64,000 nt of DNA from Agrococcus lahaulensis DSM 17612. Lineage in GTDB: Bacteria > Actinomycetota > Actinomycetes > Actinomycetales > Microbacteriaceae. Below, one piece after another: positions 1-64,000 of the stretch. The notes under the pieces are model-generated. The model made no database searches, was not told the origin of the DNA, and was given only the letters and a program-made list of their open reading frames with translations. Made by a program: the position numbers and the translations under genes. How positions within the stretch are numbered: the stretch's first letter is position 1; every line of letters begins with the position of its first letter. The stretch lies in the NCBI RefSeq assembly GCF_000425105.1, contig NZ_KE384303.1, positions 186,001 through 250,000 of the forward strand, in the 5' to 3' direction.

Positions 1-993
1 ATCCGCGCGGCAGAGGTGACGCGCACGCGGAAGGGTGCCGCCCTCTCGCGCTACCACTCGATCGGCCTCCCGCCCGGCGCCGTCGTGCGCGGCGAGGTGG
101 TCGAGCCCCACATCGTGACGAGCGCCCTGCGCGAACTGTGGAAGCGCGGCCGGTTCTCGAGCAGGCGGGTCGTGCTCGGCGTCGGCAACGACCGCGTGCT
201 GGCGCGCGAGCTGACGGTGCCGGCCGCGCCGCTGCCGATGATCCGCGAGTCGCTGCCCTTCCAGGTGCAGGACCTGCTGCCGGTGCCGATATCGGAGGCG
301 ATCCTCGACTTCTACCCGATCGGCGACGCCGGGCAGGGGCAGGTGCACGGCCTGCTCGTCGCGGCCGTCAAGGAGGGCGTGCTCTCGACGATCGAGGCCG
401 CGCGGCGCGCGAAGCTCGAGACCGTCGCGGTCGACTTCGTGCCGTTCGCGCTCACGCGGGCACTGCCTCAGCGCCTCGACGACGCCGAGGCGATCGCGGT
501 CGTCGACGTCGGCGCCCACACGACCACCGTCGTCATCTCTCGCGGGGGTGTGCCGCACTTCGTGCGCATCATCCCGACGGGCGGCGACGAGGTGACGCAG
601 ACCCTTCACTCCCGCCTGCAGCTCGAGCGGCCCGTCGCCGAAGACGCGAAGCGCGCGCTCGGGCTCGGCATGCAGGGCTTCACGCCGCACGACCAGCCCT
701 TGATCGAGGCGATCCGCGAGGTGACCGGTGAGCTCGTGACGGGCGTGCGCAACACCGTCTCCTACTTCGCGAGCGCACGGCCCGACCTGCCCGTGCGCCG
801 CGTCGTGCTCACCGGCGACGGCGCGAGCCTCGGAGGCTTCTCGGCGGCGCTCGGGGAGGTCATGCGCATGCCGATCGACTGGGGCGACCCGCTCGCGTCG
901 ATCGCGGTGCGGGAGCGGGACCGGCCGCGCACGAGCGCGGAGGCGAACCGGGCGGCCGTCGCGCTCGGGCTGGCGATGCGGAGCGCAGCATGA
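1..993 (+). CDS. pilM: Type IV pilus assembly ATPase-fold protein PilM (5' partial)
   Basis: The reading frame is open to the window edge, so the true start lies upstream; the usual N-terminal motif (GxDIGS) is missing. The visible part has the actin-like (ASKHA) layout of PilM: a segment around 240-300 (ESLPFQVQDLLPVP) typical of PilM, a second phosphate-binding stretch AIAVVDVGAHTTTVV near 490-540, and an adenosine-type motif VVLTGDGASLGGF near 805-840. In the family, PilM is a cytoplasmic protein that binds the N-terminus of PilN and links the inner-membrane PilN/PilO complex to the pilus motor. It overlaps pilN by 4 bp (ATGA), so the genes are translationally coupled. Calling it PilM rather than another ASKHA protein rests on the following pilN- and pilO-like genes. 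Confidence 0.85.
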   Translation: MRAAEVTRTRKGAALSRYHSIGLPPGAVVRGEVVEPHIVTSALRELWKRGRFSSRRVVLGVGNDRVLARELTVPAAPLPMIRESLPFQVQDLLPVPISEAILDFYPIGDAGQGQVHGLLVAAVKEGVLSTIEAARRAKLETVAVDFVPFALTRALPQRLDDAEAIAVVDVGAHTTTVVISRGGVPHFVRIIPTGGDEVTQTLHSRLQLERPVAEDAKRALGLGMQGFTPHDQPLIEAIREVTGELVTGVRNTVSYFASARPDLPVRRVVLTGDGASLGGFSAALGEVMRMPIDWGDPLASIAVRERDRPRTSAEANRAAVALGLAMRSAA

Positions 994-1733
994 AGGTCTT
1001 CGGGATCACGGTCGGCCGGGGCGGCGACGCGCCGCCGCTCATGCTCGGCGCCCAACCGGTCGTCAACCTGCTGCCGCCCGAGGTGCTCGCAGCCCGCAGG
1101 AGCCGCGCAGTGCGGCGCGTCGTGGTGGCGGCAGCCGTCGTGCTCGTCGTCGGCGCCGGCGGCGGTGCGGCTGCCGCCCGGGTGCAGGCGATCGCCGCCG
1201 AGGTCGAGCTCGCGGGCGCGCAGGCCCGCACGGCCGCGCTCATCGCCCAGCAGGGCGAGTTCGGCGACGTGCTCGCCGTCGAGGCCGAGATCGCCGAACG
1301 GGTCGCGGCCCGCCACGTCGTCACGAGCACCGAGATCGAGTGGCGGTCGATGATCGACGCCTTCCTCGCGACGCTCCCGCCCGACGCGACGCTCACGAGC
1401 GTCGCCGCGGAGGGCAGCTCGCCCATGGCGCTGCACGCGCAGCCGATCGCGCCCCTGCAGGGCGCCCGAGTCGCGACGCTGACCTTCACGGTCGAGAGCG
1501 ATGCGCGGCTGCCGCAGGTGCTCGACGCGCTCGCGACGCTGCCCGGGTTCGTCGACGCGCAGGTGCCGGTGGTGACCGCCCTCGAGACCGGGAGAACCGA
1601 GACGATCTTCGTGCTCCACGTGGGCGAGGAGGCGTACGCCAACCGCTTCCCGCCCGAGGCGGAGGCGGGCGCCGAGGCGAGCGAGGATGCATCGACAGAT
1701 GCCGACGCTGGCGCTGAGGACGACGAGGGATGA
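990..1733 (+). CDS. pilN: Type IV pilus inner-membrane protein PilN-like
   Basis: A 247-residue bitopic membrane protein. A short cytoplasmic N-terminus contains the PilN-type peptide PVVNLLPPEV (about residues 27-36), the segment known in the family to bind PilM. One transmembrane helix follows at about 46-66, then an Ala/Glu-rich coiled coil (70-110) and a ferredoxin-like periplasmic-type domain. The C-terminal 30 residues are an acidic Ala/Glu/Asp tail. Start ATG overlaps the pilM stop and the gene overlaps pilO by 4 bp. It should work with PilM and PilO as the alignment complex of the pilus machine. Identification is from topology, the NLLP motif and context. Confidence 0.8.
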   Translation: MKVFGITVGRGGDAPPLMLGAQPVVNLLPPEVLAARRSRAVRRVVVAAAVVLVVGAGGGAAAARVQAIAAEVELAGAQARTAALIAQQGEFGDVLAVEAEIAERVAARHVVTSTEIEWRSMIDAFLATLPPDATLTSVAAEGSSPMALHAQPIAPLQGARVATLTFTVESDARLPQVLDALATLPGFVDAQVPVVTALETGRTETIFVLHVGEEAYANRFPPEAEAGAEASEDASTDADAGAEDDEG

Positions 1734-2440
1734 ACGGCGCGGATCGGCTCTGGAGCCTCGGCGCGGGCGTGCTGGCCGCCGGCATCGCGGTCGGTGCGTG
1801 GTTCGGCGTGATCTCGCCCGACCTGCGCACCACCTCGACGGCCCGGGACGACCTCGCGATGGTGGAGCAGCAGAACGCCATCCACGAAGCACGGCTCGAG
1901 GCGCTCGAGCAGTCGGCCTCGCTCATGGACGAGTACCTCGCGACCCGCGACGAGCTCGCGCAGGGCATCCCGAGCGAGCTCGCGTACTCCGACTTCCTGC
2001 GCCAGCTCGACGCCTTCGCGGTCGAGGCGGGCGTCACGATCGACGCCGTCGCCTCGATCGACGCGGTGCCGTACGCCCCGCCGGTCGCGGACGAGTCAAC
2101 GGCGCCCGTCGTCGAGGACGCGGCGACCGGCGAGGAGGCGAGCGCCGGCGAGGTGGGCGGTGCCGCGCCCCCGCCCGCCGACTCGGGCGCCGCCCCGAGC
2201 GCGCCGGTGCCGTACAGCGACCCGCTCGTCACCGAGCAGAACCTCGCCGCCGTGCAGGTCACGGTCAGTGCCTCGGGGGAGGCCGCGCAGCTGCGCGACT
2301 TCCTGGAGCGCATGCAACTCGGCACGCGGCTCATCTCGATCACCGGCGCGAGCATCACCACCGAGACCGACGCCGAGTCGGGCAAGGCCGAGATCGTCGG
2401 CTATCTCTACGTGCTCCAGCCGGGCGCCAGCGCCCCCTGA
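1730..2440 (+). CDS. pilO: Type IV pilus inner-membrane protein PilO-like
   Basis: A 236-residue protein with one N-terminal transmembrane helix (about 8-28), a coiled coil (about 40-75) and a C-terminal ferredoxin-like domain (about 165-230, ending GYLYVLQPG). This is the architecture of PilO, which pairs with PilN. An Ala/Pro/Glu-rich linker (about 120-155) separates coiled coil and domain. Its start codon overlaps the pilN stop (ATGA). It closes the visible pilus operon; no pilin, PilB or PilC gene is in the window, and these would be expected upstream. Sequence conservation in PilO is low, so the call depends on context. Confidence 0.75.
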   Translation: MNGADRLWSLGAGVLAAGIAVGAWFGVISPDLRTTSTARDDLAMVEQQNAIHEARLEALEQSASLMDEYLATRDELAQGIPSELAYSDFLRQLDAFAVEAGVTIDAVASIDAVPYAPPVADESTAPVVEDAATGEEASAGEVGGAAPPPADSGAAPSAPVPYSDPLVTEQNLAAVQVTVSASGEAAQLRDFLERMQLGTRLISITGASITTETDAESGKAEIVGYLYVLQPGASAP

Positions 2441-2466
2441 CGCCCGCGCGCGACAGCGCGGTGTGG

Positions 2467-2472
2467 GAGAAT
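2467..2472 (+). promoter_or_regulatory. Putative -10 box (GAGAAT), leaderless type
   Basis: GAGAAT ends 7 nt before the ATG at 2480 and there is no Shine-Dalgarno sequence in between. It deviates from TAnnnT at the first base but sits at the same spacing as the other start-proximal hexamers in this window. No convincing -35 is visible. Confidence 0.4.
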
Positions 2473-2479
2473 CGGTGCA

Positions 2480-3271
2480 ATGCGCACCACCCACGCCACC
2501 TTCTCGATGTCGCTCGTGGGTGAGACCGACGTCACGCTCCTCGTGCTCCCCGCCGCGGCCTACGCATCCGAGGAGCGCATCGACGTCACCGTCGACGGAG
2601 CGCCCGTCGAATGGCGCATCCAACCGGCTCAGCACGACACCCGCGAGCTCGTCTTCACCGCACCCGCAGGGCAGCTCGAGGTCGAGATCCGATCGGCCGT
2701 CTCGGGGCTCGAGCGGCCGATCGAGGAGGGCGACCCGGCGCGCTACCTCGACGACTCGCGCTACGTCGAGGCGAGCGTGCTGCGCGGCTTCGTCGATGAG
2801 CGCTTCGGGCGCGCGAGCGGCCACGAGCAGATCGCCGCGATGCGCAACTGGATCGCGCGCGGCTTCACCTACTCGCCGTCGCTGTCCGACATCGACGACA
2901 CCGCGGTCGACACGATCCGCAAGAGCGGCGGCATGTGCCGCGACTACGCGCACGTCATGATCGGCCTCGCTCGCGCCGCCGGCATCCCCGCCCGCTACGT
3001 CGGCGTCTACGCCCCCGGCCTGCAGCCGCCCGACTTCCACGCCGTCGCGGAGGTGCTCATCGACGGGGAGTGGTTCGTCGTCGACCCCACCGGGCTCGCG
3101 CCGAGGCAGAGCCTCATCCGCATCGCGACGGGCGCGGATGCGCTCGAGACGGCCTGGGCGACGACGGCGCGGAACCCGATCACGCTGCACTCCGTGGCGG
3201 TGCGCGCGGAGGACGAGGCGCTCGAGGAGGGCGCCGTGGACGACCCGAAGGCGCTCGTCAGGATTCGCTGA
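2480..3271 (+). CDS. Transglutaminase-like cysteine protease-fold protein
   Basis: A 263-residue protein with no signal peptide. The N-terminal 90 residues form a beta-rich domain; a transglutaminase-like core follows with the full catalytic triad: Cys in GGMCRDYAH (about 155), His in PDFHAVAEV (about 189) and Asp in VVDPTGLA (about 204). Actinobacterial relatives are annotated transglutaminase-like or SgcJ/TGc domain proteins; the substrate is unknown. The last codons and the TGA stop fall inside the first copy of a 50-bp repeat (3267-3316). It faces a lipoprotein gene. It contrasts with the TgpA-like protein at 58891-61044, where the same Cys and His are lost. Confidence 0.8.
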   Translation: MRTTHATFSMSLVGETDVTLLVLPAAAYASEERIDVTVDGAPVEWRIQPAQHDTRELVFTAPAGQLEVEIRSAVSGLERPIEEGDPARYLDDSRYVEASVLRGFVDERFGRASGHEQIAAMRNWIARGFTYSPSLSDIDDTAVDTIRKSGGMCRDYAHVMIGLARAAGIPARYVGVYAPGLQPPDFHAVAEVLIDGEWFVVDPTGLAPRQSLIRIATGADALETAWATTARNPITLHSVAVRAEDEALEEGAVDDPKALVRIR

Positions 3272-3316
3272 CGGGTCTCGATGCGCCCGCTGCGCGGGCT
3301 ACTCGACCAACGGAGG
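3267..3316. repeat. 50-bp 3'-end repeat, copy 1 (REP-like hairpin)
   Basis: Copy 1 of a direct repeat, differing from copy 2 (3334-3383) at one base. It contains a perfect hairpin, GCCCGC-TGC-GCGGGC (3285-3299), flanked by TCGA words that can extend the stem. It overlaps the TGA stop of the upstream transglutaminase-like gene. Lying between convergent genes, it could act as a transcription terminator. Confidence 0.85.
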
Positions 3317-3333
3317 GTCGGTCGTCGGGATCA

Positions 3334-3383
3334 GCTGACGGGTCTCGATACGCCCGCTGCGCGGGCTACTCGACCAACGGAGG
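3334..3383. repeat. 50-bp 3'-end repeat, copy 2 (REP-like hairpin)
   Basis: Second copy of the repeat at 3267-3316, 17 bp downstream in the same orientation, with the same GC hairpin (3352-3366). It ends 4 bp before the stop codon of the convergent lipoprotein gene. The same style of repeat occurs at gene ends in other Microbacteriaceae (recollection, not checked). Confidence 0.85.
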
Positions 3384-3387
3384 AGCT

Positions 3388-3975
3388 TCAGCCCAGGTTG
3401 GCGATCACCTGGTCGAGCACCTCGCGCGCGTCCTGCTCGCTCGCGAAGTACTGCGAGGCGACGCTCACGATCGTGCCGCCCGAGGGCGCCGTCGCGACGC
3501 CGAGGTCGCCGACCGTCTCGAAGGCCGGCGCCTGGAAGCCGTCGGCCTGCTGCAGCACGCCCACGACGAGCCGGTCGCCGCCCGTCACGTGCTGGTATGC
3601 GCACACGGTGCCGCCCGCATCCACGATGTCCGAGATCGCGCCGGGCAGCGTGCCGGCGTCGCTCGACGGGGCGAAGTTCGGGTTGAACGCGTAGAGCTGG
3701 TCGGCCGTGTAGACCTGCGAGCACGGCACGTCGCCCGCGACCGGCGGCGTCGTCGGCAGCGCGGAGCCGGTCGGCGCGGGCGTCGGCTCGGGGCTCTCGA
3801 CGGGCGTCGTCGCCGAGGGCGAGGGCGTCGCGGTCGGCGAGCTCGAGGCCGTCGGCGTCGGCGACTCGCTCGGCGCGAGCACGCCCGGCTCGCACCCCGT
3901 CAGCGCGAGCGCGGTCGCCGAGGCGATGATCGCGGCGGGCAGGAGACGGCGGATGCGCTGGGTACGGCTCGGCAT
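3388..3975 (-). CDS. Putative lipoprotein, unknown function
   Basis: A 195-residue protein with a lipoprotein signal: basic N-terminus, hydrophobic stretch and lipobox ALTGC with the lipidated Cys at residue 28. A Ser/Thr/Pro-rich tether (about 34-75) follows, then a roughly 120-residue domain with two Cys (PCSQVY near 83 and TVCAY near 121) that could form a disulfide. The layout (lipobox, STP linker, small Cys-containing domain) resembles DUF3558-type actinobacterial lipoproteins, but I cannot assign a family. It is divergent from argS, and its promoter hexamer lies 6 nt before the ATG. Confidence 0.75.
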
Positions 3976-3981
3976 GCTGTC

Positions 3982-3987
3982 AGACTA
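3982..3987 (-). promoter_or_regulatory. -10 box TAGTCT of the lipoprotein gene
   Basis: On the minus strand TAGTCT ends 6 nt before the ATG (3975), with no ribosome binding site between. This predicts a transcript starting at or next to the start codon. Confidence 0.6.
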
Positions 3988-4025
3988 CGGGCGCTCCGGG
4001 GCCCGGGCGGTCGAGGCGCGCGCAG

Positions 4026-4031
4026 TACCCT
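4026..4031 (+). promoter_or_regulatory. -10 box TACCCT of argS
   Basis: TACCCT ends 6 nt before the argS ATG at 4038. The divergent lipoprotein promoter is 38 bp away, so both promoters share a 62-bp intergenic region. Confidence 0.6.
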
Positions 4032-4037
4032 AGAGGG

Positions 4038-5696
4038 ATGCAGCCCTCCTCGCTCTCGTCCGCCGTGCTCGCCGCCGTCCAGGGCGCCGTGGGCCGACGA
4101 ACGGCCGAGGTCGAGGTGCGCGAGGCCGACATCGTGCTCGAGCGCCCCCGCAACCGCGACCACGGCGACTGGGCGACCAACGCCGCGATGCGCTTCGCGA
4201 AGCGCGTCGGCACCTCGCCGCGCGAGCTCGCCGACGAGGTCGCGGCCGAGCTCGCGACCATCGACGGCATCGCGAAGGCCGAGGTCGCCGGCCCCGGCTT
4301 CATCAACCTCACGCTCGCCGCCGGCGCCGCGGGCGAGCTCGCCCGCACGATCGTCGAGGCGGGCGACGCCTACGGCTCGGGCGACGCGCTCAAGGACGTG
4401 AAGATCAACCTCGAGTTCGTCTCGGCGAACCCGACCGGACCCATCCACATGGGCGGCACGCGCTGGGCCGCCGTCGGCGATAGCCTCGGCCGCGTGCTCG
4501 AGCGCCAGGGCGCGCTCGTCACTCGCGAGTACTACTTCAACGACCACGGCGCGCAGATCGACCGCTTCGCCAAGAGCCTCGTCGCCGCCTTCCGCGGCGA
4601 GCCGACGCCCGAGGACGGCTACGGCGGCGCCTACATCGCCGAGATCGCGAAGCGCGTCGACGACGGCTACGACGGCGACCTGCTCGACCTCGATGACGCC
4701 GCGCTGCAGGAGACGTTCCGCGAGCGCGGCGTGCAGCTCATGTTCGACGAGATCAAGCGCGACCTGCACGACTTCGGCGTCGACTTCGACGTCTTCTTCC
4801 ACGAGCACCAGGTGCAGTCCGACGGCTCGGTGCAGCGCGCGATCGAGGTGCTGCGCGAGCGCGGCCACGTCTTCGAGGAGGACGGCGCGCTCTGGCTGCG
4901 CACGACGACCTTCGGCGACGACCGCGACCGCGTCATCGTGCGCTCGAACGGCGCCCCCGCCTACTTCTCGGGCGACCTCGGCTACTACCAGAACAAGCGC
5001 GAGCGCGGCTTCGAGCAGAACATCATCATGCTCGGCGCCGACCACCACGGCTACGTCGGCCGCATGATGGCGATGTGCGCCGCATTCGGCGACACCCCGC
5101 ACGAGCACCTCGAGATCCTCATCGGCCAGATGGTCAACCTGCTGCGCGATGGCAAGCCGGTGCGCATGTCGAAGCGCGCGGGCACCGTCGTGACGATGGA
5201 GGACCTGGTGGATGCGGTGGGTGTCGACGCCGCTCGATACGCCCTGGTGCGCTCGAGTGCAGACACGCCGCTCGACATCGACCTCGAGCTGCTGACGCAG
5301 CGCACGAACGACAACCCCGTGTACTACGTGCAGTACGCGCACGCCCGGATGTCGGCGGTCGCGCGGAACGCGGTCGCGGCGGGCGTCGACCGCTCGGAGT
5401 TCCAGCCGGAGCTGCTCTCGCACGAGACGGAGTCGGCGCTGCTCGGCGCGCTCGCGGACTTCCCGCGCGTGCTCGCGCAGGCCGCGGAGCTGCGCGAGCC
5501 GCACCGCGTCGCGCGCTTCGCGGAGGAGCTCGCTGGGCTCTACCACCGCTGGTACGACGCGACGCGCGTCGCGCCGCAGGGCGACGAGGAGGTCACGGCG
5601 CTGCACCGCACCCGCCTGTGGCTCAACGACGCCGCCGGGCAGGTGCTGCGGACGGCGCTCGCGACGGTCGGGGTGTCGGCGCCGGAGCGGATGTAG
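4038..5696 (+). CDS. argS: Arginyl-tRNA synthetase
   Basis: A 552-residue class I aminoacyl-tRNA synthetase that charges tRNA-Arg. The N-terminal additional domain spans about 1-110. The HIGH-type motif is [10 protein letters not shown] (about 131-140), and the KMSKS loop appears as VRMSKRAGT near 375-382, as usual for ArgRS. The C-terminal DALR anticodon-binding domain ends with GVSAPERM, a common ArgRS ending. Length is normal for bacterial ArgRS. It heads the conserved argS-lysA-hom-thr-rho order, here interrupted by two minus-strand genes and repeats. The start is supported by the 6-nt spacing from TACCCT. Confidence 0.97.
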
Positions 5697-5730
5697 CGAC
5701 CACCGCTCGAAGCGGAGCTCTCGCTGCGGT

Positions 5731-5781
5731 CGGTTTCGACACGCTGAGCGCCTTCGGCGCGCAGCGGCTCAACCAGCGGAG
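5731..5781 (+). repeat. TTCGACACGC-type REP-like repeat, copy A
   Basis: A 51-bp unit beginning CGGTTTCGACACGCTGAGCG and ending CAACCAGCGGAG, with an imperfect inner palindrome around CGCCTTCGGCG. It is the first of three related units in the argS / FAD-oxidoreductase convergent gap. Confidence 0.8.
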
Positions 5782-5788
5782 GGGCCCA

Positions 5789-5838
5789 CTCCGGTCGCTG
5801 AGCCGGTCCGCGCGCCCAGCGCGCTGACCGTGTCGAAG
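5789..5838 (-). repeat. TTCGACACGC-type repeat, copy B (inverted)
   Basis: Reverse complement reads CTTCGACACGGTCAGCGCGC and continues with GGCTCAGCGACC. It is a diverged copy in opposite orientation to A and C, closest to the unit at 8510-8561. The A-B-C array fills most of the 198-bp gap. Confidence 0.7.
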
Positions 5839-5857
5839 CGGGGCTGCTGCCGAGCTC

Positions 5858-5907
5858 GGTTGCGACACGCTGAGCGCCTTCGGCGCGCAGCGGCTCAACC
5901 CGCGGAG
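5858..5907 (+). repeat. TTCGACACGC-type repeat, copy C
   Basis: Near-identical to copy A (GTTGCGACACGC for GTTTCGACACGC). It overlaps the 3' end of the minus-strand FAD-oxidoreductase gene and supplies its TGA stop (5895-5897) and last codons. Confidence 0.8.
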
Positions 5908-7610
5908 GCGAGTGACCCGAGGTGGCGGTGCACGTACGAGATGACGACCGCGCCCTCGCCCGCCGCGTTCGCGACCCGCCGCACCGAGCCGCGCCGCACG
6001 TCGCCGACGGCGTAGAGGCCCGGCAGCGACGACTCGAGCGGCGCGGGATCGGTCGCGGGGTCGCCGAGCCACGCGCGCCGCCCGCCCTCCTCGAGCACCG
6101 CGAGCCCGGTGATGATCGAGCGCCAGCGATCGCGCAGCACCTCGGGCGGCAACCAGTCGGTGTGCGGGCGCGCGCCGATCGTGATGAAGAGCGCATCGGC
6201 GCGCTGCTCGAAGCGCTCGCCGCTCGTCGTCCGCTCGAGCACGACGCGGTCGAGCCGGTCGGCGCCCGTGCTCCCGACCGCGTCGACGACCGACGCGCCG
6301 GTGATGAGGCCCACGCCCGCGGCGAGCAGCTGGTCGACGAGGTACTGCGACATGCTCGCCGCGAGCTCCTCGCCCCGCACGACGAGCGACACCGAGCGCG
6401 CGTAGCGGGCGAGGTGCAGCGCCGCCTGGCCCGCCGAGTTCCCGCCGCCGACGACGAGCACGTCGCGCCCCGACTGCGCCCGCGCCTCGACCGCCGTCAC
6501 GCCGTAGAACACCGAGGCGCCGACGAAGGGTCGCAGGCTGGGCACCGCGAGCCGACGGTACGTCACGCCCGTCGCGACGACGACGGCGCGCGCCCGGGCG
6601 ACATCGCCCGGCGCGACGTCGAGCTCGAAGACGCCGTCGACCGCGCGCACGCCGACCACGCGACGGGTGTGGCCGAAGCGCGCGCCGAACACCCACGCCT
6701 GCTGGTAGGCGCGCTGCGCGAGCTCGGCGCCCGACACCCCGCGCGAGAACCCCAGGTAGTTGCGGATGAGCGAGCTCGACCCCGCTTGCCCGCCGATCGA
6801 CTCCGCCTCGAGCACGAGCGTGTCGAGCCCCTCGGACGCGGCGAACACAGCAGCGCCGAGCCCGCCGGGTCCCGCCCCGACGATCGCGACGGCGACCGTC
6901 TCCTCCGGCAGCGTCGTCGTGAGCCCGTAGGCGCGCGCGAGCGCGGCGTCGTCCGGGTCGGAGAGGATGCGTCCGTCGGCGGTGCGCACGAGCGGCACGC
7001 CCGCGTACCGCACGCCCGCCTGCTCGAGCAGCGCCGACGCATCCGGAGAGGACGGATCGAGCTGCTCGGTCGGCACGCCGCCCCGCTCGAGCCGCGTCTG
7101 CAGCGTGTGGGTGCGCGCCTGCGCCGCCTCGCCGATCACCGTGAAGCCGCGATGCCGCTTGCCGGCAGCGCCCTCCCAGTCGCGCAGCAGGTCGGTCACG
7201 GCGCGGTGGAACGACTCGTCGGGGGAGTGCAGCGGGCGCACGACGTAGTAGTCGATCTGCAGGTGCTGCATGAGCTGCAGCACGGCGTCGGCGGTCGCGC
7301 GATCCGACCACGCGCCCCACTCGATCACGAGCCCTCGCCGCGCGTCGCGGAACGCCTGCCGCGCGACCGCGAACACGCTCCCGCGCCCCTCGAGCGGCGC
7401 CGCGTCGTCGGCGAGCACGAGCGCGAGGTCGCCGCCCTCCTCGCGCAGCGCGTCGATCGCGGCGACGCCGGCGGCCGCGCCGTCGGCCTCGAGCACGCGG
7501 TAGTCGAGCGCGTAGCGGCGCCGGAGCGGCTCGAGCAGCGAGCCCCGCACGGCGTCGTCAGCCGAGACGACGAGGATCGCGGGCGCATCCGCCGCCTCGA
7601 GCGCCGTCAC
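5895..7610 (-). CDS. Pseudo-receiver / thioredoxin-reductase-like FAD oxidoreductase fusion
   Basis: A 571-residue fusion. Residues 1-135 resemble a response-regulator receiver (acidic pair SADD near 15, LVLADD near 62), but the conserved Lys-Pro is VRP. A short thioredoxin-like segment (about 150-225) follows. From about 235 there is a thioredoxin-reductase fold: FAD motif VGAGPGGLG, NADPH motif VVGGGNSAG, and C-terminal GLYAVGDVR. The redox-active CxxC of true thioredoxin reductase is absent (FYGVTAVEA in its place), so disulfide reduction by that centre is unlikely. The GTG start at 7610 is chosen for the strong AGGAGG 4 bp upstream. Relatives are annotated fused response regulator/thioredoxin-disulfide reductase. 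Confidence 0.85.
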   Translation of the reverse strand: MTALEAADAPAILVVSADDAVRGSLLEPLRRRYALDYRVLEADGAAAGVAAIDALREEGGDLALVLADDAAPLEGRGSVFAVARQAFRDARRGLVIEWGAWSDRATADAVLQLMQHLQIDYYVVRPLHSPDESFHRAVTDLLRDWEGAAGKRHRGFTVIGEAAQARTHTLQTRLERGGVPTEQLDPSSPDASALLEQAGVRYAGVPLVRTADGRILSDPDDAALARAYGLTTTLPEETVAVAIVGAGPGGLGAAVFAASEGLDTLVLEAESIGGQAGSSSLIRNYLGFSRGVSGAELAQRAYQQAWVFGARFGHTRRVVGVRAVDGVFELDVAPGDVARARAVVVATGVTYRRLAVPSLRPFVGASVFYGVTAVEARAQSGRDVLVVGGGNSAGQAALHLARYARSVSLVVRGEELAASMSQYLVDQLLAAGVGLITGASVVDAVGSTGADRLDRVVLERTTSGERFEQRADALFITIGARPHTDWLPPEVLRDRWRSIITGLAVLEEGGRRAWLGDPATDPAPLESSLPGLYAVGDVRRGSVRRVANAAGEGAVVISYVHRHLGSLASAG

Positions 7611-7620
7611 GTCGCCTCCT
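7611..7620 (-). promoter_or_regulatory. Shine-Dalgarno sequence fixing the oxidoreductase start
   Basis: On the minus strand AGGAGGCGAC directly precedes GTG (7610-7608). The open frame extends far upstream, so this site decides the start. It is one of few genes here with a strong SD and no start-proximal -10. Confidence 0.75.
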
Positions 7621-7708
7621 CGCCGCTGGGAGCGACGGCTCCGCCGCCGCGCGGCGAGCATACGGCGGGGCTCGGGCTCGCGACAGGGGCCGATTCTGCG
7701 CCGGCGCC

Positions 7709-8374
7709 TCAGCGCTGCCGCTGCACCGCCGGCCGGTACGCCGAGACGCTCGGCTCGCCCGGCACCCAGAAGCGCCAAGGGTAGGCGGATGCGTCCCCAC
7801 CCGGTCCGCTGACCCCCACGCGAGGCCCGGTGCGGTACGGCGGCGGCACCTCGGCGGGCGCGAACGACCACGTCGCCGCCTCGACGCCGTCGGGGCCGGT
7901 CACGCCGTCGCCGAGCTCCGCGTCGCCGAGCGCCGCGCCGTCGTCGACGAGCGTCGCGCCGAGCGCTTGCGCGACGTTGCCCGGTCCCCGCGCGAGCTCC
8001 CCGGTCGGCTTCGTGCGACGCCGCGCCGAGCGCCGCTCGAGCGCGAGCGCGTGCCCCTCGACGACCTCGCCCGCGCGCACGAGCACGCCCCAGCCGTAAC
8101 CCTCCGGCCCCGCGACGATGTTGACCGCGTGGTGCATGCCGTAGGTGAAGTAGCAGTAGACGCGGCCGCCCGGCCCGAACATCGTCGCGTTCCTCGCCGT
8201 CTTCCCGCGGAAGGTGTGCGCGCCCGGGTCGTCGCTGCCGCGGTAGGCCTCCGTCTCGGTGATCCGCACCGCGACCGCGCCCGACGCATCCGCCCGCCGC
8301 AGCACGCCGCCGAGCAGGAGCGGCGCGAGCTCGAGCGGGTCGCGCTCGAACCAGGTCGGGGGAGGCGTGGGCAC
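7709..8374 (-). CDS. mpg: DNA-3-methyladenine glycosylase (AAG/MPG family)
   Basis: A 221-residue base-excision repair enzyme that removes alkylated purines such as 3-methyladenine. Family signatures include ITETEAYRG with its catalytic Glu (about 42), HTFRGKTARNATMFG, YCYFTYGMHHAVNIV and the LARGPGNVAQALG segment. Length suits bacterial Mpg. The second GTG (8374) is preferred because TACGGT lies exactly 7 nt upstream; the GTG at 8383 would add three residues. It is monocistronic on the minus strand, downstream of a palindrome-rich gap. Confidence 0.92.
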   Translation of the reverse strand: MPTPPPTWFERDPLELAPLLLGGVLRRADASGAVAVRITETEAYRGSDDPGAHTFRGKTARNATMFGPGGRVYCYFTYGMHHAVNIVAGPEGYGWGVLVRAGEVVEGHALALERRSARRRTKPTGELARGPGNVAQALGATLVDDGAALGDAELGDGVTGPDGVEAATWSFAPAEVPPPYRTGPRVGVSGPGGDASAYPWRFWVPGEPSVSAYRPAVQRQR

Positions 8375-8381
8375 GATCGGC

Positions 8382-8387
8382 ACCGTA
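8382..8387 (-). promoter_or_regulatory. -10 box TACGGT of mpg
   Basis: Minus-strand TACGGT ends 7 nt before GTG 8374 and overlaps the alternative GTG at 8383, which argues for the downstream start. Confidence 0.5.
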
Positions 8388-8424
8388 GCGGGCGAGCCCG
8401 AGCGGTCGGTGGATGCGGCGGGTC

Positions 8425-8502
8425 ACGCAGGGAGTCGATGTCGCGGAGGGAGTCGGGAATCGACTCCTTGCGGGGCGGATGCCGGGAATCGACTCCCTGC
8501 GT
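8425..8502. repeat. 78-bp nested palindromic element 1
   Basis: Outer arms ACGCAGGGAGTCGAT (8425-8439) and ATCGACTCCCTGCGT (8488-8502) are a perfect 15-bp inverted repeat. Inside is a 7-bp hairpin GGAGTCG-GGAAT-CGACTCC (8449-8467). A GGAGTCG-like word thus occurs four times, two per orientation. It lies between divergent genes, so a terminator role is not obvious. Confidence 0.85.
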
Positions 8503-8509
8503 GGCCGTC

Positions 8510-8561
8510 GGCTTCGACACGCTCAGCGCGCTGCGCGCGCGGAGCGGCTCAGCCAGCGGGA
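8510..8561 (+). repeat. TTCGACACGC-type REP-like repeat, copy D
   Basis: Unit beginning GGCTTCGACACGCTCAGCGC and ending CAGCCAGCGGG, related to the array at 5731-5907. It is 8 bp from the nested palindrome. Confidence 0.75.
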
Positions 8562-8644
8562 GGGCGCGGCGAATCGGCAGGATCGCCGCTGCTCGCGGCA
8601 GGCCGGCGGGGCGCGCAGGCGCCGAGCGGCACGCGGCGGTTGCC

Positions 8645-8650
8645 TAGGAT
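8645..8650 (+). promoter_or_regulatory. Putative -10 box TAGGAT of lysA
   Basis: TAGGAT would give a transcript start near 8657 and a leader of about 65 nt before the lysA GTG. No clear -35. It would drive lysA-hom and probably thrC-thrB. Confidence 0.4.
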
Positions 8651-8721
8651 GGAGGGAGAGCGCCACAAGCGCCGACGCCGCCTGCCCGCAGGCACACAGC
8701 ACCCCACCCGGACGGAGTCCC

Positions 8722-10185
8722 GTGCCGCATCCGCTCGCCCCGCACCTCACCGACGCGGGCGATCCCAACGCCCTCGCCGAGGGCGTCTGGCCCGCGTCGG
8801 CCGAGCGCGTCGACGGCGCCCTCCGCGTCGGCGGCGTCGACCTCGCCGCCATCGCCGAGCAGCACGGCACGCCGTTCCTGCTCCTCGACGAGACGGAGGT
8901 GCGCGCCCGGGCCCGACGCATCCGGGAGGCCTTCGAGGCCGCCTTCTCGCCCGAGGCGGGCGGCGCGGGCGTCGACGTCTACTACGCCGGCAAGGCGCTC
9001 CTGACGGGCGACGTCGCCCGCTGGATGCGCGACGAGGGCCTCCGCATCGACGTGTGCACGGGCGGCGAGCTCGCGATCGCGCTCCGCGCGGGCGTCGACG
9101 CCGCGCTCATCGGCTCGCACGGCAACAACAAGTCGCTCGCCGAGATCGAGGCGGGCGTCACGGCCGGCATCGGCACCTTCGTCATCGACTCGGCCATCGA
9201 GGTCGAGCGCATCGCCGCCGCCGCCGAGTGCGCGGGCCGAGTGCAGCGCGTGCGCCTGCGCATCTCGGTGGGCGTGCACGCCTCGACGCACGAGTTCCTC
9301 GCCACGAGCCACGAGGACCAGAAGTTCGGCATCCCGATCGACGAGGCGCCCGCGGTCGTCGCCCGCATCCGCGAGCTGCCGAGCCTCGAGCTCGCGGGCC
9401 TCCACACGCACATCGGCTCGCAGATCTTCGACCACTCGGGCTTCGCCGAGTCGGCGCGCCGCATGCTCGCGCTCCACGCCGAGCTGGGCGCCGATGCGCC
9501 GCTGCCCGAGCTCAACCTCGGCGGCGGCTTCGGCATCGCCTACACGTCGTCCGACAGCCCCGAGCCGATCGAGGCCATCGCGTCGAGGCTCGCGGATGCC
9601 GTGCGCGCGGCCGCGGGCGAGCTCGGCATCCCGGTCCCCAGGATCGCGATCGAGCCCGGCCGCTGGATCGTCGGCCCCGCGGGCGTCACCGTCTACTCGA
9701 TCGGCACCGTGAAGCCCGTGCGGCTCGCGGACGGCGCCCGGACCTACGTCGCCGTCGACGGCGGCATGAGCGACAACCCGCGCCCCGCGCTCTACGACGC
9801 GCAGTACTCCGCGCGGCTCGCGAACCGCGCCTCCGACGCCGAGCCGACGCTCGTGCGCGTCGCCGGCCACCACTGCGAGTCGGGCGACATCGTCGTCGAC
9901 GCCGAGTGGCTGCCCGCCGACGTCGAGCCCGGCGACCTGCTCGCGGTCGCCGCGACCGGCGCCTACTGCCACTCGCTCGCCTCCAACTACAACGCGACGC
10001 CCCGCCCGCCCGTGCTGGCGATCCGCGACGGCGCCGTGCGCGTGCTCGTGCGCCGCGAGTCGATCGACGACGTGCTCTCGCGCGACGCCGGCCTCGACGA
10101 CAGCCAGCTCGACGACACCCCGCCCAGCCCTGCCGCCGGCGCGCAGCGACCGACCGACGACACGACCGGAGCCGCATCCCGATGA
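8722..10185 (+). CDS. lysA: Diaminopimelate decarboxylase
   Basis: A 487-residue fold-type III PLP enzyme making L-lysine from meso-diaminopimelate, the last step of the pathway. The PLP Lys is K91 in VYYAGKALL. The phosphate-binding stretch is NLGGGFGI, EPGRWIVGPAG is a conserved strand, and the partner-subunit catalytic Cys is C385 in HHCESGDI. GTG 8722 with GGACGGAG just upstream is chosen; upstream codons are repeat-derived. Length is at the long end of the actinobacterial range. The stop overlaps the hom start (ATGA). Pairing of lysA with hom joins lysine and threonine branches of the aspartate family. Confidence 0.95.
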   Translation: MPHPLAPHLTDAGDPNALAEGVWPASAERVDGALRVGGVDLAAIAEQHGTPFLLLDETEVRARARRIREAFEAAFSPEAGGAGVDVYYAGKALLTGDVARWMRDEGLRIDVCTGGELAIALRAGVDAALIGSHGNNKSLAEIEAGVTAGIGTFVIDSAIEVERIAAAAECAGRVQRVRLRISVGVHASTHEFLATSHEDQKFGIPIDEAPAVVARIRELPSLELAGLHTHIGSQIFDHSGFAESARRMLALHAELGADAPLPELNLGGGFGIAYTSSDSPEPIEAIASRLADAVRAAAGELGIPVPRIAIEPGRWIVGPAGVTVYSIGTVKPVRLADGARTYVAVDGGMSDNPRPALYDAQYSARLANRASDAEPTLVRVAGHHCESGDIVVDAEWLPADVEPGDLLAVAATGAYCHSLASNYNATPRPPVLAIRDGAVRVLVRRESIDDVLSRDAGLDDSQLDDTPPSPAAGAQRPTDDTTGAASR

Positions 10186-11489
10186 ACCCCTACCGCACGG
10201 ATCACTACCGATCGCTCCGCATCGCGCTGCTCGGCGCCGGGAGCGTCGGCTCCCAGGTCGCGCGCCTGCTGCTCGAGCACCGCGACGAGCTCGCCGCGCG
10301 CGTCGGCGCGCCGCTCGAGCTCGTGGGCATCGGCGTGCGCGACGTCGCCGCGAAGCGCGACGTCGACCTGCCCCGCGAGCTGCTGACCGACGACCTCGGC
10401 ACCCTCGTCGCGAGCGCCGACATCGTCGTCGAGCTGCTCGGCGGCATCGAGCCCGCCCGCTCGCTGCTGCTCGACGCGCTCGCCGCGGGCGCCGACGTCG
10501 TCACCGCCAACAAGGCGCTCATCGCCGCGCACGGGCCCGAGCTCTTCCAGGCGGCCGAGACGGTCGGCGCGCAGGTCAACTACGAGGCCGCGGTCGGCGG
10601 CGCGATCCCCATCATCCGTCCGCTCGAGCAGTCGCTCGCGGGCGACCGCGTCATGCGCGTCATGGGCATCGTCAACGGCACGACGAACTTCATCCTCGAC
10701 CGCATGCACACCGAGGGCTCGACGCTCGAGGAGGCGCTCGCCGTCGCGACCGAGCTCGGCTACGCCGAGGCCGACCCGACCGCCGACATCGAGGGCTTCG
10801 ACGCGGCGAGCAAGGCGACGATCCTCGCCTCGCTCGCGTTCCACACCGTCGTGCCCGTCGAGGTCGTGCACCGGCAGGGCATCACGGGCGTGACGGATGC
10901 GATGGTCGAGCAGGCGGAGCGGAACGACCGGGTGCTCAAGCTCGTCGCGATCTGCGAGCGCCTGGAGGGCGAGGGCGGCGAGGCCGTCTCGGCCCGCGTG
11001 CATCCCGTCTCGCTGCCGGCGACGCATCCGCTCGCCGCCGTGCGGGAGGCGAAGAACGCCATCTTCGTCACCGCCGAGTCGGCGGGCGACCTCATGTTCT
11101 ACGGCGCGGGCGCGGGCGGCCCCGAGACGGCCTCGGCCGTGCTCGGCGACCTCGTCTCGATCGCGCGCCGGCACGTGCTCGGCGGCCCGGGCGCGGCCGC
11201 GTCGACGCACGCCGACCTGCCGATCGCGCCGTTCGGCGACGTGCTCGCCCGGCACGAGCTCGCGCTCACCGTCGCCGACCGCCCCGGCGTGCTGGCCGGC
11301 GTTGCCGGGCTCTTCGCCGAGCACGGCGTCTCGGTCGAGTCGGTGCGGCAGGACCCGGCCGACGGCGAGGCATCGCTCGTGCTCGGCACCCACACCGCGA
11401 GCGAGGCCCGCATCGCGGCCGTGCTCGGCGCGCTCGACGCGCACCCCGACGTGGAGCGGATCGACAGCGTGATCCGGCTCATCGACTAG
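10182..11489 (+). CDS. hom: Homoserine dehydrogenase
   Basis: A 435-residue NAD(P)H-dependent enzyme reducing aspartate semialdehyde to homoserine. The Rossmann motif is LLGAGSVGSQV (about 13-23). The substrate domain has TANKALIA and the ADPTADIEG signature near 200, and the C-terminal ACT domain (about 360-435) starts at ALTVADRPGVLAG. In this family the ACT domain usually senses threonine. ATG is coupled to lysA by a 4-bp overlap. thrC follows after 10 bp with an AGGAGG-type site. Confidence 0.96.
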   Translation: MNPYRTDHYRSLRIALLGAGSVGSQVARLLLEHRDELAARVGAPLELVGIGVRDVAAKRDVDLPRELLTDDLGTLVASADIVVELLGGIEPARSLLLDALAAGADVVTANKALIAAHGPELFQAAETVGAQVNYEAAVGGAIPIIRPLEQSLAGDRVMRVMGIVNGTTNFILDRMHTEGSTLEEALAVATELGYAEADPTADIEGFDAASKATILASLAFHTVVPVEVVHRQGITGVTDAMVEQAERNDRVLKLVAICERLEGEGGEAVSARVHPVSLPATHPLAAVREAKNAIFVTAESAGDLMFYGAGAGGPETASAVLGDLVSIARRHVLGGPGAAASTHADLPIAPFGDVLARHELALTVADRPGVLAGVAGLFAEHGVSVESVRQDPADGEASLVLGTHTASEARIAAVLGALDAHPDVERIDSVIRLID

Positions 11490-11499
11490 GAGGCAACAG

Positions 11500-12591
11500 A
11501 TGGCGAAGCAGCTGCAGGGCACCCGCAACCAGTGGCGCGGCGTGCTGCGCGAGTGGGCCGACGTGCTCGAGGTGACCGATGCGTCGACGGTCGTCACGCT
11601 CGGCGAGGGCGGCACCCCGCTCATCGAGTCGCGCGCGCTCTCGGCGATGACCGACGCGCGCGTCTTCGTGAAGTTCGAGGGGCTCAACCCCACCGGCTCG
11701 TTCAAGGACCGCGGCATGACGGTCGCGATCTCGCGCGCGATCGAGCGCGGCGCGAAGGCGATCGCGTGCGCCTCGACCGGCAACACCTCCGCCTCGGCCG
11801 CCGCGTACGCCGCCGCCGCGGGCATCCAGGCGATCGTGCTCGTGCCCGAGGGGCGCATCTCGATGGGCAAGCTCGCCCAGTCGGTCGTGCACGGCGCGCG
11901 CATCGTGCAGGTGCGGGGCAACTTCGACGACTGCCTCGAGATCTCGAAGGAGCTCGCGGAGCGCTACCCCGTGCACCTCGTGAACTCGGTGAACGACGAC
12001 CGCATCGAGGGGCAGAAGACCGCCGCGCTCGAGATCGTCGACGTGCTCGGCGACGCGCCCGACATCCACTGCATCCCGGTCGGCAACGCCGGCAACATCT
12101 CGAGCTACTGGCGCGGCTACTCGCTCGCCGAGACCGAGGGCTGGGCGACGAAGCGGCCGCAGATGCTCGGCTTCCAGGCCGCCGGCGCCGCCCCGATCGT
12201 GCGCGGCGAGGTCGTGCGCGAGCCCGACACGGTCGCGACCGCGATCCGCATCGGCAACCCCGCGTCGTGGCAGCAGGCGCTCGAGGCGCGCGACGCCTCG
12301 GGCGGCCACATCGGCGCGATCGACGACGCCGCGATCCTCCGCGCGCAGCGGCTGCTCGCCTCCTCGACCGGCGTCTTCGTCGAGCCGGCCTCGGCGATCT
12401 CGGTCGCCGGCCTGCTCGAGCGCCACGCGGCCGGGCAGATCCCGGCCGGATCGACGGTCGCGCTCACCGTCACGGGCCACGGCCTCAAGGACGCGCAGTG
12501 GGGCCTCAAGCTCGACGACGGCTCCGACGCCGCGCCCGAGTCGGCCGACGCCGACACCGCGCAGGTCGCGGCGCTCCTGGGGCTGTCGTGA
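11500..12591 (+). CDS. thrC: Threonine synthase
   Basis: A 363-residue fold-type II PLP enzyme converting O-phosphohomoserine to threonine. The PLP Lys is K69 in NPTGSFKDRGM, the phosphate-binding segment is ASTGNTSASAAAYA (about 91-104), and GNAGNISSYWRGY is conserved in this class. RBS AGGAGGCAAC precedes ATG. The stop overlaps the thrB GTG. It is the short actinobacterial type without the N-terminal extension seen in E. coli ThrC. Confidence 0.96.
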   Translation: MAKQLQGTRNQWRGVLREWADVLEVTDASTVVTLGEGGTPLIESRALSAMTDARVFVKFEGLNPTGSFKDRGMTVAISRAIERGAKAIACASTGNTSASAAAYAAAAGIQAIVLVPEGRISMGKLAQSVVHGARIVQVRGNFDDCLEISKELAERYPVHLVNSVNDDRIEGQKTAALEIVDVLGDAPDIHCIPVGNAGNISSYWRGYSLAETEGWATKRPQMLGFQAAGAAPIVRGEVVREPDTVATAIRIGNPASWQQALEARDASGGHIGAIDDAAILRAQRLLASSTGVFVEPASAISVAGLLERHAAGQIPAGSTVALTVTGHGLKDAQWGLKLDDGSDAAPESADADTAQVAALLGLS

Positions 12592-13619
12592 GCGACGCCG
12601 TCTCCGGCATGGCGGATGCGTCGGGCCCGGTCGTCCCCGTCGCCACGGTGCCGGTGGGCCGGGCCGTGCGCGTGCGCGTGCCCGCCACGAGCGCGAACCT
12701 GGGCCCCGGCTTCGACACGCTCGGCCTCGCCCTCAACGTGCACGACGAGCTCGAGGTGACGGCGACGGCGTCGGGCGTGACGGTCGAGGTCTCGGGCGTC
12801 GGCGAGGGCTCGGGGGAGGGCGCCGTGCCGACCGACGAGTCGAACCTCGTCGCGCGCGCCGCGCTGCACGTCTTCGATCGCGTGGGCGTGCCGGCGCCTG
12901 GCCTCGCGCTCACGGCGACCAACAGCATCCCCCACGGCCGCGGCCTCGGGTCGTCGGGTGCCGCGATCGTCTCGGGCGTGCTCGCCGCGAAGGGGCTCCT
13001 CGAGGGCGTCGTCGACGTCTCGGACGAGGACGTGCTGCGCTTCGCGACCGAGCTCGAGGGCCACCCCGACAACGTCGCACCGGCCATCTTCGGCGGCCTC
13101 ACGATCGCGTGGGTCGACGAGACCGGCCCGCGCCACAAGCAGCTCGCCGTACACCGCGGCGTCTCGCTGCTCGTCGCCGTGCCCGGGGCGACGATGTCGA
13201 CGAAGCTCGCGCGCAGCCTCCAGCCGGAGGCGGTGCCGCACGCCGACGCCGTCTTCAACCTCTCGCGCTCGGCGCTGCTCGTCGCGGCGCTCACGCAGAG
13301 CCCCGAGCTGCTCTTCGACGCGACCGAGGACCGGCTGCACCAGACCTACCGCGCGAGCGCGATGCCCGACACGACCGCCCTCATCGGCGAGCTGCGGGCC
13401 GCCGGCCACGCGGCCGTCGTGTCGGGCGCGGGACCCTCGGTGCTCGTGCTCGCCTCCGACCCCGCGGCCCGGCTCGAGGCCGCGCGGATCGTCGAGGAGC
13501 GATCGACCGCGCCCGGCGCCGGCTGGCACGCGCGCCTGCTGGCCGTCGACATCCGCGGTGGTACAGTGGAGCCCATCCCCAGCAGCGCCGCGGCCCAGCC
13601 GCGCCGGGGGACTTCCTGA
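12588..13619 (+). CDS. thrB: Homoserine kinase
   Basis: A 343-residue GHMP-superfamily kinase phosphorylating homoserine for ThrC. Motif 1 is VPATSANLGPGFDTLG, the ATP-binding motif 2 is IPHGRGLGSSGAA (about 112-124), and motif 3 is VVSGAGPSVLVLA near 275. GTG 12588 overlaps the thrC stop; an ATG at 12609 is a possible alternative that would trim an uncharacteristic N-terminus. The order hom-thrC-thrB is the common actinobacterial threonine operon. Confidence 0.94.
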   Translation: MSDAVSGMADASGPVVPVATVPVGRAVRVRVPATSANLGPGFDTLGLALNVHDELEVTATASGVTVEVSGVGEGSGEGAVPTDESNLVARAALHVFDRVGVPAPGLALTATNSIPHGRGLGSSGAAIVSGVLAAKGLLEGVVDVSDEDVLRFATELEGHPDNVAPAIFGGLTIAWVDETGPRHKQLAVHRGVSLLVAVPGATMSTKLARSLQPEAVPHADAVFNLSRSALLVAALTQSPELLFDATEDRLHQTYRASAMPDTTALIGELRAAGHAAVVSGAGPSVLVLASDPAARLEAARIVEERSTAPGAGWHARLLAVDIRGGTVEPIPSSAAAQPRRGTS

Positions 13620-13736
13620 CTCCACTCTCCGCAATCTGAAGCGCCCGTCGACCGAACCGGCCGTGAGCGCAGCGCGAGACATGGTCCCACGCCCGCGAGC
13701 ATCGCGCGCGGGCCGACATCGAAGGAGCACTCGCAC
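13620..13736 (+). promoter_or_regulatory. rho leader region with hairpin and RBS
   Basis: This 117-bp gap holds a hairpin GCCCGCG/CGCGGGC (13691-13713, 9-nt loop), then GAAGGAG (13721-13727) 9 bp before the rho ATG. A TACAGT hexamer inside the end of thrB (near 13562) could be a -10 but lacks a spaced -35. Bacterial rho genes are often autoregulated through the leader; whether this one is cannot be told. Confidence 0.4.
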
Positions 13737-15788
13737 ATGACGAGCGAGATCACCGACAGCATCCCCGCGGCCGAGGCCGCTCCCGAGGCTCCCGCATCGC
13801 AGCAGCCCGAGGCCGCAGAGGCGCCCGCCGCGCCGAAGCGCCGCTCGCGTCGCGCGTCGACGGCGACCGTGACCGCCGAGCCCGCGACGACCGACGCCGC
13901 GCCCGCCGAGGCGGCGCCCGCCGCCGACGCGCAGCCCGCCGAGGCCGCGCCGGCCGCCGAGCAGACCGGCGAGGCAGAGGCGCCTGCCGCGACGAAGCGC
14001 CGCGCCCCCGCTCGCCGCAAGAAGGCCGCTCCCGCCGCCGAGGAGGCGACGGCCGAGGCCGCGCCCGCCGATGCGTCGGCCGCGGAGGCGAAGCCCGCCG
14101 AGCAGCAGGCCGAGGCCACCGCCGCCGGGCAGGGCTCGGAGCAGACCACCGAGCAGCCGACCGAGCAGGCCGCCGACGAGCAGGCAGAGGCCCCGGCGCG
14201 CGGCCGCCGCGCGCCGCGCGCGAGCCGCTCGCGCAAGGCCGCCGCCGAGACGGCCGCCGAGCAGGGCGAGGCGCCCGCCGGCGCCGCCGAGCCGGCCGCC
14301 CCCGCCGCCGAGCCCGAGAACGGCGCGGCCGACGACGCATCCGCCGCCCCGTCCGAGGGCGACGACCAGCAGGGCCCGGGCCGCCAGGAGGGCGAGCAGC
14401 GCGAGGGCACGTCCCGCCGCCGCCGCTCGCGCGGCAAGGGCTCGCAGCAGCAGGACGAGCAGGACTCGGACGACGATGACGAGTCGTCGCGTCGCGGGCG
14501 CGGCCGTGGCCAGAACGGCCAGAACGGCCGCGGCCAGCAGCCGCAGCAGCAGGAGGAGGGCTCACGCCGTGGCCGTGGCCGCGGCCGCGACCGCCAGCGC
14601 ACGCAGGGCCAGGACGCCGAGCCGGAGATCCGCGAGGACGACGTGCTCCTGCCCGTCGCCGGCATCCTCGACGTGCTCGACAACTACGCGTTCGTGCGCA
14701 CCTCGGGCTACCTCCCCGGCCAGAACGACGTCTACGTCTCGCTCGCGCAGGTGAAGAAGCACGGCCTGCGCAAGGGCGACGCGATCGTCGGCGCCATCAA
14801 GCAGCCGCGCGAGGGCGAGCAGCACTCGAGCCGCCAGAAGTTCAACGCGCTCGTGCGCGTCGACTCGATCAACGGCATGTCGAGCGAGGACGCGCTGAAC
14901 CGCGTCGAGTTCTCGAAGCTCACGCCGCTCTACCCGCAGGAGCGCCTGCGGCTTGAGACGACGCAGAACAAGCTCTCGACGCGCGTCATCGACCTCGTCT
15001 CGCCGATCGGCAAGGGCCAGCGCGGCCTCATCGTCTCGCCGCCCAAGGCCGGCAAGACCCTCGTGATGCAGGCCATCGCGAACGCGATCGCCGAGAACAA
15101 CCCCGAGGTGCACCTCATGATCGTGCTCGTCGACGAGCGCCCCGAGGAGGTCACCGACTTCCAGCGCACCGTCAAGGGCGAGGTCATCGCGTCGACCTTC
15201 GACCGGCCCGCCGAGGACCACACGATCGTCGCGGAGCTCGCGATCGAGCGCGCGAAGCGGCTCGTCGAGCTCGGCCACGACGTCGTCGTGCTGCTCGACG
15301 GCATCACGCGCCTCGGCCGCGCCTACAACCTCTCCGCCCCGCCGTCGGGACGCATCCTCTCGGGCGGCGTCGACTCGAGCGCGCTCTACCCGCCGAAGAA
15401 GTTCTTCGGCGCCGCGCGCAACATCGAGCACGGCGGCTCGCTCACGATCCTCGCGACCGCGCTCGTCGAGACGGGCTCGAAGATGGACGAGGTGATCTTC
15501 GAGGAGTTCAAGGGCACCGGCAACATGGAGCTGCGCCTCTCGCGCAACATGGCCGACAAGCGCATCTTCCCCGCCGTCGACGTCAACGCCTCCGGCACGC
15601 GCCGCGAGGAGATGCTCATGGGCGTCGAGGAGACGAAGGTCATGTGGAAGCTGCGCCGCGCGCTCGCGGGCCTCGAGACGCAGCAGGCGCTCGAGCTCGT
15701 GCTCAAGCAGCTCAAGGAGACGCAGTCGAACGTCGAGTTCCTCATGAAGGTCTCGAAGTCGGTGCCCGGCCAGCACGACAAGGACTGA
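13737..15788 (+). CDS. rho: Transcription termination factor Rho
   Basis: A 683-residue hexameric RNA helicase. Residues 1-295 are low complexity: Ala/Glu/Pro-rich, then Arg/Gln/Gly-rich ([21 protein letters not shown]). The RNA-binding OB domain starts at [19 protein letters not shown] (about 300). The ATPase domain has Walker A PPKAGKT (about 437-443), the Q-loop [15 protein letters not shown] and R-loop regions. I do not see the helical Rho_N domain that precedes the low-complexity insert in other actinobacterial Rho proteins. An in-frame stop (thrB TGA, 13617) excludes a longer N-terminus. prfA follows directly. Confidence 0.96.
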
Positions 15789-15789
15789 G

Positions 15790-16869
15790 GTGTTCGAGTC
15801 GGTCTCGGGCCTCCTCGCCGAGCACGCCGACCTCGAGTCGCAGCTCGCCGACCCGGCGCTGCACGCCGACGCCGGGCGTGCGCGCCGGGTGAACCGGCGC
15901 TACGCCGAGCTCAGCCAGATCAAGGCCGCGCACGAGCGGTGGCGCGGAGCGGTCGACGACCTCGAGGCGGCGCGCGAGCTCGCCCGCGAGGACGAGGCGT
16001 TCGCCGAGGAGGTGCCGGCGCTCGAGGAGGCCGCGCACGAGGCGGAGGAGCGCCTGCGGCGCCTGCTCATCCCGCGCGACCCCGATGACGGCCGCGACGT
16101 GATCATGGAGGTCAAGGGCGGCGAGGGCGGCGAGGAGTCGGCGCTGTTCGCGGCCGACCTCGTGCGCATGTACTCGCACTACGCGACGAGCCGCGGCTGG
16201 AAGGTCGAGATGCTCGAGTCGACGCCCTCCGACATGGGCGGCTTCAAGGACGTGCAGATCGCCATCAAGGGCTCCTCGAACGACCCCGCCGAGGGCGTCT
16301 GGGCGTCGCTCAAGTACGAGGGCGGCGTGCACCGCGTGCAGCGCGTGCCCGCGACCGAGACGCAGGGACGCATCCACACCTCCACGACCGGCGTGCTCGT
16401 CTTCCCCGAGGTCGACGAGCCCGAGGAGGTGCAGATCGACCAGAACGACCTGAAGATCGACGTCTTCCGCTCGTCGGGCCCCGGCGGCCAGTCGGTGAAC
16501 ACGACCGACTCGGCCGTGCGGATCACGCACGTGCCGACCGGCATCGTCGTGTCGATGCAGAACGAGAAGAGCCAGCTGCAGAACCGCGAGGCGGCGATGC
16601 GCGTGCTGCGCGCGCGCCTGCTCGCGAAGCAGCAGGAGGAGCTCGACGCGGCCGCCTCGGACGCGCGCCGCTCGCAGATCCGCGGCATGGACCGCTCGGA
16701 GCGCATCCGCACCTACAACTTCCCCGAGAACCGCATCGCCGATCACCGCACCGGCTTCAAGGCCTACAACCTCGACTCGGTCATGGACGGCGCGCTGCAG
16801 CCGGTCATCGACTCGTGCATCGCGGCCGACGAGGAGGCGCGGCTCGCGGCCCTCGGCGGCGACGACTGA
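15790..16869 (+). CDS. prfA: Peptide chain release factor 1
   Basis: A 359-residue class I release factor reading UAA and UAG. The RF1 stop-codon tripeptide is P187-A-T189 in [12 protein letters not shown], and the catalytic G232-G-Q234 lies in [17 protein letters not shown]. The N-terminal coiled-coil domain is about 1-100. GTG start lies 1 bp after the rho stop. In most bacteria prmC, whose product methylates the GGQ glutamine, follows directly; here it is 9.6 kb away. Confidence 0.97.
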
Positions 16870-16932
16870 CGCTCCCGCGCGAGCGAAACCGGGGGCTTGT
16901 CGCCGCGCCGATCCAGGCGCACGCTGGGGCGC

Positions 16933-16954
16933 GCGGCGGCACCCCCGCCGCCGC
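16933..16954 (+). terminator. GC hairpin after prfA
   Basis: Perfect 8-bp stem GCGGCGGC/GCCGCCGC with loop ACCCCC, 64 bp after the prfA stop and without a T-tract. It could terminate rho-prfA transcription or protect the 3' end. Confidence 0.45.
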
Positions 16955-16980
16955 ACCACCGGATTGGTGAGGAGCGTCCC

Positions 16981-18138
16981 ATGTCTCGCAAGCTTCGGTC
17001 GACAGTGGTCGCGGCGGTCGCCGCCGCAGCCCTCGGTCTCAGCCTCATCGCCGCGAGCGGTCCACCCGCGCTCGCCGGCGACGACCGTCGCGGCGGTGGC
17101 CACGGCGGTGGTCATCACGGCGGCGTCGTGACGGTCGCGACCGGGCTCGACAACCCGCGGCAGCTCTCGGTCGGCCCGGGCAACCGCCTCTACGTCGCCG
17201 AGGCGGGCGTCGCCGACGCGTGCGAGCCGATCGCCGGCGCGGATGACTTCCAGGTCTGCGGCCTCACGGGCGCCGTGACCGAGGTGCGCCGGCACGGGCA
17301 GCGGCGCGTCGTCACCGACCTGCCCGCCATGGCGCTCGGCACGGACGTCATCGGCGCATCCGACGTCGCCGTCCGCGGCAACCGCATCGACGTGCTCATC
17401 GGCGGCCTCTCCGGGGGTACGGCCTTCCGCGACGCGCTGCCGGACGAGTACGCGATCCTCGGCACGCTGCGCTCCGAGCGGCTGCGCTGGGGCGGGCTCG
17501 AGGGTGACGACCTCGACCTCGTGGCCGACCTCGCCGCGTTCGAGATCGCGAACAACCCCGACGGCAACGAGCCGTTCGACAGCAACGCGGTCGGGTTCGC
17601 AGCGCTCGGCCACGGCCGCTGGGTCGTCGCCGACGCGGGTGGCAACTCGCTCGTGCGGGTCGGTCGCGGCGGCGAGCGACTCGTCGCGGCCTTCCCGAAC
17701 GGCGCGCCGGTGCCCAACCCCTTCGGGCCGGGCGAGATCCCGCCGCAAGCGGTGCCGACCGACGTCGCGGTCGGGCCGGATGGCGCGTACTACGTGTCGC
17801 AGCTCACGGGCTTCCCGTTCCCGAACGGCGGCTCGACCATCTGGCGGGTCACGCGCGACGGCGAGGTCTCTGCCTACGCGACCGGCCTCACGCTCGTGAC
17901 GAGCCTCGCGTGGAAGGGCCGCACCCTCTACGCGGTGCAGCACGACGACGACAACCTGCTCGACGGCTCGTACGTCGGCTCGCTGCGCCGGGTGACGCCC
18001 GGCGGGTCGACGCACGAGGCGGTCATCGACGGGCTCTCGTCGCCGTACGGCGTAGCGATCCAGGGGCGCTCGGCGTACGTCACGGTCGACTCGACGTCGG
18101 CGGACATCGGCTCGGTCATCCGGGTCAGCCTGCGCTGA
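16981..18138 (+). CDS. Secreted ScyD/ScyE-family beta-propeller protein
   Basis: A 385-residue exported protein. A signal peptide (about 1-32) ends at LAG, followed by a Gly/His-rich stretch (GGGHGGGHHGG) that might bind metal. The rest is a propeller-like repeat fold with NPRQLSVGPGNRLYVAEAG, VPTDVAVGPDGAYYVSQLTG and SSPYGVAIQGRSAYVTVDS, typical of the ScyD/ScyE family. The name comes from cyanobacterial scytonemin clusters, but actinobacterial members have no proven role. ATG 16981 is chosen for GAGGAGCG upstream and the signal peptide. It is the first gene of the block inserted between prfA and prmC. Confidence 0.85.
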   Translation: MSRKLRSTVVAAVAAAALGLSLIAASGPPALAGDDRRGGGHGGGHHGGVVTVATGLDNPRQLSVGPGNRLYVAEAGVADACEPIAGADDFQVCGLTGAVTEVRRHGQRRVVTDLPAMALGTDVIGASDVAVRGNRIDVLIGGLSGGTAFRDALPDEYAILGTLRSERLRWGGLEGDDLDLVADLAAFEIANNPDGNEPFDSNAVGFAALGHGRWVVADAGGNSLVRVGRGGERLVAAFPNGAPVPNPFGPGEIPPQAVPTDVAVGPDGAYYVSQLTGFPFPNGGSTIWRVTRDGEVSAYATGLTLVTSLAWKGRTLYAVQHDDDNLLDGSYVGSLRRVTPGGSTHEAVIDGLSSPYGVAIQGRSAYVTVDSTSADIGSVIRVSLR

Positions 18139-18140
18139 CG

Positions 18141-18156
18141 CCCCGCGCCGGCGGGG
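18141..18156 (+). terminator. Hairpin after the ScyD/ScyE-family gene
   Basis: CCCCGC-GCCG-GCGGGG, 2 bp after the stop codon, with no T-run. The next gene has its own -10 at 18168, consistent with separate transcription. Confidence 0.5.
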
Positions 18157-18167
18157 AGGGCGGCTGC

Positions 18168-18173
18168 TAGCGT
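18168..18173 (+). promoter_or_regulatory. -10 box TAGCGT, leaderless type
   Basis: TAGCGT ends 7 nt before the ATG at 18181; no RBS lies between. Confidence 0.6.
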
Positions 18174-18180
18174 CGGGCGC

Positions 18181-18420
18181 ATGCTCGCCGCCGTGAACCC
18201 GCTCCTCCCCGCCGGCTACGACGTCATCTGGACGATCTCGCTCCTGGCGATCGCGACCCTCGCGGTCGTCGCGATGGGGCAGCTCGTGCGGGCGAAGGCG
18301 GTGGCCGGCGTCGAGGCGGCGATCTGGGTGCTCATCATCCTCGCGCTCCCGGTCGTCGGCCCGATCGCGTGGCTCGCCGTGCGGCCGGATAGCCGGGAGG
18401 AGCGGGCGCTGCGCGGCTGA
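18181..18420 (+). CDS. PLDc_N-domain small membrane protein
   Basis: A 79-residue protein with two transmembrane helices (about 12-35 and 41-63) and a short basic/acidic tail. The second helix ending VVGPIAWLAVRPDSR matches the phospholipase D N-terminal domain (PLDc_N, also seen at the N-terminus of cardiolipin synthases), which occurs alone as a small membrane protein in many actinobacteria. No catalytic domain is present and no function is known. Confidence 0.75.
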   Translation: MLAAVNPLLPAGYDVIWTISLLAIATLAVVAMGQLVRAKAVAGVEAAIWVLIILALPVVGPIAWLAVRPDSREERALRG

Positions 18421-18446
18421 CGCGCGACGCCCGGTCCGCGCGCGGC

Positions 18447-18452
18447 TAGGCT
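18447..18452 (+). promoter_or_regulatory. -10 box TAGGCT, leaderless type
   Basis: TAGGCT ends 7 nt before the ATG at 18460, with only CG-repeat sequence between. Confidence 0.6.
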
Positions 18453-18459
18453 CGCGCGC

Positions 18460-18921
18460 ATGGCGCACGTCACGCTGCTGTGCGGCCCCGCCTGCGCGGG
18501 CAAGACGACGATCGCGCGCGAGCTCGAGGCCGCCGGCGCGCTCGTGCTCTCGTACGACCGCGAGGCGTGGGCGCGCGGGGTGCGCGACGGCAAGCCGCCC
18601 CGCGAGCTCGTCGAGCAGATCGACGCCGACTTCCTGCGGCGGCTCGAGGGCGCGGTGCTCGCCGACCGCGACGTCGTGCTCGACGCGTCGCTCTCGACGC
18701 GCGCGGTGCGGGATCGGTGGCGGATGCGCTGCGGCGCGATGGGGCTGGACCCGGACCTGGTCGTCGTCCGCGCGCCGCTCGAGACGCTCCTCGAGCGGCT
18801 GCGCGAGCGGGAGCCCGGTCCGGAGTCGGTCGTGCTCGACCCGGATGAGCTGCGTGCCTACGTGGCCGGCTTCGAGTGGCCGGGACCGGGGGAGCGGCAC
18901 CGGGTGGTCGAGACGGCCTGA
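18460..18921 (+). CDS. P-loop kinase-like ATPase (AAA_33 type)
   Basis: A 153-residue single-domain P-loop protein. Walker A is GPACAGKTT (about residues 8-16), followed by the Asp of SYDREAW and the strand VVLDASLSTRAVRDRW, the layout of the AAA_33 / polynucleotide-kinase-like family. A lid region is rich in Arg (ERLREREPG). Relatives phosphorylate small molecules, nucleic acid ends or antibiotics; nothing here fixes the substrate. Zeta-toxin was considered, but there is no antitoxin gene beside it. It is flanked by unrelated small genes with their own promoters. Confidence 0.75.
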   Translation: MAHVTLLCGPACAGKTTIARELEAAGALVLSYDREAWARGVRDGKPPRELVEQIDADFLRRLEGAVLADRDVVLDASLSTRAVRDRWRMRCGAMGLDPDLVVVRAPLETLLERLREREPGPESVVLDPDELRAYVAGFEWPGPGERHRVVETA

Positions 18922-18980
18922 GCGGGCACGGCGGCAGTCGGACCCGACCGCATGCCTGGACGACGCATCCGCCCCCGCCC

Positions 18981-18986
18981 TACGCT
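18981..18986 (+). promoter_or_regulatory. Putative -10 box TACGCT with normal leader
   Basis: TACGCT lies 22 nt before the ATG at 19009, with GAGGGGAG between, so this gene appears to have a conventional short leader with an RBS. Confidence 0.4.
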
Positions 18987-19008
18987 GGCGCCGAGCGAGG
19001 GGAGCACG

Positions 19009-19605
19009 ATGGGCGGAGCGGGGTTCCTCGAGGAGCCGCAGCGCAGCGACGACGTCGAGCGCATGTACGCGGGCGATCGCGAGAGCGACGGCTACGTCAT
19101 GAACCTCACGCGCGTGTGGGCGCACGCGCCGGCCGTGCACGACGCGTGGACGGCGTTCGCGATGGCGTCGGCCGAGGCGGCTGGGCTGACCTTCCGCATG
19201 AAGGGCGTGATCGTGAGCGCGCTCGCGGGCGCCTTCGGCGACTCCTACTGCTCGTATGCGTGGGGCAGCCGGCTCGCGCTAGTCGCCGGGCCCGCGACGG
19301 CCGCTGCGGTGCTGCTCGGCGACGATGCGGAGGCGCAGCTCGAGCCGGCGGAGCGCGTCGTCGCGGCGTGGGCTCGGCGCGTCGCGCGCGACCCGGGCAG
19401 CACGACGCCGGCGGATGTCGCGGCGCTCCGCGGCGCCGGCCTCGACGACACCGAGATCGTGGGCCTCACCGCGTACATCGCGTCGCGGATCGCGTTCTCG
19501 ACCGTCAACGCGGCCCTCGGCGCGACGCCCGATGCCGAGCTGCACGCATCCGCCCCCGAGGCCGTGCGCGAGGCCATCACCTGGGGACGACTGCCCGCGG
19601 TGTGA
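19009..19605 (+). CDS. AhpD-like / carboxymuconolactone decarboxylase-fold protein
   Basis: A 198-residue all-helical protein of the AhpD-like superfamily, whose members often carry ExxxCxxCxxxH for peroxide or alkylhydroperoxide chemistry. Here the equivalent site reads FGDSYCSYAWGSRLA: the first Cys is kept, the second is Ala and the His is lost, so classical AhpD thiol chemistry is unlikely. ATG 19009 is supported by GAGGGGAGC upstream. It overlaps no neighbour and has no obvious functional partner. Confidence 0.75.
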   Translation: MGGAGFLEEPQRSDDVERMYAGDRESDGYVMNLTRVWAHAPAVHDAWTAFAMASAEAAGLTFRMKGVIVSALAGAFGDSYCSYAWGSRLALVAGPATAAAVLLGDDAEAQLEPAERVVAAWARRVARDPGSTTPADVAALRGAGLDDTEIVGLTAYIASRIAFSTVNAALGATPDAELHASAPEAVREAITWGRLPAV

Positions 19606-19642
19606 GCGCGGGCCGCCTCGCGGAGCGCCGCGGCGCGCGTGC

Positions 19643-19648
19643 GAGGAT
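19643..19648 (+). promoter_or_regulatory. Putative -10 box GAGGAT, leaderless type
   Basis: GAGGAT ends 6 nt before the ATG at 19655, with no RBS; first base deviates from TAnnnT. Confidence 0.4.
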
Positions 19649-19654
19649 GACCGC

Positions 19655-20002
19655 ATGGAACAGGTGGCGATGTCGGCGGGCGCGCTGCTGCTCGCGCTCG
19701 GCGCGATCGCGCTCGCGCTCGCCGTGCACGCGATCGGCCTCGGCCGCGTCGCGCGGGTGGGCGCGCTCGGGCTGCCCGGGCGGCGGCTGCGGGCCGACGC
19801 CGACGTGTACGCGCGCACGCACCGGGCGGCGACGCCGCTCACGTGGCTGACGTGCTCGGTCGCCGCGGTCGCCGCGCTCGGCGCGCTCGTCGCCGGACTC
19901 GCAGCCGGGGTCGCGGAGTGGGCGGTGCTCGCGGTGCTCGCGGCCGTCGTGCTCGTCGTCGGGCTCTCGCTCGCGACCTGGCGGGCGCACGCGGCGCTCT
20001 GA
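19655..20002 (+). CDS. SdpI-like small membrane protein
   Basis: A 115-residue protein with three transmembrane helices (about 8-28, 62-84 and 88-108). Between helices 1 and 2 is VGALGLPGRR...YARTHRAATP, which resembles the loop of the SdpI family (immunity/signal membrane proteins; LGLRTP...HRAA). The match is loose and there is no sdpC-like toxin gene nearby, so an immunity role is not supported. Monocistronic by spacing. Confidence 0.6.
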   Translation: MEQVAMSAGALLLALGAIALALAVHAIGLGRVARVGALGLPGRRLRADADVYARTHRAATPLTWLTCSVAAVAALGALVAGLAAGVAEWAVLAVLAAVVLVVGLSLATWRAHAAL

Positions 20003-20147
20003 CCATCGCCGGTCGCCCTCGGTTCACCTCCTCACAGCGCGCCGTTCACCGATCCGGGTTACCGTGAGCCGATGCTCGCCCGCAATCGTGCGTGCGACGC
20101 GAAGGTCGTGGATCCACGAGATCCGTCCCGTTGGAAAGAGGCACCAG

Positions 20148-21218
20148 ATGACCACATCGAAGAACCGCGCGCTCCGGGCCGCCGGCCTGCTCGGCGCAGG
20201 CGCAGTGCTGCTCGCGGGCTGTTCGAGCGCAGCGCCGGCGAGCGAGAGCTCGGGCGCCGCCGGCGACAGCGGCGAGACGCTCATCGTCTACACGAACTCC
20301 AACTCCGACGGCCGCGGCGAGTGGGTGACGGCGCAGGCCGCCGAGGCCGGCTTCGACATCGAGATCGTCGGGCTCGGCGGCGCCGATCTGACGAACCGCA
20401 TCATCGCCGAGCAGAACAACCCGGTGGGGGACGTGGTGTTCGGCCTCAACACGATGTTCTTCGCGACCCTCAAGGCCGAGGGCGCGATCGAGGCGTACGA
20501 GCCGGCGTGGTCGGGCGAGGTGCCGCAGGAGGCGGGCGACCCCGTCGACGGCGCCTACTGGCCGCTCGTCGATCAGGCGATCGTCATGGTCTACGACGAG
20601 GCGGCCGTCGATTCGCCGCCCGCCGACATGACCGAGCTCTGGAACGACCCGGCCTACGCGGGCACCTACGAGGTGAACACCGCGCTCGGGCAGGCGACGC
20701 CGCAGCTCGTGATCGCGGGCATCCTCGCGCCGTACGTCGACGAGTCGGGCGAGGTCTCGGACGAGGGATGGGCGCAGGTCGAGGCGTACTTCGCGAACGG
20801 CAGCCCCGCGATCGAGGGCACCGACCTGTATGCGCGCTTCGACCGCGACGAGGTCGACTACGGCATCACGCCCTCCGGCGGCATCATCAAGCGCGACGCC
20901 GAGTACGGCACCACGACCGCGATCGTGCCGGCGGCCGACGGCGTGCCGTTCGTGACCGAGCAGATCGGCGTGATCGCCGGCACCGACCAGACCGAGCAGG
21001 CGCAGGCCTTCATCGACTGGTTCGGCTCCGCCGACGTGCAGGGCGCCTTCGCCGAGGAGTTCAACTCGATGCCCGTCAACACCGTCGCGCAGGAGCGCGC
21101 GAACCCCGAGATCGTCGAGCTCGTCGAGTCCGTCGAGCGGGCTGACATCGACTTCGCGCTGCTGCGCGAGCACATGGGCAGCTGGGTCGAGCGCATCGAG
21201 CTCGAGTACCTGCCGTGA
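20148..21218 (+). CDS. ABC transporter substrate-binding lipoprotein (Fe3+/AEP/thiamine type)
   Basis: A 356-residue lipoprotein with lipobox LLAGC and lipidated Cys25. After a short linker comes a type II periplasmic-binding fold starting ETLIVYTNSNSDGRGEWV, typical of the ferric-iron / 2-aminoethylphosphonate / thiamine group. Later landmarks are DVVFGLNTMFF, YWPLVDQAIVMVYDEAA and MPVNTVAQ. ATG 20148 has GAAAGAGG upstream. It is followed by an ATPase and a fused two-domain permease, a complete importer. Iron is the commonest substrate for this arrangement, but the sequence does not exclude the others. Confidence 0.88.
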   Translation: MTTSKNRALRAAGLLGAGAVLLAGCSSAAPASESSGAAGDSGETLIVYTNSNSDGRGEWVTAQAAEAGFDIEIVGLGGADLTNRIIAEQNNPVGDVVFGLNTMFFATLKAEGAIEAYEPAWSGEVPQEAGDPVDGAYWPLVDQAIVMVYDEAAVDSPPADMTELWNDPAYAGTYEVNTALGQATPQLVIAGILAPYVDESGEVSDEGWAQVEAYFANGSPAIEGTDLYARFDRDEVDYGITPSGGIIKRDAEYGTTTAIVPAADGVPFVTEQIGVIAGTDQTEQAQAFIDWFGSADVQGAFAEEFNSMPVNTVAQERANPEIVELVESVERADIDFALLREHMGSWVERIELEYLP

Positions 21219-21225
21219 TCCCCGG

Positions 21226-21252
21226 GGCGGGGGCGCCGACCGCGCCCCCGCC
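21226..21252 (+). terminator. Strong intercistronic hairpin in the ABC operon
   Basis: A perfect 11-bp stem (GGCGGGGGCGC / GCGCCCCCGCC, loop CGACC) starts 7 bp after the binding-protein stop. A second 8-bp hairpin GCCGGGCC/GGCCCGGC follows at 21255-21283. No T-tract. Such structures between a binding-protein gene and its ATPase often stabilise the upstream mRNA, giving more binding protein. Confidence 0.6.
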
Positions 21253-21330
21253 CTGCCGGGCCCGCCCGCTCGCGCGGCCCGGCGCATCCGCACCCCGGCG
21301 CCGCCGCGCCCGCACCGCGAAGGAACGACG

Positions 21331-22314
21331 ATGATCCGGTTCGACGGAGTCCGTGTCGAGTACGAGGGCCACGTCGCGCTCGAGGGCCTCGACCTCGAGA
21401 TCCGCGAGGGGGAGTTCTTCACCCTGCTCGGCCCCTCCGGCTGCGGCAAGAGCACGGCGCTGCGCGCCCTCGCGGGGTTCGCCGAGCCGACCGCCGGGCG
21501 GCTCGAGATCGACGGCCGCGACGTCACGCGCGTCGCGAGCGAGAAGCGCGGCGTCGGCATGGTGTTCCAGAGCTACGCGCTGTTCCCGAGCATGTCGGTG
21601 CGCGAGAACATCGCGTTCGGGCTGCGGGTGCAGCGGCGCGCGGGCCGCGAGCGGCGGGACCTCGTCGACCGCGTCGCCGCGCAGGTCGGGCTCGCGGCGA
21701 GCCAGCTCGAGCGAGGCGTCGCCGAGCTCTCGGGCGGCCAGCAGCAGCGCGTCGCGATCGCCCGCGCGCTCGTGCTCGAGCCGCGCATCCTGCTGCTCGA
21801 CGAGCCGCTGTCGAACCTCGACGCGAAGCTGCGCGTGCAGCTGCGGGGCGAGCTGCAGCGGCTCCAGCGCGAGGTCGGGGTGACGACGCTGTACGTCACG
21901 CACGACCAGGAGGAGGCGCTCGCGCTCAGCGACCGCGTCGCGGTCCTCTCGGACGGGCGCCTCGAGCAGGTGGGGACGCCCCGCGACATCTACGAGCGCT
22001 CCGCGTCGCCGTTCGTGTGCGACTTCATCGGCGAGGCGACGCGGCTCTCGACCGAGCAGCTCGAGGCGCTCGGCCTCGGGCACGGCGACGTCTGGGTGCG
22101 ACCCGAGCACGTGCTGCTGCGCGAGGGCGGCGCCCCGGCGACCGTCCGCTCGCACGCCTACCGGGGCGCGTCGACCCTGCTCGAGCTCGAGCTCGCCGGC
22201 GCCCCGCTGCTCACCGCGAGCACGAGCGCGGAGGCCGCGGCGCTCGAGATCGACGACGAGGTGCGCGTCGCGATCGACGAGGGCGCGCTGCTGCGCTACG
22301 GGCAGCCGGCATGA
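21331..22314 (+). CDS. ABC transporter ATP-binding protein (Fe3+/AEP/thiamine type)
   Basis: A 327-residue ATPase. Walker A GPSGCGKST (about 35-43), Q-loop VFQSYALFPSMSVREN, signature LSGGQQQR, Walker B ILLLDEPLSNLD and switch His in YVTHDQEEA are all intact. A C-terminal TOBE-like domain (about 240-325) is shorter than in MalK types. RBS AAGGAACG precedes ATG. The stop overlaps the permease ATG (ATGA). Confidence 0.92.
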   Translation: MIRFDGVRVEYEGHVALEGLDLEIREGEFFTLLGPSGCGKSTALRALAGFAEPTAGRLEIDGRDVTRVASEKRGVGMVFQSYALFPSMSVRENIAFGLRVQRRAGRERRDLVDRVAAQVGLAASQLERGVAELSGGQQQRVAIARALVLEPRILLLDEPLSNLDAKLRVQLRGELQRLQREVGVTTLYVTHDQEEALALSDRVAVLSDGRLEQVGTPRDIYERSASPFVCDFIGEATRLSTEQLEALGLGHGDVWVRPEHVLLREGGAPATVRSHAYRGASTLLELELAGAPLLTASTSAEAAALEIDDEVRVAIDEGALLRYGQPA

Positions 22315-24095
22315 GCCGCAGCGCCGGCACGCGCGGCATCCTCCGCTCGCCGCTCGCGCTCGTCGTGGTCGCCGCCGTCATCTGGTTCGCGACCGCGTTC
22401 CTCGTGCTGCCGAACCTCGCGCTGCTCGCCGAGACGTTCGCGCCCGAGGGGACCCTCTCGCTCTCGTCCGTCGAGCGGCTCCTCTCGAGCGAGCGCGCCC
22501 TGCGCTCGCTCGGCAACAGCGTGCTGCTCGCGTGCACGCTCGCGATCACCGTCAACGTCGTCGGCATCTTCATCGTGCTCGTGACGCAGTGGTTCCGGAT
22601 GCGCGCGCGGCGAGTGCTGTGGCTCGGCTACGCGACGACGTTCGTGTACGGCGGCATCGTGCTCGCCGCGGGCTACAACTTCATCTACGGCCGCTTCGGG
22701 TTCGTCACGAACTGGCTCGCGACGTGGGTGCCCGATCTCGACCGCGCGTGGTTCTCGGGCTTCCTCGCCGTCGTGCTCGTCATGACCTTCGCGACCACCA
22801 CGAACCACATGCTGTTCCTCTCCGCGGCGCTCGCGAAGGTCGACCGGCACGCGGTCGAGGCGGCGCGGCTCATGGGCGCGAGCACCTGGACGATCCTGCG
22901 CCGCATCGTGCTGCCGACGCTGCGGCCGATGATCTTCGCCGTCACGGTGCTGACGTTCCTCACCGGGCTCGGCGCGCTGACCGCGCCGCTCGTGCTCGGC
23001 GGCGAGGACTTCCAGACGGTGTCGCCGATGATCCTGACGTTCTCGCGGTCGCAGACGTCGCGGGACGTCGCGGCCCTGCTCGCGATCATCCTCGGCCTCG
23101 CCACGATCCTGCTCCTCGCGATCATGAACCGGGTCGAGCGCAGCGGCACCTACTTCGCCGTCGCGAAGGTCGCCGCGCCGCTCGAGCCGCAGCGCTTCCA
23201 GACCCGCTGGGGCTCGGCGCTCACCCACGTCGCGGCGTGGGCGCTGTGGGCGGTCTACGTCTTCCCCGTCGCGTGCGTGCTGCTCTTCTCCTTCGTCGAC
23301 GCGCGCGCGATCGCCGCGGGGCGCATCGGCCTCGGCGACCTCACCCTCGACCACTGGGTCACCGTGCTGACGAACCCCGACGCCCTGCGGCCCTTCCTGG
23401 TCTCCGTCGCGTACTCCGCCGTCGCATCCGTCATCGCCGTCGTCGGGCTCGTGTTCGTCGCGCGCGTCATCACCCGCCACCCCGGCTGGCTCTCGAGCGC
23501 GATCGAGTACGTGCTGCACATCCCGTGGATCCTGCCGACGATCCTCATCGCGCTGGGGCTCGTGATGGCCTTCGACAGCCCCCAGTGGCTCGTCGGCGGG
23601 CAGGTGCTCACCGGCACCGTCGTGCTGCTCGGGATCGCGTACGTGATCATCAAGCTCCCCTTCACCCTGCGGCTGCTGAAGGCGGCGTTCGCATCCGTGC
23701 CGCAGGACCTCGAGGATGCCGCGCGCATCCTCGGCGCGGGGCAGCTGCAGACGCTCGCGCGCGTCGTCGTCCCGATGATCGCGCCGACCGTCGCCGCCAT
23801 CACCGCGCTGAACTTCAACAGCCTGCTCGACGACTACGACGCGGCCGTGTTCCTGTACCACCCGCTCGCCGAGCCACTCGGCATCGCGATCAAGCGCTCG
23901 ACCGAGGGCGAGGCGAACCTCGACGCGATGTCGATCACGTTCGTCATGACGGTGCTGCTCATGGTCGTGCAGGGCGTCGTGCTGTGGCTCGTCTACGGAC
24001 GGGCGGGCAGATCGGGCGACGGCGCCGCGCGCCGGACGCGCTCGCGCGCGCTGCGGGCTCGAGCCGCACAGCCGGCGCAGAGGGTCGCTCAGTAG
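22311..24095 (+). CDS. ABC transporter permease, fused two-domain (ThiP/FbpB type)
   Basis: A 594-residue membrane protein with about 12 transmembrane helices in two homologous halves. Each half has an EAA coupling loop: VEAARLMGASTWTILRRIVLP (about 183-203) and LEDAARILGAGQLQTLARVVVP (about 467-488). Single-chain dimeric permeases are typical of Fe3+, thiamine and 2-aminoethylphosphonate importers. ATG overlaps the ATPase stop. The stop codon TAG is part of the -10 hexamer for the next transcript. Confidence 0.9.
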   Translation: MSRSAGTRGILRSPLALVVVAAVIWFATAFLVLPNLALLAETFAPEGTLSLSSVERLLSSERALRSLGNSVLLACTLAITVNVVGIFIVLVTQWFRMRARRVLWLGYATTFVYGGIVLAAGYNFIYGRFGFVTNWLATWVPDLDRAWFSGFLAVVLVMTFATTTNHMLFLSAALAKVDRHAVEAARLMGASTWTILRRIVLPTLRPMIFAVTVLTFLTGLGALTAPLVLGGEDFQTVSPMILTFSRSQTSRDVAALLAIILGLATILLLAIMNRVERSGTYFAVAKVAAPLEPQRFQTRWGSALTHVAAWALWAVYVFPVACVLLFSFVDARAIAAGRIGLGDLTLDHWVTVLTNPDALRPFLVSVAYSAVASVIAVVGLVFVARVITRHPGWLSSAIEYVLHIPWILPTILIALGLVMAFDSPQWLVGGQVLTGTVVLLGIAYVIIKLPFTLRLLKAAFASVPQDLEDAARILGAGQLQTLARVVVPMIAPTVAAITALNFNSLLDDYDAAVFLYHPLAEPLGIAIKRSTEGEANLDAMSITFVMTVLLMVVQGVVLWLVYGRAGRSGDGAARRTRSRALRARAAQPAQRVAQ

Positions 24096-24098
24096 CCT
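24093..24098 (+). promoter_or_regulatory. -10 box TAGCCT upstream of the guanidine riboswitch
   Basis: TAGCCT overlaps the permease TAG stop and would start RNA near 24105, about 20 nt before the aptamer, as expected for a riboswitch-controlled transcript. Confidence 0.5.
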
Positions 24099-24123
24099 GG
24101 CTCGCGGATCCGGAGCAGGGCCC

Positions 24124-24162
24124 GCGGACGAGGGAGCCGTACCCGCAGCGCGACAAGACGGC
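24124..24162 (+). promoter_or_regulatory. Guanidine-III riboswitch (mini-ykkC/ykkC-III class)
   Basis: The sequence matches my recollection of the ykkC-III consensus: GGACGAGG (24126-24133), CCGTACCCG (24137-24145) and ACAAGACGGC (24153-24162). The two pseudoknot helices form exactly: GCGG (24124-24127) with CCGC (24143-24146), and GCCGT (24136-24140) with ACGGC (24158-24162). GAAGGA (24167-24172), the RBS of the SMR gene, lies 5 nt after the aptamer. CTCGTC (24173-24178), directly before the ATG, is the exact complement of the aptamer's GACGAG (24127-24132), suggesting an alternative fold without ligand. The genes behind it are guanidinium-exporter type, which supports the call. Confidence 0.9.
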
Positions 24163-24178
24163 CAGCGAAGGACTCGTC

Positions 24179-24493
24179 ATGGCTTGGGTGATCCTGATCG
24201 CCTCCGGCCTGCTGGAGGCCGTCTGGGCGGCCGCGATGCAGGCGTCCGAGGGCTTCCGCAAGTGGCGGCCGACCGTGCTGTTCGTCGTCGCGATGCTCGC
24301 CTCGATGGGCGGCCTCGCGTGGGCGATGCTCGAGATCCCGACCGGCACGGCATACGCCGTGTGGGTCGGCGTCGGCGCGGTCGCGACCGTCGTGCTGCAG
24401 GTCGCCCGCGGCAAGGAGCGGCTCACGCTCGTGCGCTCGCTGCTGCTCGTGCTGCTCGTCGCGTGCCTCGTCGGCCTGAAGCTGGTGAGCTGA
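24179..24493 (+). CDS. Guanidinium exporter subunit, SMR family (Gdx/SugE type)
   Basis: A 104-residue, four-helix small multidrug resistance protein. The residues known to form the guanidinium site in Gdx-Clo align at identical positions: E13, W16, S42, Y59 and W62. The sequence reads ASGLLEAVWA at the site and TAYAVWVGVG in helix 3, typical of the Gdx rather than the EmrE subgroup. It exports guanidinium in exchange for protons. A guanidine-III riboswitch precedes it and a second SMR gene starts 1 bp after its stop, so the functional unit is probably a heterodimer, as in YkkC/YkkD-type pairs. Confidence 0.93.
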   Translation: MAWVILIASGLLEAVWAAAMQASEGFRKWRPTVLFVVAMLASMGGLAWAMLEIPTGTAYAVWVGVGAVATVVLQVARGKERLTLVRSLLLVLLVACLVGLKLVS

Positions 24494-24494
24494 C

Positions 24495-24881
24495 GTGGGC
24501 CGCGGGACAGCGTGGGCGCTGCTGCTCGGCAGCGCCGTGCTCGAGGCCGTCTGGGCGACGGCGCTGGGGGAGTCGGCGGGCTTCAGCGAGCCCGTGCCGA
24601 CCGCCGTGTTCGTCGTCGCGGCCGTGCTGAGCTTCCTGGGGCTCGAGCGGGCCGTGCGCGTCGTGCCGCTCGCGACCGGCTACGCCGTCTGGACGGGGTT
24701 GGGCGGCGCGCTCACCGTCCTGTGGGCGCTCCTGACCGGCGCGCAGCCGTGGAACCCGCTCATGCTGGTCTTCCTCGCGGGGATCCTGATCGCCGTCGCG
24801 GGACTCGCGCTCACCGAGCGCCACAACACCGGCGGCGATGACCGCTCAGGCGCGGGAGTGACCGCTCAGGCGCGGGAGTGA
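24495..24881 (+). CDS. Guanidinium exporter second subunit, SMR family
   Basis: A 128-residue SMR protein with four helices. It keeps the helix-1 Glu and Trp (LEAVWA, E17 and W20) and the helix-3 GYAVWTG motif, and so can contribute to the same site as its partner. GTG start lies 1 bp after the upstream stop, in the riboswitch transcript. Unlike the partner it has a 20-residue polar tail. That tail is encoded by a 20-bp tandem duplication (24840-24879), and the extra copy changes the last codons because 20 is not a multiple of three. It faces cysE with a 16-bp gap. Confidence 0.9.
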   Translation: MGRGTAWALLLGSAVLEAVWATALGESAGFSEPVPTAVFVVAAVLSFLGLERAVRVVPLATGYAVWTGLGGALTVLWALLTGAQPWNPLMLVFLAGILIAVAGLALTERHNTGGDDRSGAGVTAQARE

Positions 24882-24887
24882 CCGCTC
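24840..24887. repeat. 20-bp tandem duplication at the SMR gene end
   Basis: GACCGCTCAGGCGCGGGAGT occurs twice head to tail (24840-24859, 24860-24879), then its first 8 bases again (24880-24887). The unit also carries the stop codon in one frame. Confidence 0.9.
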
Positions 24888-24897
24888 GGGGGAGCGG

Positions 24898-25452
24898 CTA
24901 GATCGAGTACTCGATCTGCGGCAGCTGCGCGGGCGCGGTGCCGCCCACGGGCTTCGCCGGCACGCCGACGAGCGTGACGCCCGACGGCGCATCCTTCAGC
25001 ACGACCGCGTTCGCGCCGACCTTGACGTCGTCGCCGAGCGCGATCGGCCCGAGGATCTTCGCGCCCGCCCCGACGAGCACGCGGTGCCCGAGCGTCGGAT
25101 GGCGCTTGACCGCCGCGTTCGCCGTGCCTCCGAGCGTCACGCCGTGGTAGAGCATGACGTCGTCGCCCGTCTCGGCCGTCTCGCCGATCACGACGCCCAT
25201 GCCGTGGTCGATGAAGAACCGCCGCCCGAGCCTCGCGCCCGGGTGGATCTCGACGCCCGTCATGAAGCGCGCGAGCTGGCTGCCGGCGCGCGCGAGCGAG
25301 CGCGCACCGGCGTGCCAGAGGCGGTGATGGATGCGGTGGGCCCACACCGCGTGCAGGGTCGAGTAGGTGAGCGCGATCGTCAGCGCGCCGCGCGCGGCGG
25401 GATCGTGCCGCTTCGCGTTCTCGATGTCCTCGCGGATGTTGAGCAGGCCCAC
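24898..25452 (-). CDS. cysE: Serine O-acetyltransferase
   Basis: A 184-residue enzyme making O-acetylserine for cysteine synthesis. The N-terminal helical part ([18 protein letters not shown]) is followed by the left-handed beta-helix of hexapeptide repeats with [30 protein letters not shown]-type residues and [12 protein letters not shown]-like turns. The C-terminus ends IEYSI, ending in Ile as CysE tails that bind CysK do. It is the short form common in Gram-positives. GTG 25452 is chosen for GAGGAG 4 nt upstream; the RBS overlaps the cysK stop, so the two are coupled. Confidence 0.94.
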
Positions 25453-25460
25453 CGTGCTCC

Positions 25461-26390
25461 TCAGGCCAGGTCGGCGAAGATCGGCATCGAGAGGTAGCGC
25501 TCGCCGGTGTCGCACACGACCGCGACGATCGTCTTGCCGGCCGACTCGGGGCGGCGGGCGATCTCGAGCGCGGCCCACACGATCGCGCCCGAGGAGATGC
25601 CGGCGAAGATGCCGTCCTTCGCGGCGAGCTCGCGGCCGACGCGCACGGCGTCGTCGAGCTCGACGTCGACCACCTCGTCGTAGACGTCGGTGTCGAGCAG
25701 CGCGGGCACGAAGTTCGCGCCGAGGCCCTGGATCTTGTGCGGGCCGGCCTGGCCCTTCGTGAGCAGCGGCGAGTCGGCGGGCTCCACCGCGACGAGGTGC
25801 AGCTCGGGCTTGAGCTCCTTGAGCCGGCCGCCCGCGCCCGTGACCGTGCCGCCCGTGCCGACGCCCGAGACGAACACGTCGACGGCGCCGTCGGTGTCGG
25901 CCCAGATCTCCTCGGCGGTCGTCTCGCGGTGCACCTTGACGTTCGCCTCGTTCTCGAACTGGCGGGCGAGGATCGCACCGGGCGTCTCGGCGACGATCTG
26001 CTGCGCGCGCTCGACCGCGCCGCGCATGCCGTCGGGGCCGGGCGTGAGCACGAGCTCGGCGCCGTAGGCCTTGAGGATGTTGCGCCGCTCGACCGACATC
26101 GTCTCCGGCATCGACAGGATCACGCGGTAGCCGCGGGCCGCGCCGACGAACGCGAGCGCGATGCCCGTGTTGCCGCTCGTGCCCTCGACGATCGTGCCGC
26201 CCGGCTGCAGCTGCCCCGAGGCCTCGGCGGCGTCGATGATCGCGCGGCCGATGCGGTCCTTGACCGAGCCGGCCGGATTGAACGACTCCATCTTGACGAG
26301 CACGGTCGCGTGCGTGTCGTTCGTGCGGCCGAGCCGCACGAGGGGAGTGCCCCCGATCGTTGCCGTGATGTCGTCGAAGATGCGCGCCAT
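25461..26390 (-). CDS. cysK: Cysteine synthase A (O-acetylserine sulfhydrylase)
   Basis: A 309-residue fold-type II PLP enzyme using O-acetylserine and sulfide. The PLP Lys is K44 in NPAGSVKDR. The substrate loop is [12 protein letters not shown] (about 68-79), the phosphate-binding loop is [13 protein letters not shown] (about 175-187), and [10 protein letters not shown] is conserved. ATG 26390 follows AGGAAAG on the minus strand. cysE lies 8 bp downstream, forming the usual pair whose products bind each other as cysteine synthase complex. Confidence 0.96.
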
Positions 26391-26426
26391 TCGCTTTCCT
26401 TTCACCGGGTGGAAGCCAGGATTCTC

Positions 26427-26432
26427 ACTGTA
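26427..26432 (-). promoter_or_regulatory. Putative -10 box TACAGT of cysK-cysE
   Basis: Minus-strand TACAGT lies 36 nt before the cysK ATG, with an RBS in the leader; a GAGAAT just downstream is an alternative. No recognised operator. Confidence 0.35.
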
Positions 26433-26501
26433 CGGCCTCACGCTGAGCAACCCCTCGTACCGCCCTGCGCATTCCCGCACGTCTCGCCTCGCTGCTCGGG
26501 C

Positions 26502-26507
26502 TAGCGT
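26502..26507 (+). promoter_or_regulatory. -10 box TAGCGT of prmC
   Basis: TAGCGT ends 6 nt before the prmC GTG at 26514, without RBS. Confidence 0.6.
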
Positions 26508-26513
26508 GTTGGC

Positions 26514-27374
26514 GTGCTCCCCCTCTCGATCTCCGACGCCGTGCGCGACGCCCGCGCGCGGCTCTCCGCGGTCGGCATCGAGGGCCCCGACGCCGAGCTG
26601 CTCGCCGCGTGGGCCGCAGGGTCGTCCTACGGCGAGCTGCGCGTCGACATGGCGATGGGCCGTGACTTCGAGGCGGATGCGCTGACGCGGTTCGCGCGCG
26701 CCGTCGCGCGTCGCGAGTCCCGCGAGCCGCTCCAGCACATCACCGGCACGGCGCCGTTCCGGCACGTCGACCTGCGCGTCGGTCCCGGCGTCTTCACGCC
26801 GCGACCGGAGACGGAGCTGCTCGTCGACGTCGCGCTGCGGCACCTCCGCCGCGCCGAGTCGCCGCTCGTGCTCGACGTCGGCACGGGCAGCGGCGCGGTC
26901 GCGATCGCGATCGCGCGCGAGTCGAGCGCTCGCGTCGTCGCGGTCGAGCGGAGCCCCGCCGCCTACGTCTGGGCGCGCCGCAACTTCGACGAACTCGCGC
27001 CGGACGCCGCGCTCCTGCACGCTGACGCACGCGACCTCACGGCGCTCGCCTCGGTGGGTGTCACGCCCGGCTCGCTCGCGGCGTTCGTGAGCAACCCGCC
27101 CTACGTGCCCGAGGCATCCGTGCCCCTCGACCACGAGGTGCGGGGCTTCGACCCGCACGCCGCGCTCTACTCCGGCGCGGACGGGCTCGACCTCATCCGG
27201 AGCCTCGCGCCGCTCGCCGCCGACCTGCTCGCGCCCGGCGGGCTCGTCGCCTTCGAGCACGCCGAGCACCAGGGCGAGACGATCCGCGAGATGCTCGCCG
27301 ACGCCGGCTTCACCCAGGCGCGCACGCACACGGATCTCGCCGGTCGCGACCGGGTGACGGCGGCGGTCCGGTAG
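26514..27374 (+). CDS. prmC: Release factor glutamine methyltransferase PrmC
   Basis: A 286-residue SAM-dependent N5-glutamine methyltransferase that modifies the GGQ motif of RF1 and RF2. The N-terminal helical substrate domain is about 1-85. Motif I is VLDVGTGSGAVAIA (about 121-134) and the catalytic NPPYVPEA lies near 195. Also present are QHITGTAPF and TPRPETELLV, both standard. GTG is set by the start-proximal -10. It is separated from prfA, its usual neighbour. Confidence 0.95.
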   Translation: MLPLSISDAVRDARARLSAVGIEGPDAELLAAWAAGSSYGELRVDMAMGRDFEADALTRFARAVARRESREPLQHITGTAPFRHVDLRVGPGVFTPRPETELLVDVALRHLRRAESPLVLDVGTGSGAVAIAIARESSARVVAVERSPAAYVWARRNFDELAPDAALLHADARDLTALASVGVTPGSLAAFVSNPPYVPEASVPLDHEVRGFDPHAALYSGADGLDLIRSLAPLAADLLAPGGLVAFEHAEHQGETIREMLADAGFTQARTHTDLAGRDRVTAAVR

Positions 27375-27398
27375 CGCCGGCGGCCGACGCCGCCGAAC

Positions 27399-27404
27399 TA
27401 CCAT
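27399..27404 (+). promoter_or_regulatory. -10 box TACCAT of tsaC
   Basis: TACCAT ends 6 nt before the GTG at 27411, so tsaC seems to have its own leaderless promoter only 25 bp after prmC. Confidence 0.6.
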
Positions 27405-27410
27405 GGAGAG

Positions 27411-28079
27411 GTGCCCGCGCTCTACGACTGCTCCGACCCCGCCTCCCTGCTCGACGGCATCCGCGCGGCCCGCACGGCCATCGCGGCGGGGCGCAGCATC
27501 GTCATCCCGACCGACACCGTCTACGGCATCGCGGCCGACGCGTTCTCGCACGAGGCGGTCGCGGGACTGCTCGCGGCGAAGGGCCGCGACCGCGGCTTCC
27601 CGCCGCCCGTGCTCGTCGCCGACCGCCACATGGCGGCGGCGCTCGCCGAGCGCGTGCCGGCCGAGCTCGAGCCGCTGCTCGACGCGCACTGGCCCGGCCC
27701 GCTCACGGTGATCCTGCGCGCGCAGCCCTTGCTCACGTGGGACCTCGGCGACACGGGCGGCACGGTCGCGATCCGCGTGCCCGACCACCCGATCGCGATC
27801 GGCCTGCTGCGCGAGACCGGCCCGCTCGCCGTCTCGAGCGCGAACCTGCACGGCATGCCCGCGCCGACCGAGGCGGCGGCGGCCGCCGAGATGCTCGGCG
27901 ATCGCGTCGCGCTCGTGCTCGACGCGGGCGCCGTCGGCGGCTCCGCGGCGCCGGGGGAGCAGAACGGCTCGACGATCCTCGACTGCTCGACCGACGGCGT
28001 CGCCCGCATCGTCCGCCAGGGGGTCCTGCCGCGCGCCACGATCGCCGACGCGATCGGCGAGCTGCTCGCCTCGGGATGA
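27411..28079 (+). CDS. tsaC: L-threonylcarbamoyladenylate synthase (Sua5/YrdC/YwlC family)
   Basis: A 222-residue enzyme making threonylcarbamoyl-AMP from threonine, bicarbonate and ATP for t6A37 of ANN-decoding tRNAs. The YrdC fold is shown by IPTDTVYGIAADA, the KGRDRGFPPPVLV stretch, HWPGPLTVIL, VAIRVPDHP and PLAVSSANLHG. It lacks the C-terminal Sua5 domain. The prmC-tsaC-wecA order is conserved in the group. wecA starts 4 bp after its stop. Confidence 0.94.
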   Translation: MPALYDCSDPASLLDGIRAARTAIAAGRSIVIPTDTVYGIAADAFSHEAVAGLLAAKGRDRGFPPPVLVADRHMAAALAERVPAELEPLLDAHWPGPLTVILRAQPLLTWDLGDTGGTVAIRVPDHPIAIGLLRETGPLAVSSANLHGMPAPTEAAAAAEMLGDRVALVLDAGAVGGSAAPGEQNGSTILDCSTDGVARIVRQGVLPRATIADAIGELLASG

Positions 28080-28083
28080 TGCC

Positions 28084-29271
28084 GTGATCTTCCTGCTCAT
28101 CGCCGCCGTCGCGGCCGTCGTGACGTTCGTCGCGAGCCGCGTCGTGCTGCGGCTCGCGCTCAAGCACGGCATCCACCCACCGGTGCGCGAGCGCGACGTG
28201 CACTCGCGGCCCACGCCGCGGCTCGGCGGCGCGGCGATGTGCATCGGCGTGATCGCCGCGCTCGCGGTCGCCTCGTTCGTGCCGGAGTTCGCGGGGGTGT
28301 TCGCCGAGCCCGTGCGGGTGTGGACGCTGCTCGGCGGCGCGATCGCCATCTGCGCGATCGGTGTGCTGGACGACCTCGTCGACCTCGACTGGATGCTGAA
28401 GCTCGGCGCGCAGATCCTGGTCGCGACGGGCGTCGCGCTCTTCGGCGTGCAGATCGTGAGCCTGCCGATCGCGGGCATCGTCGTGCCCTCGGCGACCATG
28501 GCGATCTCGCTCACCGTGCTCATCATCGTGCTCGTCATGAACGCCGTGAACTTCATCGACGGCCTCGACGGGCTCGTCGCGGGCACGACGATCATCGGCT
28601 CGACGGCCTTCTTCGGCTACATCTGGATGATCAGCCAGAACTTCGCGCAGCAGAACGCCTACTTCTCGCTCGCGAGCCTCATCACCTCGATCATCGTCGG
28701 CGTGTGCGTCGGCTTCCTCCCCGTCAACTGGCACCCCGCACGGATGTTCATGGGCGACGGGGGAGCGCTCATGCTCGGCCTGCTGACCGCGGCGAGCGCG
28801 ATCGCGGTCACCGGCCAGATCGACGTCGGCACGATGGGCGGCCGGAGCCAGATCCTGCCGGCCTTCATCCCGGTGCTGCTGCCGCTCGCGATCCTGCTGC
28901 TGCCGCTGACGGACTTCGCGCTCGCGGTCCTCCGCCGGGTCGCGAACGGCAACAGCCCGTTCGCCGCCGACCGGCGGCACCTGCACCACCGGCTGCTCGA
29001 CATGGGCCACTCGCACCTCGGCGCGGTGCTCATCTTCTACTCGTGGACCGCCGTCGTCTCGATCGGCTGCCTGCTCTTTCTCATCGTCCAGTGGTGGGTG
29101 GCGATCGGTATCATGGTGCTCGGGTTCATCGTGTGCGCCCTGCTGACGGCCGCGCCCGTCGGCCGCAGGGTCTGGCGCACGTTCCTGCGGGTGATGCGCG
29201 AGCGTCGCGCTCGCCGCACCGGACTCCAGCCGACCAGCGCCAGCATCGACTCCCAGGGGGAATCCCGGTGA
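28084..29271 (+). CDS. wecA: Undecaprenyl-phosphate GlcNAc-1-phosphate transferase-like (WecA/TagO)
   Basis: A 395-residue polytopic membrane enzyme (about 11 helices) of the MraY/WecA family, transferring a sugar-1-phosphate onto undecaprenyl phosphate to start a cell-envelope polymer. Family motifs: GVLDDLVDLDW (Mg/substrate Asp pair, about 97-107), NAVNFIDGLDGLVAG (about 155-169), MFMGDGGALMLG and the basic cytoplasmic loop with HLHHRLLDMGHSH. The C-terminal tail is Arg-rich. Which glycopolymer depends on it cannot be read here. Stop overlaps the next GTG. Confidence 0.92.
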   Translation: MIFLLIAAVAAVVTFVASRVVLRLALKHGIHPPVRERDVHSRPTPRLGGAAMCIGVIAALAVASFVPEFAGVFAEPVRVWTLLGGAIAICAIGVLDDLVDLDWMLKLGAQILVATGVALFGVQIVSLPIAGIVVPSATMAISLTVLIIVLVMNAVNFIDGLDGLVAGTTIIGSTAFFGYIWMISQNFAQQNAYFSLASLITSIIVGVCVGFLPVNWHPARMFMGDGGALMLGLLTAASAIAVTGQIDVGTMGGRSQILPAFIPVLLPLAILLLPLTDFALAVLRRVANGNSPFAADRRHLHHRLLDMGHSHLGAVLIFYSWTAVVSIGCLLFLIVQWWVAIGIMVLGFIVCALLTAAPVGRRVWRTFLRVMRERRARRTGLQPTSASIDSQGESR

Positions 29272-29729
29272 ACACCACCCAGATCATGCAGCGCATCCTC
29301 GTGTGGGGAGCGATCCTCGCGGGTGCCGTCGCGGTCGTCGGCGGCATCGTCGGCTGGGTGCTCGCCGAGGGAGCGGGCCTCGCGTCGGCGCTCGTGGGCA
29401 CCGCGCTCGCGATCGTCTTCTGCATGCTCACCGCCGGCAGCATCCTGCTCGCGCTCAAGGCGTCGAAGGGCCAGATGGTCTCCGGCGCCTTCTTCGGGAT
29501 CGTGCTCGGCGGCTGGATGCTGAAGTTCGTCCTGTTCATCGTGCTCGTGTTCGTGCTCGGCGACCAGGACTGGCTGCACCGCGGCGTCGCCTTCGGGGCG
29601 CTCGTCGCCGCCGTCATCGGCTCGCTCGTCATCGACTGCGTCGTCATCGCGACGAGCCGCCAGCCGGTGATCGACAGCGCCGCCGACGACGAGACCCAGG
29701 GCCGGCCGGCCTCCGGCGCCCGCGCGTGA
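29268..29729 (+). CDS. atpI: AtpI-like small membrane protein before the ATP synthase operon
   Basis: A 153-residue protein with four predicted helices (about 10-32, 40-62, 72-95 and 105-125) and a polar C-terminus. Position between wecA and atpB fits the AtpI slot; AtpI helps c-ring assembly in other bacteria. Actinobacterial versions are poorly conserved, so the assignment is mainly positional. GTG 29268 overlaps the wecA stop by 4 bp and GGGGGAAT upstream may serve as RBS. Confidence 0.65.
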   Translation: MNTTQIMQRILVWGAILAGAVAVVGGIVGWVLAEGAGLASALVGTALAIVFCMLTAGSILLALKASKGQMVSGAFFGIVLGGWMLKFVLFIVLVFVLGDQDWLHRGVAFGALVAAVIGSLVIDCVVIATSRQPVIDSAADDETQGRPASGARA

Positions 29730-29766
29730 GCGCCGCAGGACGTCGAGCCATCCCGATCCCCTCTGA

Positions 29767-29772
29767 TAGAGT
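29767..29772 (+). promoter_or_regulatory. Putative -10 box TAGAGT of the atp operon
   Basis: TAGAGT sits in the 157-bp gap before atpB and would start RNA near 29779, giving a leader of about 108 nt. No firm -35. Confidence 0.4.
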
Positions 29773-29811
29773 CGTTGACGTTCCCCCAACTGCGCCGCTC
29801 GTCAACGAGCG
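29773..29811 (+). promoter_or_regulatory. Mutually exclusive hairpins in the atp leader
   Basis: CGTTGAC (29773-29779) can pair with GTCAACG (29801-29807). The latter overlaps a tight hairpin CGCTCG-TCAA-CGAGCG (29796-29811). Only one can form at a time. Either could modulate atp expression, but the first arm may be partly upstream of the transcript start. Confidence 0.4.
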
Positions 29812-29886
29812 CGTCTGCGCGAGGGGGCGCACCGCCGTCAAGAAGGCGCCAGGCGCCACGAGCTTGAGGAAGAGACGCTGAACGCC

Positions 29887-30988
<1,102 letters not shown>

Positions 30989-30995
30989 CGCCCTG

Positions 30996-31547
30996 ATGCT
31001 CACCACTCCTCTCTTCCTCGCGGAAGAAGCGGGGGAGACCGCTCAGAACCCGCTGCTTCCGGCCCCGTACGACATCATCTGGTCGTCGGTCATCTTCGTC
31101 GTCCTCCTGCTGGTCTTCTGGAAGGTCGTCCTGCCTCGCGTGCAGGCGCTGCTCGACGAGCGCGCCGCCGCGATCGAGGGCGGCATCAAGAAGGCCGAGG
31201 AGGCACAGGCCGAGGCGGCTGCGGCGCTCGAGTCGTACAACACCCAGCTCGCCGAGGCTCGCGCCGAGGCCGCTCGCATCAAGGACCAGGCTCGCGCCGA
31301 CGCCGCGCGCATCGAGGCCGACCTCAAGGCTCGCGCCAACGAGGAGGCCGAGCGCATCACCGCGCAGGCGCACCAGCGCATCGAGGCGGAGCGCCAGGCC
31401 GCGTTCTCGTCGCTCAAGACCGAGGTCGGCTCGCTCGCCCTCGACCTGTCCGAGAAGGTCGTCGGCGAGTCGATGGACGACGCGCGCTCGGCCGCGATCG
31501 TCGAGCGCTTCCTGGCCGACCTCGAGCGCGAGGGAGCGAACCGCTAG
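30996..31547 (+). CDS. atpF: ATP synthase Fo subunit b
   Basis: A 183-residue stator subunit with one N-terminal helix (about 25-45, IIWSSVIFVVLLLVFWKVVL) and a long Ala/Glu/Arg-rich coiled coil (about 50-150) reaching F1. Start lies 8 bp after atpE. The stop TAG overlaps the next GTG by one base. Confidence 0.95.
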   Translation: MLTTPLFLAEEAGETAQNPLLPAPYDIIWSSVIFVVLLLVFWKVVLPRVQALLDERAAAIEGGIKKAEEAQAEAAAALESYNTQLAEARAEAARIKDQARADAARIEADLKARANEEAERITAQAHQRIEAERQAAFSSLKTEVGSLALDLSEKVVGESMDDARSAAIVERFLADLEREGANR

Positions 31548-32329
31548 TGGGCAGCGCGACCAGCCAGGCGCGAGCCGGCATCGACGAGGCCGTCCAGGCC
31601 CAGCCGCAGGCGGGGCTCGAGGACGCGCGAGACCTCTTCCGGGCATCGCGCGCGCTCGAGCGCAGCCCGCAGGTGCTCTCCTCGCTCGGCGAGCCGGTGT
31701 CGACGCCCGACGCCCGCGCCGCCCTCGCGCAGCGCGTGCTCGGGCAGCTGGGTGGGGCGGCGATCGCGATCGTCGCGCACCTCGCGCGCCAGCGCTGGTC
31801 CGAGACGGACGACCTGCTCGTCGCGATCGACGAGGCGGCCGTGCGGATCGCCGTGCGCTCGAGCGGTGACGACGTCGCCGGCGAGATCGCCTCGTTCGGG
31901 CGCATCGTCTCGTCCGACCCGCAGCTCGAGCTCGCGCTCGGCGGACTGCAGGGCTCCGCGGACGAGAAGGCGGCCCTCGTGCAGCGGCTGCTCGCCGGTC
32001 GTGCGAGCGAGTCGACGCTCGCGATCCTCGACCACCTCGTGCGCGCCCCGCGCGGCCGCCGCATCGGCCAGCGCCTGCGCTCGGCCGCGACGCAGGTCGC
32101 CGCCGCGGCCGGCCGTTCGCTCGCGACGGTCACCACCGCCCGCGAGATCAACCCCGCCCAGCTCGACCGGCTCCGCGCCGGTCTCGAGCGCCAGTACGGC
32201 CGCACGCTGCAGCTGCAGCAGGTGGTCGACCCGGCCGTGCTCGGCGGGCTGCGCGTCTCGATCGGCGACGACGTCATCGACGGCACCGTCCGTTCCAAGC
32301 TCACCGACCTGCGCCTGTCGCTCGGCTAG
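31547..32329 (+). CDS. atpH: ATP synthase F1 subunit delta
   Basis: A 260-residue stalk subunit joining b to the top of F1. An N-terminal extension of about 80 residues makes it longer than E. coli delta (about 177), as is normal in actinobacteria. The C-terminal region GRTLQLQQVVDPAVLGGLRVSIGDDVIDGTV is the family signature. GTG 31547 shares a base with the atpF stop. Confidence 0.93.
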   Translation: MGSATSQARAGIDEAVQAQPQAGLEDARDLFRASRALERSPQVLSSLGEPVSTPDARAALAQRVLGQLGGAAIAIVAHLARQRWSETDDLLVAIDEAAVRIAVRSSGDDVAGEIASFGRIVSSDPQLELALGGLQGSADEKAALVQRLLAGRASESTLAILDHLVRAPRGRRIGQRLRSAATQVAAAAGRSLATVTTAREINPAQLDRLRAGLERQYGRTLQLQQVVDPAVLGGLRVSIGDDVIDGTVRSKLTDLRLSLG

Positions 32330-32356
32330 GTCGAAGAAACCCGAACAGGAAGACAC

Positions 32357-33991
32357 ATGTCAGAGCTCACCATCAGCCCCGACGAGATCAAGGGCGCCCT
32401 CGCCGACTTCGTCTCGTCCTACGAGGCGTCGACCTCGACGACCGCCGAGGTCGGGCACGTCGTCGACGCGGCCGACGGCATCGCGCACGTCGAGGGCCTC
32501 CCCGGCGTCATGGCGAACGAGCTCGTCCGCTTCGCGGACGGCACGCTCGGCCTCGCCCAGAACCTCGACGAGACCGAGATCGGCGTCGTCGTCCTCGGTG
32601 AGTTCGACGGCATCGAGGAGGGCATGGAGGTCACCCGCACGGGTGAGGTCCTCTCCGTCCCCGTCGGCGAGGGCTACCTCGGCCGCGTCGTCGACCCGCT
32701 CGGCAACCCGATCGACGGCCTCGGCGAGATCGCCTCGAGCGGCCGCCGCGCCCTCGAGCTGCAGGCGCCCGGTGTCATGCAGCGCAAGTCGGTGCACGAG
32801 CCGCTCCAGACGGGCATCAAGGCGATCGACGCCATGATCCCGATCGGCCGCGGCCAGCGCCAGCTCATCATCGGCGACCGCCAGACCGGCAAGACGGCGC
32901 TGGCGATCGACGCGATCATCAACCAGAAGGCCAACTGGGACTCGGGCGACGTCAACAAGCAGGTCCGCTGCATCTACGTCGCGATCGGCCAGAAGGGCTC
33001 GACCATCGCATCCGTGCGCGGCGCCCTCGAGGACGCCGGCGCGATGGAGTACACGACGATCGTCGCCTCGCCGGCCTCCGACCCGGCCGGCTTCAAGTAC
33101 CTCGCGCCGTACTCGGGCTCGGCCATCGGCCAGCACTGGATGTACGAGGGCAAGCACGTCCTGATCGTCTTCGACGACCTCTCGAAGCAGGCAGAGGCCT
33201 ACCGCGCCGTGTCGCTCCTCCTGCGCCGCCCGCCGGGCCGCGAGGCGTACCCCGGTGACGTCTTCTACCTGCACTCGCGCCTGCTCGAGCGCTGCGCGAA
33301 GCTGTCGGACGAGCTCGGCGCCGGCTCGATGACGGGCCTCCCGATCATCGAGACGAAGGCCAACGACGTCTCGGCGTACATCCCGACCAACGTGATCTCG
33401 ATCACCGACGGCCAGATCTTCCTGCAGTCCGACCTGTTCAACGCCAACCAGCGTCCCGCGGTCGACGTCGGCATCTCGGTCTCGCGAGTCGGCGGCGACG
33501 CGCAGGTCAAGTCGATCAAGAAGGTCTCCGGCACGCTCAAGCTCGAGCTCGCGCAGTACCGCTCGCTCGAGGCGTTCGCGATGTTCGCCTCCGACCTCGA
33601 CGCGGCCTCGCGCCGTCAGCTCGAGCGCGGTGCGCGCCTGACCGAGCTGCTCAAGCAGCCGCAGTACTCGCCGTACCCCGTCGAGGAGCAGGTCGTCTCG
33701 ATCTGGGCCGGCACGAACGGCAAATTCGACGCGGTGCCCGTCAACCAGGTGCTGCAGTTCGAGGCGGAGCTCCTCGAGCACCTGCGCGGCACGAGCACGG
33801 CGCTGACGACGCTGCGCGAGACGAACGTGCTCGACGACGCCACGCTGGCGACGCTCGAGGCCGAGGTCGACGAGTTCGCGCGCAACTGGCAGGGCAAGGA
33901 TGCCGCGAGCATCACCGACCCCGGCACCGAGGCGAACAACCCGATGGTCGAGGACGTCAACCAGGAGCAGATCGTCAAGGGCCGTCGCTGA
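32357..33991 (+). CDS. atpA: ATP synthase F1 subunit alpha
   Basis: A 544-residue non-catalytic nucleotide-binding subunit. Walker A is GDRQTGKTA (near 173). The ATP-synthase alpha/beta signature appears in [19 protein letters not shown], with its conserved Ser-Arg. Residues 1-25 match the helical b/delta-contact region. RBS ACAGGAAGAC precedes ATG. Confidence 0.97.
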
Positions 33992-34014
33992 CGCGAGCTC
34001 GCTGAGGAGGCGGA

Positions 34015-34899
34015 ATGGGAGCCCAGCTCCGGGTCTACACGCAGAAGATCAAGTCTGCGCAGTCGACCAAGAAGATCACGAAGGCGATGGAGCTCATCGC
34101 TGCATCGCGGATCCAGAAGGCGCTCGCCCGCGTGCAGGCGTCGAACCCATACGCACGGGCGCTGACGCGCGCCGTGAGCGCGGTGGCCACGTTCTCGAAC
34201 GAGCCGCACCCGCTCACGGTGGAGCGCCCGCAGCTCAAGCGCGCCGCGATCGTCGTCGTCACGTCGGACCGCGGCCTCGCCGGCGCGTTCAACTCGCAGA
34301 TCCTCAAGGAGGCGGGTGAGCTGCGGGCGAAGCTCGAGGCGGAGGGCAAGGAGGTCGACCACTACCTGGTCGGCAGCAAGGCCGTCGGCTACTTCAAGTT
34401 CCGCCAGCGCCCGTACATCCGGGAGTGGACGGGGGAGTCGGACGTGCCCACGCCCGAGCTCGCGCAGGAGATCGCCGAGGCGGTGCTCGAGGCCTACGTC
34501 TCCGAGCAGGTCGACGAGATCCACGTCGTCTACAACCGCTTCGTCAGCATGATGACGCAGGACCCGACGACGGTGCGGCTGCTGCCGCTCGAGATCGTCG
34601 AGGCCGAGAGCGCCGACAAGGCCGAGCACTTCCCGCTCTACCAGTTCGAGCCCGAGCCCGCGCTCGTGCTCGACGCGCTCCTGCCCGTCTACGTCGAGAG
34701 CCGCATCTTCAACGCGCTGCTCCAGTCGGCCGCCGCCAAGCAGGCCGCGACGCAGAAGGCGATGAAGTCGGCATCCGACAACGCCGACAAGCTCATCATC
34801 GACTACACCCGCCTGCGCAACAACGCGCGCCAGGCCGAGATCACGACGCAGATCTCCGAGATCGTGGGCGGCGCGGACGCCCTCGCCTCGGCGAAGTAG
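34015..34899 (+). CDS. atpG: ATP synthase F1 subunit gamma
   Basis: A 294-residue central-shaft subunit. The N-terminal helix ([20 protein letters not shown]) and C-terminal helix ([15 protein letters not shown]) form the coiled-coil axle, with [16 protein letters not shown] at the Rossmann-like middle. GAGGAGGCGG precedes the ATG. Confidence 0.96.
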
Positions 34900-36377
<1,478 letters not shown>

Positions 36378-36378
<1 letters not shown>

Positions 36379-36635
36379 TGGCTCTGACCGTCAGCATCGT
36401 GTCGGCCGCGGCCGAGGTGTGGACGGGCGAGGCCACGCAGGTCATCGCCCGCACCACCGAGGGCGAGATCGGCATCCTGCGTGGTCACGAGCCCGTGCTC
36501 GCCGTGCTGGCCGAGGGCCAGGTGCGCGTCACCGACGCCTCCGGCACGGTGCACGCGGTCGACGCGGAGGACGGCTTCCTCTCGGTCGACCACGACCGGG
36601 TGGAGATCGTCGCGCGGAACGCCAAGCTCGCGTGA
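36378..36635 (+). CDS. atpC: ATP synthase F1 subunit epsilon
   Basis: An 85-residue protein consisting only of the beta-sandwich domain (VSIVSAAAEVWTGEA...GEIGILRGHEPVLAVL). The C-terminal helical hairpin used by other bacteria to inhibit F1 is absent, as in many actinobacteria. ATG 36378 overlaps the atpD stop, and its own stop overlaps the next gene. Confidence 0.94.
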
Positions 36636-37351
36636 TCGTCCTGCTGCCGCCCAGCGAGACGAAGGCGGCAGGCGGGAAGGGAGCGCCGCTCTCGACGGCC
36701 AGCCTGGGATTCCCCGGGCTGGCCGTCGGTCGTTCCCGGGCGCTCGCCGCACTTGACCGCCTCGTCGCCGAGGGCCAGGACGTCTCGACGCCCGCGAAGG
36801 CGCGCGCCGCCGCCGACAACGCCGCCGTCCGCTCGTCGCCGACGATGCCCGCGATCGAGCGGTACACGGGCGTGCTCTACGACGCGCTCGGCGCCGCCGA
36901 GCTGTCCACGGCCGCTCGCGCGTGGGTCGACGACCACGTCGTCATCCAGTCGGCCCTGCTCGGGTTCGTGCGCGCATTCGACCCCATCCCCGCCTACAAG
37001 GTGTCGGAGCACTCGAAGCTGCCCGGTGAGCGGATGCGCGACCTGTGGTCGGGCGCGGGCGGCGCGATCGAGGGCTTCGCGCTCGACCTGCGCTCGAAGG
37101 CCTACGCCGCGATCGCGCCCGTGCCGGGCGCCGAGCCGGTCGAGATCGTCTCGCCCGAGGGCAAGGCGCTCAACCACTGGAACAAGGCGGGCAAGGGCGC
37201 GCTCGTGCGCTCGCTCGCGCTCGCCGGCGTGCAGGCGGAGACGGCGGATGCGCTGCTCGAGTGGGCGGCGTCGGCGTCCGTGCCGCTCACCCGCGCCGAG
37301 CGCGGGCTGCGGCTCGTCGTGCAGGATCCGCGGCTCGTCGCGGCTGGCTGA
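36632..37351 (+). CDS. yaaA: YaaA/DUF328-family peroxide-stress protein
   Basis: A 239-residue cytoplasmic protein. Family marks are the N-terminal VLLPPSETKA and the RYTGVLYDALG motif; E. coli YaaA lowers free iron and limits peroxide damage to DNA. The second conserved block (YKVSEHSKLPGERMRDLW) and KGALVRSLA near the end are in place. GTG 36632 overlaps the atpC stop by 4 bp, so it is translated from the end of the atp operon. Confidence 0.88.
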   Translation: MIVLLPPSETKAAGGKGAPLSTASLGFPGLAVGRSRALAALDRLVAEGQDVSTPAKARAAADNAAVRSSPTMPAIERYTGVLYDALGAAELSTAARAWVDDHVVIQSALLGFVRAFDPIPAYKVSEHSKLPGERMRDLWSGAGGAIEGFALDLRSKAYAAIAPVPGAEPVEIVSPEGKALNHWNKAGKGALVRSLALAGVQAETADALLEWAASASVPLTRAERGLRLVVQDPRLVAAG

Positions 37352-37414
37352 ACCGGTCGCAGGAGCTCTCCACAGGCGCCTGGCGATGTCAGTGGCCCGT
37401 GATGTGATGCGCGC

Positions 37415-39136
37415 ATGCACGGCAGCACGGATCGCGAGGATGGCGTCTTCGACGCTGCCGCACTCGCCGCCGCCGGCGTCGATGCGCGGGCGGTGATCGC
37501 GCTCATCCGGGCCGGCGTCGTGCTCGACCCGCTCGGGCGCTCGGGCGAGGAGCTCGCGCTCGAGCTGCGGGAGCGCGATGCCGAGGCACGCGGCTTCCGG
37601 GTGATGCGCGCCTCGTTCGGCCTCGTGCGCAGCGGCAAGCTCGTCGCGATGCTTGCGTGGGAGCTGTCGCACATCGACGAGCCGCTGCCGCCGGAGCTCG
37701 CGCGCCTCGCCGCCGACGACGAGTTCGCGCACCGCATGCGCGCGATCGAGCTCCGCTCGGCTCGCATCGAGGGGGAGCGCCGCGCGCTCATGGCCAGCCA
37801 CGTCCAGCGGGCGCTCGACGGCGACGGCGACACCGCGATGGCTGTGCGCGAGCTGGCGTCGATCGCCGCTGTCGCCCTGCACCTGTCGCGACGGAGCGTC
37901 GAGGCCCGCATGCAGGAGGCGTGGCACACCGTCACCGAGCTGCCCGTCGCCCACGAGTCCGCCGCCGCAGGCCGCATGACGCTCGCGCACCTGCGGGTGA
38001 TCGAGGGCGAGACGCGCGGCCTCCGCGCGAGCGGCGACACCCGCGAGGACGACCGGCGCCGGGTCGAGCGAGAGCTCGTCGCGCTCGCCGAGACCACGTC
38101 GCCCGGCCGGCTGCGCGACCGCTCGAAGCGCATCGTCGACTCGGCGCTCACCGAGCCGCTGCAGCAGCGCCACGACAAGGCCAGGGAGCAGCGGGGCGTC
38201 CGGTTCGTCGACGTCGGCGACGGCATGGGCGACTTCATCGCGCGCGTGCCGGTCGTGCGCGGCATGGCGATGCTCGACCGCCTCGCGCAGGGCGCGCGGA
38301 GCAAGCCGAAGGACGACCCGCGCACCTTCGACCAGTTCTGCGCCGACGCGCTGTGCGAGGTCGTCATGGGCGGCGTCGTGCCCGACGGCGTGCACGGGCT
38401 CGACAACCTCACCGGCAACGTCTCGGTGCTCATCCCGGCGACGACGCTCATCGCCGCGGGCGGACCCGGCGACGGCCCGGCACTCGACCCGGCCGCGCTG
38501 CGGTTCCCCGCGGCGCTCGACGGCCGGGTGCTCGTCGACCCCGAGACCGCGCGGCGACTCGCGCTCGGCGCGACGATGTGGGAGCGGCTCTTCACCGACC
38601 CGGTCTCGGGCGTCGCGGTGACGGTCGACTCCCGCCGCCCGAGCGCTGAGCAGCTGCGCTGGCTGCGGGCGCGCGATGGCGGGTGTCGCACGCCGGGCTG
38701 CGCGTGCAGCGGGCGTCGCGCCGACCTCGACCACACGATCGCGTGGGCGCAGGGCGGCCCGACCGCGATCGACAACCTCGCGACGCTGTGCCGCAGCGAC
38801 CACATGCTCAAGCACGCGTCGCGCTGGAGCATGCGGCAGCTCGAGCACGGCGTCATCGAGTGGACGTCGCCGCTCGGCGAGGTGATCGTCGACGAGCCTC
38901 GGCCGATCGGGCCGACGTTCGCCGAGCTCGAGCCCGCGCTGCCCCCGCCTGCGGGGCCACCGTCTCGGCACCCGTGGGCCGATCGACCGCCGCCAGACCC
39001 CGAGCTGGTCCGCATGATGTCGGGGAAGGTCCCGCTCGACGAGTGGGTGGCGTACTTCCTCACGCCCGTCGGCGGCGATGACCCGCCACCTCCGCCCGAG
39101 CCCTGGCCCGACGACGAGCCGCCCGCACCCTTCTGA
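37415..39136 (+). CDS. HNH endonuclease with DUF222 domain (13E12-type)
   Basis: A 573-residue protein. Residues 1-330 are the helical DUF222 region; near 416-475 is an HNH nuclease: RARDGGCRTPGCACSGRRADLDHTIAW, then DNLATLCRSDHMLKH. The two Cys pairs and the catalytic DH are intact. The C-terminus is Pro-rich. These genes are multi-copy in many actinobacteria (13E12 repeat family in mycobacteria); only one is in this window. Mobility is suspected but undemonstrated. A TGTGAT lies 6 nt before the ATG, and CTCTCCACAGG lies 38 bp upstream. Confidence 0.88.
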   Translation: MHGSTDREDGVFDAAALAAAGVDARAVIALIRAGVVLDPLGRSGEELALELRERDAEARGFRVMRASFGLVRSGKLVAMLAWELSHIDEPLPPELARLAADDEFAHRMRAIELRSARIEGERRALMASHVQRALDGDGDTAMAVRELASIAAVALHLSRRSVEARMQEAWHTVTELPVAHESAAAGRMTLAHLRVIEGETRGLRASGDTREDDRRRVERELVALAETTSPGRLRDRSKRIVDSALTEPLQQRHDKAREQRGVRFVDVGDGMGDFIARVPVVRGMAMLDRLAQGARSKPKDDPRTFDQFCADALCEVVMGGVVPDGVHGLDNLTGNVSVLIPATTLIAAGGPGDGPALDPAALRFPAALDGRVLVDPETARRLALGATMWERLFTDPVSGVAVTVDSRRPSAEQLRWLRARDGGCRTPGCACSGRRADLDHTIAWAQGGPTAIDNLATLCRSDHMLKHASRWSMRQLEHGVIEWTSPLGEVIVDEPRPIGPTFAELEPALPPPAGPPSRHPWADRPPPDPELVRMMSGKVPLDEWVAYFLTPVGGDDPPPPPEPWPDDEPPAPF

Positions 39137-39194
39137 CTCGCTGCCCGCTGCCTCCTGGCCATCAGCCGCGCGGCTCGCGGTCAGGCGGGCGATC

Positions 39195-39200
39195 TAGCAT
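39195..39200 (+). promoter_or_regulatory. -10 box TAGCAT of recQ
   Basis: TAGCAT ends 6 nt before the recQ ATG at 39207; no RBS. Confidence 0.6.
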
Positions 39201-39206
39201 CGCCGC

Positions 39207-40898
39207 ATGCCTCCCCGCTCCTCGCGCACCGCTCAGGCCGCCGGTACCGATCGGGGAAGCGTGGGCGACCGCATCCTCGCCGCCGCCCGCGAGTACGGCT
39301 GGGACGACCTCCGGCCCGGGCAGCGCGAAGCGGTCGAGGCGGCCCTCGAGGGCCACGACGTGCTCGCCGTCATGCCGACGGGGCACGGGAAGTCGGCGAT
39401 CTACCAGCTCGCCGCGAAGCTCCTCGAGGGGCTCACGGTCGTGGTCTCGCCGCTCATCGCGCTGCAGCGCGACCAGGTCGAGCAGCTCGAGGAGATGGGC
39501 GCCGACCCGGCGGTCGCCGTCAACTCCTCGCAGCGCGTCGGCGAGAACCGCGAGGCGTGGGAGGAGCTCGAGGCGGGCGACGCCGAGTTCGTCTTCCTCG
39601 CCCCCGAGCAGCTCGCGCGGGACGAGGTGCTCGAGCGGCTGCGCGAGCTGCAGCCGTCGCTGCTCGTCATCGACGAGGCGCACTGCGTCTCGGCGTGGGG
39701 CCACGACTTCCGGCCCGAGTACCTGCGGCTCGGCCACGTCGTCGAGGCGCTCGGGCATCCGACGACGGTCGCGCTCACCGCGACGGCCGCGCCGCCCGTG
39801 CGCGAGGAGATCGTCGAGCGGCTGCGCATGCGCGAGCCCCGCCAGGTCGTGCGCGGCTTCGACCGACCCAACATCGTCCTCGAGGTGCAGCGGCACAGCG
39901 ACGACGACGCCAAGCGCGACGCGATCGTCGAGCGAGCGCTCGAGGAGTCGAAGCCGGGCCTCATCTACGTCGCCACGCGCAAGGACGCCGAGCGCTACGC
40001 CGCGGCGCTCGCCGAGGCGGGCGTGCGCGCCGAGGCGTACCACGCCGGGATGTCGCGGGCCGAGCGCGAGCGCGTGCACGACGCGTTCAGCGACGGCTCC
40101 GCCGAGATCGTCGCGGCGACGTCGGCGTTCGGCATGGGCATCGACAAGGCCGACGTGCGCTTCGTGCTCCATGCCGCGCCGCCCGACTCCCTCGACTCCT
40201 ACTACCAGGAGATCGGCCGCGGCGGCCGCGACGGCGAGCCCGCGCTCGCGGCGCTCTTCCACCGGCAGGAGGACTTCGGCGTGCACCGCTTCCGCACCGG
40301 CGGCAGCGCGGATGTCGACATGCTCTCGGCGGTCGCCTCCCGCGTGCGGCGCGCGAAGCAGCCCGTGCCGCCCGAGCGGCTCCGCGAGCGCCTCGACGTC
40401 GGCGCGAGCCGGCTCACCTCGGCCGTCAACCTGCTCGAGCAGGCGGGAGCGGTCGAGACGACCGACGACGGCGACCTCGTGTGGCGCGAGGGCACCGTCA
40501 AGCCCGCCGTCGAGGAGGCTGCGCGCATCGCCGAGGCGCGGCGCCGCGTCGACCGCTCGCGCGTCGAGATGATGCGCGGCTACGCCGAGACGAGCGGCTG
40601 CCGGCGCCGGTACCTGCTCGGCTACTTCGGCGAGGAGCTGCCCGAGCTCTGCGGCGCGTGCGACACGTGCCGCTCGGGCTCGGCCGAGCGCGCCGTGGAG
40701 GCGCGGGAGGCGGCGGATGCGTCGAGCGAGTCGACGGGGGACTGGGCCGTCGGGCAGCGCGTGCGGCACGAGTCGTGGGGCGAGGGCGGCGTCGTGAGCG
40801 ACGACGGCGACCGCATCACGGTGCTGTTCGACGAGGAGGGCTACAAGACCATCGCGCTCGAGGTCGTGGAGCGCTCGGGAGTGCTGCAGCACCTCTGA
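39207..40898 (+). CDS. recQ: ATP-dependent DNA helicase RecQ (short actinobacterial form)
   Basis: A 563-residue 3'-5' helicase. Motif I MPTGHGKSA (His where Gly or Ser is usual), motif II DEAH with the aromatic loop CVSAWGHDFRPEY (near 156), motif VI QEIGRGGRDGEPA, and the zinc module (CRRRYLLGYFGEELPELCGACDTC, near 470-495) are present. It lacks the winged-helix and HRDC domains. The last 50 residues (VGQRVRHESWGEGGVVSDD...VLFDEEGYKTI) form an SH3/Tudor-like tail. Likely role is recombination repair. Confidence 0.93.
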   Translation: MPPRSSRTAQAAGTDRGSVGDRILAAAREYGWDDLRPGQREAVEAALEGHDVLAVMPTGHGKSAIYQLAAKLLEGLTVVVSPLIALQRDQVEQLEEMGADPAVAVNSSQRVGENREAWEELEAGDAEFVFLAPEQLARDEVLERLRELQPSLLVIDEAHCVSAWGHDFRPEYLRLGHVVEALGHPTTVALTATAAPPVREEIVERLRMREPRQVVRGFDRPNIVLEVQRHSDDDAKRDAIVERALEESKPGLIYVATRKDAERYAAALAEAGVRAEAYHAGMSRAERERVHDAFSDGSAEIVAATSAFGMGIDKADVRFVLHAAPPDSLDSYYQEIGRGGRDGEPALAALFHRQEDFGVHRFRTGGSADVDMLSAVASRVRRAKQPVPPERLRERLDVGASRLTSAVNLLEQAGAVETTDDGDLVWREGTVKPAVEEAARIAEARRRVDRSRVEMMRGYAETSGCRRRYLLGYFGEELPELCGACDTCRSGSAERAVEAREAADASSESTGDWAVGQRVRHESWGEGGVVSDDGDRITVLFDEEGYKTIALEVVERSGVLQHL

Positions 40899-40918
40899 CG
40901 TCGAGGCGGCCGCGGTGC

Positions 40919-40924
40919 CATGAT
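40919..40924 (+). promoter_or_regulatory. Putative -10 box CATGAT, leaderless type
   Basis: CATGAT ends 6 nt before the ATG at 40931; first base deviates from TAnnnT. Confidence 0.4.
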
Positions 40925-40930
40925 CGACGC

Positions 40931-41287
40931 ATGCCGAACCGGCCCGAGACGCTCGAGCGCATCCTGGACGCCCTCGACCCGCTGCCGATCCGCCTGCAGC
41001 CGATGTTCGGCGAGCACGGCCTCTACTGCGACGACCGCATCTTCGCCTTCGTGTGCGACGACACGCTGCTGCGGGGGCTCGTGCCCGAGGCTGCCGAGCT
41101 CACCGAGCCCCTCGCTCGCGCCGAGGCCTATCCCGGCTCGAAGCCCTACGGGGTCGTCGAGGTCGATCGGCTCGACGACACCGAGTGGCTCCACGAGACC
41201 GTGCAGACCATCGCGGCCACGCAGGTGCCGAAGCCGCGGAAGGCGACCAGGCCGCCGACGGCACGGAAGACGAAGCCCGCTCGGTAG
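40931..41287 (+). CDS. TfoX N-terminal-domain protein
   Basis: A 118-residue protein matching the TfoX_N domain: RLQPMFGEHGLYCDDRIFAFVCDDTLLRG, where MFG.G.Y....FA...D..LY is the usual pattern. The C-terminal 20 residues are Lys/Arg/Pro-rich and may bind nucleic acid. Despite the name, stand-alone TfoX_N proteins in actinobacteria are not known competence regulators. It sits alone between recQ and an aldo/keto reductase. Confidence 0.75.
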   Translation: MPNRPETLERILDALDPLPIRLQPMFGEHGLYCDDRIFAFVCDDTLLRGLVPEAAELTEPLARAEAYPGSKPYGVVEVDRLDDTEWLHETVQTIAATQVPKPRKATRPPTARKTKPAR

Positions 41288-41316
41288 CCGCGCAGGATCG
41301 GCCCCGGCGCGCGTCC

Positions 41317-41322
41317 TAGGCT
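41317..41322 (+). promoter_or_regulatory. -10 box TAGGCT of the aldo/keto reductase
   Basis: TAGGCT ends 7 nt before the ATG at 41330. Confidence 0.6.
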
Positions 41323-41329
41323 GGAGCGC

Positions 41330-42286
41330 ATGACGACGCGCACTCTCGGCAACTCCGGCATCGAGGTCTCGCCCATCGGGCTCGGCTGCAACAACTTCGG
41401 CCGCAAGGGCACGGTCACCGAGGACCAGGCGGGCACCGACGCCGTCATCCACGCCGCGATCGACCACGGGATCACGCTCTTCGACACCGCCGACATCTAC
41501 GGCAACCCCGCGACGACCTCCGAGTCGCTCATGGGCGTCGCGCTCTCGAAGGCGGGCAGCGCCGCACGCGACAGGATCGTGCTCGCGACGAAGTGGGGCC
41601 ACCAGGGCTTCGCGATCGAGGGCACCGAGGAGTGGGGCGCGAAGGGCGCGCGCGGCTACATCCGCAAGGCCGTCGAGGCGTCGCTGCGCCGCCTGCAGGT
41701 CGAGCACATCGACCTCTACCAGCTGCACACGCCCGACCCCGAGACGCCGATCGAGCAGACCGTCGAGGCGCTCGACGAGCTCGTCGCCGAGGGCAAGATC
41801 CGCGCCTACGGCCACTCGAACCTCTCGGCCGAGCAGATCCGCGAGGCCGCCGCGGTCGACACCCCGAACGGCTTCTCGACGGCGCAGGACGAGTACTCGC
41901 TCGTCGAGCGCGGCGTCGAGCGCGAGGTGCTGCCCGCGGTGCTCGAGGCCGGCCTCGGCTTCCTGCCCTACTTCCCGCTCGCGAACGGCCTCCTCACCGG
42001 CAAGTACTCGCAGGACGCCGCTCCCGCCGACGCGCGCCTCACCCGGCTCAAGCCGCAGCTGCTCGAGCAAGCCGATTGGGCCCGCCTCGAGCGCTACGAG
42101 GAGGTCGTGCGCGGCACGGGCCGCTCGATGCTCGAGGTCACGTTCCAGTGGCTGCTCGCGCAGCAGGCGGTCACGAGCGTCATCGCGGGCGCGACGAAGC
42201 CCGAGCAGGTCGCGCAGAACGCGGCGGCCGGCGAGGGCCAGCTCGACGCCGCGACGGTCGAGGCGATCTCCGAGATCTTCGCCTAG
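41330..42286 (+). CDS. Aldo/keto reductase
   Basis: A 318-residue NADPH-dependent (beta/alpha)8 oxidoreductase. The catalytic tetrad region is seen in LFDTADIYGNPATTSE (Asp, Tyr), KWGHQG (Lys) and YQLHTPDPETP (His); coenzyme-binding SNLSAEQI and VIAGATKPEQVAQNA close the barrel. The subgroup resembles AKR11/YccK-like general reductases; substrate unknown. It converges on a gamma-glutamyltransferase gene over a palindrome. Confidence 0.93.
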   Translation: MTTRTLGNSGIEVSPIGLGCNNFGRKGTVTEDQAGTDAVIHAAIDHGITLFDTADIYGNPATTSESLMGVALSKAGSAARDRIVLATKWGHQGFAIEGTEEWGAKGARGYIRKAVEASLRRLQVEHIDLYQLHTPDPETPIEQTVEALDELVAEGKIRAYGHSNLSAEQIREAAAVDTPNGFSTAQDEYSLVERGVEREVLPAVLEAGLGFLPYFPLANGLLTGKYSQDAAPADARLTRLKPQLLEQADWARLERYEEVVRGTGRSMLEVTFQWLLAQQAVTSVIAGATKPEQVAQNAAAGEGQLDAATVEAISEIFA

Positions 42287-42296
42287 CCCGCGCCGA

Positions 42297-42365
42297 CGTC
42301 TCGCAGGCGATTCGGCGGCGGCGAGGGGAATGCTCCCTCGCAGCGCCCGGATCGCCTGCGAGACG
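42297..42365. terminator. 69-bp nested palindromic element 2 (bidirectional terminator candidate)
   Basis: Outer arms CGTCTCGCAGGCGAT (42297-42311) and ATCGCCTGCGAGACG (42351-42365) are a perfect 15-bp inverted repeat; inside is GCGAGGG/CCCTCGC (42321-42341). It fills the gap between convergent genes. The layout parallels element 1 at 8425-8502, which has 15-bp outer arms and an inner hairpin with GGGAAT at its apex. Confidence 0.75.
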
Positions 42366-42385
42366 ATGTGCCGGGGTGACCGGGC

Positions 42386-44112
42386 TCAGCGCAGCGCGGC
42401 GTAGCCCTGCTCGTCGCGCGCGTTCGCGGCGGCCCGGATGGTGCCGTCCGGCTCGTGCGACGCGAACGAGAGGCGTCCGAGCGACCAGGGTCCCGCATCC
42501 GTCACCACGTGCCCGCGCGAGCGCAGGTCGTCGATGACGGCCTCGCCGAGCCGCGACTCGACGTGCAGCCCGCCCGGCTCCCACACGCGCGGCTCGAACG
42601 ACGACACGAGGTGCGTCAGGTGCCACGAGGGCGCGTCGATCGCCGCTTGCGGGTCGAGGCCGAGCACGCGCATGCCGAGCAGCATCGCGAACTGCCACTG
42701 GTCCTGCTGGTCGCCGCCGGGCGTGCCGAGCGCGGCGACCGCGCCGTCGTCGTCGACGAGCATGGTGGGCGAGAGGGTCGTGCGAGGGCGGATGCGCGGG
42801 GCGAGGCTCGTGGGCAGCCCCTCCTCGAGCCACAGCATCTGGGCGCGCGTGCCGAGGCAGAAGCCGAGCTCGGCGATCGTCGGGCTCGACTGCAGCCAGC
42901 CGCCCGAGGGGGTCGCGGAGATGACCATGCCGTCCTTGTCGACGACGTCGATGTGGCACGTGTCGCCGCGCGTGGGCTCGCCCGTGCCGGAGCGGGGCGT
43001 GCGGGGTGCCTCCTCGGCGACCCGCACCGCCGCGAGGCGCGGCTCGCCGCGCAGCGCGCCGGGGCGCAGCTCGAGCGACGCCCGCTCGCCGATGAGCGCG
43101 CGACGCTCCGCGAGGTAGGCGGCGTCGAGCAGCCGATCGATGTCGGCGCCGTCGCCGAACCACGCGTCGCGATCCGCGAGCGCGAGCTTCATCGCCTCGG
43201 CCGAGACGTGCACGATGTCGGCGGTGAACGCATCCGACCGCTCGGGCAGGAGCGGCTCGACGATGCCGAGCGCCTCGAGCATCGCCGGGCCCTGCGACCA
43301 CGCGCCCGCCTTGTGCACCGTCGTGCCGCGCCACGGCATCGAGACGGTGGGCTCCCACGAGGGGCGCCACGCGGCGAGGTCGTCGCCCGTGAGGAGCCCC
43401 GCGTGCGCGGCCCCGGAGGAGTCCATCGCCGCGTGCCGCGAGTGCCGGTCGATCGCCTCGGCGACGAAGCCCTCGCTCCATGCCGCGATCGCCGCGTCGC
43501 ACGCCGCCTCGCGCGAGAGGCCGCGGCCGGCGCCGGCGAGCCGGCGGTACGTCTCGGCGAGCGCAGGGTTGCGGATGACGTCCCACGGCTCGGGCGCCGG
43601 GTCGGCCCAGAGCGCCGCCGAGGCGGGCCAGTGCTCGCGGAAGAAGTCGGCGCGACCCGCGATCGTGCGGGCGACGCGCGGCAGCACGCGGTGGCCGCGC
43701 TCGGCGAGCTCGATCGCGTAGGCGAGCACGTCGGCGGGCGCCCACGTGCCGTGGTCGCGCAGCAGCGCGAGCCACGCGGGCACCGCACCCGGCACGACGG
43801 CCGCGAGGAGCCCCGTGCCGGGGATGTGCTCGATGCCCTCGGCGCGCATCCGCTCGATCGTCGCCGCGGCCGGGGTGGGGCCCTGGCCGGCGAGCACCCG
43901 CGGCTCGTGCCCGGGCACGCGCACGATCGCCGGCAGGTCGCCGCCGGGACCGTTGAGGTGCGGCTCGACGACGTGGAGCACGAAGCCCGCGGTCGCGGCG
44001 GCGTCGGCCGCGTTGCCGCCCCGCTCGAGCACCGACATGCCGCTCGACGAGGCGAGCCAGTGCGTCGAGGCGACGGCTCCGAACGATCCCTGCAGCGGCG
44101 GTCGGGTGCGCA

Positions 44113-44116
<4 letters not shown>
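42386..44116 (-). CDS. Gamma-glutamyltransferase family protein
   Basis: A 576-residue Ntn-hydrolase of the GGT family. The predicted autocleavage nucleophile is T386 in RGDTCHIDVVD. The large subunit ends just before it, and the small subunit carries TPSGGWLQSSPTIAELG and RPRTTLSPTMLV. There is no signal peptide, so unlike E. coli Ggt it should be cytoplasmic. Members of this branch may act on compounds other than glutathione. Its ATG overlaps the TGA of the upstream metal ATPase (ATGA), and it also has its own TACCGT 6 nt upstream. Confidence 0.88.
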
Positions 44117-46335
<2,219 letters not shown>

Positions 46336-46341
46336 GCGGCG

Positions 46342-46347
46342 AACATA
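46342..46347 (-). promoter_or_regulatory. -10 box TATGTT of copB
   Basis: Minus-strand TATGTT ends 6 nt before the ATG at 46335 and shares one base with the operator at 46347-46362. Confidence 0.55.
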
Positions 46348-46362
46348 TACCCCCAGGGGTAT
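46347..46362. promoter_or_regulatory. CsoR-like copper operator
   Basis: ATACCCCCAGGGGTAT is a perfect inverted repeat of ATACCCC with a 2-bp centre, the C-run/G-run palindrome expected for CsoR/RcnR-type metal sensors. It abuts the copB -10 hexamer, so a bound repressor would block RNA polymerase. No csoR gene is in the window. Confidence 0.75.
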
Positions 46363-46434
46363 CCGGCAACCGTCGATCGCCGTCGCTCTCCACAGGCCCT
46401 CGCCGAGCGCACTCGGCCCGCTCGCGGGATGCCG

Positions 46435-46440
46435 CACCCT
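46435..46440 (+). promoter_or_regulatory. Putative -10 box CACCCT, leaderless type
   Basis: CACCCT ends 6 nt before the ATG at 46447. The same hexamer at the same spacing precedes the gene at 61115. Confidence 0.4.
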
Positions 46441-46446
46441 GCGCGC

Positions 46447-47517
46447 ATGGAGACCGTCAAGATCCGCACCCCGCAGTCGCTGCTGCGCATGCTGCCTCGC
46501 CTCGTCGGGCCCGTCGAGGCGCCATCGCTCGTCGCCCTGCCCTTCTCGCGAGGGCGCTCGGGCATGCCGATGGCACTCGACCTGCCCGATCGCCGCTCGG
46601 CCGCGCCGATCGCGCAAGCGGTGCGCCGCGGCGCTCGCGGCGCTGACGCGGTCGTGCTCGTCGCGTGCCTCGAGCAGCCGCTCGGCGCACGCCCCCTGCC
46701 GCACGCCGACGAGCTCGGCCGCGTCGCCCGCCGGCTCGAGCGGAGCGGCATGCGCGTGCTCGAGCTGCTCGCGCTCGCGCCCGACGCGTGGGGCGACTAC
46801 TCGTCGCCCGCGGGCGCGCGCGGCCCGCTCGCCGAGCTCGAGCTGCTCGACGACCCCGCCCCGGGCGTGCCCGAGCCGCCGTCCCTCCCCGGCGTGCCGG
46901 AGGGCCGGGGGAGCGCCGCGGCGCTCGAGGTCGCCGCGTGGCTCGGCGAGCTGCTGGACGGCGACGTCGCCGCGGCGCGCGACGACCCGATCGCGGCGCT
47001 CGAGCTCGCGGTCTCGCTCGCCGACCGGCTCGACGTCGGGCCGGGCGTGCTCGGGGTCGATCCCGCGAAGGCGGCGGCGCTCGCGATCGCGCTCGTCGTG
47101 AGCCCCGCGCAGCGCGACCTCGCGATCGAGCTCGCGATCGACGGCACCGCCGCCGCCGAGCGCACGCTCGACGCCATCGAGGGCGACGCGGCGACGGAGG
47201 CCGCCGCGAACCGCTTCCTCGGCGTCGGGCCGGCCCCCGACGCCGACCGGCTCCGCGACCGGCTGCGCCGCTGGACGGCGATCGCCGAGGCGACGCCCCT
47301 CGAGCTGCGCGCACCGCTGCTCGTGATCGTCGGCTTCCTGCACTTCTTCCTCGGCCGGGGCCGCACCGCGGGGCGATGCGCAGAGCTCGCGATGGCGATC
47401 GATCCCACCCTCACCATGGCTCCGCTGCTGCGCGACATCGTCGACGCGAAGGGCGCGCCCGACTGGGTGCTCGGGACCGGGGAGGAGGTGGGCGCGCATC
47501 CAGCCACTCGGGAGTAG
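46447..47517 (+). CDS. DUF4192-family protein
   Basis: A 356-residue protein that begins METVKIRTPQSLLRMLPRLVG, close to the usual start of DUF4192 proteins (ixLxsPaDLLAAVPyLLGF). The C-terminal region (GFLHFFLGRGRTAGRCAELAMAIDP) matches the family's end, which reads WW.G.G..A..al..AL..dP. Function unknown; the family is confined to actinobacteria. It is divergent from the copper ATPase, separated by 111 bp containing the operator. Confidence 0.75.
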   Translation: METVKIRTPQSLLRMLPRLVGPVEAPSLVALPFSRGRSGMPMALDLPDRRSAAPIAQAVRRGARGADAVVLVACLEQPLGARPLPHADELGRVARRLERSGMRVLELLALAPDAWGDYSSPAGARGPLAELELLDDPAPGVPEPPSLPGVPEGRGSAAALEVAAWLGELLDGDVAAARDDPIAALELAVSLADRLDVGPGVLGVDPAKAAALAIALVVSPAQRDLAIELAIDGTAAAERTLDAIEGDAATEAAANRFLGVGPAPDADRLRDRLRRWTAIAEATPLELRAPLLVIVGFLHFFLGRGRTAGRCAELAMAIDPTLTMAPLLRDIVDAKGAPDWVLGTGEEVGAHPATRE

Positions 47518-47520
47518 CGT
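47515..47520 (+). promoter_or_regulatory. -10 box TAGCGT of the SQR-like gene
   Basis: TAGCGT overlaps the TAG stop of the DUF4192 gene and ends 6 nt before the ATG at 47527. Confidence 0.6.
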
Positions 47521-47526
47521 CGGGCC

Positions 47527-48717
47527 ATGGCGGCAGAGCGAGTGCACGACGTGCTGGTGGTGGGCGGGGGCAACGGCGGCCTCTCGGCAGCGGCCCACCT
47601 CCGGCGCCGCGGCTGCCCCGACGTCGGACTCATCGAGCCCTCCGAGCGGCACGTCTACAAGCCACTGCAGAACTACGTCGGCACGGGCCTCGCGAGCGAC
47701 GATGAGCTGTCGAGGCCGCAGGCGTCGCTCATCCCCGAGGGCGTCGAGTGGCATCGCACCGCGGCGGTCGAGATCGACCCGGAGCGGCGGGAGGTGCGCT
47801 GCGCCGACGGCTCGGTCGTCCGCGGTCGCGACCTCATCGTCGCGACCGGCGCCGTCGTCGACTGGAGCCTGCTCCCCGGCGCGGCGGAGGCGCTCTCGAG
47901 CGGCCTGGCCGTCACCACCTACGTCGACACCGAGCTCGCCCGCACTCGAGATCGCCTCGCCGGGCTCACCGCCGGCCGCGCGATCTTCGAGCTCCGCGGG
48001 CAGCCGGTCTCCGGGCGCGAGACGGCGCTCAAGCCGCTCTTCATCGCGTGCGACACGTGGCGCGCGAACGGCGTGCTCGACGCGATCGAGGTCGTCCTCG
48101 TGCACGACGGTGACCGGCTGCACCCCGTCGACGCGATCGCGGCCGAGATCCGCCGCCACCTCGACCGCTACGGCATCGAGGCGCGGCCCTCGACGCACGT
48201 CGTCGCGATCCGCGGCCAGGAGGTCGACCTCGCGGGACCGCGCGGCACGACGCCCGAGCGTGCCGACCTCGTCCACCTGCACCCGCCCTACCGCGCTCCC
48301 GACGTCATCGGCGCGTCCGGTCTGGACGCCGACGGCACCGGGGGATTCGCCGCCGTCGACCCCGAGACGCTGCGCCACCCGACGCATCCGAGGGTCTGGG
48401 TCGTCGGCGACACCGGCGACCTCGGCGATGCGCGCACCGGCGGCGCGCTCCGCGAGCAGGTGAGGATCGCGGTCGAGAACATCCGCCGAGCGCGCGCGGG
48501 CGAGCCGCTCGAGCGCTACGACGGCTACACCGTCGCGCCGGTCGCCACCGCTCGCCGGAGCCTCTCCTTGGGGGAGTACGACCGCGAGCTGCGCCCGCGC
48601 CACTCGCTCCCGCTCCCGGCACGCGGCCAGATCCGCTCGAGCCCGCTCTGGTACGCGCTCGACCGCCACGCGCTCCCGCAGATCTACTGGCACCGCATCC
48701 TCAAGGGCCGCTTGTGA
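47527..48717 (+). CDS. SQR-like FAD-dependent oxidoreductase
   Basis: A 396-residue flavoprotein of the sulfide:quinone oxidoreductase / type II NADH dehydrogenase group. The FAD motif is LVVGGGNGGLSAAAHL (about 10-25) and the second FAD-binding motif is VWVVGDTGDLG (about 297). HVYKPLQNYVGTGL is characteristic of SQR. The family's active-site Cys segment (FPxTPxKCAGAPxK) is replaced by RGQPVSGRETALKP, so canonical sulfide oxidation is doubtful; one Cys remains in FIACDTW. No sulfur gene is adjacent. Quinone reduction with another donor is possible. Confidence 0.8.
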   Translation: MAAERVHDVLVVGGGNGGLSAAAHLRRRGCPDVGLIEPSERHVYKPLQNYVGTGLASDDELSRPQASLIPEGVEWHRTAAVEIDPERREVRCADGSVVRGRDLIVATGAVVDWSLLPGAAEALSSGLAVTTYVDTELARTRDRLAGLTAGRAIFELRGQPVSGRETALKPLFIACDTWRANGVLDAIEVVLVHDGDRLHPVDAIAAEIRRHLDRYGIEARPSTHVVAIRGQEVDLAGPRGTTPERADLVHLHPPYRAPDVIGASGLDADGTGGFAAVDPETLRHPTHPRVWVVGDTGDLGDARTGGALREQVRIAVENIRRARAGEPLERYDGYTVAPVATARRSLSLGEYDRELRPRHSLPLPARGQIRSSPLWYALDRHALPQIYWHRILKGRL

Positions 48718-48774
48718 GGGCTCCCGGCCCGGTGCCGCTGAGCGCCGGGTGCGAGGAGCGGGCGCGCGGCGTGG

Positions 48775-48780
48775 GAGACT
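48775..48780 (+). promoter_or_regulatory. Putative -10 box GAGACT of the kinase cluster
   Basis: GAGACT ends 7 nt before the GTG at 48788; first base deviates from TAnnnT. It would drive the phosphatase-kinase-surface protein-MoxR series, whose next genes overlap or nearly abut. Confidence 0.4.
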
Positions 48781-48787
48781 GGAGGAC

Positions 48788-49630
48788 GTGACCCACATCG
48801 GAGCGGCGAGCGGCGAGCACGCGACACAGGGCCCCGAGGCCCAGCAGTTCGCGGTGCGCTGGGCAGGCATGACCGACACCGGCTTCCGCCGCCAGCACAA
48901 CGAGGACTCCCTCATCACGCAGCCGCCGGTCTTCGCGGTCGCCGACGGGATGGGCGGCCACTCGCACGGCGACCTCGCGAGCAAGGCGGTGGTCGAGCGG
49001 CTCGCCGACCTGCGCGAGCTCTCGGCCGTCGAGCCGATCGACGTCGTCGACGCGCTCCGCCGCGCGACCGACGAGATCGAGCTGCTCGGCGTCGGCGAGG
49101 GCTCGGCGGGTACGACCGTCACCGGCTGCGCGTTCGCGCTGCACGAGGGCGCGCCCCACTTCGCGGTCTTCAACGTCGGCGACTCGCGCACGTACGCGAT
49201 GCTCGGCGAGCGCCTCACGCGCATCACGGTCGACCACTCGGTCGTGCAGGAGCTCATCGACGCGGGCCTGCTCACCGAGGAGGAGGCCGAGACGCACCCG
49301 GAGGCGAACGTCGTCACGCGCGGCGTCGGCGCCGGCATCGACCCCGTGCCCGACTACTTCCTGCTGCCGATCATGCCGCAGCTGCGCCTGCTCGTGTGCT
49401 CGGACGGCCTGACGAAGGAAGTGCACGACGTCGACATCGAGCGCCTGCTGTGGGAGCACGACGACCCCGCCGCCGCCGCGCAGGCGCTCGTCGCCGCCGC
49501 CCTCGACTCGGGCGGGCGCGACAACGTCTCGGTGATCGTCATCGACGTCACGCGCGCGCCGAGCGTCGACGACGTCGACCGGACCGTGCCGCGCACGACG
49601 CTCCGGGACGAGGAGCCCCGGCGGTCCTGA
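48788..49630 (+). CDS. PP2C-family Ser/Thr protein phosphatase
   Basis: A 280-residue metal-dependent phosphatase without membrane helices. All PP2C metal-site motifs are present: DTGFRRQHNEDSL, ADGMGGHSHGD, NVGDSRTY, CSDGLTKEV and GGRDNVSVIVID. It should reverse phosphorylation by the adjacent kinase. GTG 48788 is picked from the -10 spacing; an internal ATG at MTDTGF would remove a 26-residue leader. The stop overlaps the kinase ATG (TGATG). Confidence 0.93.
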   Translation: MTHIGAASGEHATQGPEAQQFAVRWAGMTDTGFRRQHNEDSLITQPPVFAVADGMGGHSHGDLASKAVVERLADLRELSAVEPIDVVDALRRATDEIELLGVGEGSAGTTVTGCAFALHEGAPHFAVFNVGDSRTYAMLGERLTRITVDHSVVQELIDAGLLTEEEAETHPEANVVTRGVGAGIDPVPDYFLLPIMPQLRLLVCSDGLTKEVHDVDIERLLWEHDDPAAAAQALVAAALDSGGRDNVSVIVIDVTRAPSVDDVDRTVPRTTLRDEEPRRS

Positions 49631-50991
49631 TGGCCAGGCGGCTCCCCTCCGCGCCGCCGGTCCTGCCCGGCTACTCGCACCTCCACGTGCTCGGCACGGG
49701 CGGGTACGCCGACGTCTTCCTCTACGAGCAGGCGCTGCCGCGGCGCCCCGTCGCGGTCAAGGTGCTGCTCGCCGAGCTCGTCGACGAGGACGTGCGCCGC
49801 TCGTTCCGCACCGAGGTCAACCTCATGGGTCGCCTCTCGTCGCACCCGAGCATCCTCACGGTCTACGGCGCCTCGGTCGCGAGCGACGGCCGCCCCTACC
49901 TCGTGATGGAGCTCGCGAACCCCGAGCTCGGCGAGCGCTTCCGCTCCGAGCCGCTCGCGCCCGAAGCGGCGCTGCGGGTCGCGATCCGCATCGGCGCCGC
50001 GGTCGAGACCGCGCACCGCGCGGGCGTGCTGCACCGCGACATCAAGCCCGCGAACATCCTCACGACGTCGTTCGGGCACCCCGTGCTGAGCGACTTCGGC
50101 ATCGCGGGCCTCCAGCACGACGCGAGCGAGGCCGCGGGCGTCTCGGTGCCGTGGGCCGCGCCCGAGGTGCTGCGCGGCGAGACGGGCGGCACGATCGCGA
50201 CCGAGGTGTGGTCGCTCGCCGCGACGCTCTTCTCGCTCATCGCCGGCCGCAGCCCCGCCGAGCAGCCTGGCCGTGCGAACGACCACGCGGCGCTCTCCGA
50301 GCGCATCATCGCCCACGACCTGCTGCCCTCGCGCGCGATCCCGGCGGCGCTGCGGCCCGTGCTCGACAAGGCGCTCGCGGCGCGGCCCGGCGACCGCCAC
50401 GAGAGCGTCGAGGAGCTGCTCGGCGAGCTGCAGCGCGTGCAGCGCGAGCTCGGCTTCGAGGTCACCCCCATCGAGGTCGAGGTCGACGCGTGGGCCGCCG
50501 AGCCGATCGTCGAGGGCGACGAGGTCGAGGAGGACTCGGATGCGCTGCGGCTGCGGCAGCGCAGGTCGCGTCGCGCTCCGGGCATCACGGGCAGCCGCGT
50601 CGACATCTCGCAGTCGACGGGCCGGCGCCAGCCGCCGAAGCCGAAGCGCTTCGCGATCGGGCTCGGCATCGCCGCCGCGAGCGCCGTCGTGCTCGGCATC
50701 ATCACCGTCGCCGCGTTCGCGCTCTCGAGCGTCTCGTCGCAGATCCCGCTCGTGCAGGACATCGCCGTGAGTCCCGAGCAGGGCCGGGTCGCGTTCGCGT
50801 GGGAGGACCCGGGCCTCGTCGACACCGACACCTACCACGTGCGCACCTCGACCGGGGATGCCGTCATCCAGGGCGGCCGAGAGTTCACGCTCACGGGCGC
50901 CGCGGGCGAGCGCCTGTGCATCTGGGTCGCGGTGAACCGCGACGGATCGACGGGCGAGTCGACCGAGGCGTGCGGGGAGCCGCTGCCGTGA
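49630..50991 (+). CDS. Transmembrane Ser/Thr protein kinase (Hanks type)
   Basis: A 453-residue receptor-like kinase. The Gly loop is GTGGYADVF (about 22-30), the ATP Lys is in VAVKVLL (about 43), the catalytic loop HRDIKPANIL (about 136) and SDFGIAG (about 156). An acidic juxtamembrane region (about 275-330) leads to one helix (about 341-362). The outside part is only about 90 residues and resembles a fibronectin-type sandwich (RVAFAWEDPGLVDTDTYHV), not PASTA repeats. It is coupled to the phosphatase and precedes the giant surface protein. Confidence 0.93.
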   Translation: MARRLPSAPPVLPGYSHLHVLGTGGYADVFLYEQALPRRPVAVKVLLAELVDEDVRRSFRTEVNLMGRLSSHPSILTVYGASVASDGRPYLVMELANPELGERFRSEPLAPEAALRVAIRIGAAVETAHRAGVLHRDIKPANILTTSFGHPVLSDFGIAGLQHDASEAAGVSVPWAAPEVLRGETGGTIATEVWSLAATLFSLIAGRSPAEQPGRANDHAALSERIIAHDLLPSRAIPAALRPVLDKALAARPGDRHESVEELLGELQRVQRELGFEVTPIEVEVDAWAAEPIVEGDEVEEDSDALRLRQRRSRRAPGITGSRVDISQSTGRRQPPKPKRFAIGLGIAAASAVVLGIITVAAFALSSVSSQIPLVQDIAVSPEQGRVAFAWEDPGLVDTDTYHVRTSTGDAVIQGGREFTLTGAAGERLCIWVAVNRDGSTGESTEACGEPLP

Positions 50992-51015
50992 GGCCGCGGC
51001 GATGAGGGAGCCGAC

Positions 51016-54000
51016 GTGAAGGCGCGGGCCGGCCTCGTCCTCGGCGGGCTCCTCACCGCCGGGCTCGTCGCGGGCGCCGTGCTCGCGCCGGGCTACCAGG
51101 CGCTCGAGCCCGAGCTCGACGGCTCGAGCGTGTGGATCGCGAACGCGAGCGCGGGCGCGATCGGGCTCGCCAACACCGCCAACAGCACGATCGAGCGCAC
51201 CGTGCAGGTCGGCGGCGTCGACGAGGTGCTCCAGACGCCCTCGGGCACCGTCGTCGTCGACCGCAGCGCGTCGACCGTGCGGGTCGTGCGTGAGGGCGAG
51301 TCGCAGGCAGGCCCCGCCGTGCCGATCGTCGCGGGGGCGGTCGTCGCGGCGCGCGACGACCGCGTCGTCATCACGTCGCCCGCGACCGGCGACGTGTGGC
51401 GCACGACGACGGGCGCGATCGCCGAGGGCACGCCGCTCGACGAGCCCGTCGTGGCGCTCGGCCGCGGCGGCGTCGCCGTGCTCGGCGAGGAGAGCCTGCT
51501 CGCCGCCTCGCCGGGCCTCGGCCGCGTGCTGCGCGTCGACGACGAGGGCGAGACGGTCTCGAGCGAGCGCGCCCCCGTCTCGCCCGCCGAGCCCGACCTG
51601 CAGCTCACCGCGCTCGGCGACGACTGGGTGCTCTACGACGCCGGCTCGGGCGTGCTCTCGACGAGCTCGTGGCAGCGCGCCCTCGACGAGACGGGCGTGC
51701 GGCTGCAGGAGCCCGGCCCGAGCGCCGCCGCCGTGCTCTACGCGACCGACTCCGCCCTCGTGCGGCAGCAGCTCGGCGTGCCTGCCGCGACGACGCTCGC
51801 ATCGGGCGCGAGCGGCGAGCCGGCGAGGCCGGTCGTGAGCGACGGATGCGCCTACGCGGCCTGGCAGGGCGGCACCGGCTGGCGCTCGTGCGAGGGCGAG
51901 GAGCCGGTCGTGCTCTCGCTCCAGGGCGTGCCGATCGATGCGAGCCTGCGGATCGTGCAGCGCGGGAGCGCGACCGCGGTGACCGACGTCGGCTCGGGCG
52001 ACGCGTGGTCGATCGACCGCGACGGCCGTCGCATCACGGGCTGGCAGCTCGAGGACGACGAGCCCGCGCCCGAGGCGCCGATCGACGGGGAGGCCGTCGA
52101 GGAGGCCGTCGAGGCCGCGCCCGAGCCTCCCGTCGCGGAGGACGACGACCTCGGGGCGCGCGCGGGGGAGGTGACGGTGCTGCCCGTGCTGCTCAACGAC
52201 AGCGACGCCAACGGCGACCCCATCCTGATCACCGACGTCGCGCTCGACCGGGACGACGCATCCGCCACCATCACCCCCGACGGGCGGGGCATCCGCTTCG
52301 AGGCGCCGGCGGCGGGCGCGACCCGCATCGACTACCGCATCTCGGACGGCGCCGAGAGCGACCGCGCGGTCGCGACGGTCACGCTGCGCGAGGGCAACGA
52401 GCCGCCCGTGCTCGAGCGCCCCGTGCGCGCGACGCTCGAGGCTGGCACGACGATCGCGCTCGACGCGCTCGACGGCTGGGTCGATCCCGAGGGCGACGCG
52501 CTCGCGGTCGTCCGCGCCGAGGCCGCCGCTCCCGACCGCGTGAGCGTGCGCCCCGACGGGCGGCTCGAGTTCACCGACGGCGGCTCGGGCACCGAGCGGC
52601 GGGTGCTCGTGACGGTCACCGACGGCCAGGCCGAGGCGACCGCGGAGATCGTGCTGACGGTGCACGCCGGCGCGGTGCCGATCTCGGCGCAGCCCGTCAC
52701 CGCCGTCACGCGCGTCGGCCAGCAGCTCGTGCTCGAGCCGCTCCTCGCGGCCCAGGGCGGCGCGGGCGAGCTGAGCCTCCACAACGTCGTCGCGCCGAAC
52801 TACCCCGTGGAGCCGAGCTTCGCCGACGGCACCATCCGCGTGCAGCCGACCGACGCGGGGCTCATGCGCTTCTCCTACGTCGTCACCGACGGCACCGCGA
52901 CGCAGGAGGGGCGCGTCGCCGTGCGCGTGCTCGAGGCCGCGGACGCGTCGAGCCCGCCCATCACGACACCGGCGCGCGCGGCGCTCCCGGCGCTCGGCAC
53001 GGTCGAGATCGACGTCGACGAGCTCGCCCTCGACCCCTCGGGCGGCGTCGTCGCGCTCACCTCGGCTGCGAGCGACGACAGCGCCGTGCGGGCCGAGGTC
53101 GTCGACGCCGAGCAGCTGCGGCTCTCGCTCACGGACGAGCTCGCGCAGCAGGCGACGGTGCGCTACGCCGTCACGAACGGCGTGCAGAGCGCCGAGGGCG
53201 AGCTGCGCGTCTCGTCGAGCGGCTCGGCGGCGCTGCAGGCGCCGATCGCGCGCGACGACGAGGTGACCGTGCGGCCCGGCGGCCTCGTCGACATCCCCGT
53301 GCTCGTCAACGACGAGCAGCCCGACGGGCTCGCCCTGGAGCTCGATCCCGCGATCGTCGCCCCGCCCGAGGCGGGCCTGCTGTTCGTCGACGGCGACCGG
53401 ATGCGGTTCGTCGCCCCCGACGAGCCCGGCACCTTCACGGCCGACTACGCCGTGCGCGGGCCCGACGGGCAATCGGCGACGGCCGGCATCACGATGCAGG
53501 TCGCCGAGGCGGCGCGCACGACGAACGCGGCCCCGGCCGCGCCGACGATCGAGGTGCGGGTCGTCGCGGGCGCGACCGTCGACCTCGCGCTGCCGCTCTC
53601 GAACGCCGACCCGAACGGTGATCCCGTGCAGCTGCTCGGACCCTCGACCGCGCCGACGCTCGGCTTCGTCACGCAGCTCGGGCGCTCGACGCTGCGCTAC
53701 CAGGCGGGCGACTACTCCCGCGGCACCGACGAGTTCCGCTACCGCGTGGCCGACGACCTCGGCGCGACCGGGGAGGGCGTCGTGCGCGTCGTGGTCGTCG
53801 AGCAGGGGCCGGCGCTGCCGCCCGTCCTCGGCGCCGACTCGGCAGCGATGCGGCCCGACTCGACGCTCGTCGTGCCGGTGCTCGACAACGACCGCGACCC
53901 CGCCGGGCTGCCGCTCGAGATCGTCGACGTCGAGACCGCCTCGCCAGGTGCGACCGCGTCGATCCGCGAGGGAGCCGTGCTCGTCTCGGCCGCGCCCGAC

Positions 54001-56700
54001 GCGACCGACATGGGCGTCGTCGTCACGGTCGAGAACTCCGCCGGCACGGCCGCCTCGAGCTGGCTCCGCATCGACGTCGAACCCGACGCGCCGCCGCCCG
54101 CGCCCGACGTCACCGACGTGCAGGTGCCGATCCAGTCGATCGCATCGGCCGAGGCGGTGCGGATCGACCCGCTCGCGCAGGCGACGGTGCGCGACGGCCG
54201 GGCGGACGTGCTGCGCGCCAGCCTCCCGCTGCCCGCGGAAGGGGTGACGCTGCGCGACGACGGCTCGATCGAGATCGCGATCGCCGACCGCACGCGCTTC
54301 GTGCCGTTCACGGTCGAGCGCGACGACGCCGAGGGCGCGAGCGCGACGGCCGTCATCGCGGTGCCGGGTCGCGACGACGCGCTCCCGCAGCTCAAGCCCG
54401 GCGTCGCGCCGCTCGAGGCGCGCGCGGGCGAGACGCTCGAGATCGCGATCGACGACGTCGTCGACACCGTCGACGGCGACGGCGCGATGCTGACCGACGC
54501 GAGCGCCGTTCGCGCAGCGCCGACGGACGGCTCGAACCCCGTGATCGACGAGAAGACGCTGCGATTCGTGCCGGAGCCGGGGTACTTCGGGCCCGCGAGC
54601 ATCACGTTCGAGGTCACCGACGGCGAGAGCCCGACCGATCCCGACGGCCGCGTCGGCACGATCGTGCTGCCGATCGAGGTGCTGCCGGGCGAGAACGTGC
54701 CCCTCACGGTGCTCGGCTCGTTCGTGCAGCTCGAGCCCGGCACCGAGCGCTCGATCGACCTCGCCCGCATCACGCGCGCGCCCGACCCCGCCCGGCTCGA
54801 GGGCGCGACGTGGTCAATGCTCGACGAGGTGCCGAACGGCTTCCAGGCGGTGATCGACGGCTCGACGCTCACGGTGCGGGCGCTCGACCGCACCGACCGC
54901 GGCACGCGTGCCGAGCTGCGCGTCGGCGTGCGCGACGCGGCGGGCGAGGGGCTCCCCGGCACCGTCGCGCTCGCGGTCATCTCCACGACGAAGCCGCTCG
55001 TCGCGCCCGAGCCCGACGCCGTGACGGTGCAGCGCGGCACGAGCGCCGAGGTGCAGCCGCTCGACAACGACGAGGCGTCGAACCCGTTCCCCGAGACTCC
55101 CTTGCGGATCGGCGACCTGCGCGTGACGGGCGCCGAGCAGCGCGGCATCACGGCGGTGGTCGACGGGGCGACCGTGCGAGTCTCCGCCTCGGCGACCGCG
55201 GCGATCGGCACGACGATCGTGCAGGTGCTCGTGCTCGATGCCGCCGGCGTGCCCGAGCGCGGCGTGTGGAGCCCCATCGCGGTGACGGTGCAGGACGTGC
55301 CCGACGCGCCGGCGCCGCCCGTGCAGGCGTTCGACGAGCACGTCGACGGGGTCGTGACGATGGCGATCGATCCGCCCGCGAGCAACGGCAGCCCCATCAC
55401 GGGCTACCGCATCGTGGGCAGCGGCGTCGACGTCGCGTGCGGGCCGACGCCGCGCTGCCGCATCGAGGGCCTGCCCGCGGGCGTCGACCTGCGGCTGCAG
55501 GCGATCGCGACGAACGCGCTCGGCGACAGCGCCCCGTCCGAGCCGTCGGAGCCCGTGCACGCCGACCGGCTCCCCGCGGTCGTGCCGGGCGTGCAGGCGA
55601 CGCCCGCGAGCGCCCCAGGATCGGTGCGCGTCGTGTGGCAGGGCGTGCCGCAGCCGCCGGGCGGCACCCCGATCGAGGCCTACCTCGTGCGCGTCTCGGG
55701 CTCGGGCCTCGACCAGCTCGTGCGCGTCGGGCCCGCCGAGCGCCAGAGCGTCATCTCGGGGCTCACGCCCGGCCGCGCGTACTCGATCGAGGTCGCCGCC
55801 GCGAACCGCGCGGGCGTGCCCGACACCGCGTGGCGCTGGCCCGCCGCGCCCGTGCCGTTCACGGCCGTCGGCCTGCCGGGCACGACGCCCGTGCTTGTGA
55901 CGGGCCACGACGGCGGGAGCGTCACCGTGCGGTGGGCCGCGGCGGATCCCGCGGGCGCGGCCGCCGTGCGCTACGCCGCCCGCGTCGTGCCGGTCGGCGA
56001 GCGGCCGTCGTGCTCGAGCGCCGGCGGCGGCAACCCCGGCGGGAGCGCGGCCCTCAGCGCGACCCTGCCCGTCGCGCAGGGCGCGCGCGTCATCGTCGCG
56101 GTCACCGCCGACAACGGCTGGCACTGCTCGGTCTCCGTCTCGGAGCCGGTGTTCGGCAGACCCGCGCCCGTGGACGCATCCGCCGTCGACGTGGTCACGG
56201 AGGTGCGCGAGGACGCCCTCGACGCGCGCCTCGATCGCGCCCCGGCGCTCGCGAGCGGCACGTGGCTCGAGGCGCGGGTCGCGGGCGGCCCCTGGCAGCG
56301 CGCGCAAGCCGGCACGTGGCTCACGCCCTCGAGCGCCGCGTTCCAGTACGGGGAGCAGGTCGGCGTCGACGTGCGCGCGTGCGCGCCGGGAGCGACCCAG
56401 GGCGTCTGCTCGGAGGCGACGGCCGTCGGCCCGGTCGTGCCGCTGCGGCTCCGCGCCACGATCGAGGCGTGCCGCCCGCTCGTGCCGCTCGAGGCGAGCG
56501 TCGAGGGCAACGCGACGCCGCTCGCGGTCGACGAGGTCCTCGCTCGCTACCTCGTCGGCGGCTCGTGGACGAGCGAGCGGCCGGCGACCCAAGCGGTGCC
56601 CGCCGGCGCGACGCGAGTGCAGGCATGGGGCCAAGTAACCTATCTGGAGTCCGGGCCTCACAGGGATCCGTCGCCGACCGAGGCGGATTGCGGGCTGTGA
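51016..56700 (+). CDS. Giant Ig-like / FN3 repeat cell-surface protein
   Basis: A 1894-residue protein, the largest gene here. An uncleaved-looking N-terminal helix (about 5-25) is followed by a propeller-like region (about 35-340) and an acidic Pro/Glu linker. A long row of cadherin/Ig-like (bacterial Ig, VCBS-like) modules follows, marked by repeats of LPVLLNDSDANGDP (about 388), IPVLVNDEQPDG (759), VPVLDNDRDPAG (953) and VQPLDNDEASN (1346). Three fibronectin III modules start near 1429, 1525 and 1623. There is no LPXTG or C-terminal anchor, so tethering must be N-terminal. Likely an adhesin or wall scaffold. RBS GAGGGAG precedes GTG. Confidence 0.85.
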   Translation: MKARAGLVLGGLLTAGLVAGAVLAPGYQALEPELDGSSVWIANASAGAIGLANTANSTIERTVQVGGVDEVLQTPSGTVVVDRSASTVRVVREGESQAGPAVPIVAGAVVAARDDRVVITSPATGDVWRTTTGAIAEGTPLDEPVVALGRGGVAVLGEESLLAASPGLGRVLRVDDEGETVSSERAPVSPAEPDLQLTALGDDWVLYDAGSGVLSTSSWQRALDETGVRLQEPGPSAAAVLYATDSALVRQQLGVPAATTLASGASGEPARPVVSDGCAYAAWQGGTGWRSCEGEEPVVLSLQGVPIDASLRIVQRGSATAVTDVGSGDAWSIDRDGRRITGWQLEDDEPAPEAPIDGEAVEEAVEAAPEPPVAEDDDLGARAGEVTVLPVLLNDSDANGDPILITDVALDRDDASATITPDGRGIRFEAPAAGATRIDYRISDGAESDRAVATVTLREGNEPPVLERPVRATLEAGTTIALDALDGWVDPEGDALAVVRAEAAAPDRVSVRPDGRLEFTDGGSGTERRVLVTVTDGQAEATAEIVLTVHAGAVPISAQPVTAVTRVGQQLVLEPLLAAQGGAGELSLHNVVAPNYPVEPSFADGTIRVQPTDAGLMRFSYVVTDGTATQEGRVAVRVLEAADASSPPITTPARAALPALGTVEIDVDELALDPSGGVVALTSAASDDSAVRAEVVDAEQLRLSLTDELAQQATVRYAVTNGVQSAEGELRVSSSGSAALQAPIARDDEVTVRPGGLVDIPVLVNDEQPDGLALELDPAIVAPPEAGLLFVDGDRMRFVAPDEPGTFTADYAVRGPDGQSATAGITMQVAEAARTTNAAPAAPTIEVRVVAGATVDLALPLSNADPNGDPVQLLGPSTAPTLGFVTQLGRSTLRYQAGDYSRGTDEFRYRVADDLGATGEGVVRVVVVEQGPALPPVLGADSAAMRPDSTLVVPVLDNDRDPAGLPLEIVDVETASPGATASIREGAVLVSAAPDATDMGVVVTVENSAGTAASSWLRIDVEPDAPPPAPDVTDVQVPIQSIASAEAVRIDPLAQATVRDGRADVLRASLPLPAEGVTLRDDGSIEIAIADRTRFVPFTVERDDAEGASATAVIAVPGRDDALPQLKPGVAPLEARAGETLEIAIDDVVDTVDGDGAMLTDASAVRAAPTDGSNPVIDEKTLRFVPEPGYFGPASITFEVTDGESPTDPDGRVGTIVLPIEVLPGENVPLTVLGSFVQLEPGTERSIDLARITRAPDPARLEGATWSMLDEVPNGFQAVIDGSTLTVRALDRTDRGTRAELRVGVRDAAGEGLPGTVALAVISTTKPLVAPEPDAVTVQRGTSAEVQPLDNDEASNPFPETPLRIGDLRVTGAEQRGITAVVDGATVRVSASATAAIGTTIVQVLVLDAAGVPERGVWSPIAVTVQDVPDAPAPPVQAFDEHVDGVVTMAIDPPASNGSPITGYRIVGSGVDVACGPTPRCRIEGLPAGVDLRLQAIATNALGDSAPSEPSEPVHADRLPAVVPGVQATPASAPGSVRVVWQGVPQPPGGTPIEAYLVRVSGSGLDQLVRVGPAERQSVISGLTPGRAYSIEVAAANRAGVPDTAWRWPAAPVPFTAVGLPGTTPVLVTGHDGGSVTVRWAAADPAGAAAVRYAARVVPVGERPSCSSAGGGNPGGSAALSATLPVAQGARVIVAVTADNGWHCSVSVSEPVFGRPAPVDASAVDVVTEVREDALDARLDRAPALASGTWLEARVAGGPWQRAQAGTWLTPSSAAFQYGEQVGVDVRACAPGATQGVCSEATAVGPVVPLRLRATIEACRPLVPLEASVEGNATPLAVDEVLARYLVGGSWTSERPATQAVPAGATRVQAWGQVTYLESGPHRDPSPTEADCGL

Positions 56701-56707
56701 CCGGCAG

Positions 56708-56714
56708 GGAGGAG
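56708..56714 (+). promoter_or_regulatory. Shine-Dalgarno deciding the MoxR start
   Basis: GGAGGAG-type sequence 6 nt before GTG 56721 favours that start over GTG 56697, which overlaps the upstream stop. Confidence 0.55.
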
Positions 56715-56720
56715 CCCACT

Positions 56721-57713
56721 GTGGTGGACGCGAGGGCGGGGGCGGACGTGCGGGCAGTCGACGCGGGCGTCGACGTCTCGACCATCCAGGAGCTCGCCGA
56801 GCGGGTCGTCGAGCAGGTCGAGCGCGTGCTCGTCGGGAAGCCGCACGTCGTGCAGCTCTCGCTCACCGCGATGCTGAGCCACGGGCACCTGCTGATCGAG
56901 GACAACCCGGGCACCGGCAAGACCTCCCTCGCCCGCGCGCTCGCGACGGCGATCTCGGGGACGTCCAACCGCATCCAGTTCACCCCCGACCTGCTGCCGG
57001 GCGACATCACGGGCGTGAGCGTCTGGAGCCAGCGCTCAGGGGAGTTCGAGTACCGGCGGGGGCCGGTGTTCGCGAACGTCGTGCTCGCCGACGAGATCAA
57101 CCGCGCGAGCCCGAAGACGCAGTCGGCGCTGCTCGAGGTGATGCAGGAGGGGCAGGTCACGGTCGACGGGATCGCGCACGCCGTGCCGCAGCCGTTCATG
57201 GTCATCGCGACGCAGAACCCGGTCGAGCACGCCGGCACCTACCAGCTGCCCGAGGCGCAGCTCGACCGATTCGCGCTCAAGGCGTCGATCGGCTACCCCG
57301 ACCACGCGTCGACCCTGCGGATCCTCGCCGACTCGGGCGACGAGATCGCACCCGAGGAGATCGAGCCGGTCGCCGACGTGCGCCTCGTGCAGGCGCTCGC
57401 TCGCGCGGTGCGCGGCGTGCACGTCGAGGCGTCGATCGTCGACTACGTCGCGCGGCTCGTCGACGCGACGCGCGAGGCCGACGAGGTGCGGCTCGGCGTC
57501 TCGGTGCGCGGCGCGCTCGCGCTCGTGCGGACGGCGCGCGCGTGGGCCGCGATCCACGGCCGCGACTACGTGACCCCCGACGACGTGAAGGCGCTCGCCG
57601 TGCCGGCGCTCGCGCACCGCCTCGTGCTGCAGCCGGAGGCGGAGTTCGACGACGTCCGGCCCGAGAGCATCGTGCAGCAGCTCATGCTCACCGTGGCGCC
57701 GCCCAGGCGCTGA
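56721..57713 (+). CDS. MoxR-family AAA+ ATPase
   Basis: A 330-residue AAA+ chaperone. Walker A is EDNPGTGKTS, Walker B VVLADEINR with SPKTQSALLEVMQE, sensor 1 VIATQNPVEHAGTYQLPEAQLDRF, and a C-terminal lid with VSVRGALALVRTARAWAA. MoxR proteins usually remodel a partner encoded next to them, with DUF58 and VWA or transglutaminase proteins. GTG 56721 is chosen; GTG 56697 (overlapping the upstream stop) would add eight residues. Confidence 0.93.
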   Translation: MVDARAGADVRAVDAGVDVSTIQELAERVVEQVERVLVGKPHVVQLSLTAMLSHGHLLIEDNPGTGKTSLARALATAISGTSNRIQFTPDLLPGDITGVSVWSQRSGEFEYRRGPVFANVVLADEINRASPKTQSALLEVMQEGQVTVDGIAHAVPQPFMVIATQNPVEHAGTYQLPEAQLDRFALKASIGYPDHASTLRILADSGDEIAPEEIEPVADVRLVQALARAVRGVHVEASIVDYVARLVDATREADEVRLGVSVRGALALVRTARAWAAIHGRDYVTPDDVKALAVPALAHRLVLQPEAEFDDVRPESIVQQLMLTVAPPRR

Positions 57714-57715
57714 CG

Positions 57716-58894
57716 ATGCGCTGGCTCGACGCCGCCCTGCGCGCCATCACCCCGTGGGGCTGGGCGCTGCTCGCGGTCGTCGCGCTCGGCGTCTTCCTCG
57801 CCCGCTCCCTCGGTTGGGCGGAGGCGCTCGTCTCGGCCGTCGCGGCGGCGACGCTGCTCGTCGGCGCGATCCCGTGGATCGTCGGCGAGCGCTGGGCGCG
57901 CGCCCGCATCGGCCTGAGCGCCGAGCGCGTGCCGGTCGGCGCCGACGCGCTCGCTCTCATCGAGGTGTCGCGCCCGACGCGCGCCGCGACGCCGCGGCAG
58001 ATCGACCTCGACATCGGCGACGAGGAGGCCGTGCTCGAGATCCCGTCGCTCGGCGTCGGCGGCAAGGTGCTGCGCTCCGTGCCGCTCGACACGAGCCGCC
58101 GCGGGCTGCGCACGATCGGGCCCGCGACGATCATGCGCACCGATCCCTTCGGCGTGCTCGAGCGCCGCCACCGGCTCACCGAGACGCGCACGCTCGTCGT
58201 GCACCCGCGCGTCGTGCGGCTGCCGGGCGGCGCGGGCGGCATCGTGCGCGACCTCGAGGGCGAGGCGGCCGCGGAGCGCACCGCCGACGACGTCTCGTTC
58301 CACAGCCTGCGCGAGTACGCGCCGGGCGACGACCGGCGGCTCGTGCACTGGCGCTCGAGCGCGCGCCACGGCTCGCTGCTCGTGCGGCAGTTCGAGCCCT
58401 CGCGCCGCGCCGACACGCTCATCGTGCTCTCGACCGACCCGCGCGAGTACGACGGCGACGACTTCGAGCTCGCCCTCTCGATCGTCGGCACCCTCGGCCT
58501 CGCCGCGATCGCCGACCGCCGATCGCTGCGCATCGTCGAGAGCCCGCGCGCGGAGCGCGGCCCCGTGCGGCCGATCGACGCCGCCACCCGCGACCGGCTG
58601 CTCGACGCGCTCGCGGTGCTCGAGCCCCGCGGCGGCGTCGGCATCGCGGCCGCGGCGCGCGCGTCGCGCAGCACCGCGCGCGGCAGCGTCGCGTGGCTCA
58701 TCACCGGCTCGACCGTGCCGCCGCGGGAGCTGCGCACCGCCGCGAACGGCATGCCCGAGGGCGTCGTCTCGGTCGTCGTGCGCGCCGCGGTCGGCGCGGT
58801 GCCGACGAGGGCGCGGCTCGGCGACGCCGACGTCGCGACCGTCGGCGCGATCGAGGACCTCTCGCGCGGCATCGGCGACGCGGGGCGAGCGTGA
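57716..58894 (+). CDS. DUF58-domain membrane protein
   Basis: A 392-residue protein with two N-terminal helices (about 12-55) and the DUF58 signature SLREYAPGDDRRLVHWRSSARHG...LLVRQFEPS near 200-230. DUF58 proteins accompany MoxR ATPases and carry a degenerate VWA-like fold. ATG is 2 bp after the moxR stop, and its stop overlaps the next GTG (GTGA). Confidence 0.92.
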   Translation: MRWLDAALRAITPWGWALLAVVALGVFLARSLGWAEALVSAVAAATLLVGAIPWIVGERWARARIGLSAERVPVGADALALIEVSRPTRAATPRQIDLDIGDEEAVLEIPSLGVGGKVLRSVPLDTSRRGLRTIGPATIMRTDPFGVLERRHRLTETRTLVVHPRVVRLPGGAGGIVRDLEGEAAAERTADDVSFHSLREYAPGDDRRLVHWRSSARHGSLLVRQFEPSRRADTLIVLSTDPREYDGDDFELALSIVGTLGLAAIADRRSLRIVESPRAERGPVRPIDAATRDRLLDALAVLEPRGGVGIAAAARASRSTARGSVAWLITGSTVPPRELRTAANGMPEGVVSVVVRAAVGAVPTRARLGDADVATVGAIEDLSRGIGDAGRA

Positions 58895-61044
58895 TCCGCC
58901 GCGCGCCGAGCGTCGGGCTGCTCATGCTCGCGATCGCGGCCGCGTGCGTGCCGATGTGGTGGATCTTCGGCACCCTCCAGCTCGTCGTCGCCGTCTCGGT
59001 CTCGCTGCTCGTCGGCGCCGGCATCGGCGTCCTCGGCGCGGTGCGCCGCTGGGGGTCCCTGTCGATGCTGCTCGTCGCGCTCGTCGCGCTCGCGGTGCTC
59101 GCCGTGCCGCTCACCGCCCCGCAGCGCATCGGGCGCGGCGAGTGGGGCGAGGGGCTCGTCGACGCGGCGGCCGCAGCGGTGCTCGCCTGGCGGAGGCTGC
59201 TGACGATCGGGCTGCCGGTCGGCACGAGCGACTCGCTGCTCATGGCGCCGGTGCTGCTCGTGCTCTTCGGCACCCTCATCGGCGTGTGGATCGCGCTGCG
59301 CTCGCGATCGGCGGAGTCGGCGGCGCTCGTGCCCGCGGTCATCGGCGTGTGGGCGATCCTCTGGGGGCCGCTCGCGATGCCCGTCCCATGGTTGCTCGGC
59401 ATGATCGCGCTCGTGCCGATCGGGGCGTACATCACCGTCGTGCGGCAGGCGAGGCGCCGCAGCCGCGCACCGCGCGCACTCTCGTCGCTCGCGCGGCGCG
59501 TCGGCGCGGGCGTCGCGGTCGCGGTCGTCGCCGCGGCCGCGGCGGGCACGGCGGGTGCGCTCGTCGAGCTGCCGGAGCGCGTCGTGCTGCGCGGCGGGAG
59601 CACGTCGTCGGTGGAGCTGCCCGGCGCGTCGCCGATGGCCTCCTACCGCTCGTTCTGGGCGGAGGATCGGCGCGGTGCCCGCCAGCTCACCGCCACGGGC
59701 CTCGTGCCGGGGGACCGCATCCGCATCGCCGCCCTCGACGGCTACGACGGCGAGGTGCTCACGGTCGAGCGCGCCGGCTTCGAGCGCGTCGCGAGCGCCG
59801 AGGAGGGCAGCGGCCGGCTCGTCGGCATCACGATCGACGAGCTCTCGACCCCGTGGCTGCCGACGGTCGGCGTGCCGAGCGGGGTGCGCTTCGTCGGCGA
59901 GCGCGCCGAGCAGCTCGGCTCGACGCTCCACCGCGACCGCGACCTGCGCACGCTCATCGTCGAGGCGGGGCTGCGGCCCGGCGACGGCTTCCAGATGCAG
60001 GTCGAGCAGGGCGCGCCGATCGTGCCGCCCGAGCAGGTGCGGGAGCTCGTGCCAGCCGACCCGGTGCGCGCCGCGATCGAGCTGCCGGAGGAGATGCTCA
60101 CCGCGCTCGCCGCCTGGACGCGCGACGCCGAGACGCCGGGCGCGCGCCTGCACGCGATGGTCGAGGGCATGCGCGCGAGCGGCTACATCAGCCACGGCGT
60201 GCTCGAGGACGAGGCGACCTCGCGGCCCGGCCACTCCCGCGAGCGGCTCACCGAGCTCTTCTCCGAGCCGATGATCGGCGACGCCGAGCAGTACTCGACG
60301 GCGGCGATGCTGCTCGCGCGCCAGCTCGGCTTCGACGCGCGCGTCGTGGTGGGCTTCACGCCCGACGCGATCGAGCCCGGCCAGCCGACGCCGGTCGTCG
60401 GCGCCGACGCGGATGCGTGGATCGAGGTGCGCACGTCGGCGGGCTGGGTCGGCATCGACGTCTCGCCCGCTCCGCGGCCCATCCCCGAGCAGGAGCAGGG
60501 CGCGCCGGCGATCGTGGAGCAGCCGCCCGCGCAGCAGGCGCCGGCACCCGCGCCGGGCGGGCAGCGCCAGGGTGCGGACGCGGCGGCGCCGAACGCGCCC
60601 GAGCGGAGCGAGGACGGCGCCTCGAGGCTGCTCGCGGCGCTCGGCGCGGCGAGCGCGGTGCTGGGCCTGCTCGCGCTCGTCGCCGCGCTCCCGGTCGGGC
60701 TCGTGGTCGCGAAGGTCCTGCGCCGCAGGCGCCGCCGCCGCGCCGACGATCCGCGCGACCGCGCCGAGGGCGCGTGGGCGGAGCTGGTCGACGGCCTGCG
60801 GGATCGCGGCGACGCGGCGCCCGACGCGGGCACGCGGCTCGAGCAGGCGGGCGACGACGACCGGATGCGCGAGCTCGCGCACCGCGTGGACCGCGCGGTG
60901 TTCGCGCCCAGGCCCCCGAGCGAGCCCGAGGTCGACGCCGCGTGGGAGCTGAGCGACGCGGTGCTCGAGCGCCGCGACGAGGACGAGGGCCGGCTGCGCC
61001 CGCTGCTCGCGCGGCTGAACCCCGCCTCGCTCGCGCGGCGCTAG
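58891..61044 (+). CDS. TgpA-like membrane protein with degenerate transglutaminase domain
   Basis: A 717-residue protein with about six N-terminal helices (5-215), an external transglutaminase-fold domain (about 340-530), a Pro/Gln/Ala linker, another helix (about 585-608) and a cytoplasmic tail. In active TgpA proteins the Cys lies in FCEHYAS and the His in SDAHAWVE. Here these are D464-AEQY468 (Cys to Ala465) and D506-ADAW510 (His to Asp508). The Asp (D523 in GIDVSP) remains. It therefore looks like a pseudoenzyme or has another chemistry. GTG overlaps the DUF58 stop. Confidence 0.88.
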   Translation: MIRRAPSVGLLMLAIAAACVPMWWIFGTLQLVVAVSVSLLVGAGIGVLGAVRRWGSLSMLLVALVALAVLAVPLTAPQRIGRGEWGEGLVDAAAAAVLAWRRLLTIGLPVGTSDSLLMAPVLLVLFGTLIGVWIALRSRSAESAALVPAVIGVWAILWGPLAMPVPWLLGMIALVPIGAYITVVRQARRRSRAPRALSSLARRVGAGVAVAVVAAAAAGTAGALVELPERVVLRGGSTSSVELPGASPMASYRSFWAEDRRGARQLTATGLVPGDRIRIAALDGYDGEVLTVERAGFERVASAEEGSGRLVGITIDELSTPWLPTVGVPSGVRFVGERAEQLGSTLHRDRDLRTLIVEAGLRPGDGFQMQVEQGAPIVPPEQVRELVPADPVRAAIELPEEMLTALAAWTRDAETPGARLHAMVEGMRASGYISHGVLEDEATSRPGHSRERLTELFSEPMIGDAEQYSTAAMLLARQLGFDARVVVGFTPDAIEPGQPTPVVGADADAWIEVRTSAGWVGIDVSPAPRPIPEQEQGAPAIVEQPPAQQAPAPAPGGQRQGADAAAPNAPERSEDGASRLLAALGAASAVLGLLALVAALPVGLVVAKVLRRRRRRRADDPRDRAEGAWAELVDGLRDRGDAAPDAGTRLEQAGDDDRMRELAHRVDRAVFAPRPPSEPEVDAAWELSDAVLERRDEDEGRLRPLLARLNPASLARR

Positions 61045-61102
61045 CCGGAGGCGATGTCCACAGGCCCGCCGCGCGACGGCGCACCCCCGCGCCGTCGCGC
61101 GG

Positions 61103-61108
61103 CACCCT
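61103..61108 (+). promoter_or_regulatory. Putative -10 box CACCCT of the FtsK-like gene
   Basis: CACCCT ends 6 nt before the ATG at 61115, matching the arrangement at 46435. It suggests a separate transcript for the ATPase gene. Confidence 0.4.
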
Positions 61109-61114
61109 GCCGCC

Positions 61115-63826
61115 ATGGAGTCGCGCATCCACCTCCCGCGCCCGCCCGTCGAGCCGGAGCCCGCCTCGTTCCCGCTGCTCGCGAGCCTCGCGCCCGTGCT
61201 CGGCGCCGTCGCGATGTGGCTGCTGCTGCAGACGCCGACCGTGCTCGTGCTCGCGCTGCTCGGACCGGTGATCGCGCTCGCGAGCCTCGGCGACGGCCGG
61301 CGCGTGCGCCGAGCGCGAGCGCGCCGCGAGGAGGCGCGCTGGCGAGCGGAGACCGCCGATGCCGCGGAGCGCATCGACCGGGCGGTCGGGGAGCGGCGGC
61401 GGGAGCTCGAGGTCGCGCACCCCGACGCCCGCCGCGTCGCGGCGCGCCCGCCGCACGACCCGCACCGCTGGCGGCGCGAGCGCGGTGCGCCGCTCGAGGT
61501 CGTGCTCGGCGTCGGCGCGCTGCCCTCGGGCATCGTCGTCGAGGGGGTCGTCCCGTCGAGCGATCCCGCCGCCGAGCGGCTCGGCGCGGCGGCGGAGGCC
61601 GCGAGGCTGCGCTCGGCCGCGGCGGTCGTCGAGGGGCCGGTGACGGTCGACGCGCGCGCGGGGATCGGCTTCGTCGGCCCGCTCGCGATCGCGGCCGCGC
61701 TCGCCCGCGCCGCGCTCGTGCAGGTGCTCGACGCCGTCGCGCCCGACGAGGCGGAGGTGATCGCCCCCGACGACGGGATGTGGGACTGGCTCGCGCCGCT
61801 CCCGCACCCCGTGCACCGGGAGCCGGGGCGGCACGTGCGCGTCGTCGGCGACGACGTCGACGTGACGATCGCGGTCGCGCCCGCGCCGTCCCTCCTGCCG
61901 CGCGAGTGCCGCGTCGTCGTGCGCGCCGCGCTCGACGCCGCCCGGCTCGCGAGCCGCGAGCTCGAGCCGACGGCGCTCAGCGTCCGCGAGGCGGCGAGCG
62001 CCGCCCGCTCGCTCGCGCTCGCGGCCGAGCACGCGGGGCTCCGCCGCGCCGGCGCGCTCCCCGCCCGGGCCGAGCTCGACGCGCTTCCGGCGGGCGAGCG
62101 CGGCCTCGAGGCGGTGTTCCTCGTCGCCGATGCCCCGATCGCGCTCGACCTCGAGCGCGACGGTCCGCACGCGGTCGTGGGCGGCACGACCGGCGCGGGC
62201 AAGAGCGAGCTGCTCGTCGCGTGGGTCGCGGCGATGGCGGCGGGCCGCTCGACCGCGGAGGTGTCGTTCCTGCTCGTCGACTTCAAGGGCGGCGCGTCGT
62301 TCGCCGCGCTCCACGCGCTCGCGCACGTCGTGGGCGTCATGACCGACCTCGACGAGGCAGGCGCGCGCCGAGCGATCGAGAGCCTGCGCGCCGAGCTGCG
62401 CCGGCGCGAGCGCGAGCTCGCCGAGCGCGGCGCGCGCTCGATCGAGGAGGCGACGGGGCTGCCGCGGCTCGTGATCGTCGTCGACGAGTTCGCGGCGATG
62501 CTCGACGAGCTGCCCGACCTGCACCGGCTCTTCGTCGACCTCGCGGCGCGCGGCCGCTCGCTCGGCGTGCACCTCGTGCTGTGCACGCAGCGGCCCGCCG
62601 ACGCGGTGCGCGACGCGCTGCTCGCCAACTGCGGCATCCGCATCTCGCTGCGCGTCACGTCCGAGGCCGACGCCGTCGCCGTGACGGGGAGCCCCGAGGC
62701 GGCGGCGATCCCGCTCGAGGCGCGCGGCCGCTGCGTCGTGCGCGTGAGCGGCGGCGCGACGCGGCTCGCGCAGGCCGCGCTCGCCTCGCCCGCGCTCCTG
62801 CAGCGGCTCGTCTCGGCTTCCGCGGCGATGCCGAGGCCACCGCGGCCGTGGCGCGAGCCGCTGCCGGCGCGCGTGCGGCTCGCCGACGTGCCGCTTGCCA
62901 GCGGGGCCGTCGACGCGGCGGGCGACGCGGCGGGTGCCGACGGGCGCGGCGACGGGCGCGAAGTGCGGCTCGGCCTCGTCGACCGGCCCGCGCGGCAGGC
63001 CGTCGAGCCCGCGCGGTGGCGGCCGGCGACCGACGGGCCGCTCCTCGCGATCGGGGGCGCGGGCAGCGGTCGCTCGAGCCTCGCCGACCTCCTCGCGGGC
63101 CAGCTCGGCGTCGCCGTCGTCGATCGTGAGGACGCGCTGTGGGACGCGCTCGAGGAGCCCGGCCCGCTCGTCGTCGACGACCTCGACCTGCAGCTCGCGC
63201 GGCTCGGTGAGTCGCAGCAGGCGATCGCGGTGCAGCTGCTGCTGCGCCGCATGCGCGAGGGCGCCCCTGTCGCGCTGACCGCGCGCCGGGTCTCGAGCGC
63301 GATGAGCCAGGTCGCGGCGCTCGCCGAGACGCGCGTGCTGCTGCGGATCGCGAGCCGGCAGGAGCACATCGTCGCGGGCGGCGCGGGCGCGCTGCACGAC
63401 GCCGGGCTGCCGCCCGGCGCCGGGTGGCTCGCCGACGAGCGCATCCAGCTCGCGCTGCCCGACGCGAGGGCCGTGCGGCGCGCACCGGTGTCCGTGCCGA
63501 TGCCGGCCGGGCCCGTCGCGGTCGTGATGGGCGCCGGTGCCGCGCTGCCGCCGGCGCTCGCGAGCGCGGCGCGGCCGGCTTCCGGTGCGAGCGCCGCGGC
63601 GGTCGTCGGCTCGGTCGCCGAGTGGGAGGCGGCGTGGGGCGAGCTCGACCGGCTCCGCGCCGAGCGCCCTGTCGTCGTGCTCGGCGTCGACGAGCGAGCG
63701 CTCCGGCAGGTGCTGCGGCACGCGCCGCCTGCGCCGCCGATGCGCGAAGCGCCCGCCTGGGTGCTCCAGGACGGGCGCTTCGCGAGGCTCCGCTATCCGA
63801 GCAGCGACGCGACCGATGCGGGCTGA
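61115..63826 (+). CDS. FtsK/SpoIIIE-type ATPase, EccC-like (type VII secretion related)
   Basis: A 903-residue protein. Two N-terminal helices (about 22-58) precede a basic linker and a first FtsK/SpoIIIE domain with intact Walker A GGTTGAGKS (about 358) and Walker B LVIVVDEFAAML, plus LVDFKGGASF and RGRSLGVHLVLCTQRP. The second domain has Walker A GGAGSGRSS (about 647) with Arg replacing the catalytic Lys, and VVDDLDLQ as Walker B. One active and one degenerate ATPase domain with N-terminal helices is the EccC plan; FtsK motor proteins have a gamma domain, absent here. No WXG100 gene follows. Its 3' end overlaps the convergent ald by 34 bp. Confidence 0.87.
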   Translation: MESRIHLPRPPVEPEPASFPLLASLAPVLGAVAMWLLLQTPTVLVLALLGPVIALASLGDGRRVRRARARREEARWRAETADAAERIDRAVGERRRELEVAHPDARRVAARPPHDPHRWRRERGAPLEVVLGVGALPSGIVVEGVVPSSDPAAERLGAAAEAARLRSAAAVVEGPVTVDARAGIGFVGPLAIAAALARAALVQVLDAVAPDEAEVIAPDDGMWDWLAPLPHPVHREPGRHVRVVGDDVDVTIAVAPAPSLLPRECRVVVRAALDAARLASRELEPTALSVREAASAARSLALAAEHAGLRRAGALPARAELDALPAGERGLEAVFLVADAPIALDLERDGPHAVVGGTTGAGKSELLVAWVAAMAAGRSTAEVSFLLVDFKGGASFAALHALAHVVGVMTDLDEAGARRAIESLRAELRRRERELAERGARSIEEATGLPRLVIVVDEFAAMLDELPDLHRLFVDLAARGRSLGVHLVLCTQRPADAVRDALLANCGIRISLRVTSEADAVAVTGSPEAAAIPLEARGRCVVRVSGGATRLAQAALASPALLQRLVSASAAMPRPPRPWREPLPARVRLADVPLASGAVDAAGDAAGADGRGDGREVRLGLVDRPARQAVEPARWRPATDGPLLAIGGAGSGRSSLADLLAGQLGVAVVDREDALWDALEEPGPLVVDDLDLQLARLGESQQAIAVQLLLRRMREGAPVALTARRVSSAMSQVAALAETRVLLRIASRQEHIVAGGAGALHDAGLPPGAGWLADERIQLALPDARAVRRAPVSVPMPAGPVAVVMGAGAALPPALASAARPASGASAAAVVGSVAEWEAAWGELDRLRAERPVVVLGVDERALRQVLRHAPPAPPMREAPAWVLQDGRFARLRYPSSDATDAG

Positions 63827-64000
63827 AGACCGAGCGCCGAGGCGACGCCCTCGTGCGCCACCCGTCCGCCCGTGGTGTTGAGGCCGGCCGCGAGACCGGC
63901 GTCGGCCTGCAGCGCGTCGCGCCAGCCGAGGTCCGCGAGCTTCAGGGTCGCGGCGAGCGTCGCGTTCGTGAGCGCCTCCGTCGAGGTGCGCGGCACGGCG
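63793..64000 (-). CDS. ald: Alanine dehydrogenase, C-terminal end (partial)
   Basis: Only the last 68 or so codons are in the window. The sequence VPRTSTEALTNATL...LADLGWRDAL...LAAGLNTTGG matches the conserved C-terminal part of L-alanine dehydrogenase, which interconverts alanine with pyruvate and ammonia using NAD. The usual AEAHGL-like end reads ASALGLQPASVASLLG. The gene continues beyond the window on the minus strand. Its stop lies inside the 3' end of the EccC-like gene. Confidence 0.85.
   Translation of the reverse strand, partial: AVPRTSTEALTNATLAATLKLADLGWRDALQADAGLAAGLNTTGGRVAHEGVASALGLQPASVASLLG

Follow-up and report, generated by a model that had tools for sequence, protein, structure and literature searches.

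Type VII secretion systems of the ESX (T7SSa) class are encoded by genes for EccB, EccC, EccD, EccE and MycP together with Esx pairs, and those of the type VIIb class by genes for EssC, EssB/YukC, EsaA, EsaB and EsxA. The PFNA operon of Bifidobacterium has the order pkb2-fn3-aaa-atp-duf58-tgm, optionally with prpC, a hypothetical gene and fha (PMC8430577, PMC6803598). As far as the accessible text of these papers goes, the operon is discussed as an immune-signal sensor in bifidobacteria, its large protein has two FN3 domains, and phosphorylation of MoxR by the kinase, as well as co-transcription of the operon, is reported for B. longum only (PMC8430577).

We examined a cluster of seven genes in a 64,000-nucleotide stretch of Agrococcus lahaulensis DSM 17612 DNA (the window). 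An ORF check of the window found all seven reading frames on the forward strand, with the sizes that an earlier note had assigned to them. A PP2C-type Ser/Thr phosphatase gene (280 aa; 48788..49630; GTG start, ORF open from 48749; Pfam PP2C_2, 6.1e-7) overlaps the gene of a receptor Ser/Thr kinase (STK, 453 aa; 49630..50991; in-frame GTG 6 bp upstream; Pkinase, 6.1e-35), and a gap of 24 bp separates the latter from the gene of a giant surface protein (1894 aa; 51016..56700; Pfam Big_9/fn3). There follow genes for a MoxR-family AAA+ ATPase (338 aa; 56697..57713; AAA_3, 2.1e-61; AAA_lid_2, 1.1e-27), a DUF58 protein (392 aa; 57716..58894; PF01882, 1.6e-9) and a TgpA-like membrane pseudo-transglutaminase (TGM, 717 aa; 58891..61044; Transglut_core), with 4-bp overlaps between giant and MoxR and between DUF58 and TGM, and 2 bp between MoxR and DUF58. 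The description of these six genes as overlapping or nearly abutting was thus borne out, every junction being an overlap or a gap of at most 24 bp, as was the placing of an EccC-like ATPase gene (903 aa; 61115..63826; FtsK_SpoIIIE, EccC homology) 70 bp after TGM. The promoter that had been proposed for the ATPase gene found no support, as promoter-like sites were absent from 48600-63900, a weak test in high-GC DNA. The cluster ends with the ATPase; beyond it, on the opposite strand, lie ald (alanine dehydrogenase), a convergent neighbour whose 3' part occupies 63803..64000 and which runs past the window, and gabT. WXG100-like ORFs right after the ATPase were considered and rejected, the small frames there being antisense to ald.

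The seven-gene cluster is real and conserved. Judged by the accessible text on the bifidobacterial operon, the window contains the same five core genes (STK, FN3 protein, MoxR, DUF58 and TGM) in the same order and on one strand, including a kinase with a transmembrane segment and a variable outer tail. PP2C is present in both, but is the first gene here and the sixth in Bifidobacterium; a large exported-type protein is likewise common to both, with two FN3 domains in Bifidobacterium and one fn3 stretch recognized by Pfam here, where the giant is rich in Ig and propeller sequences. The window cluster has no FHA gene and ends in a short EccC. The order STK-giant-MoxR-DUF58-TGM-PP2C was found in three of the five fetched f4 loci (L068-L070, Bifidobacterium-like), and an EccC-like frame, 593-761 aa long, lies elsewhere in 7/7 f4 genomes that have a TGM match. 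PP2C between TGM and EccC was rejected as a common order; the fetched loci have an FHA gene in that position and PP2C first. As in the MoxR-vWA-beta-propeller ternary conflict systems, so far as they are described in the text available (PMC7159879), a MoxR and a propeller protein occur together in the window, but here the protein to which the propeller belongs also has Ig/FN3 repeats and, at its N-terminus, a membrane segment.

Kinase, giant protein and pseudo-transglutaminase

The STK has a transmembrane segment at residues 347-365 (~50668-50724) and an extracytoplasmic tail of ~85 aa (~50725-50988) that is FN3/Ig-like by pattern. In an alignment of 28 such tails (A4), F, W, C, R and C are invariant. 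Pfam fn3 matches were obtained for only 3/28 members (best E 0.0055), no Pfam family matched the tail of the window's own STK, and the best PDB match for the kinase tail had an E of 0.017. The layout of a transmembrane segment and an outer tail recalls that of EssB. However, the kinase matches active-kinase models and not pseudokinase, and EssB/YukC had no match in the genome under a search in which the B. subtilis control was positive.

The giant begins with a hydrophobic segment of the export/anchor type (51028-51084), and from this hydropathy it is probably Sec-exported. A predicted beta-propeller follows (~51118-52050), for which the AlphaFold pLDDT exceeds 90 across most of residues 35-345 and the top Foldseek match of the model is 1l0q, an S-layer protein with a YVTN beta-propeller and PKD. 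Then come Big_9/Ig repeats and a single fn3 stretch recognized by Pfam (55588-55818; whole-protein E 1.7e-10). MoxR also matches bpMoxR (3.4e-10), far less well than AAA_3. The DUF58 protein, a family called functionally unidentified in the text seen (PMC12067865), has two hydrophobic segments at its N-terminus.

In TGM, TgpA_N stays below threshold in Pfam (24.9 bits against a cut-off of 30). The position of the catalytic Cys is occupied by Ala (codon 60283-60285) and that of the catalytic His by Asp. The Cys of the GxC motif was absent from 42/42 TGM sequences read, comprising 31 cluster proteins (those of the window and of the paralog on C4 included) and those of 11 further loci (L073 and the five f4 loci read among them). 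A third TgpA-like protein of the same genome, used as a control, has an intact Cys/His motif. The "pseudo" in the earlier designation of this protein thus holds, and the transglutaminase of this gene set is, judging from its residues, very probably not an active enzyme.

The short EccC motor

The ATPase is an EccC homolog. Against PDB profiles its best match was EccC of T. curvata (4nh0, E 3.6e-87), which was again the top match when its structural model was examined with Foldseek. Scores were under the NCBIfam cut-offs for EccCa (203.6 bits against 509.15) and EccCb. The protein comprises two transmembrane segments, D0, D1 (P-loop at ~62180-62206) and a reduced D2, with no Ubl (ubiquitin-like), FHA or D3 domain; EccC of ESX systems has three ATPase domains, and this motor D1 and D2 only. 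The second ATPase domain aligned better by profile with D2 of long EccC (2.9e-25) than with D3 (1.4e-7), and residues 795-903 gave no significant D3 match (probability 2.1%). Retention of D3 with loss of D2 had been a candidate, as the HMMER alignment to 4nh0 was ambiguous, and was rejected on the profile alignment. The missing D3, which we counted against a partnership of the motor with WXG100 proteins, bears on how the motor would recognise WXG100.

The loss of D3, Ubl and FHA, together with the replacement of the D2 P-loop Lys by Arg in the Agrococcus sequences, would suit a non-secretory remnant or regulator left over when a type VII locus degraded, in which case shared ancestry alone would account for its tie to WXG100. 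Against this, the Walker A and B residues of D1 are invariant in 19 short EccC sequences (alignment A1, without L019, whose EccC frame is interrupted, and the fragment L031), and a short EccC is found in 76/120 genomes among the matches listed and is the sole EccC match in 14. We consider such a remnant unlikely.

Distribution of the motor, the core genes and WXG100

The 120 genomes are from Microbacteriaceae, and the 76 with and 44 without a short EccC come from a list made by hand, before the WXG100 search, among the matches listed; because at most seven EccC candidates were scored per genome and the best of these listed, EccC counts are of matches seen. It does not include G046 and G067, where the matches score lower and the frames measure 826 and 564 aa, or weaker matches. 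TGM matches below ~330 bits were left out of the 120-genome count, and those below ~160 bits out of the other TGM survey.

The earlier note saw in the cluster one dedicated system, with the EccC-like ATPase exporting the giant under kinase control and MoxR, DUF58 and TGM maturing or gating it. Adjacency would agree with this. The core lies beside a short EccC in 9/9 Agrococcus loci (L012-L020) and in L033-L038 (L038 repeats the record of L028; L036 and L037 represent one genus, as do L065 and L066), and TGM lies no more than 12 kb upstream of the motor gene in 46/76 genomes (43 within 2 kb; among the matches listed). Of the 14 genomes, each at least 95% complete, whose only EccC match is the short one, 13 have the core next to it, so that a functional tie of motor to core is possible or even likely. 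Core and motor can nevertheless come apart. In nine genomes inspected, the core is present and a short EccC is missing from the matches listed; two of them (G003 and G031) have weak EccC matches only (best ~1e-48 and ~1e-46). Conversely, for up to 30/76 short-EccC genomes the 12 kb ahead of the motor gene contain no listed TGM, an upper bound because low TGM rows were untranscribed and contig breaks can hide adjacency; eight of the 76 have no TGM match above ~330 bits (four weak matches only, four none, among the matches listed). PP2C adjoins the short EccC in all four core-less loci fetched (L039-L042; L039 repeats the record of L029). Moreover, the eight giants obtained at full length from core-only genomes have similar lengths (1915-1956 aa), each with its own initial hydrophobic segment, and the motor tracks a WXG100 gene more closely, as described below. 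On these three grounds the giant was rejected as substrate of the ATPase, and a dedicated exporter for it appears quite improbable. In a 31-tip tree, in which L055 and L057 appear without their second TGM/DUF58 copies and two tips have no kinase sequence, the window has a long branch and is weakly placed (0.223).

The absence of WXG100 and EccD that had been noted held for the cluster, and EccD had no match anywhere in the genome, the same model being positive in 22/120 relatives; EccB gave no match either, in a search that was likewise silent in control genomes. The genome does, however, possess three WXG100 genes, two on C4 and one on C1. One of those on C4, on the groEL side, encodes 96 residues and scores 56.8 bits against TIGR03930 (NCBIfam, cut-off 44.85), and W43/G45 and Y83/E87 are invariant among 10 aligned sequences. 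This type adjoins groEL in the 10 genomes inspected. Twelve regions were taken for the groEL check, three of them contrasts, namely G014 and G028, whose WXG100 lies away from groEL, and a stretch of G031 chosen arbitrarily, and these had no groEL match.

With a profile (A6) built from 10 genomes that all have a short EccC, the groEL-type WXG100 was detected in 75/76 genomes with a short EccC vs 11/44 without (EccC matches listed), and in 53/54 vs 9/31 when one genome per genus was counted. It was present in all 65 genomes with the strongest EccC matches and in none of the nine inspected core-bearing genomes without a short EccC. Where the short EccC is the sole strong EccC match, in 14 genomes that are at least 95% complete, there is in each a single WXG100, of the groEL type, and no EccD match. 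Eleven genomes carry the groEL-type WXG100 without a listed short EccC (nine of them at least 97% complete), with a weaker EccC match in six and none in five among the matches listed. On 21 W-type tips of a tree built from core genes, not species, short EccC and WXG100 showed the same pattern with three changes, a small number, against a shuffled mean of 7.0. The presence of the short motor thus follows the groEL-side WXG100 more closely than the giant. Co-occurrence is not interaction, but because of it the groEL-side WXG100 is the likely partner of the motor.

On balance we favour, by a modest degree of confidence, a cluster of two separable units, a PFNA-type envelope module and a reduced EccC motor partnered with the groEL-side WXG100. 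In the first unit, the kinase with its FN3/Ig-like outer tail, antagonized by PP2C, would control the MoxR AAA+ chaperone; its phosphorylation by the kinase is reported, in the text available, for B. longum only (PMC8430577). MoxR may remodel a complex that the DUF58 protein would form in the membrane with the catalytically dead TgpA-like transglutaminase, and this complex may hold or assemble the giant, with its membrane segment, propeller and Ig/FN3 rod, in the envelope. In the second, the reduced motor and the groEL-side WXG100 would make up a type VII-like secretion unit of minimal composition, lacking D3, EccD and EssB/YukC. What stands of the kinase-controlled type VII-like system first proposed is a conserved module, bearing kinase and phosphatase, with a type VII-like ATPase, a conclusion that is supported. 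Its export substrate was probably misassigned.

The paralogous cluster and type VII secretion

The evolutionary link to type VII secretion is real and runs through a paralogous cluster on C4 of the same genome, in which the gene set of the window recurs next to a full EssC-like ATPase and WXG100. The C4 ATPase resembles those of type VIIb systems in carrying an FHA domain, which the window motor lacks, and in scoring best to EssC (533.6 bits, under the NCBIfam cut-off of 778.4). In the order, TGM is followed within 16 kb by a long EccC, its frame measuring 1200 aa or more, in 21/62 genomes from eight family groups, and a WXG100-like ORF comes after the long EccC in 7/11 loci.

This raises the possibility that a type VII system without EccD has the PFNA module itself as its envelope part, the giant, DUF58 and pseudo-TGM serving as conduit or scaffold while EccC/EssC exports WXG100. 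The C4 cluster would then be the full version, and the window cluster its paralog, in which the motor is short and WXG100 is encoded elsewhere. The lack of an EccD match in 7/7 Microbacteriaceae genomes with TGM and long EccC, that of YukC in the A. lahaulensis genome, and the adjacency of the core in 13 of the 14 sole-EccC genomes are in keeping with this. On the other hand, EccC does not adjoin the core in the f4 loci and other core clusters, 41/62 TGM genomes are without an adjacent long EccC, the search for a WXG100-like ORF downstream of the long EccC was negative at 4/11 loci, and there are the eight short-EccC genomes without a TGM match above ~330 bits. We regard this as a tentative possibility.

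Two literatures, on the bifidobacterial PFNA operon and on type VII secretion, are connected by these findings; our literature search found no paper joining them. For a secretion-type ATPase that has no substrates encoded next to it, a specific, predicted motor/substrate pair can be named, and MoxR, DUF58 and TGM are accompanied here by a kinase, a surface protein and a motor, each of them defined. With some reserve, it is conceivable that Actinobacteria of this order harbour an undescribed type VII-like lineage, in which a PFNA module (giant propeller/Ig protein, DUF58, dead transglutaminase and MoxR, under kinase/phosphatase/FHA control), not EccD, would be the envelope part. Such a lineage would have a full form, with an EssC-like ATPase and WXG100, and a minimal form, with a short D1-D2 EccC and one groEL-side WXG100, and the bifidobacterial PFNA operon may be a branch of it whose motor is encoded elsewhere.

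Layout of the window cluster and its likeness to the PFNA operon

The genome of Agrococcus lahaulensis (2.68 Mb, 13 contigs) harbours the cluster on contig C3, where seven plus-strand genes at 48788-63826 encode PP2C, a receptor Ser/Thr kinase (STK), a giant protein, MoxR, DUF58, a TgpA-like pseudo-transglutaminase (TGM) and an EccC-like ATPase. The earlier note had described genes that overlap or nearly abut, with the ATPase gene following after 70 bp, and this was borne out; the only other exception is a gap of 24 bp ahead of the giant protein gene. A putative promoter had also been assigned to the ATPase gene itself. A scan of the cluster region, a weak test in high-GC DNA, detected neither promoter-like nor terminator-like sites. 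The next genes past the ATPase, ald and gabT, lie on the opposite strand. Another MoxR-family gene (locus L005, 11067-12140) is present downstream of the window between ispG and proS, a different neighbourhood.

The order STK, FN3 protein, MoxR, DUF58 and TGM is the same as that of the Bifidobacterium PFNA operon, for which phosphorylation of MoxR by the kinase has been reported (PMC8430577, PMC6803598). The mycobacterial moxR operon has been noted to resemble the PFNA operon (PMC12067865). Five loci from family group f4, L067-L071, were fetched for comparison and are taken to be Bifidobacterium-like. Three of them (L068-L070, from genomes of 1.9-2.7 Mb) read STK-giant-MoxR-DUF58-TGM-PP2C, L071 has the first five genes with a PP2C match absent, and L067 is truncated within the giant gene. 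Seven f4 genomes also carry an EccC-like frame of 593-761 aa away from the TGM cluster, which may represent a motor reduced still further in these Bifidobacterium-like genomes.

Hydropathy analysis of the giant protein revealed a single N-terminal hydrophobic segment (residues 5-23), so that judging from its sequence the protein would bear its own putative export or anchor segment; a second stretch above the threshold (residues 1389-1407) falls within the repeat region. Residues 35-345 form an all-beta domain in the predicted structure, with beta-propellers as best structural neighbours, and are followed by Big_9 repeats and one fn3 domain. Big_9 was found in 24/24 aligned relatives, examined over the first 480 residues of each. 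The kinase tail, in which F, W, C, R and C are invariant among 28 aligned sequences, looks FN3/Ig-like by its pattern, with weak library matches.

The catalytic motif of transglutaminases is GxC. At the site where the intact enzyme has GxCxxY, TGM reads GDAEQY, and the Cys is missing in all 31 cluster proteins, including the window copy and a paralog on contig C4, as well as in 11/11 further loci (ten located by pattern, L073 read separately). The comparison is fair because this genome encodes a third TgpA-like protein that retains the intact motif, GYCVHYA followed by HSW.

Co-occurrence of the core genes with EccC-type ATPases

The earlier note had taken the seven genes for parts of one system, and co-occurrence supported this only in part. 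In its favour, giant-MoxR-DUF58-TGM-EccC-ald-gabT is retained in 9/9 Agrococcus loci (L012-L020), and six further loci from five genera (L033-L038) read FHA-PP2C-STK-giant-MoxR-DUF58-TGM-FHA-EccC. Against it, nine inspected genomes from eight genera contain the core (STK to TGM) without a listed short EccC, the 903-aa ATPase type of the window, and seven loci contain EccC and PP2C with no core gene within the flank examined. The giant protein is without an obligate tie to the short EccC ATPase. The two flanking FHA genes of L033-L038 are both missing from 48788-63826.

Among 120 Microbacteriaceae genomes drawn evenly from 85 genera, a hand-made list gave short EccC in 76. TGM lies upstream within 2 kb in 43 of these and at 2-12 kb in three, is found only elsewhere in 22, and is absent among the matches listed in eight. 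About 200 kb separate core and EccC in two genomes (G086, G002). In a Homoserinimonas locus (L024, 5592-10000), ABC-transporter genes for a binding protein and an ATPase stand between TGM and short EccC. Across the order, EccC matches reaching the end of the short model came from family group f1 only, among the matches listed.

A paralogous cluster on contig C4, at about 2000-24300 (L032, L009), encodes a giant protein (about 2040 aa), MoxR, DUF58, TGM, FHA, PP2C, FHA, STK, FHA, an EssC-like ATPase, WXG100, a protein of 102 aa and the product of a longer ORF. The EssC-like ATPase has 1530 aa and combines FHA with three ATPase domains; the longer ORF contains hydrophobic segments. Identities to the window proteins are 56% for MoxR, 47% for STK, 42% for PP2C, 38% for DUF58, 30% for TGM, 37% for EccC (369 columns) and 29% for the giant protein (1738 columns). 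A WXG100 protein of identical sequence is encoded on contig C1 (592286-592540; L003, L011). Next to it come a frame of 101 aa and a long ORF containing hydrophobic segments, an arrangement that resembles a satellite locus for a substrate of the C4 system. The earlier note had argued from missing partner genes against a standard type VII system: genome-wide, WXG100 is present on C4 and C1, and EccD gave no match. YukC likewise gave no match in this genome, and the EccB search returned none in a setting where the control genomes were silent too. EccD was also found in 0/7 Microbacteriaceae genomes with TGM beside a long EccC (a frame of at least 1200 aa).

A TGM match scoring about 160 bits or better was recorded in 62 genomes across the order. 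In 21 of these, belonging to eight family groups, a long EccC is encoded by the same strand within 16 kb downstream. A WXG100-like ORF lies 3' of the long EccC in 7/11 loci with enough downstream sequence (L049 among them), three of the seven being recognised by size and W-x-G pattern alone; none was seen downstream in L045, L073, L074 and L075.

The short EccC and a WXG100 protein encoded beside groEL

The ATPase of the window cluster is 89% identical to one of A. pavilionensis over the best segment. A profile of the short EccC hit EccC 4nh0 (3.6e-87), YukB and EccC5, and 4nh0 was also the best structural match of its predicted model (mean pLDDT 85.2). In profile alignments with long EccC, D1 matched D1 (1.1e-73), the second domain matched D2 (2.9e-25) rather than D3 (1.4e-7), and residues 795-903 had no significant match; the Ubl/FHA N-terminus and D3 are therefore missing. 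D3 of EccC is the signal-peptide binding site. According to its title, PDB entry 4n1a shows an EccC construct comprising ATPases 2 and 3 with a signal peptide on it. In an alignment of 19 sequences, both Walker motifs (A and B) of D1 are invariant, and the Agrococcus sequences have Arg in place of the D2 P-loop Lys.

In search of a substrate, nine WXG100 loci were fetched from genomes whose one EccC match is of the short type. In all nine the gene lies beside groEL and close to the same response regulator (47-59% identical to the Agrococcus one). The Agrococcus WXG100 of this type is encoded by a stand-alone gene on the minus strand (C4:227024-227308; L010, L091) between groEL and a response-regulator/histidine-kinase pair. 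A profile of this type, built from short-EccC genomes, split the 120 genomes cleanly (86 scored 84 bits or higher, the others 52 or lower). With the hand-made short-EccC list fixed ahead of the WXG100 search and phylogeny only roughly controlled, the groEL-type WXG100 was present in 75/76 genomes with short EccC vs 11/44 without; the sole exception is a genome 75% complete. Taking one genome per genus, the counts were 53/54 vs 9/31, and the genomes of the strongest EccC matches all had it (65/65). It accompanied short EccC both with the core alongside (46/46) and without an adjacent core (29/30), and was found in 0/9 genomes with the core but without short EccC. On a core-gene tree with 21 W-type tips, short EccC and WXG100 each change three times, in an identical pattern. 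W-x-G and Y-xxx-E are invariant in this WXG100; YxxxD/E is a type VII signal. Seven small genomes (1.4-1.8 Mb) keep this WXG100 with EccC matches that are weak, shorter or none, possibly reflecting a further reduced motor.

The PFNA module as a candidate envelope part

Overall, the ATPase resembles a motor of the type VII kind whose partner would be the groEL-side WXG100 protein, and its gene is the last in an envelope operon of PFNA type. Literature searches found no paper uniting type VII secretion, MoxR, DUF58 and transglutaminase, none on PFNA together with WXG100, none on type VII secretion, Microbacteriaceae and WXG100, and none covering most of a theme set including PP2C, FHA, EccC and MoxR. 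For type VII secretion with transglutaminase and fibronectin type III, only a structural-modelling review was found, and for Bifidobacterium, WXG100 and FHA only a general adhesion review, neither joining the themes in its accessible part. Among the matches listed, the word Micrococcales was absent for type VII secretion, EccC, Actinobacteria and WXG100, and titles and abstract openings for WXG100, groEL and EccC held no groEL-side WXG100 gene.

In fourteen genomes with a completeness of 96% or more, a single strong EccC match, of the short type (at most seven candidates scored per genome), goes with a single WXG100, of the groEL type, and EccD gave no match. In 13 of them the core TGM lies next to the short EccC. 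While the core clusters lacking the motor and the eight genomes that have short EccC but lack a strong TGM match speak against an obligate link, this adjacency and the C4-type clusters favour the most interesting point raised here, that the PFNA module may be the envelope part of the machine formed by the motor and the groEL-side WXG100.
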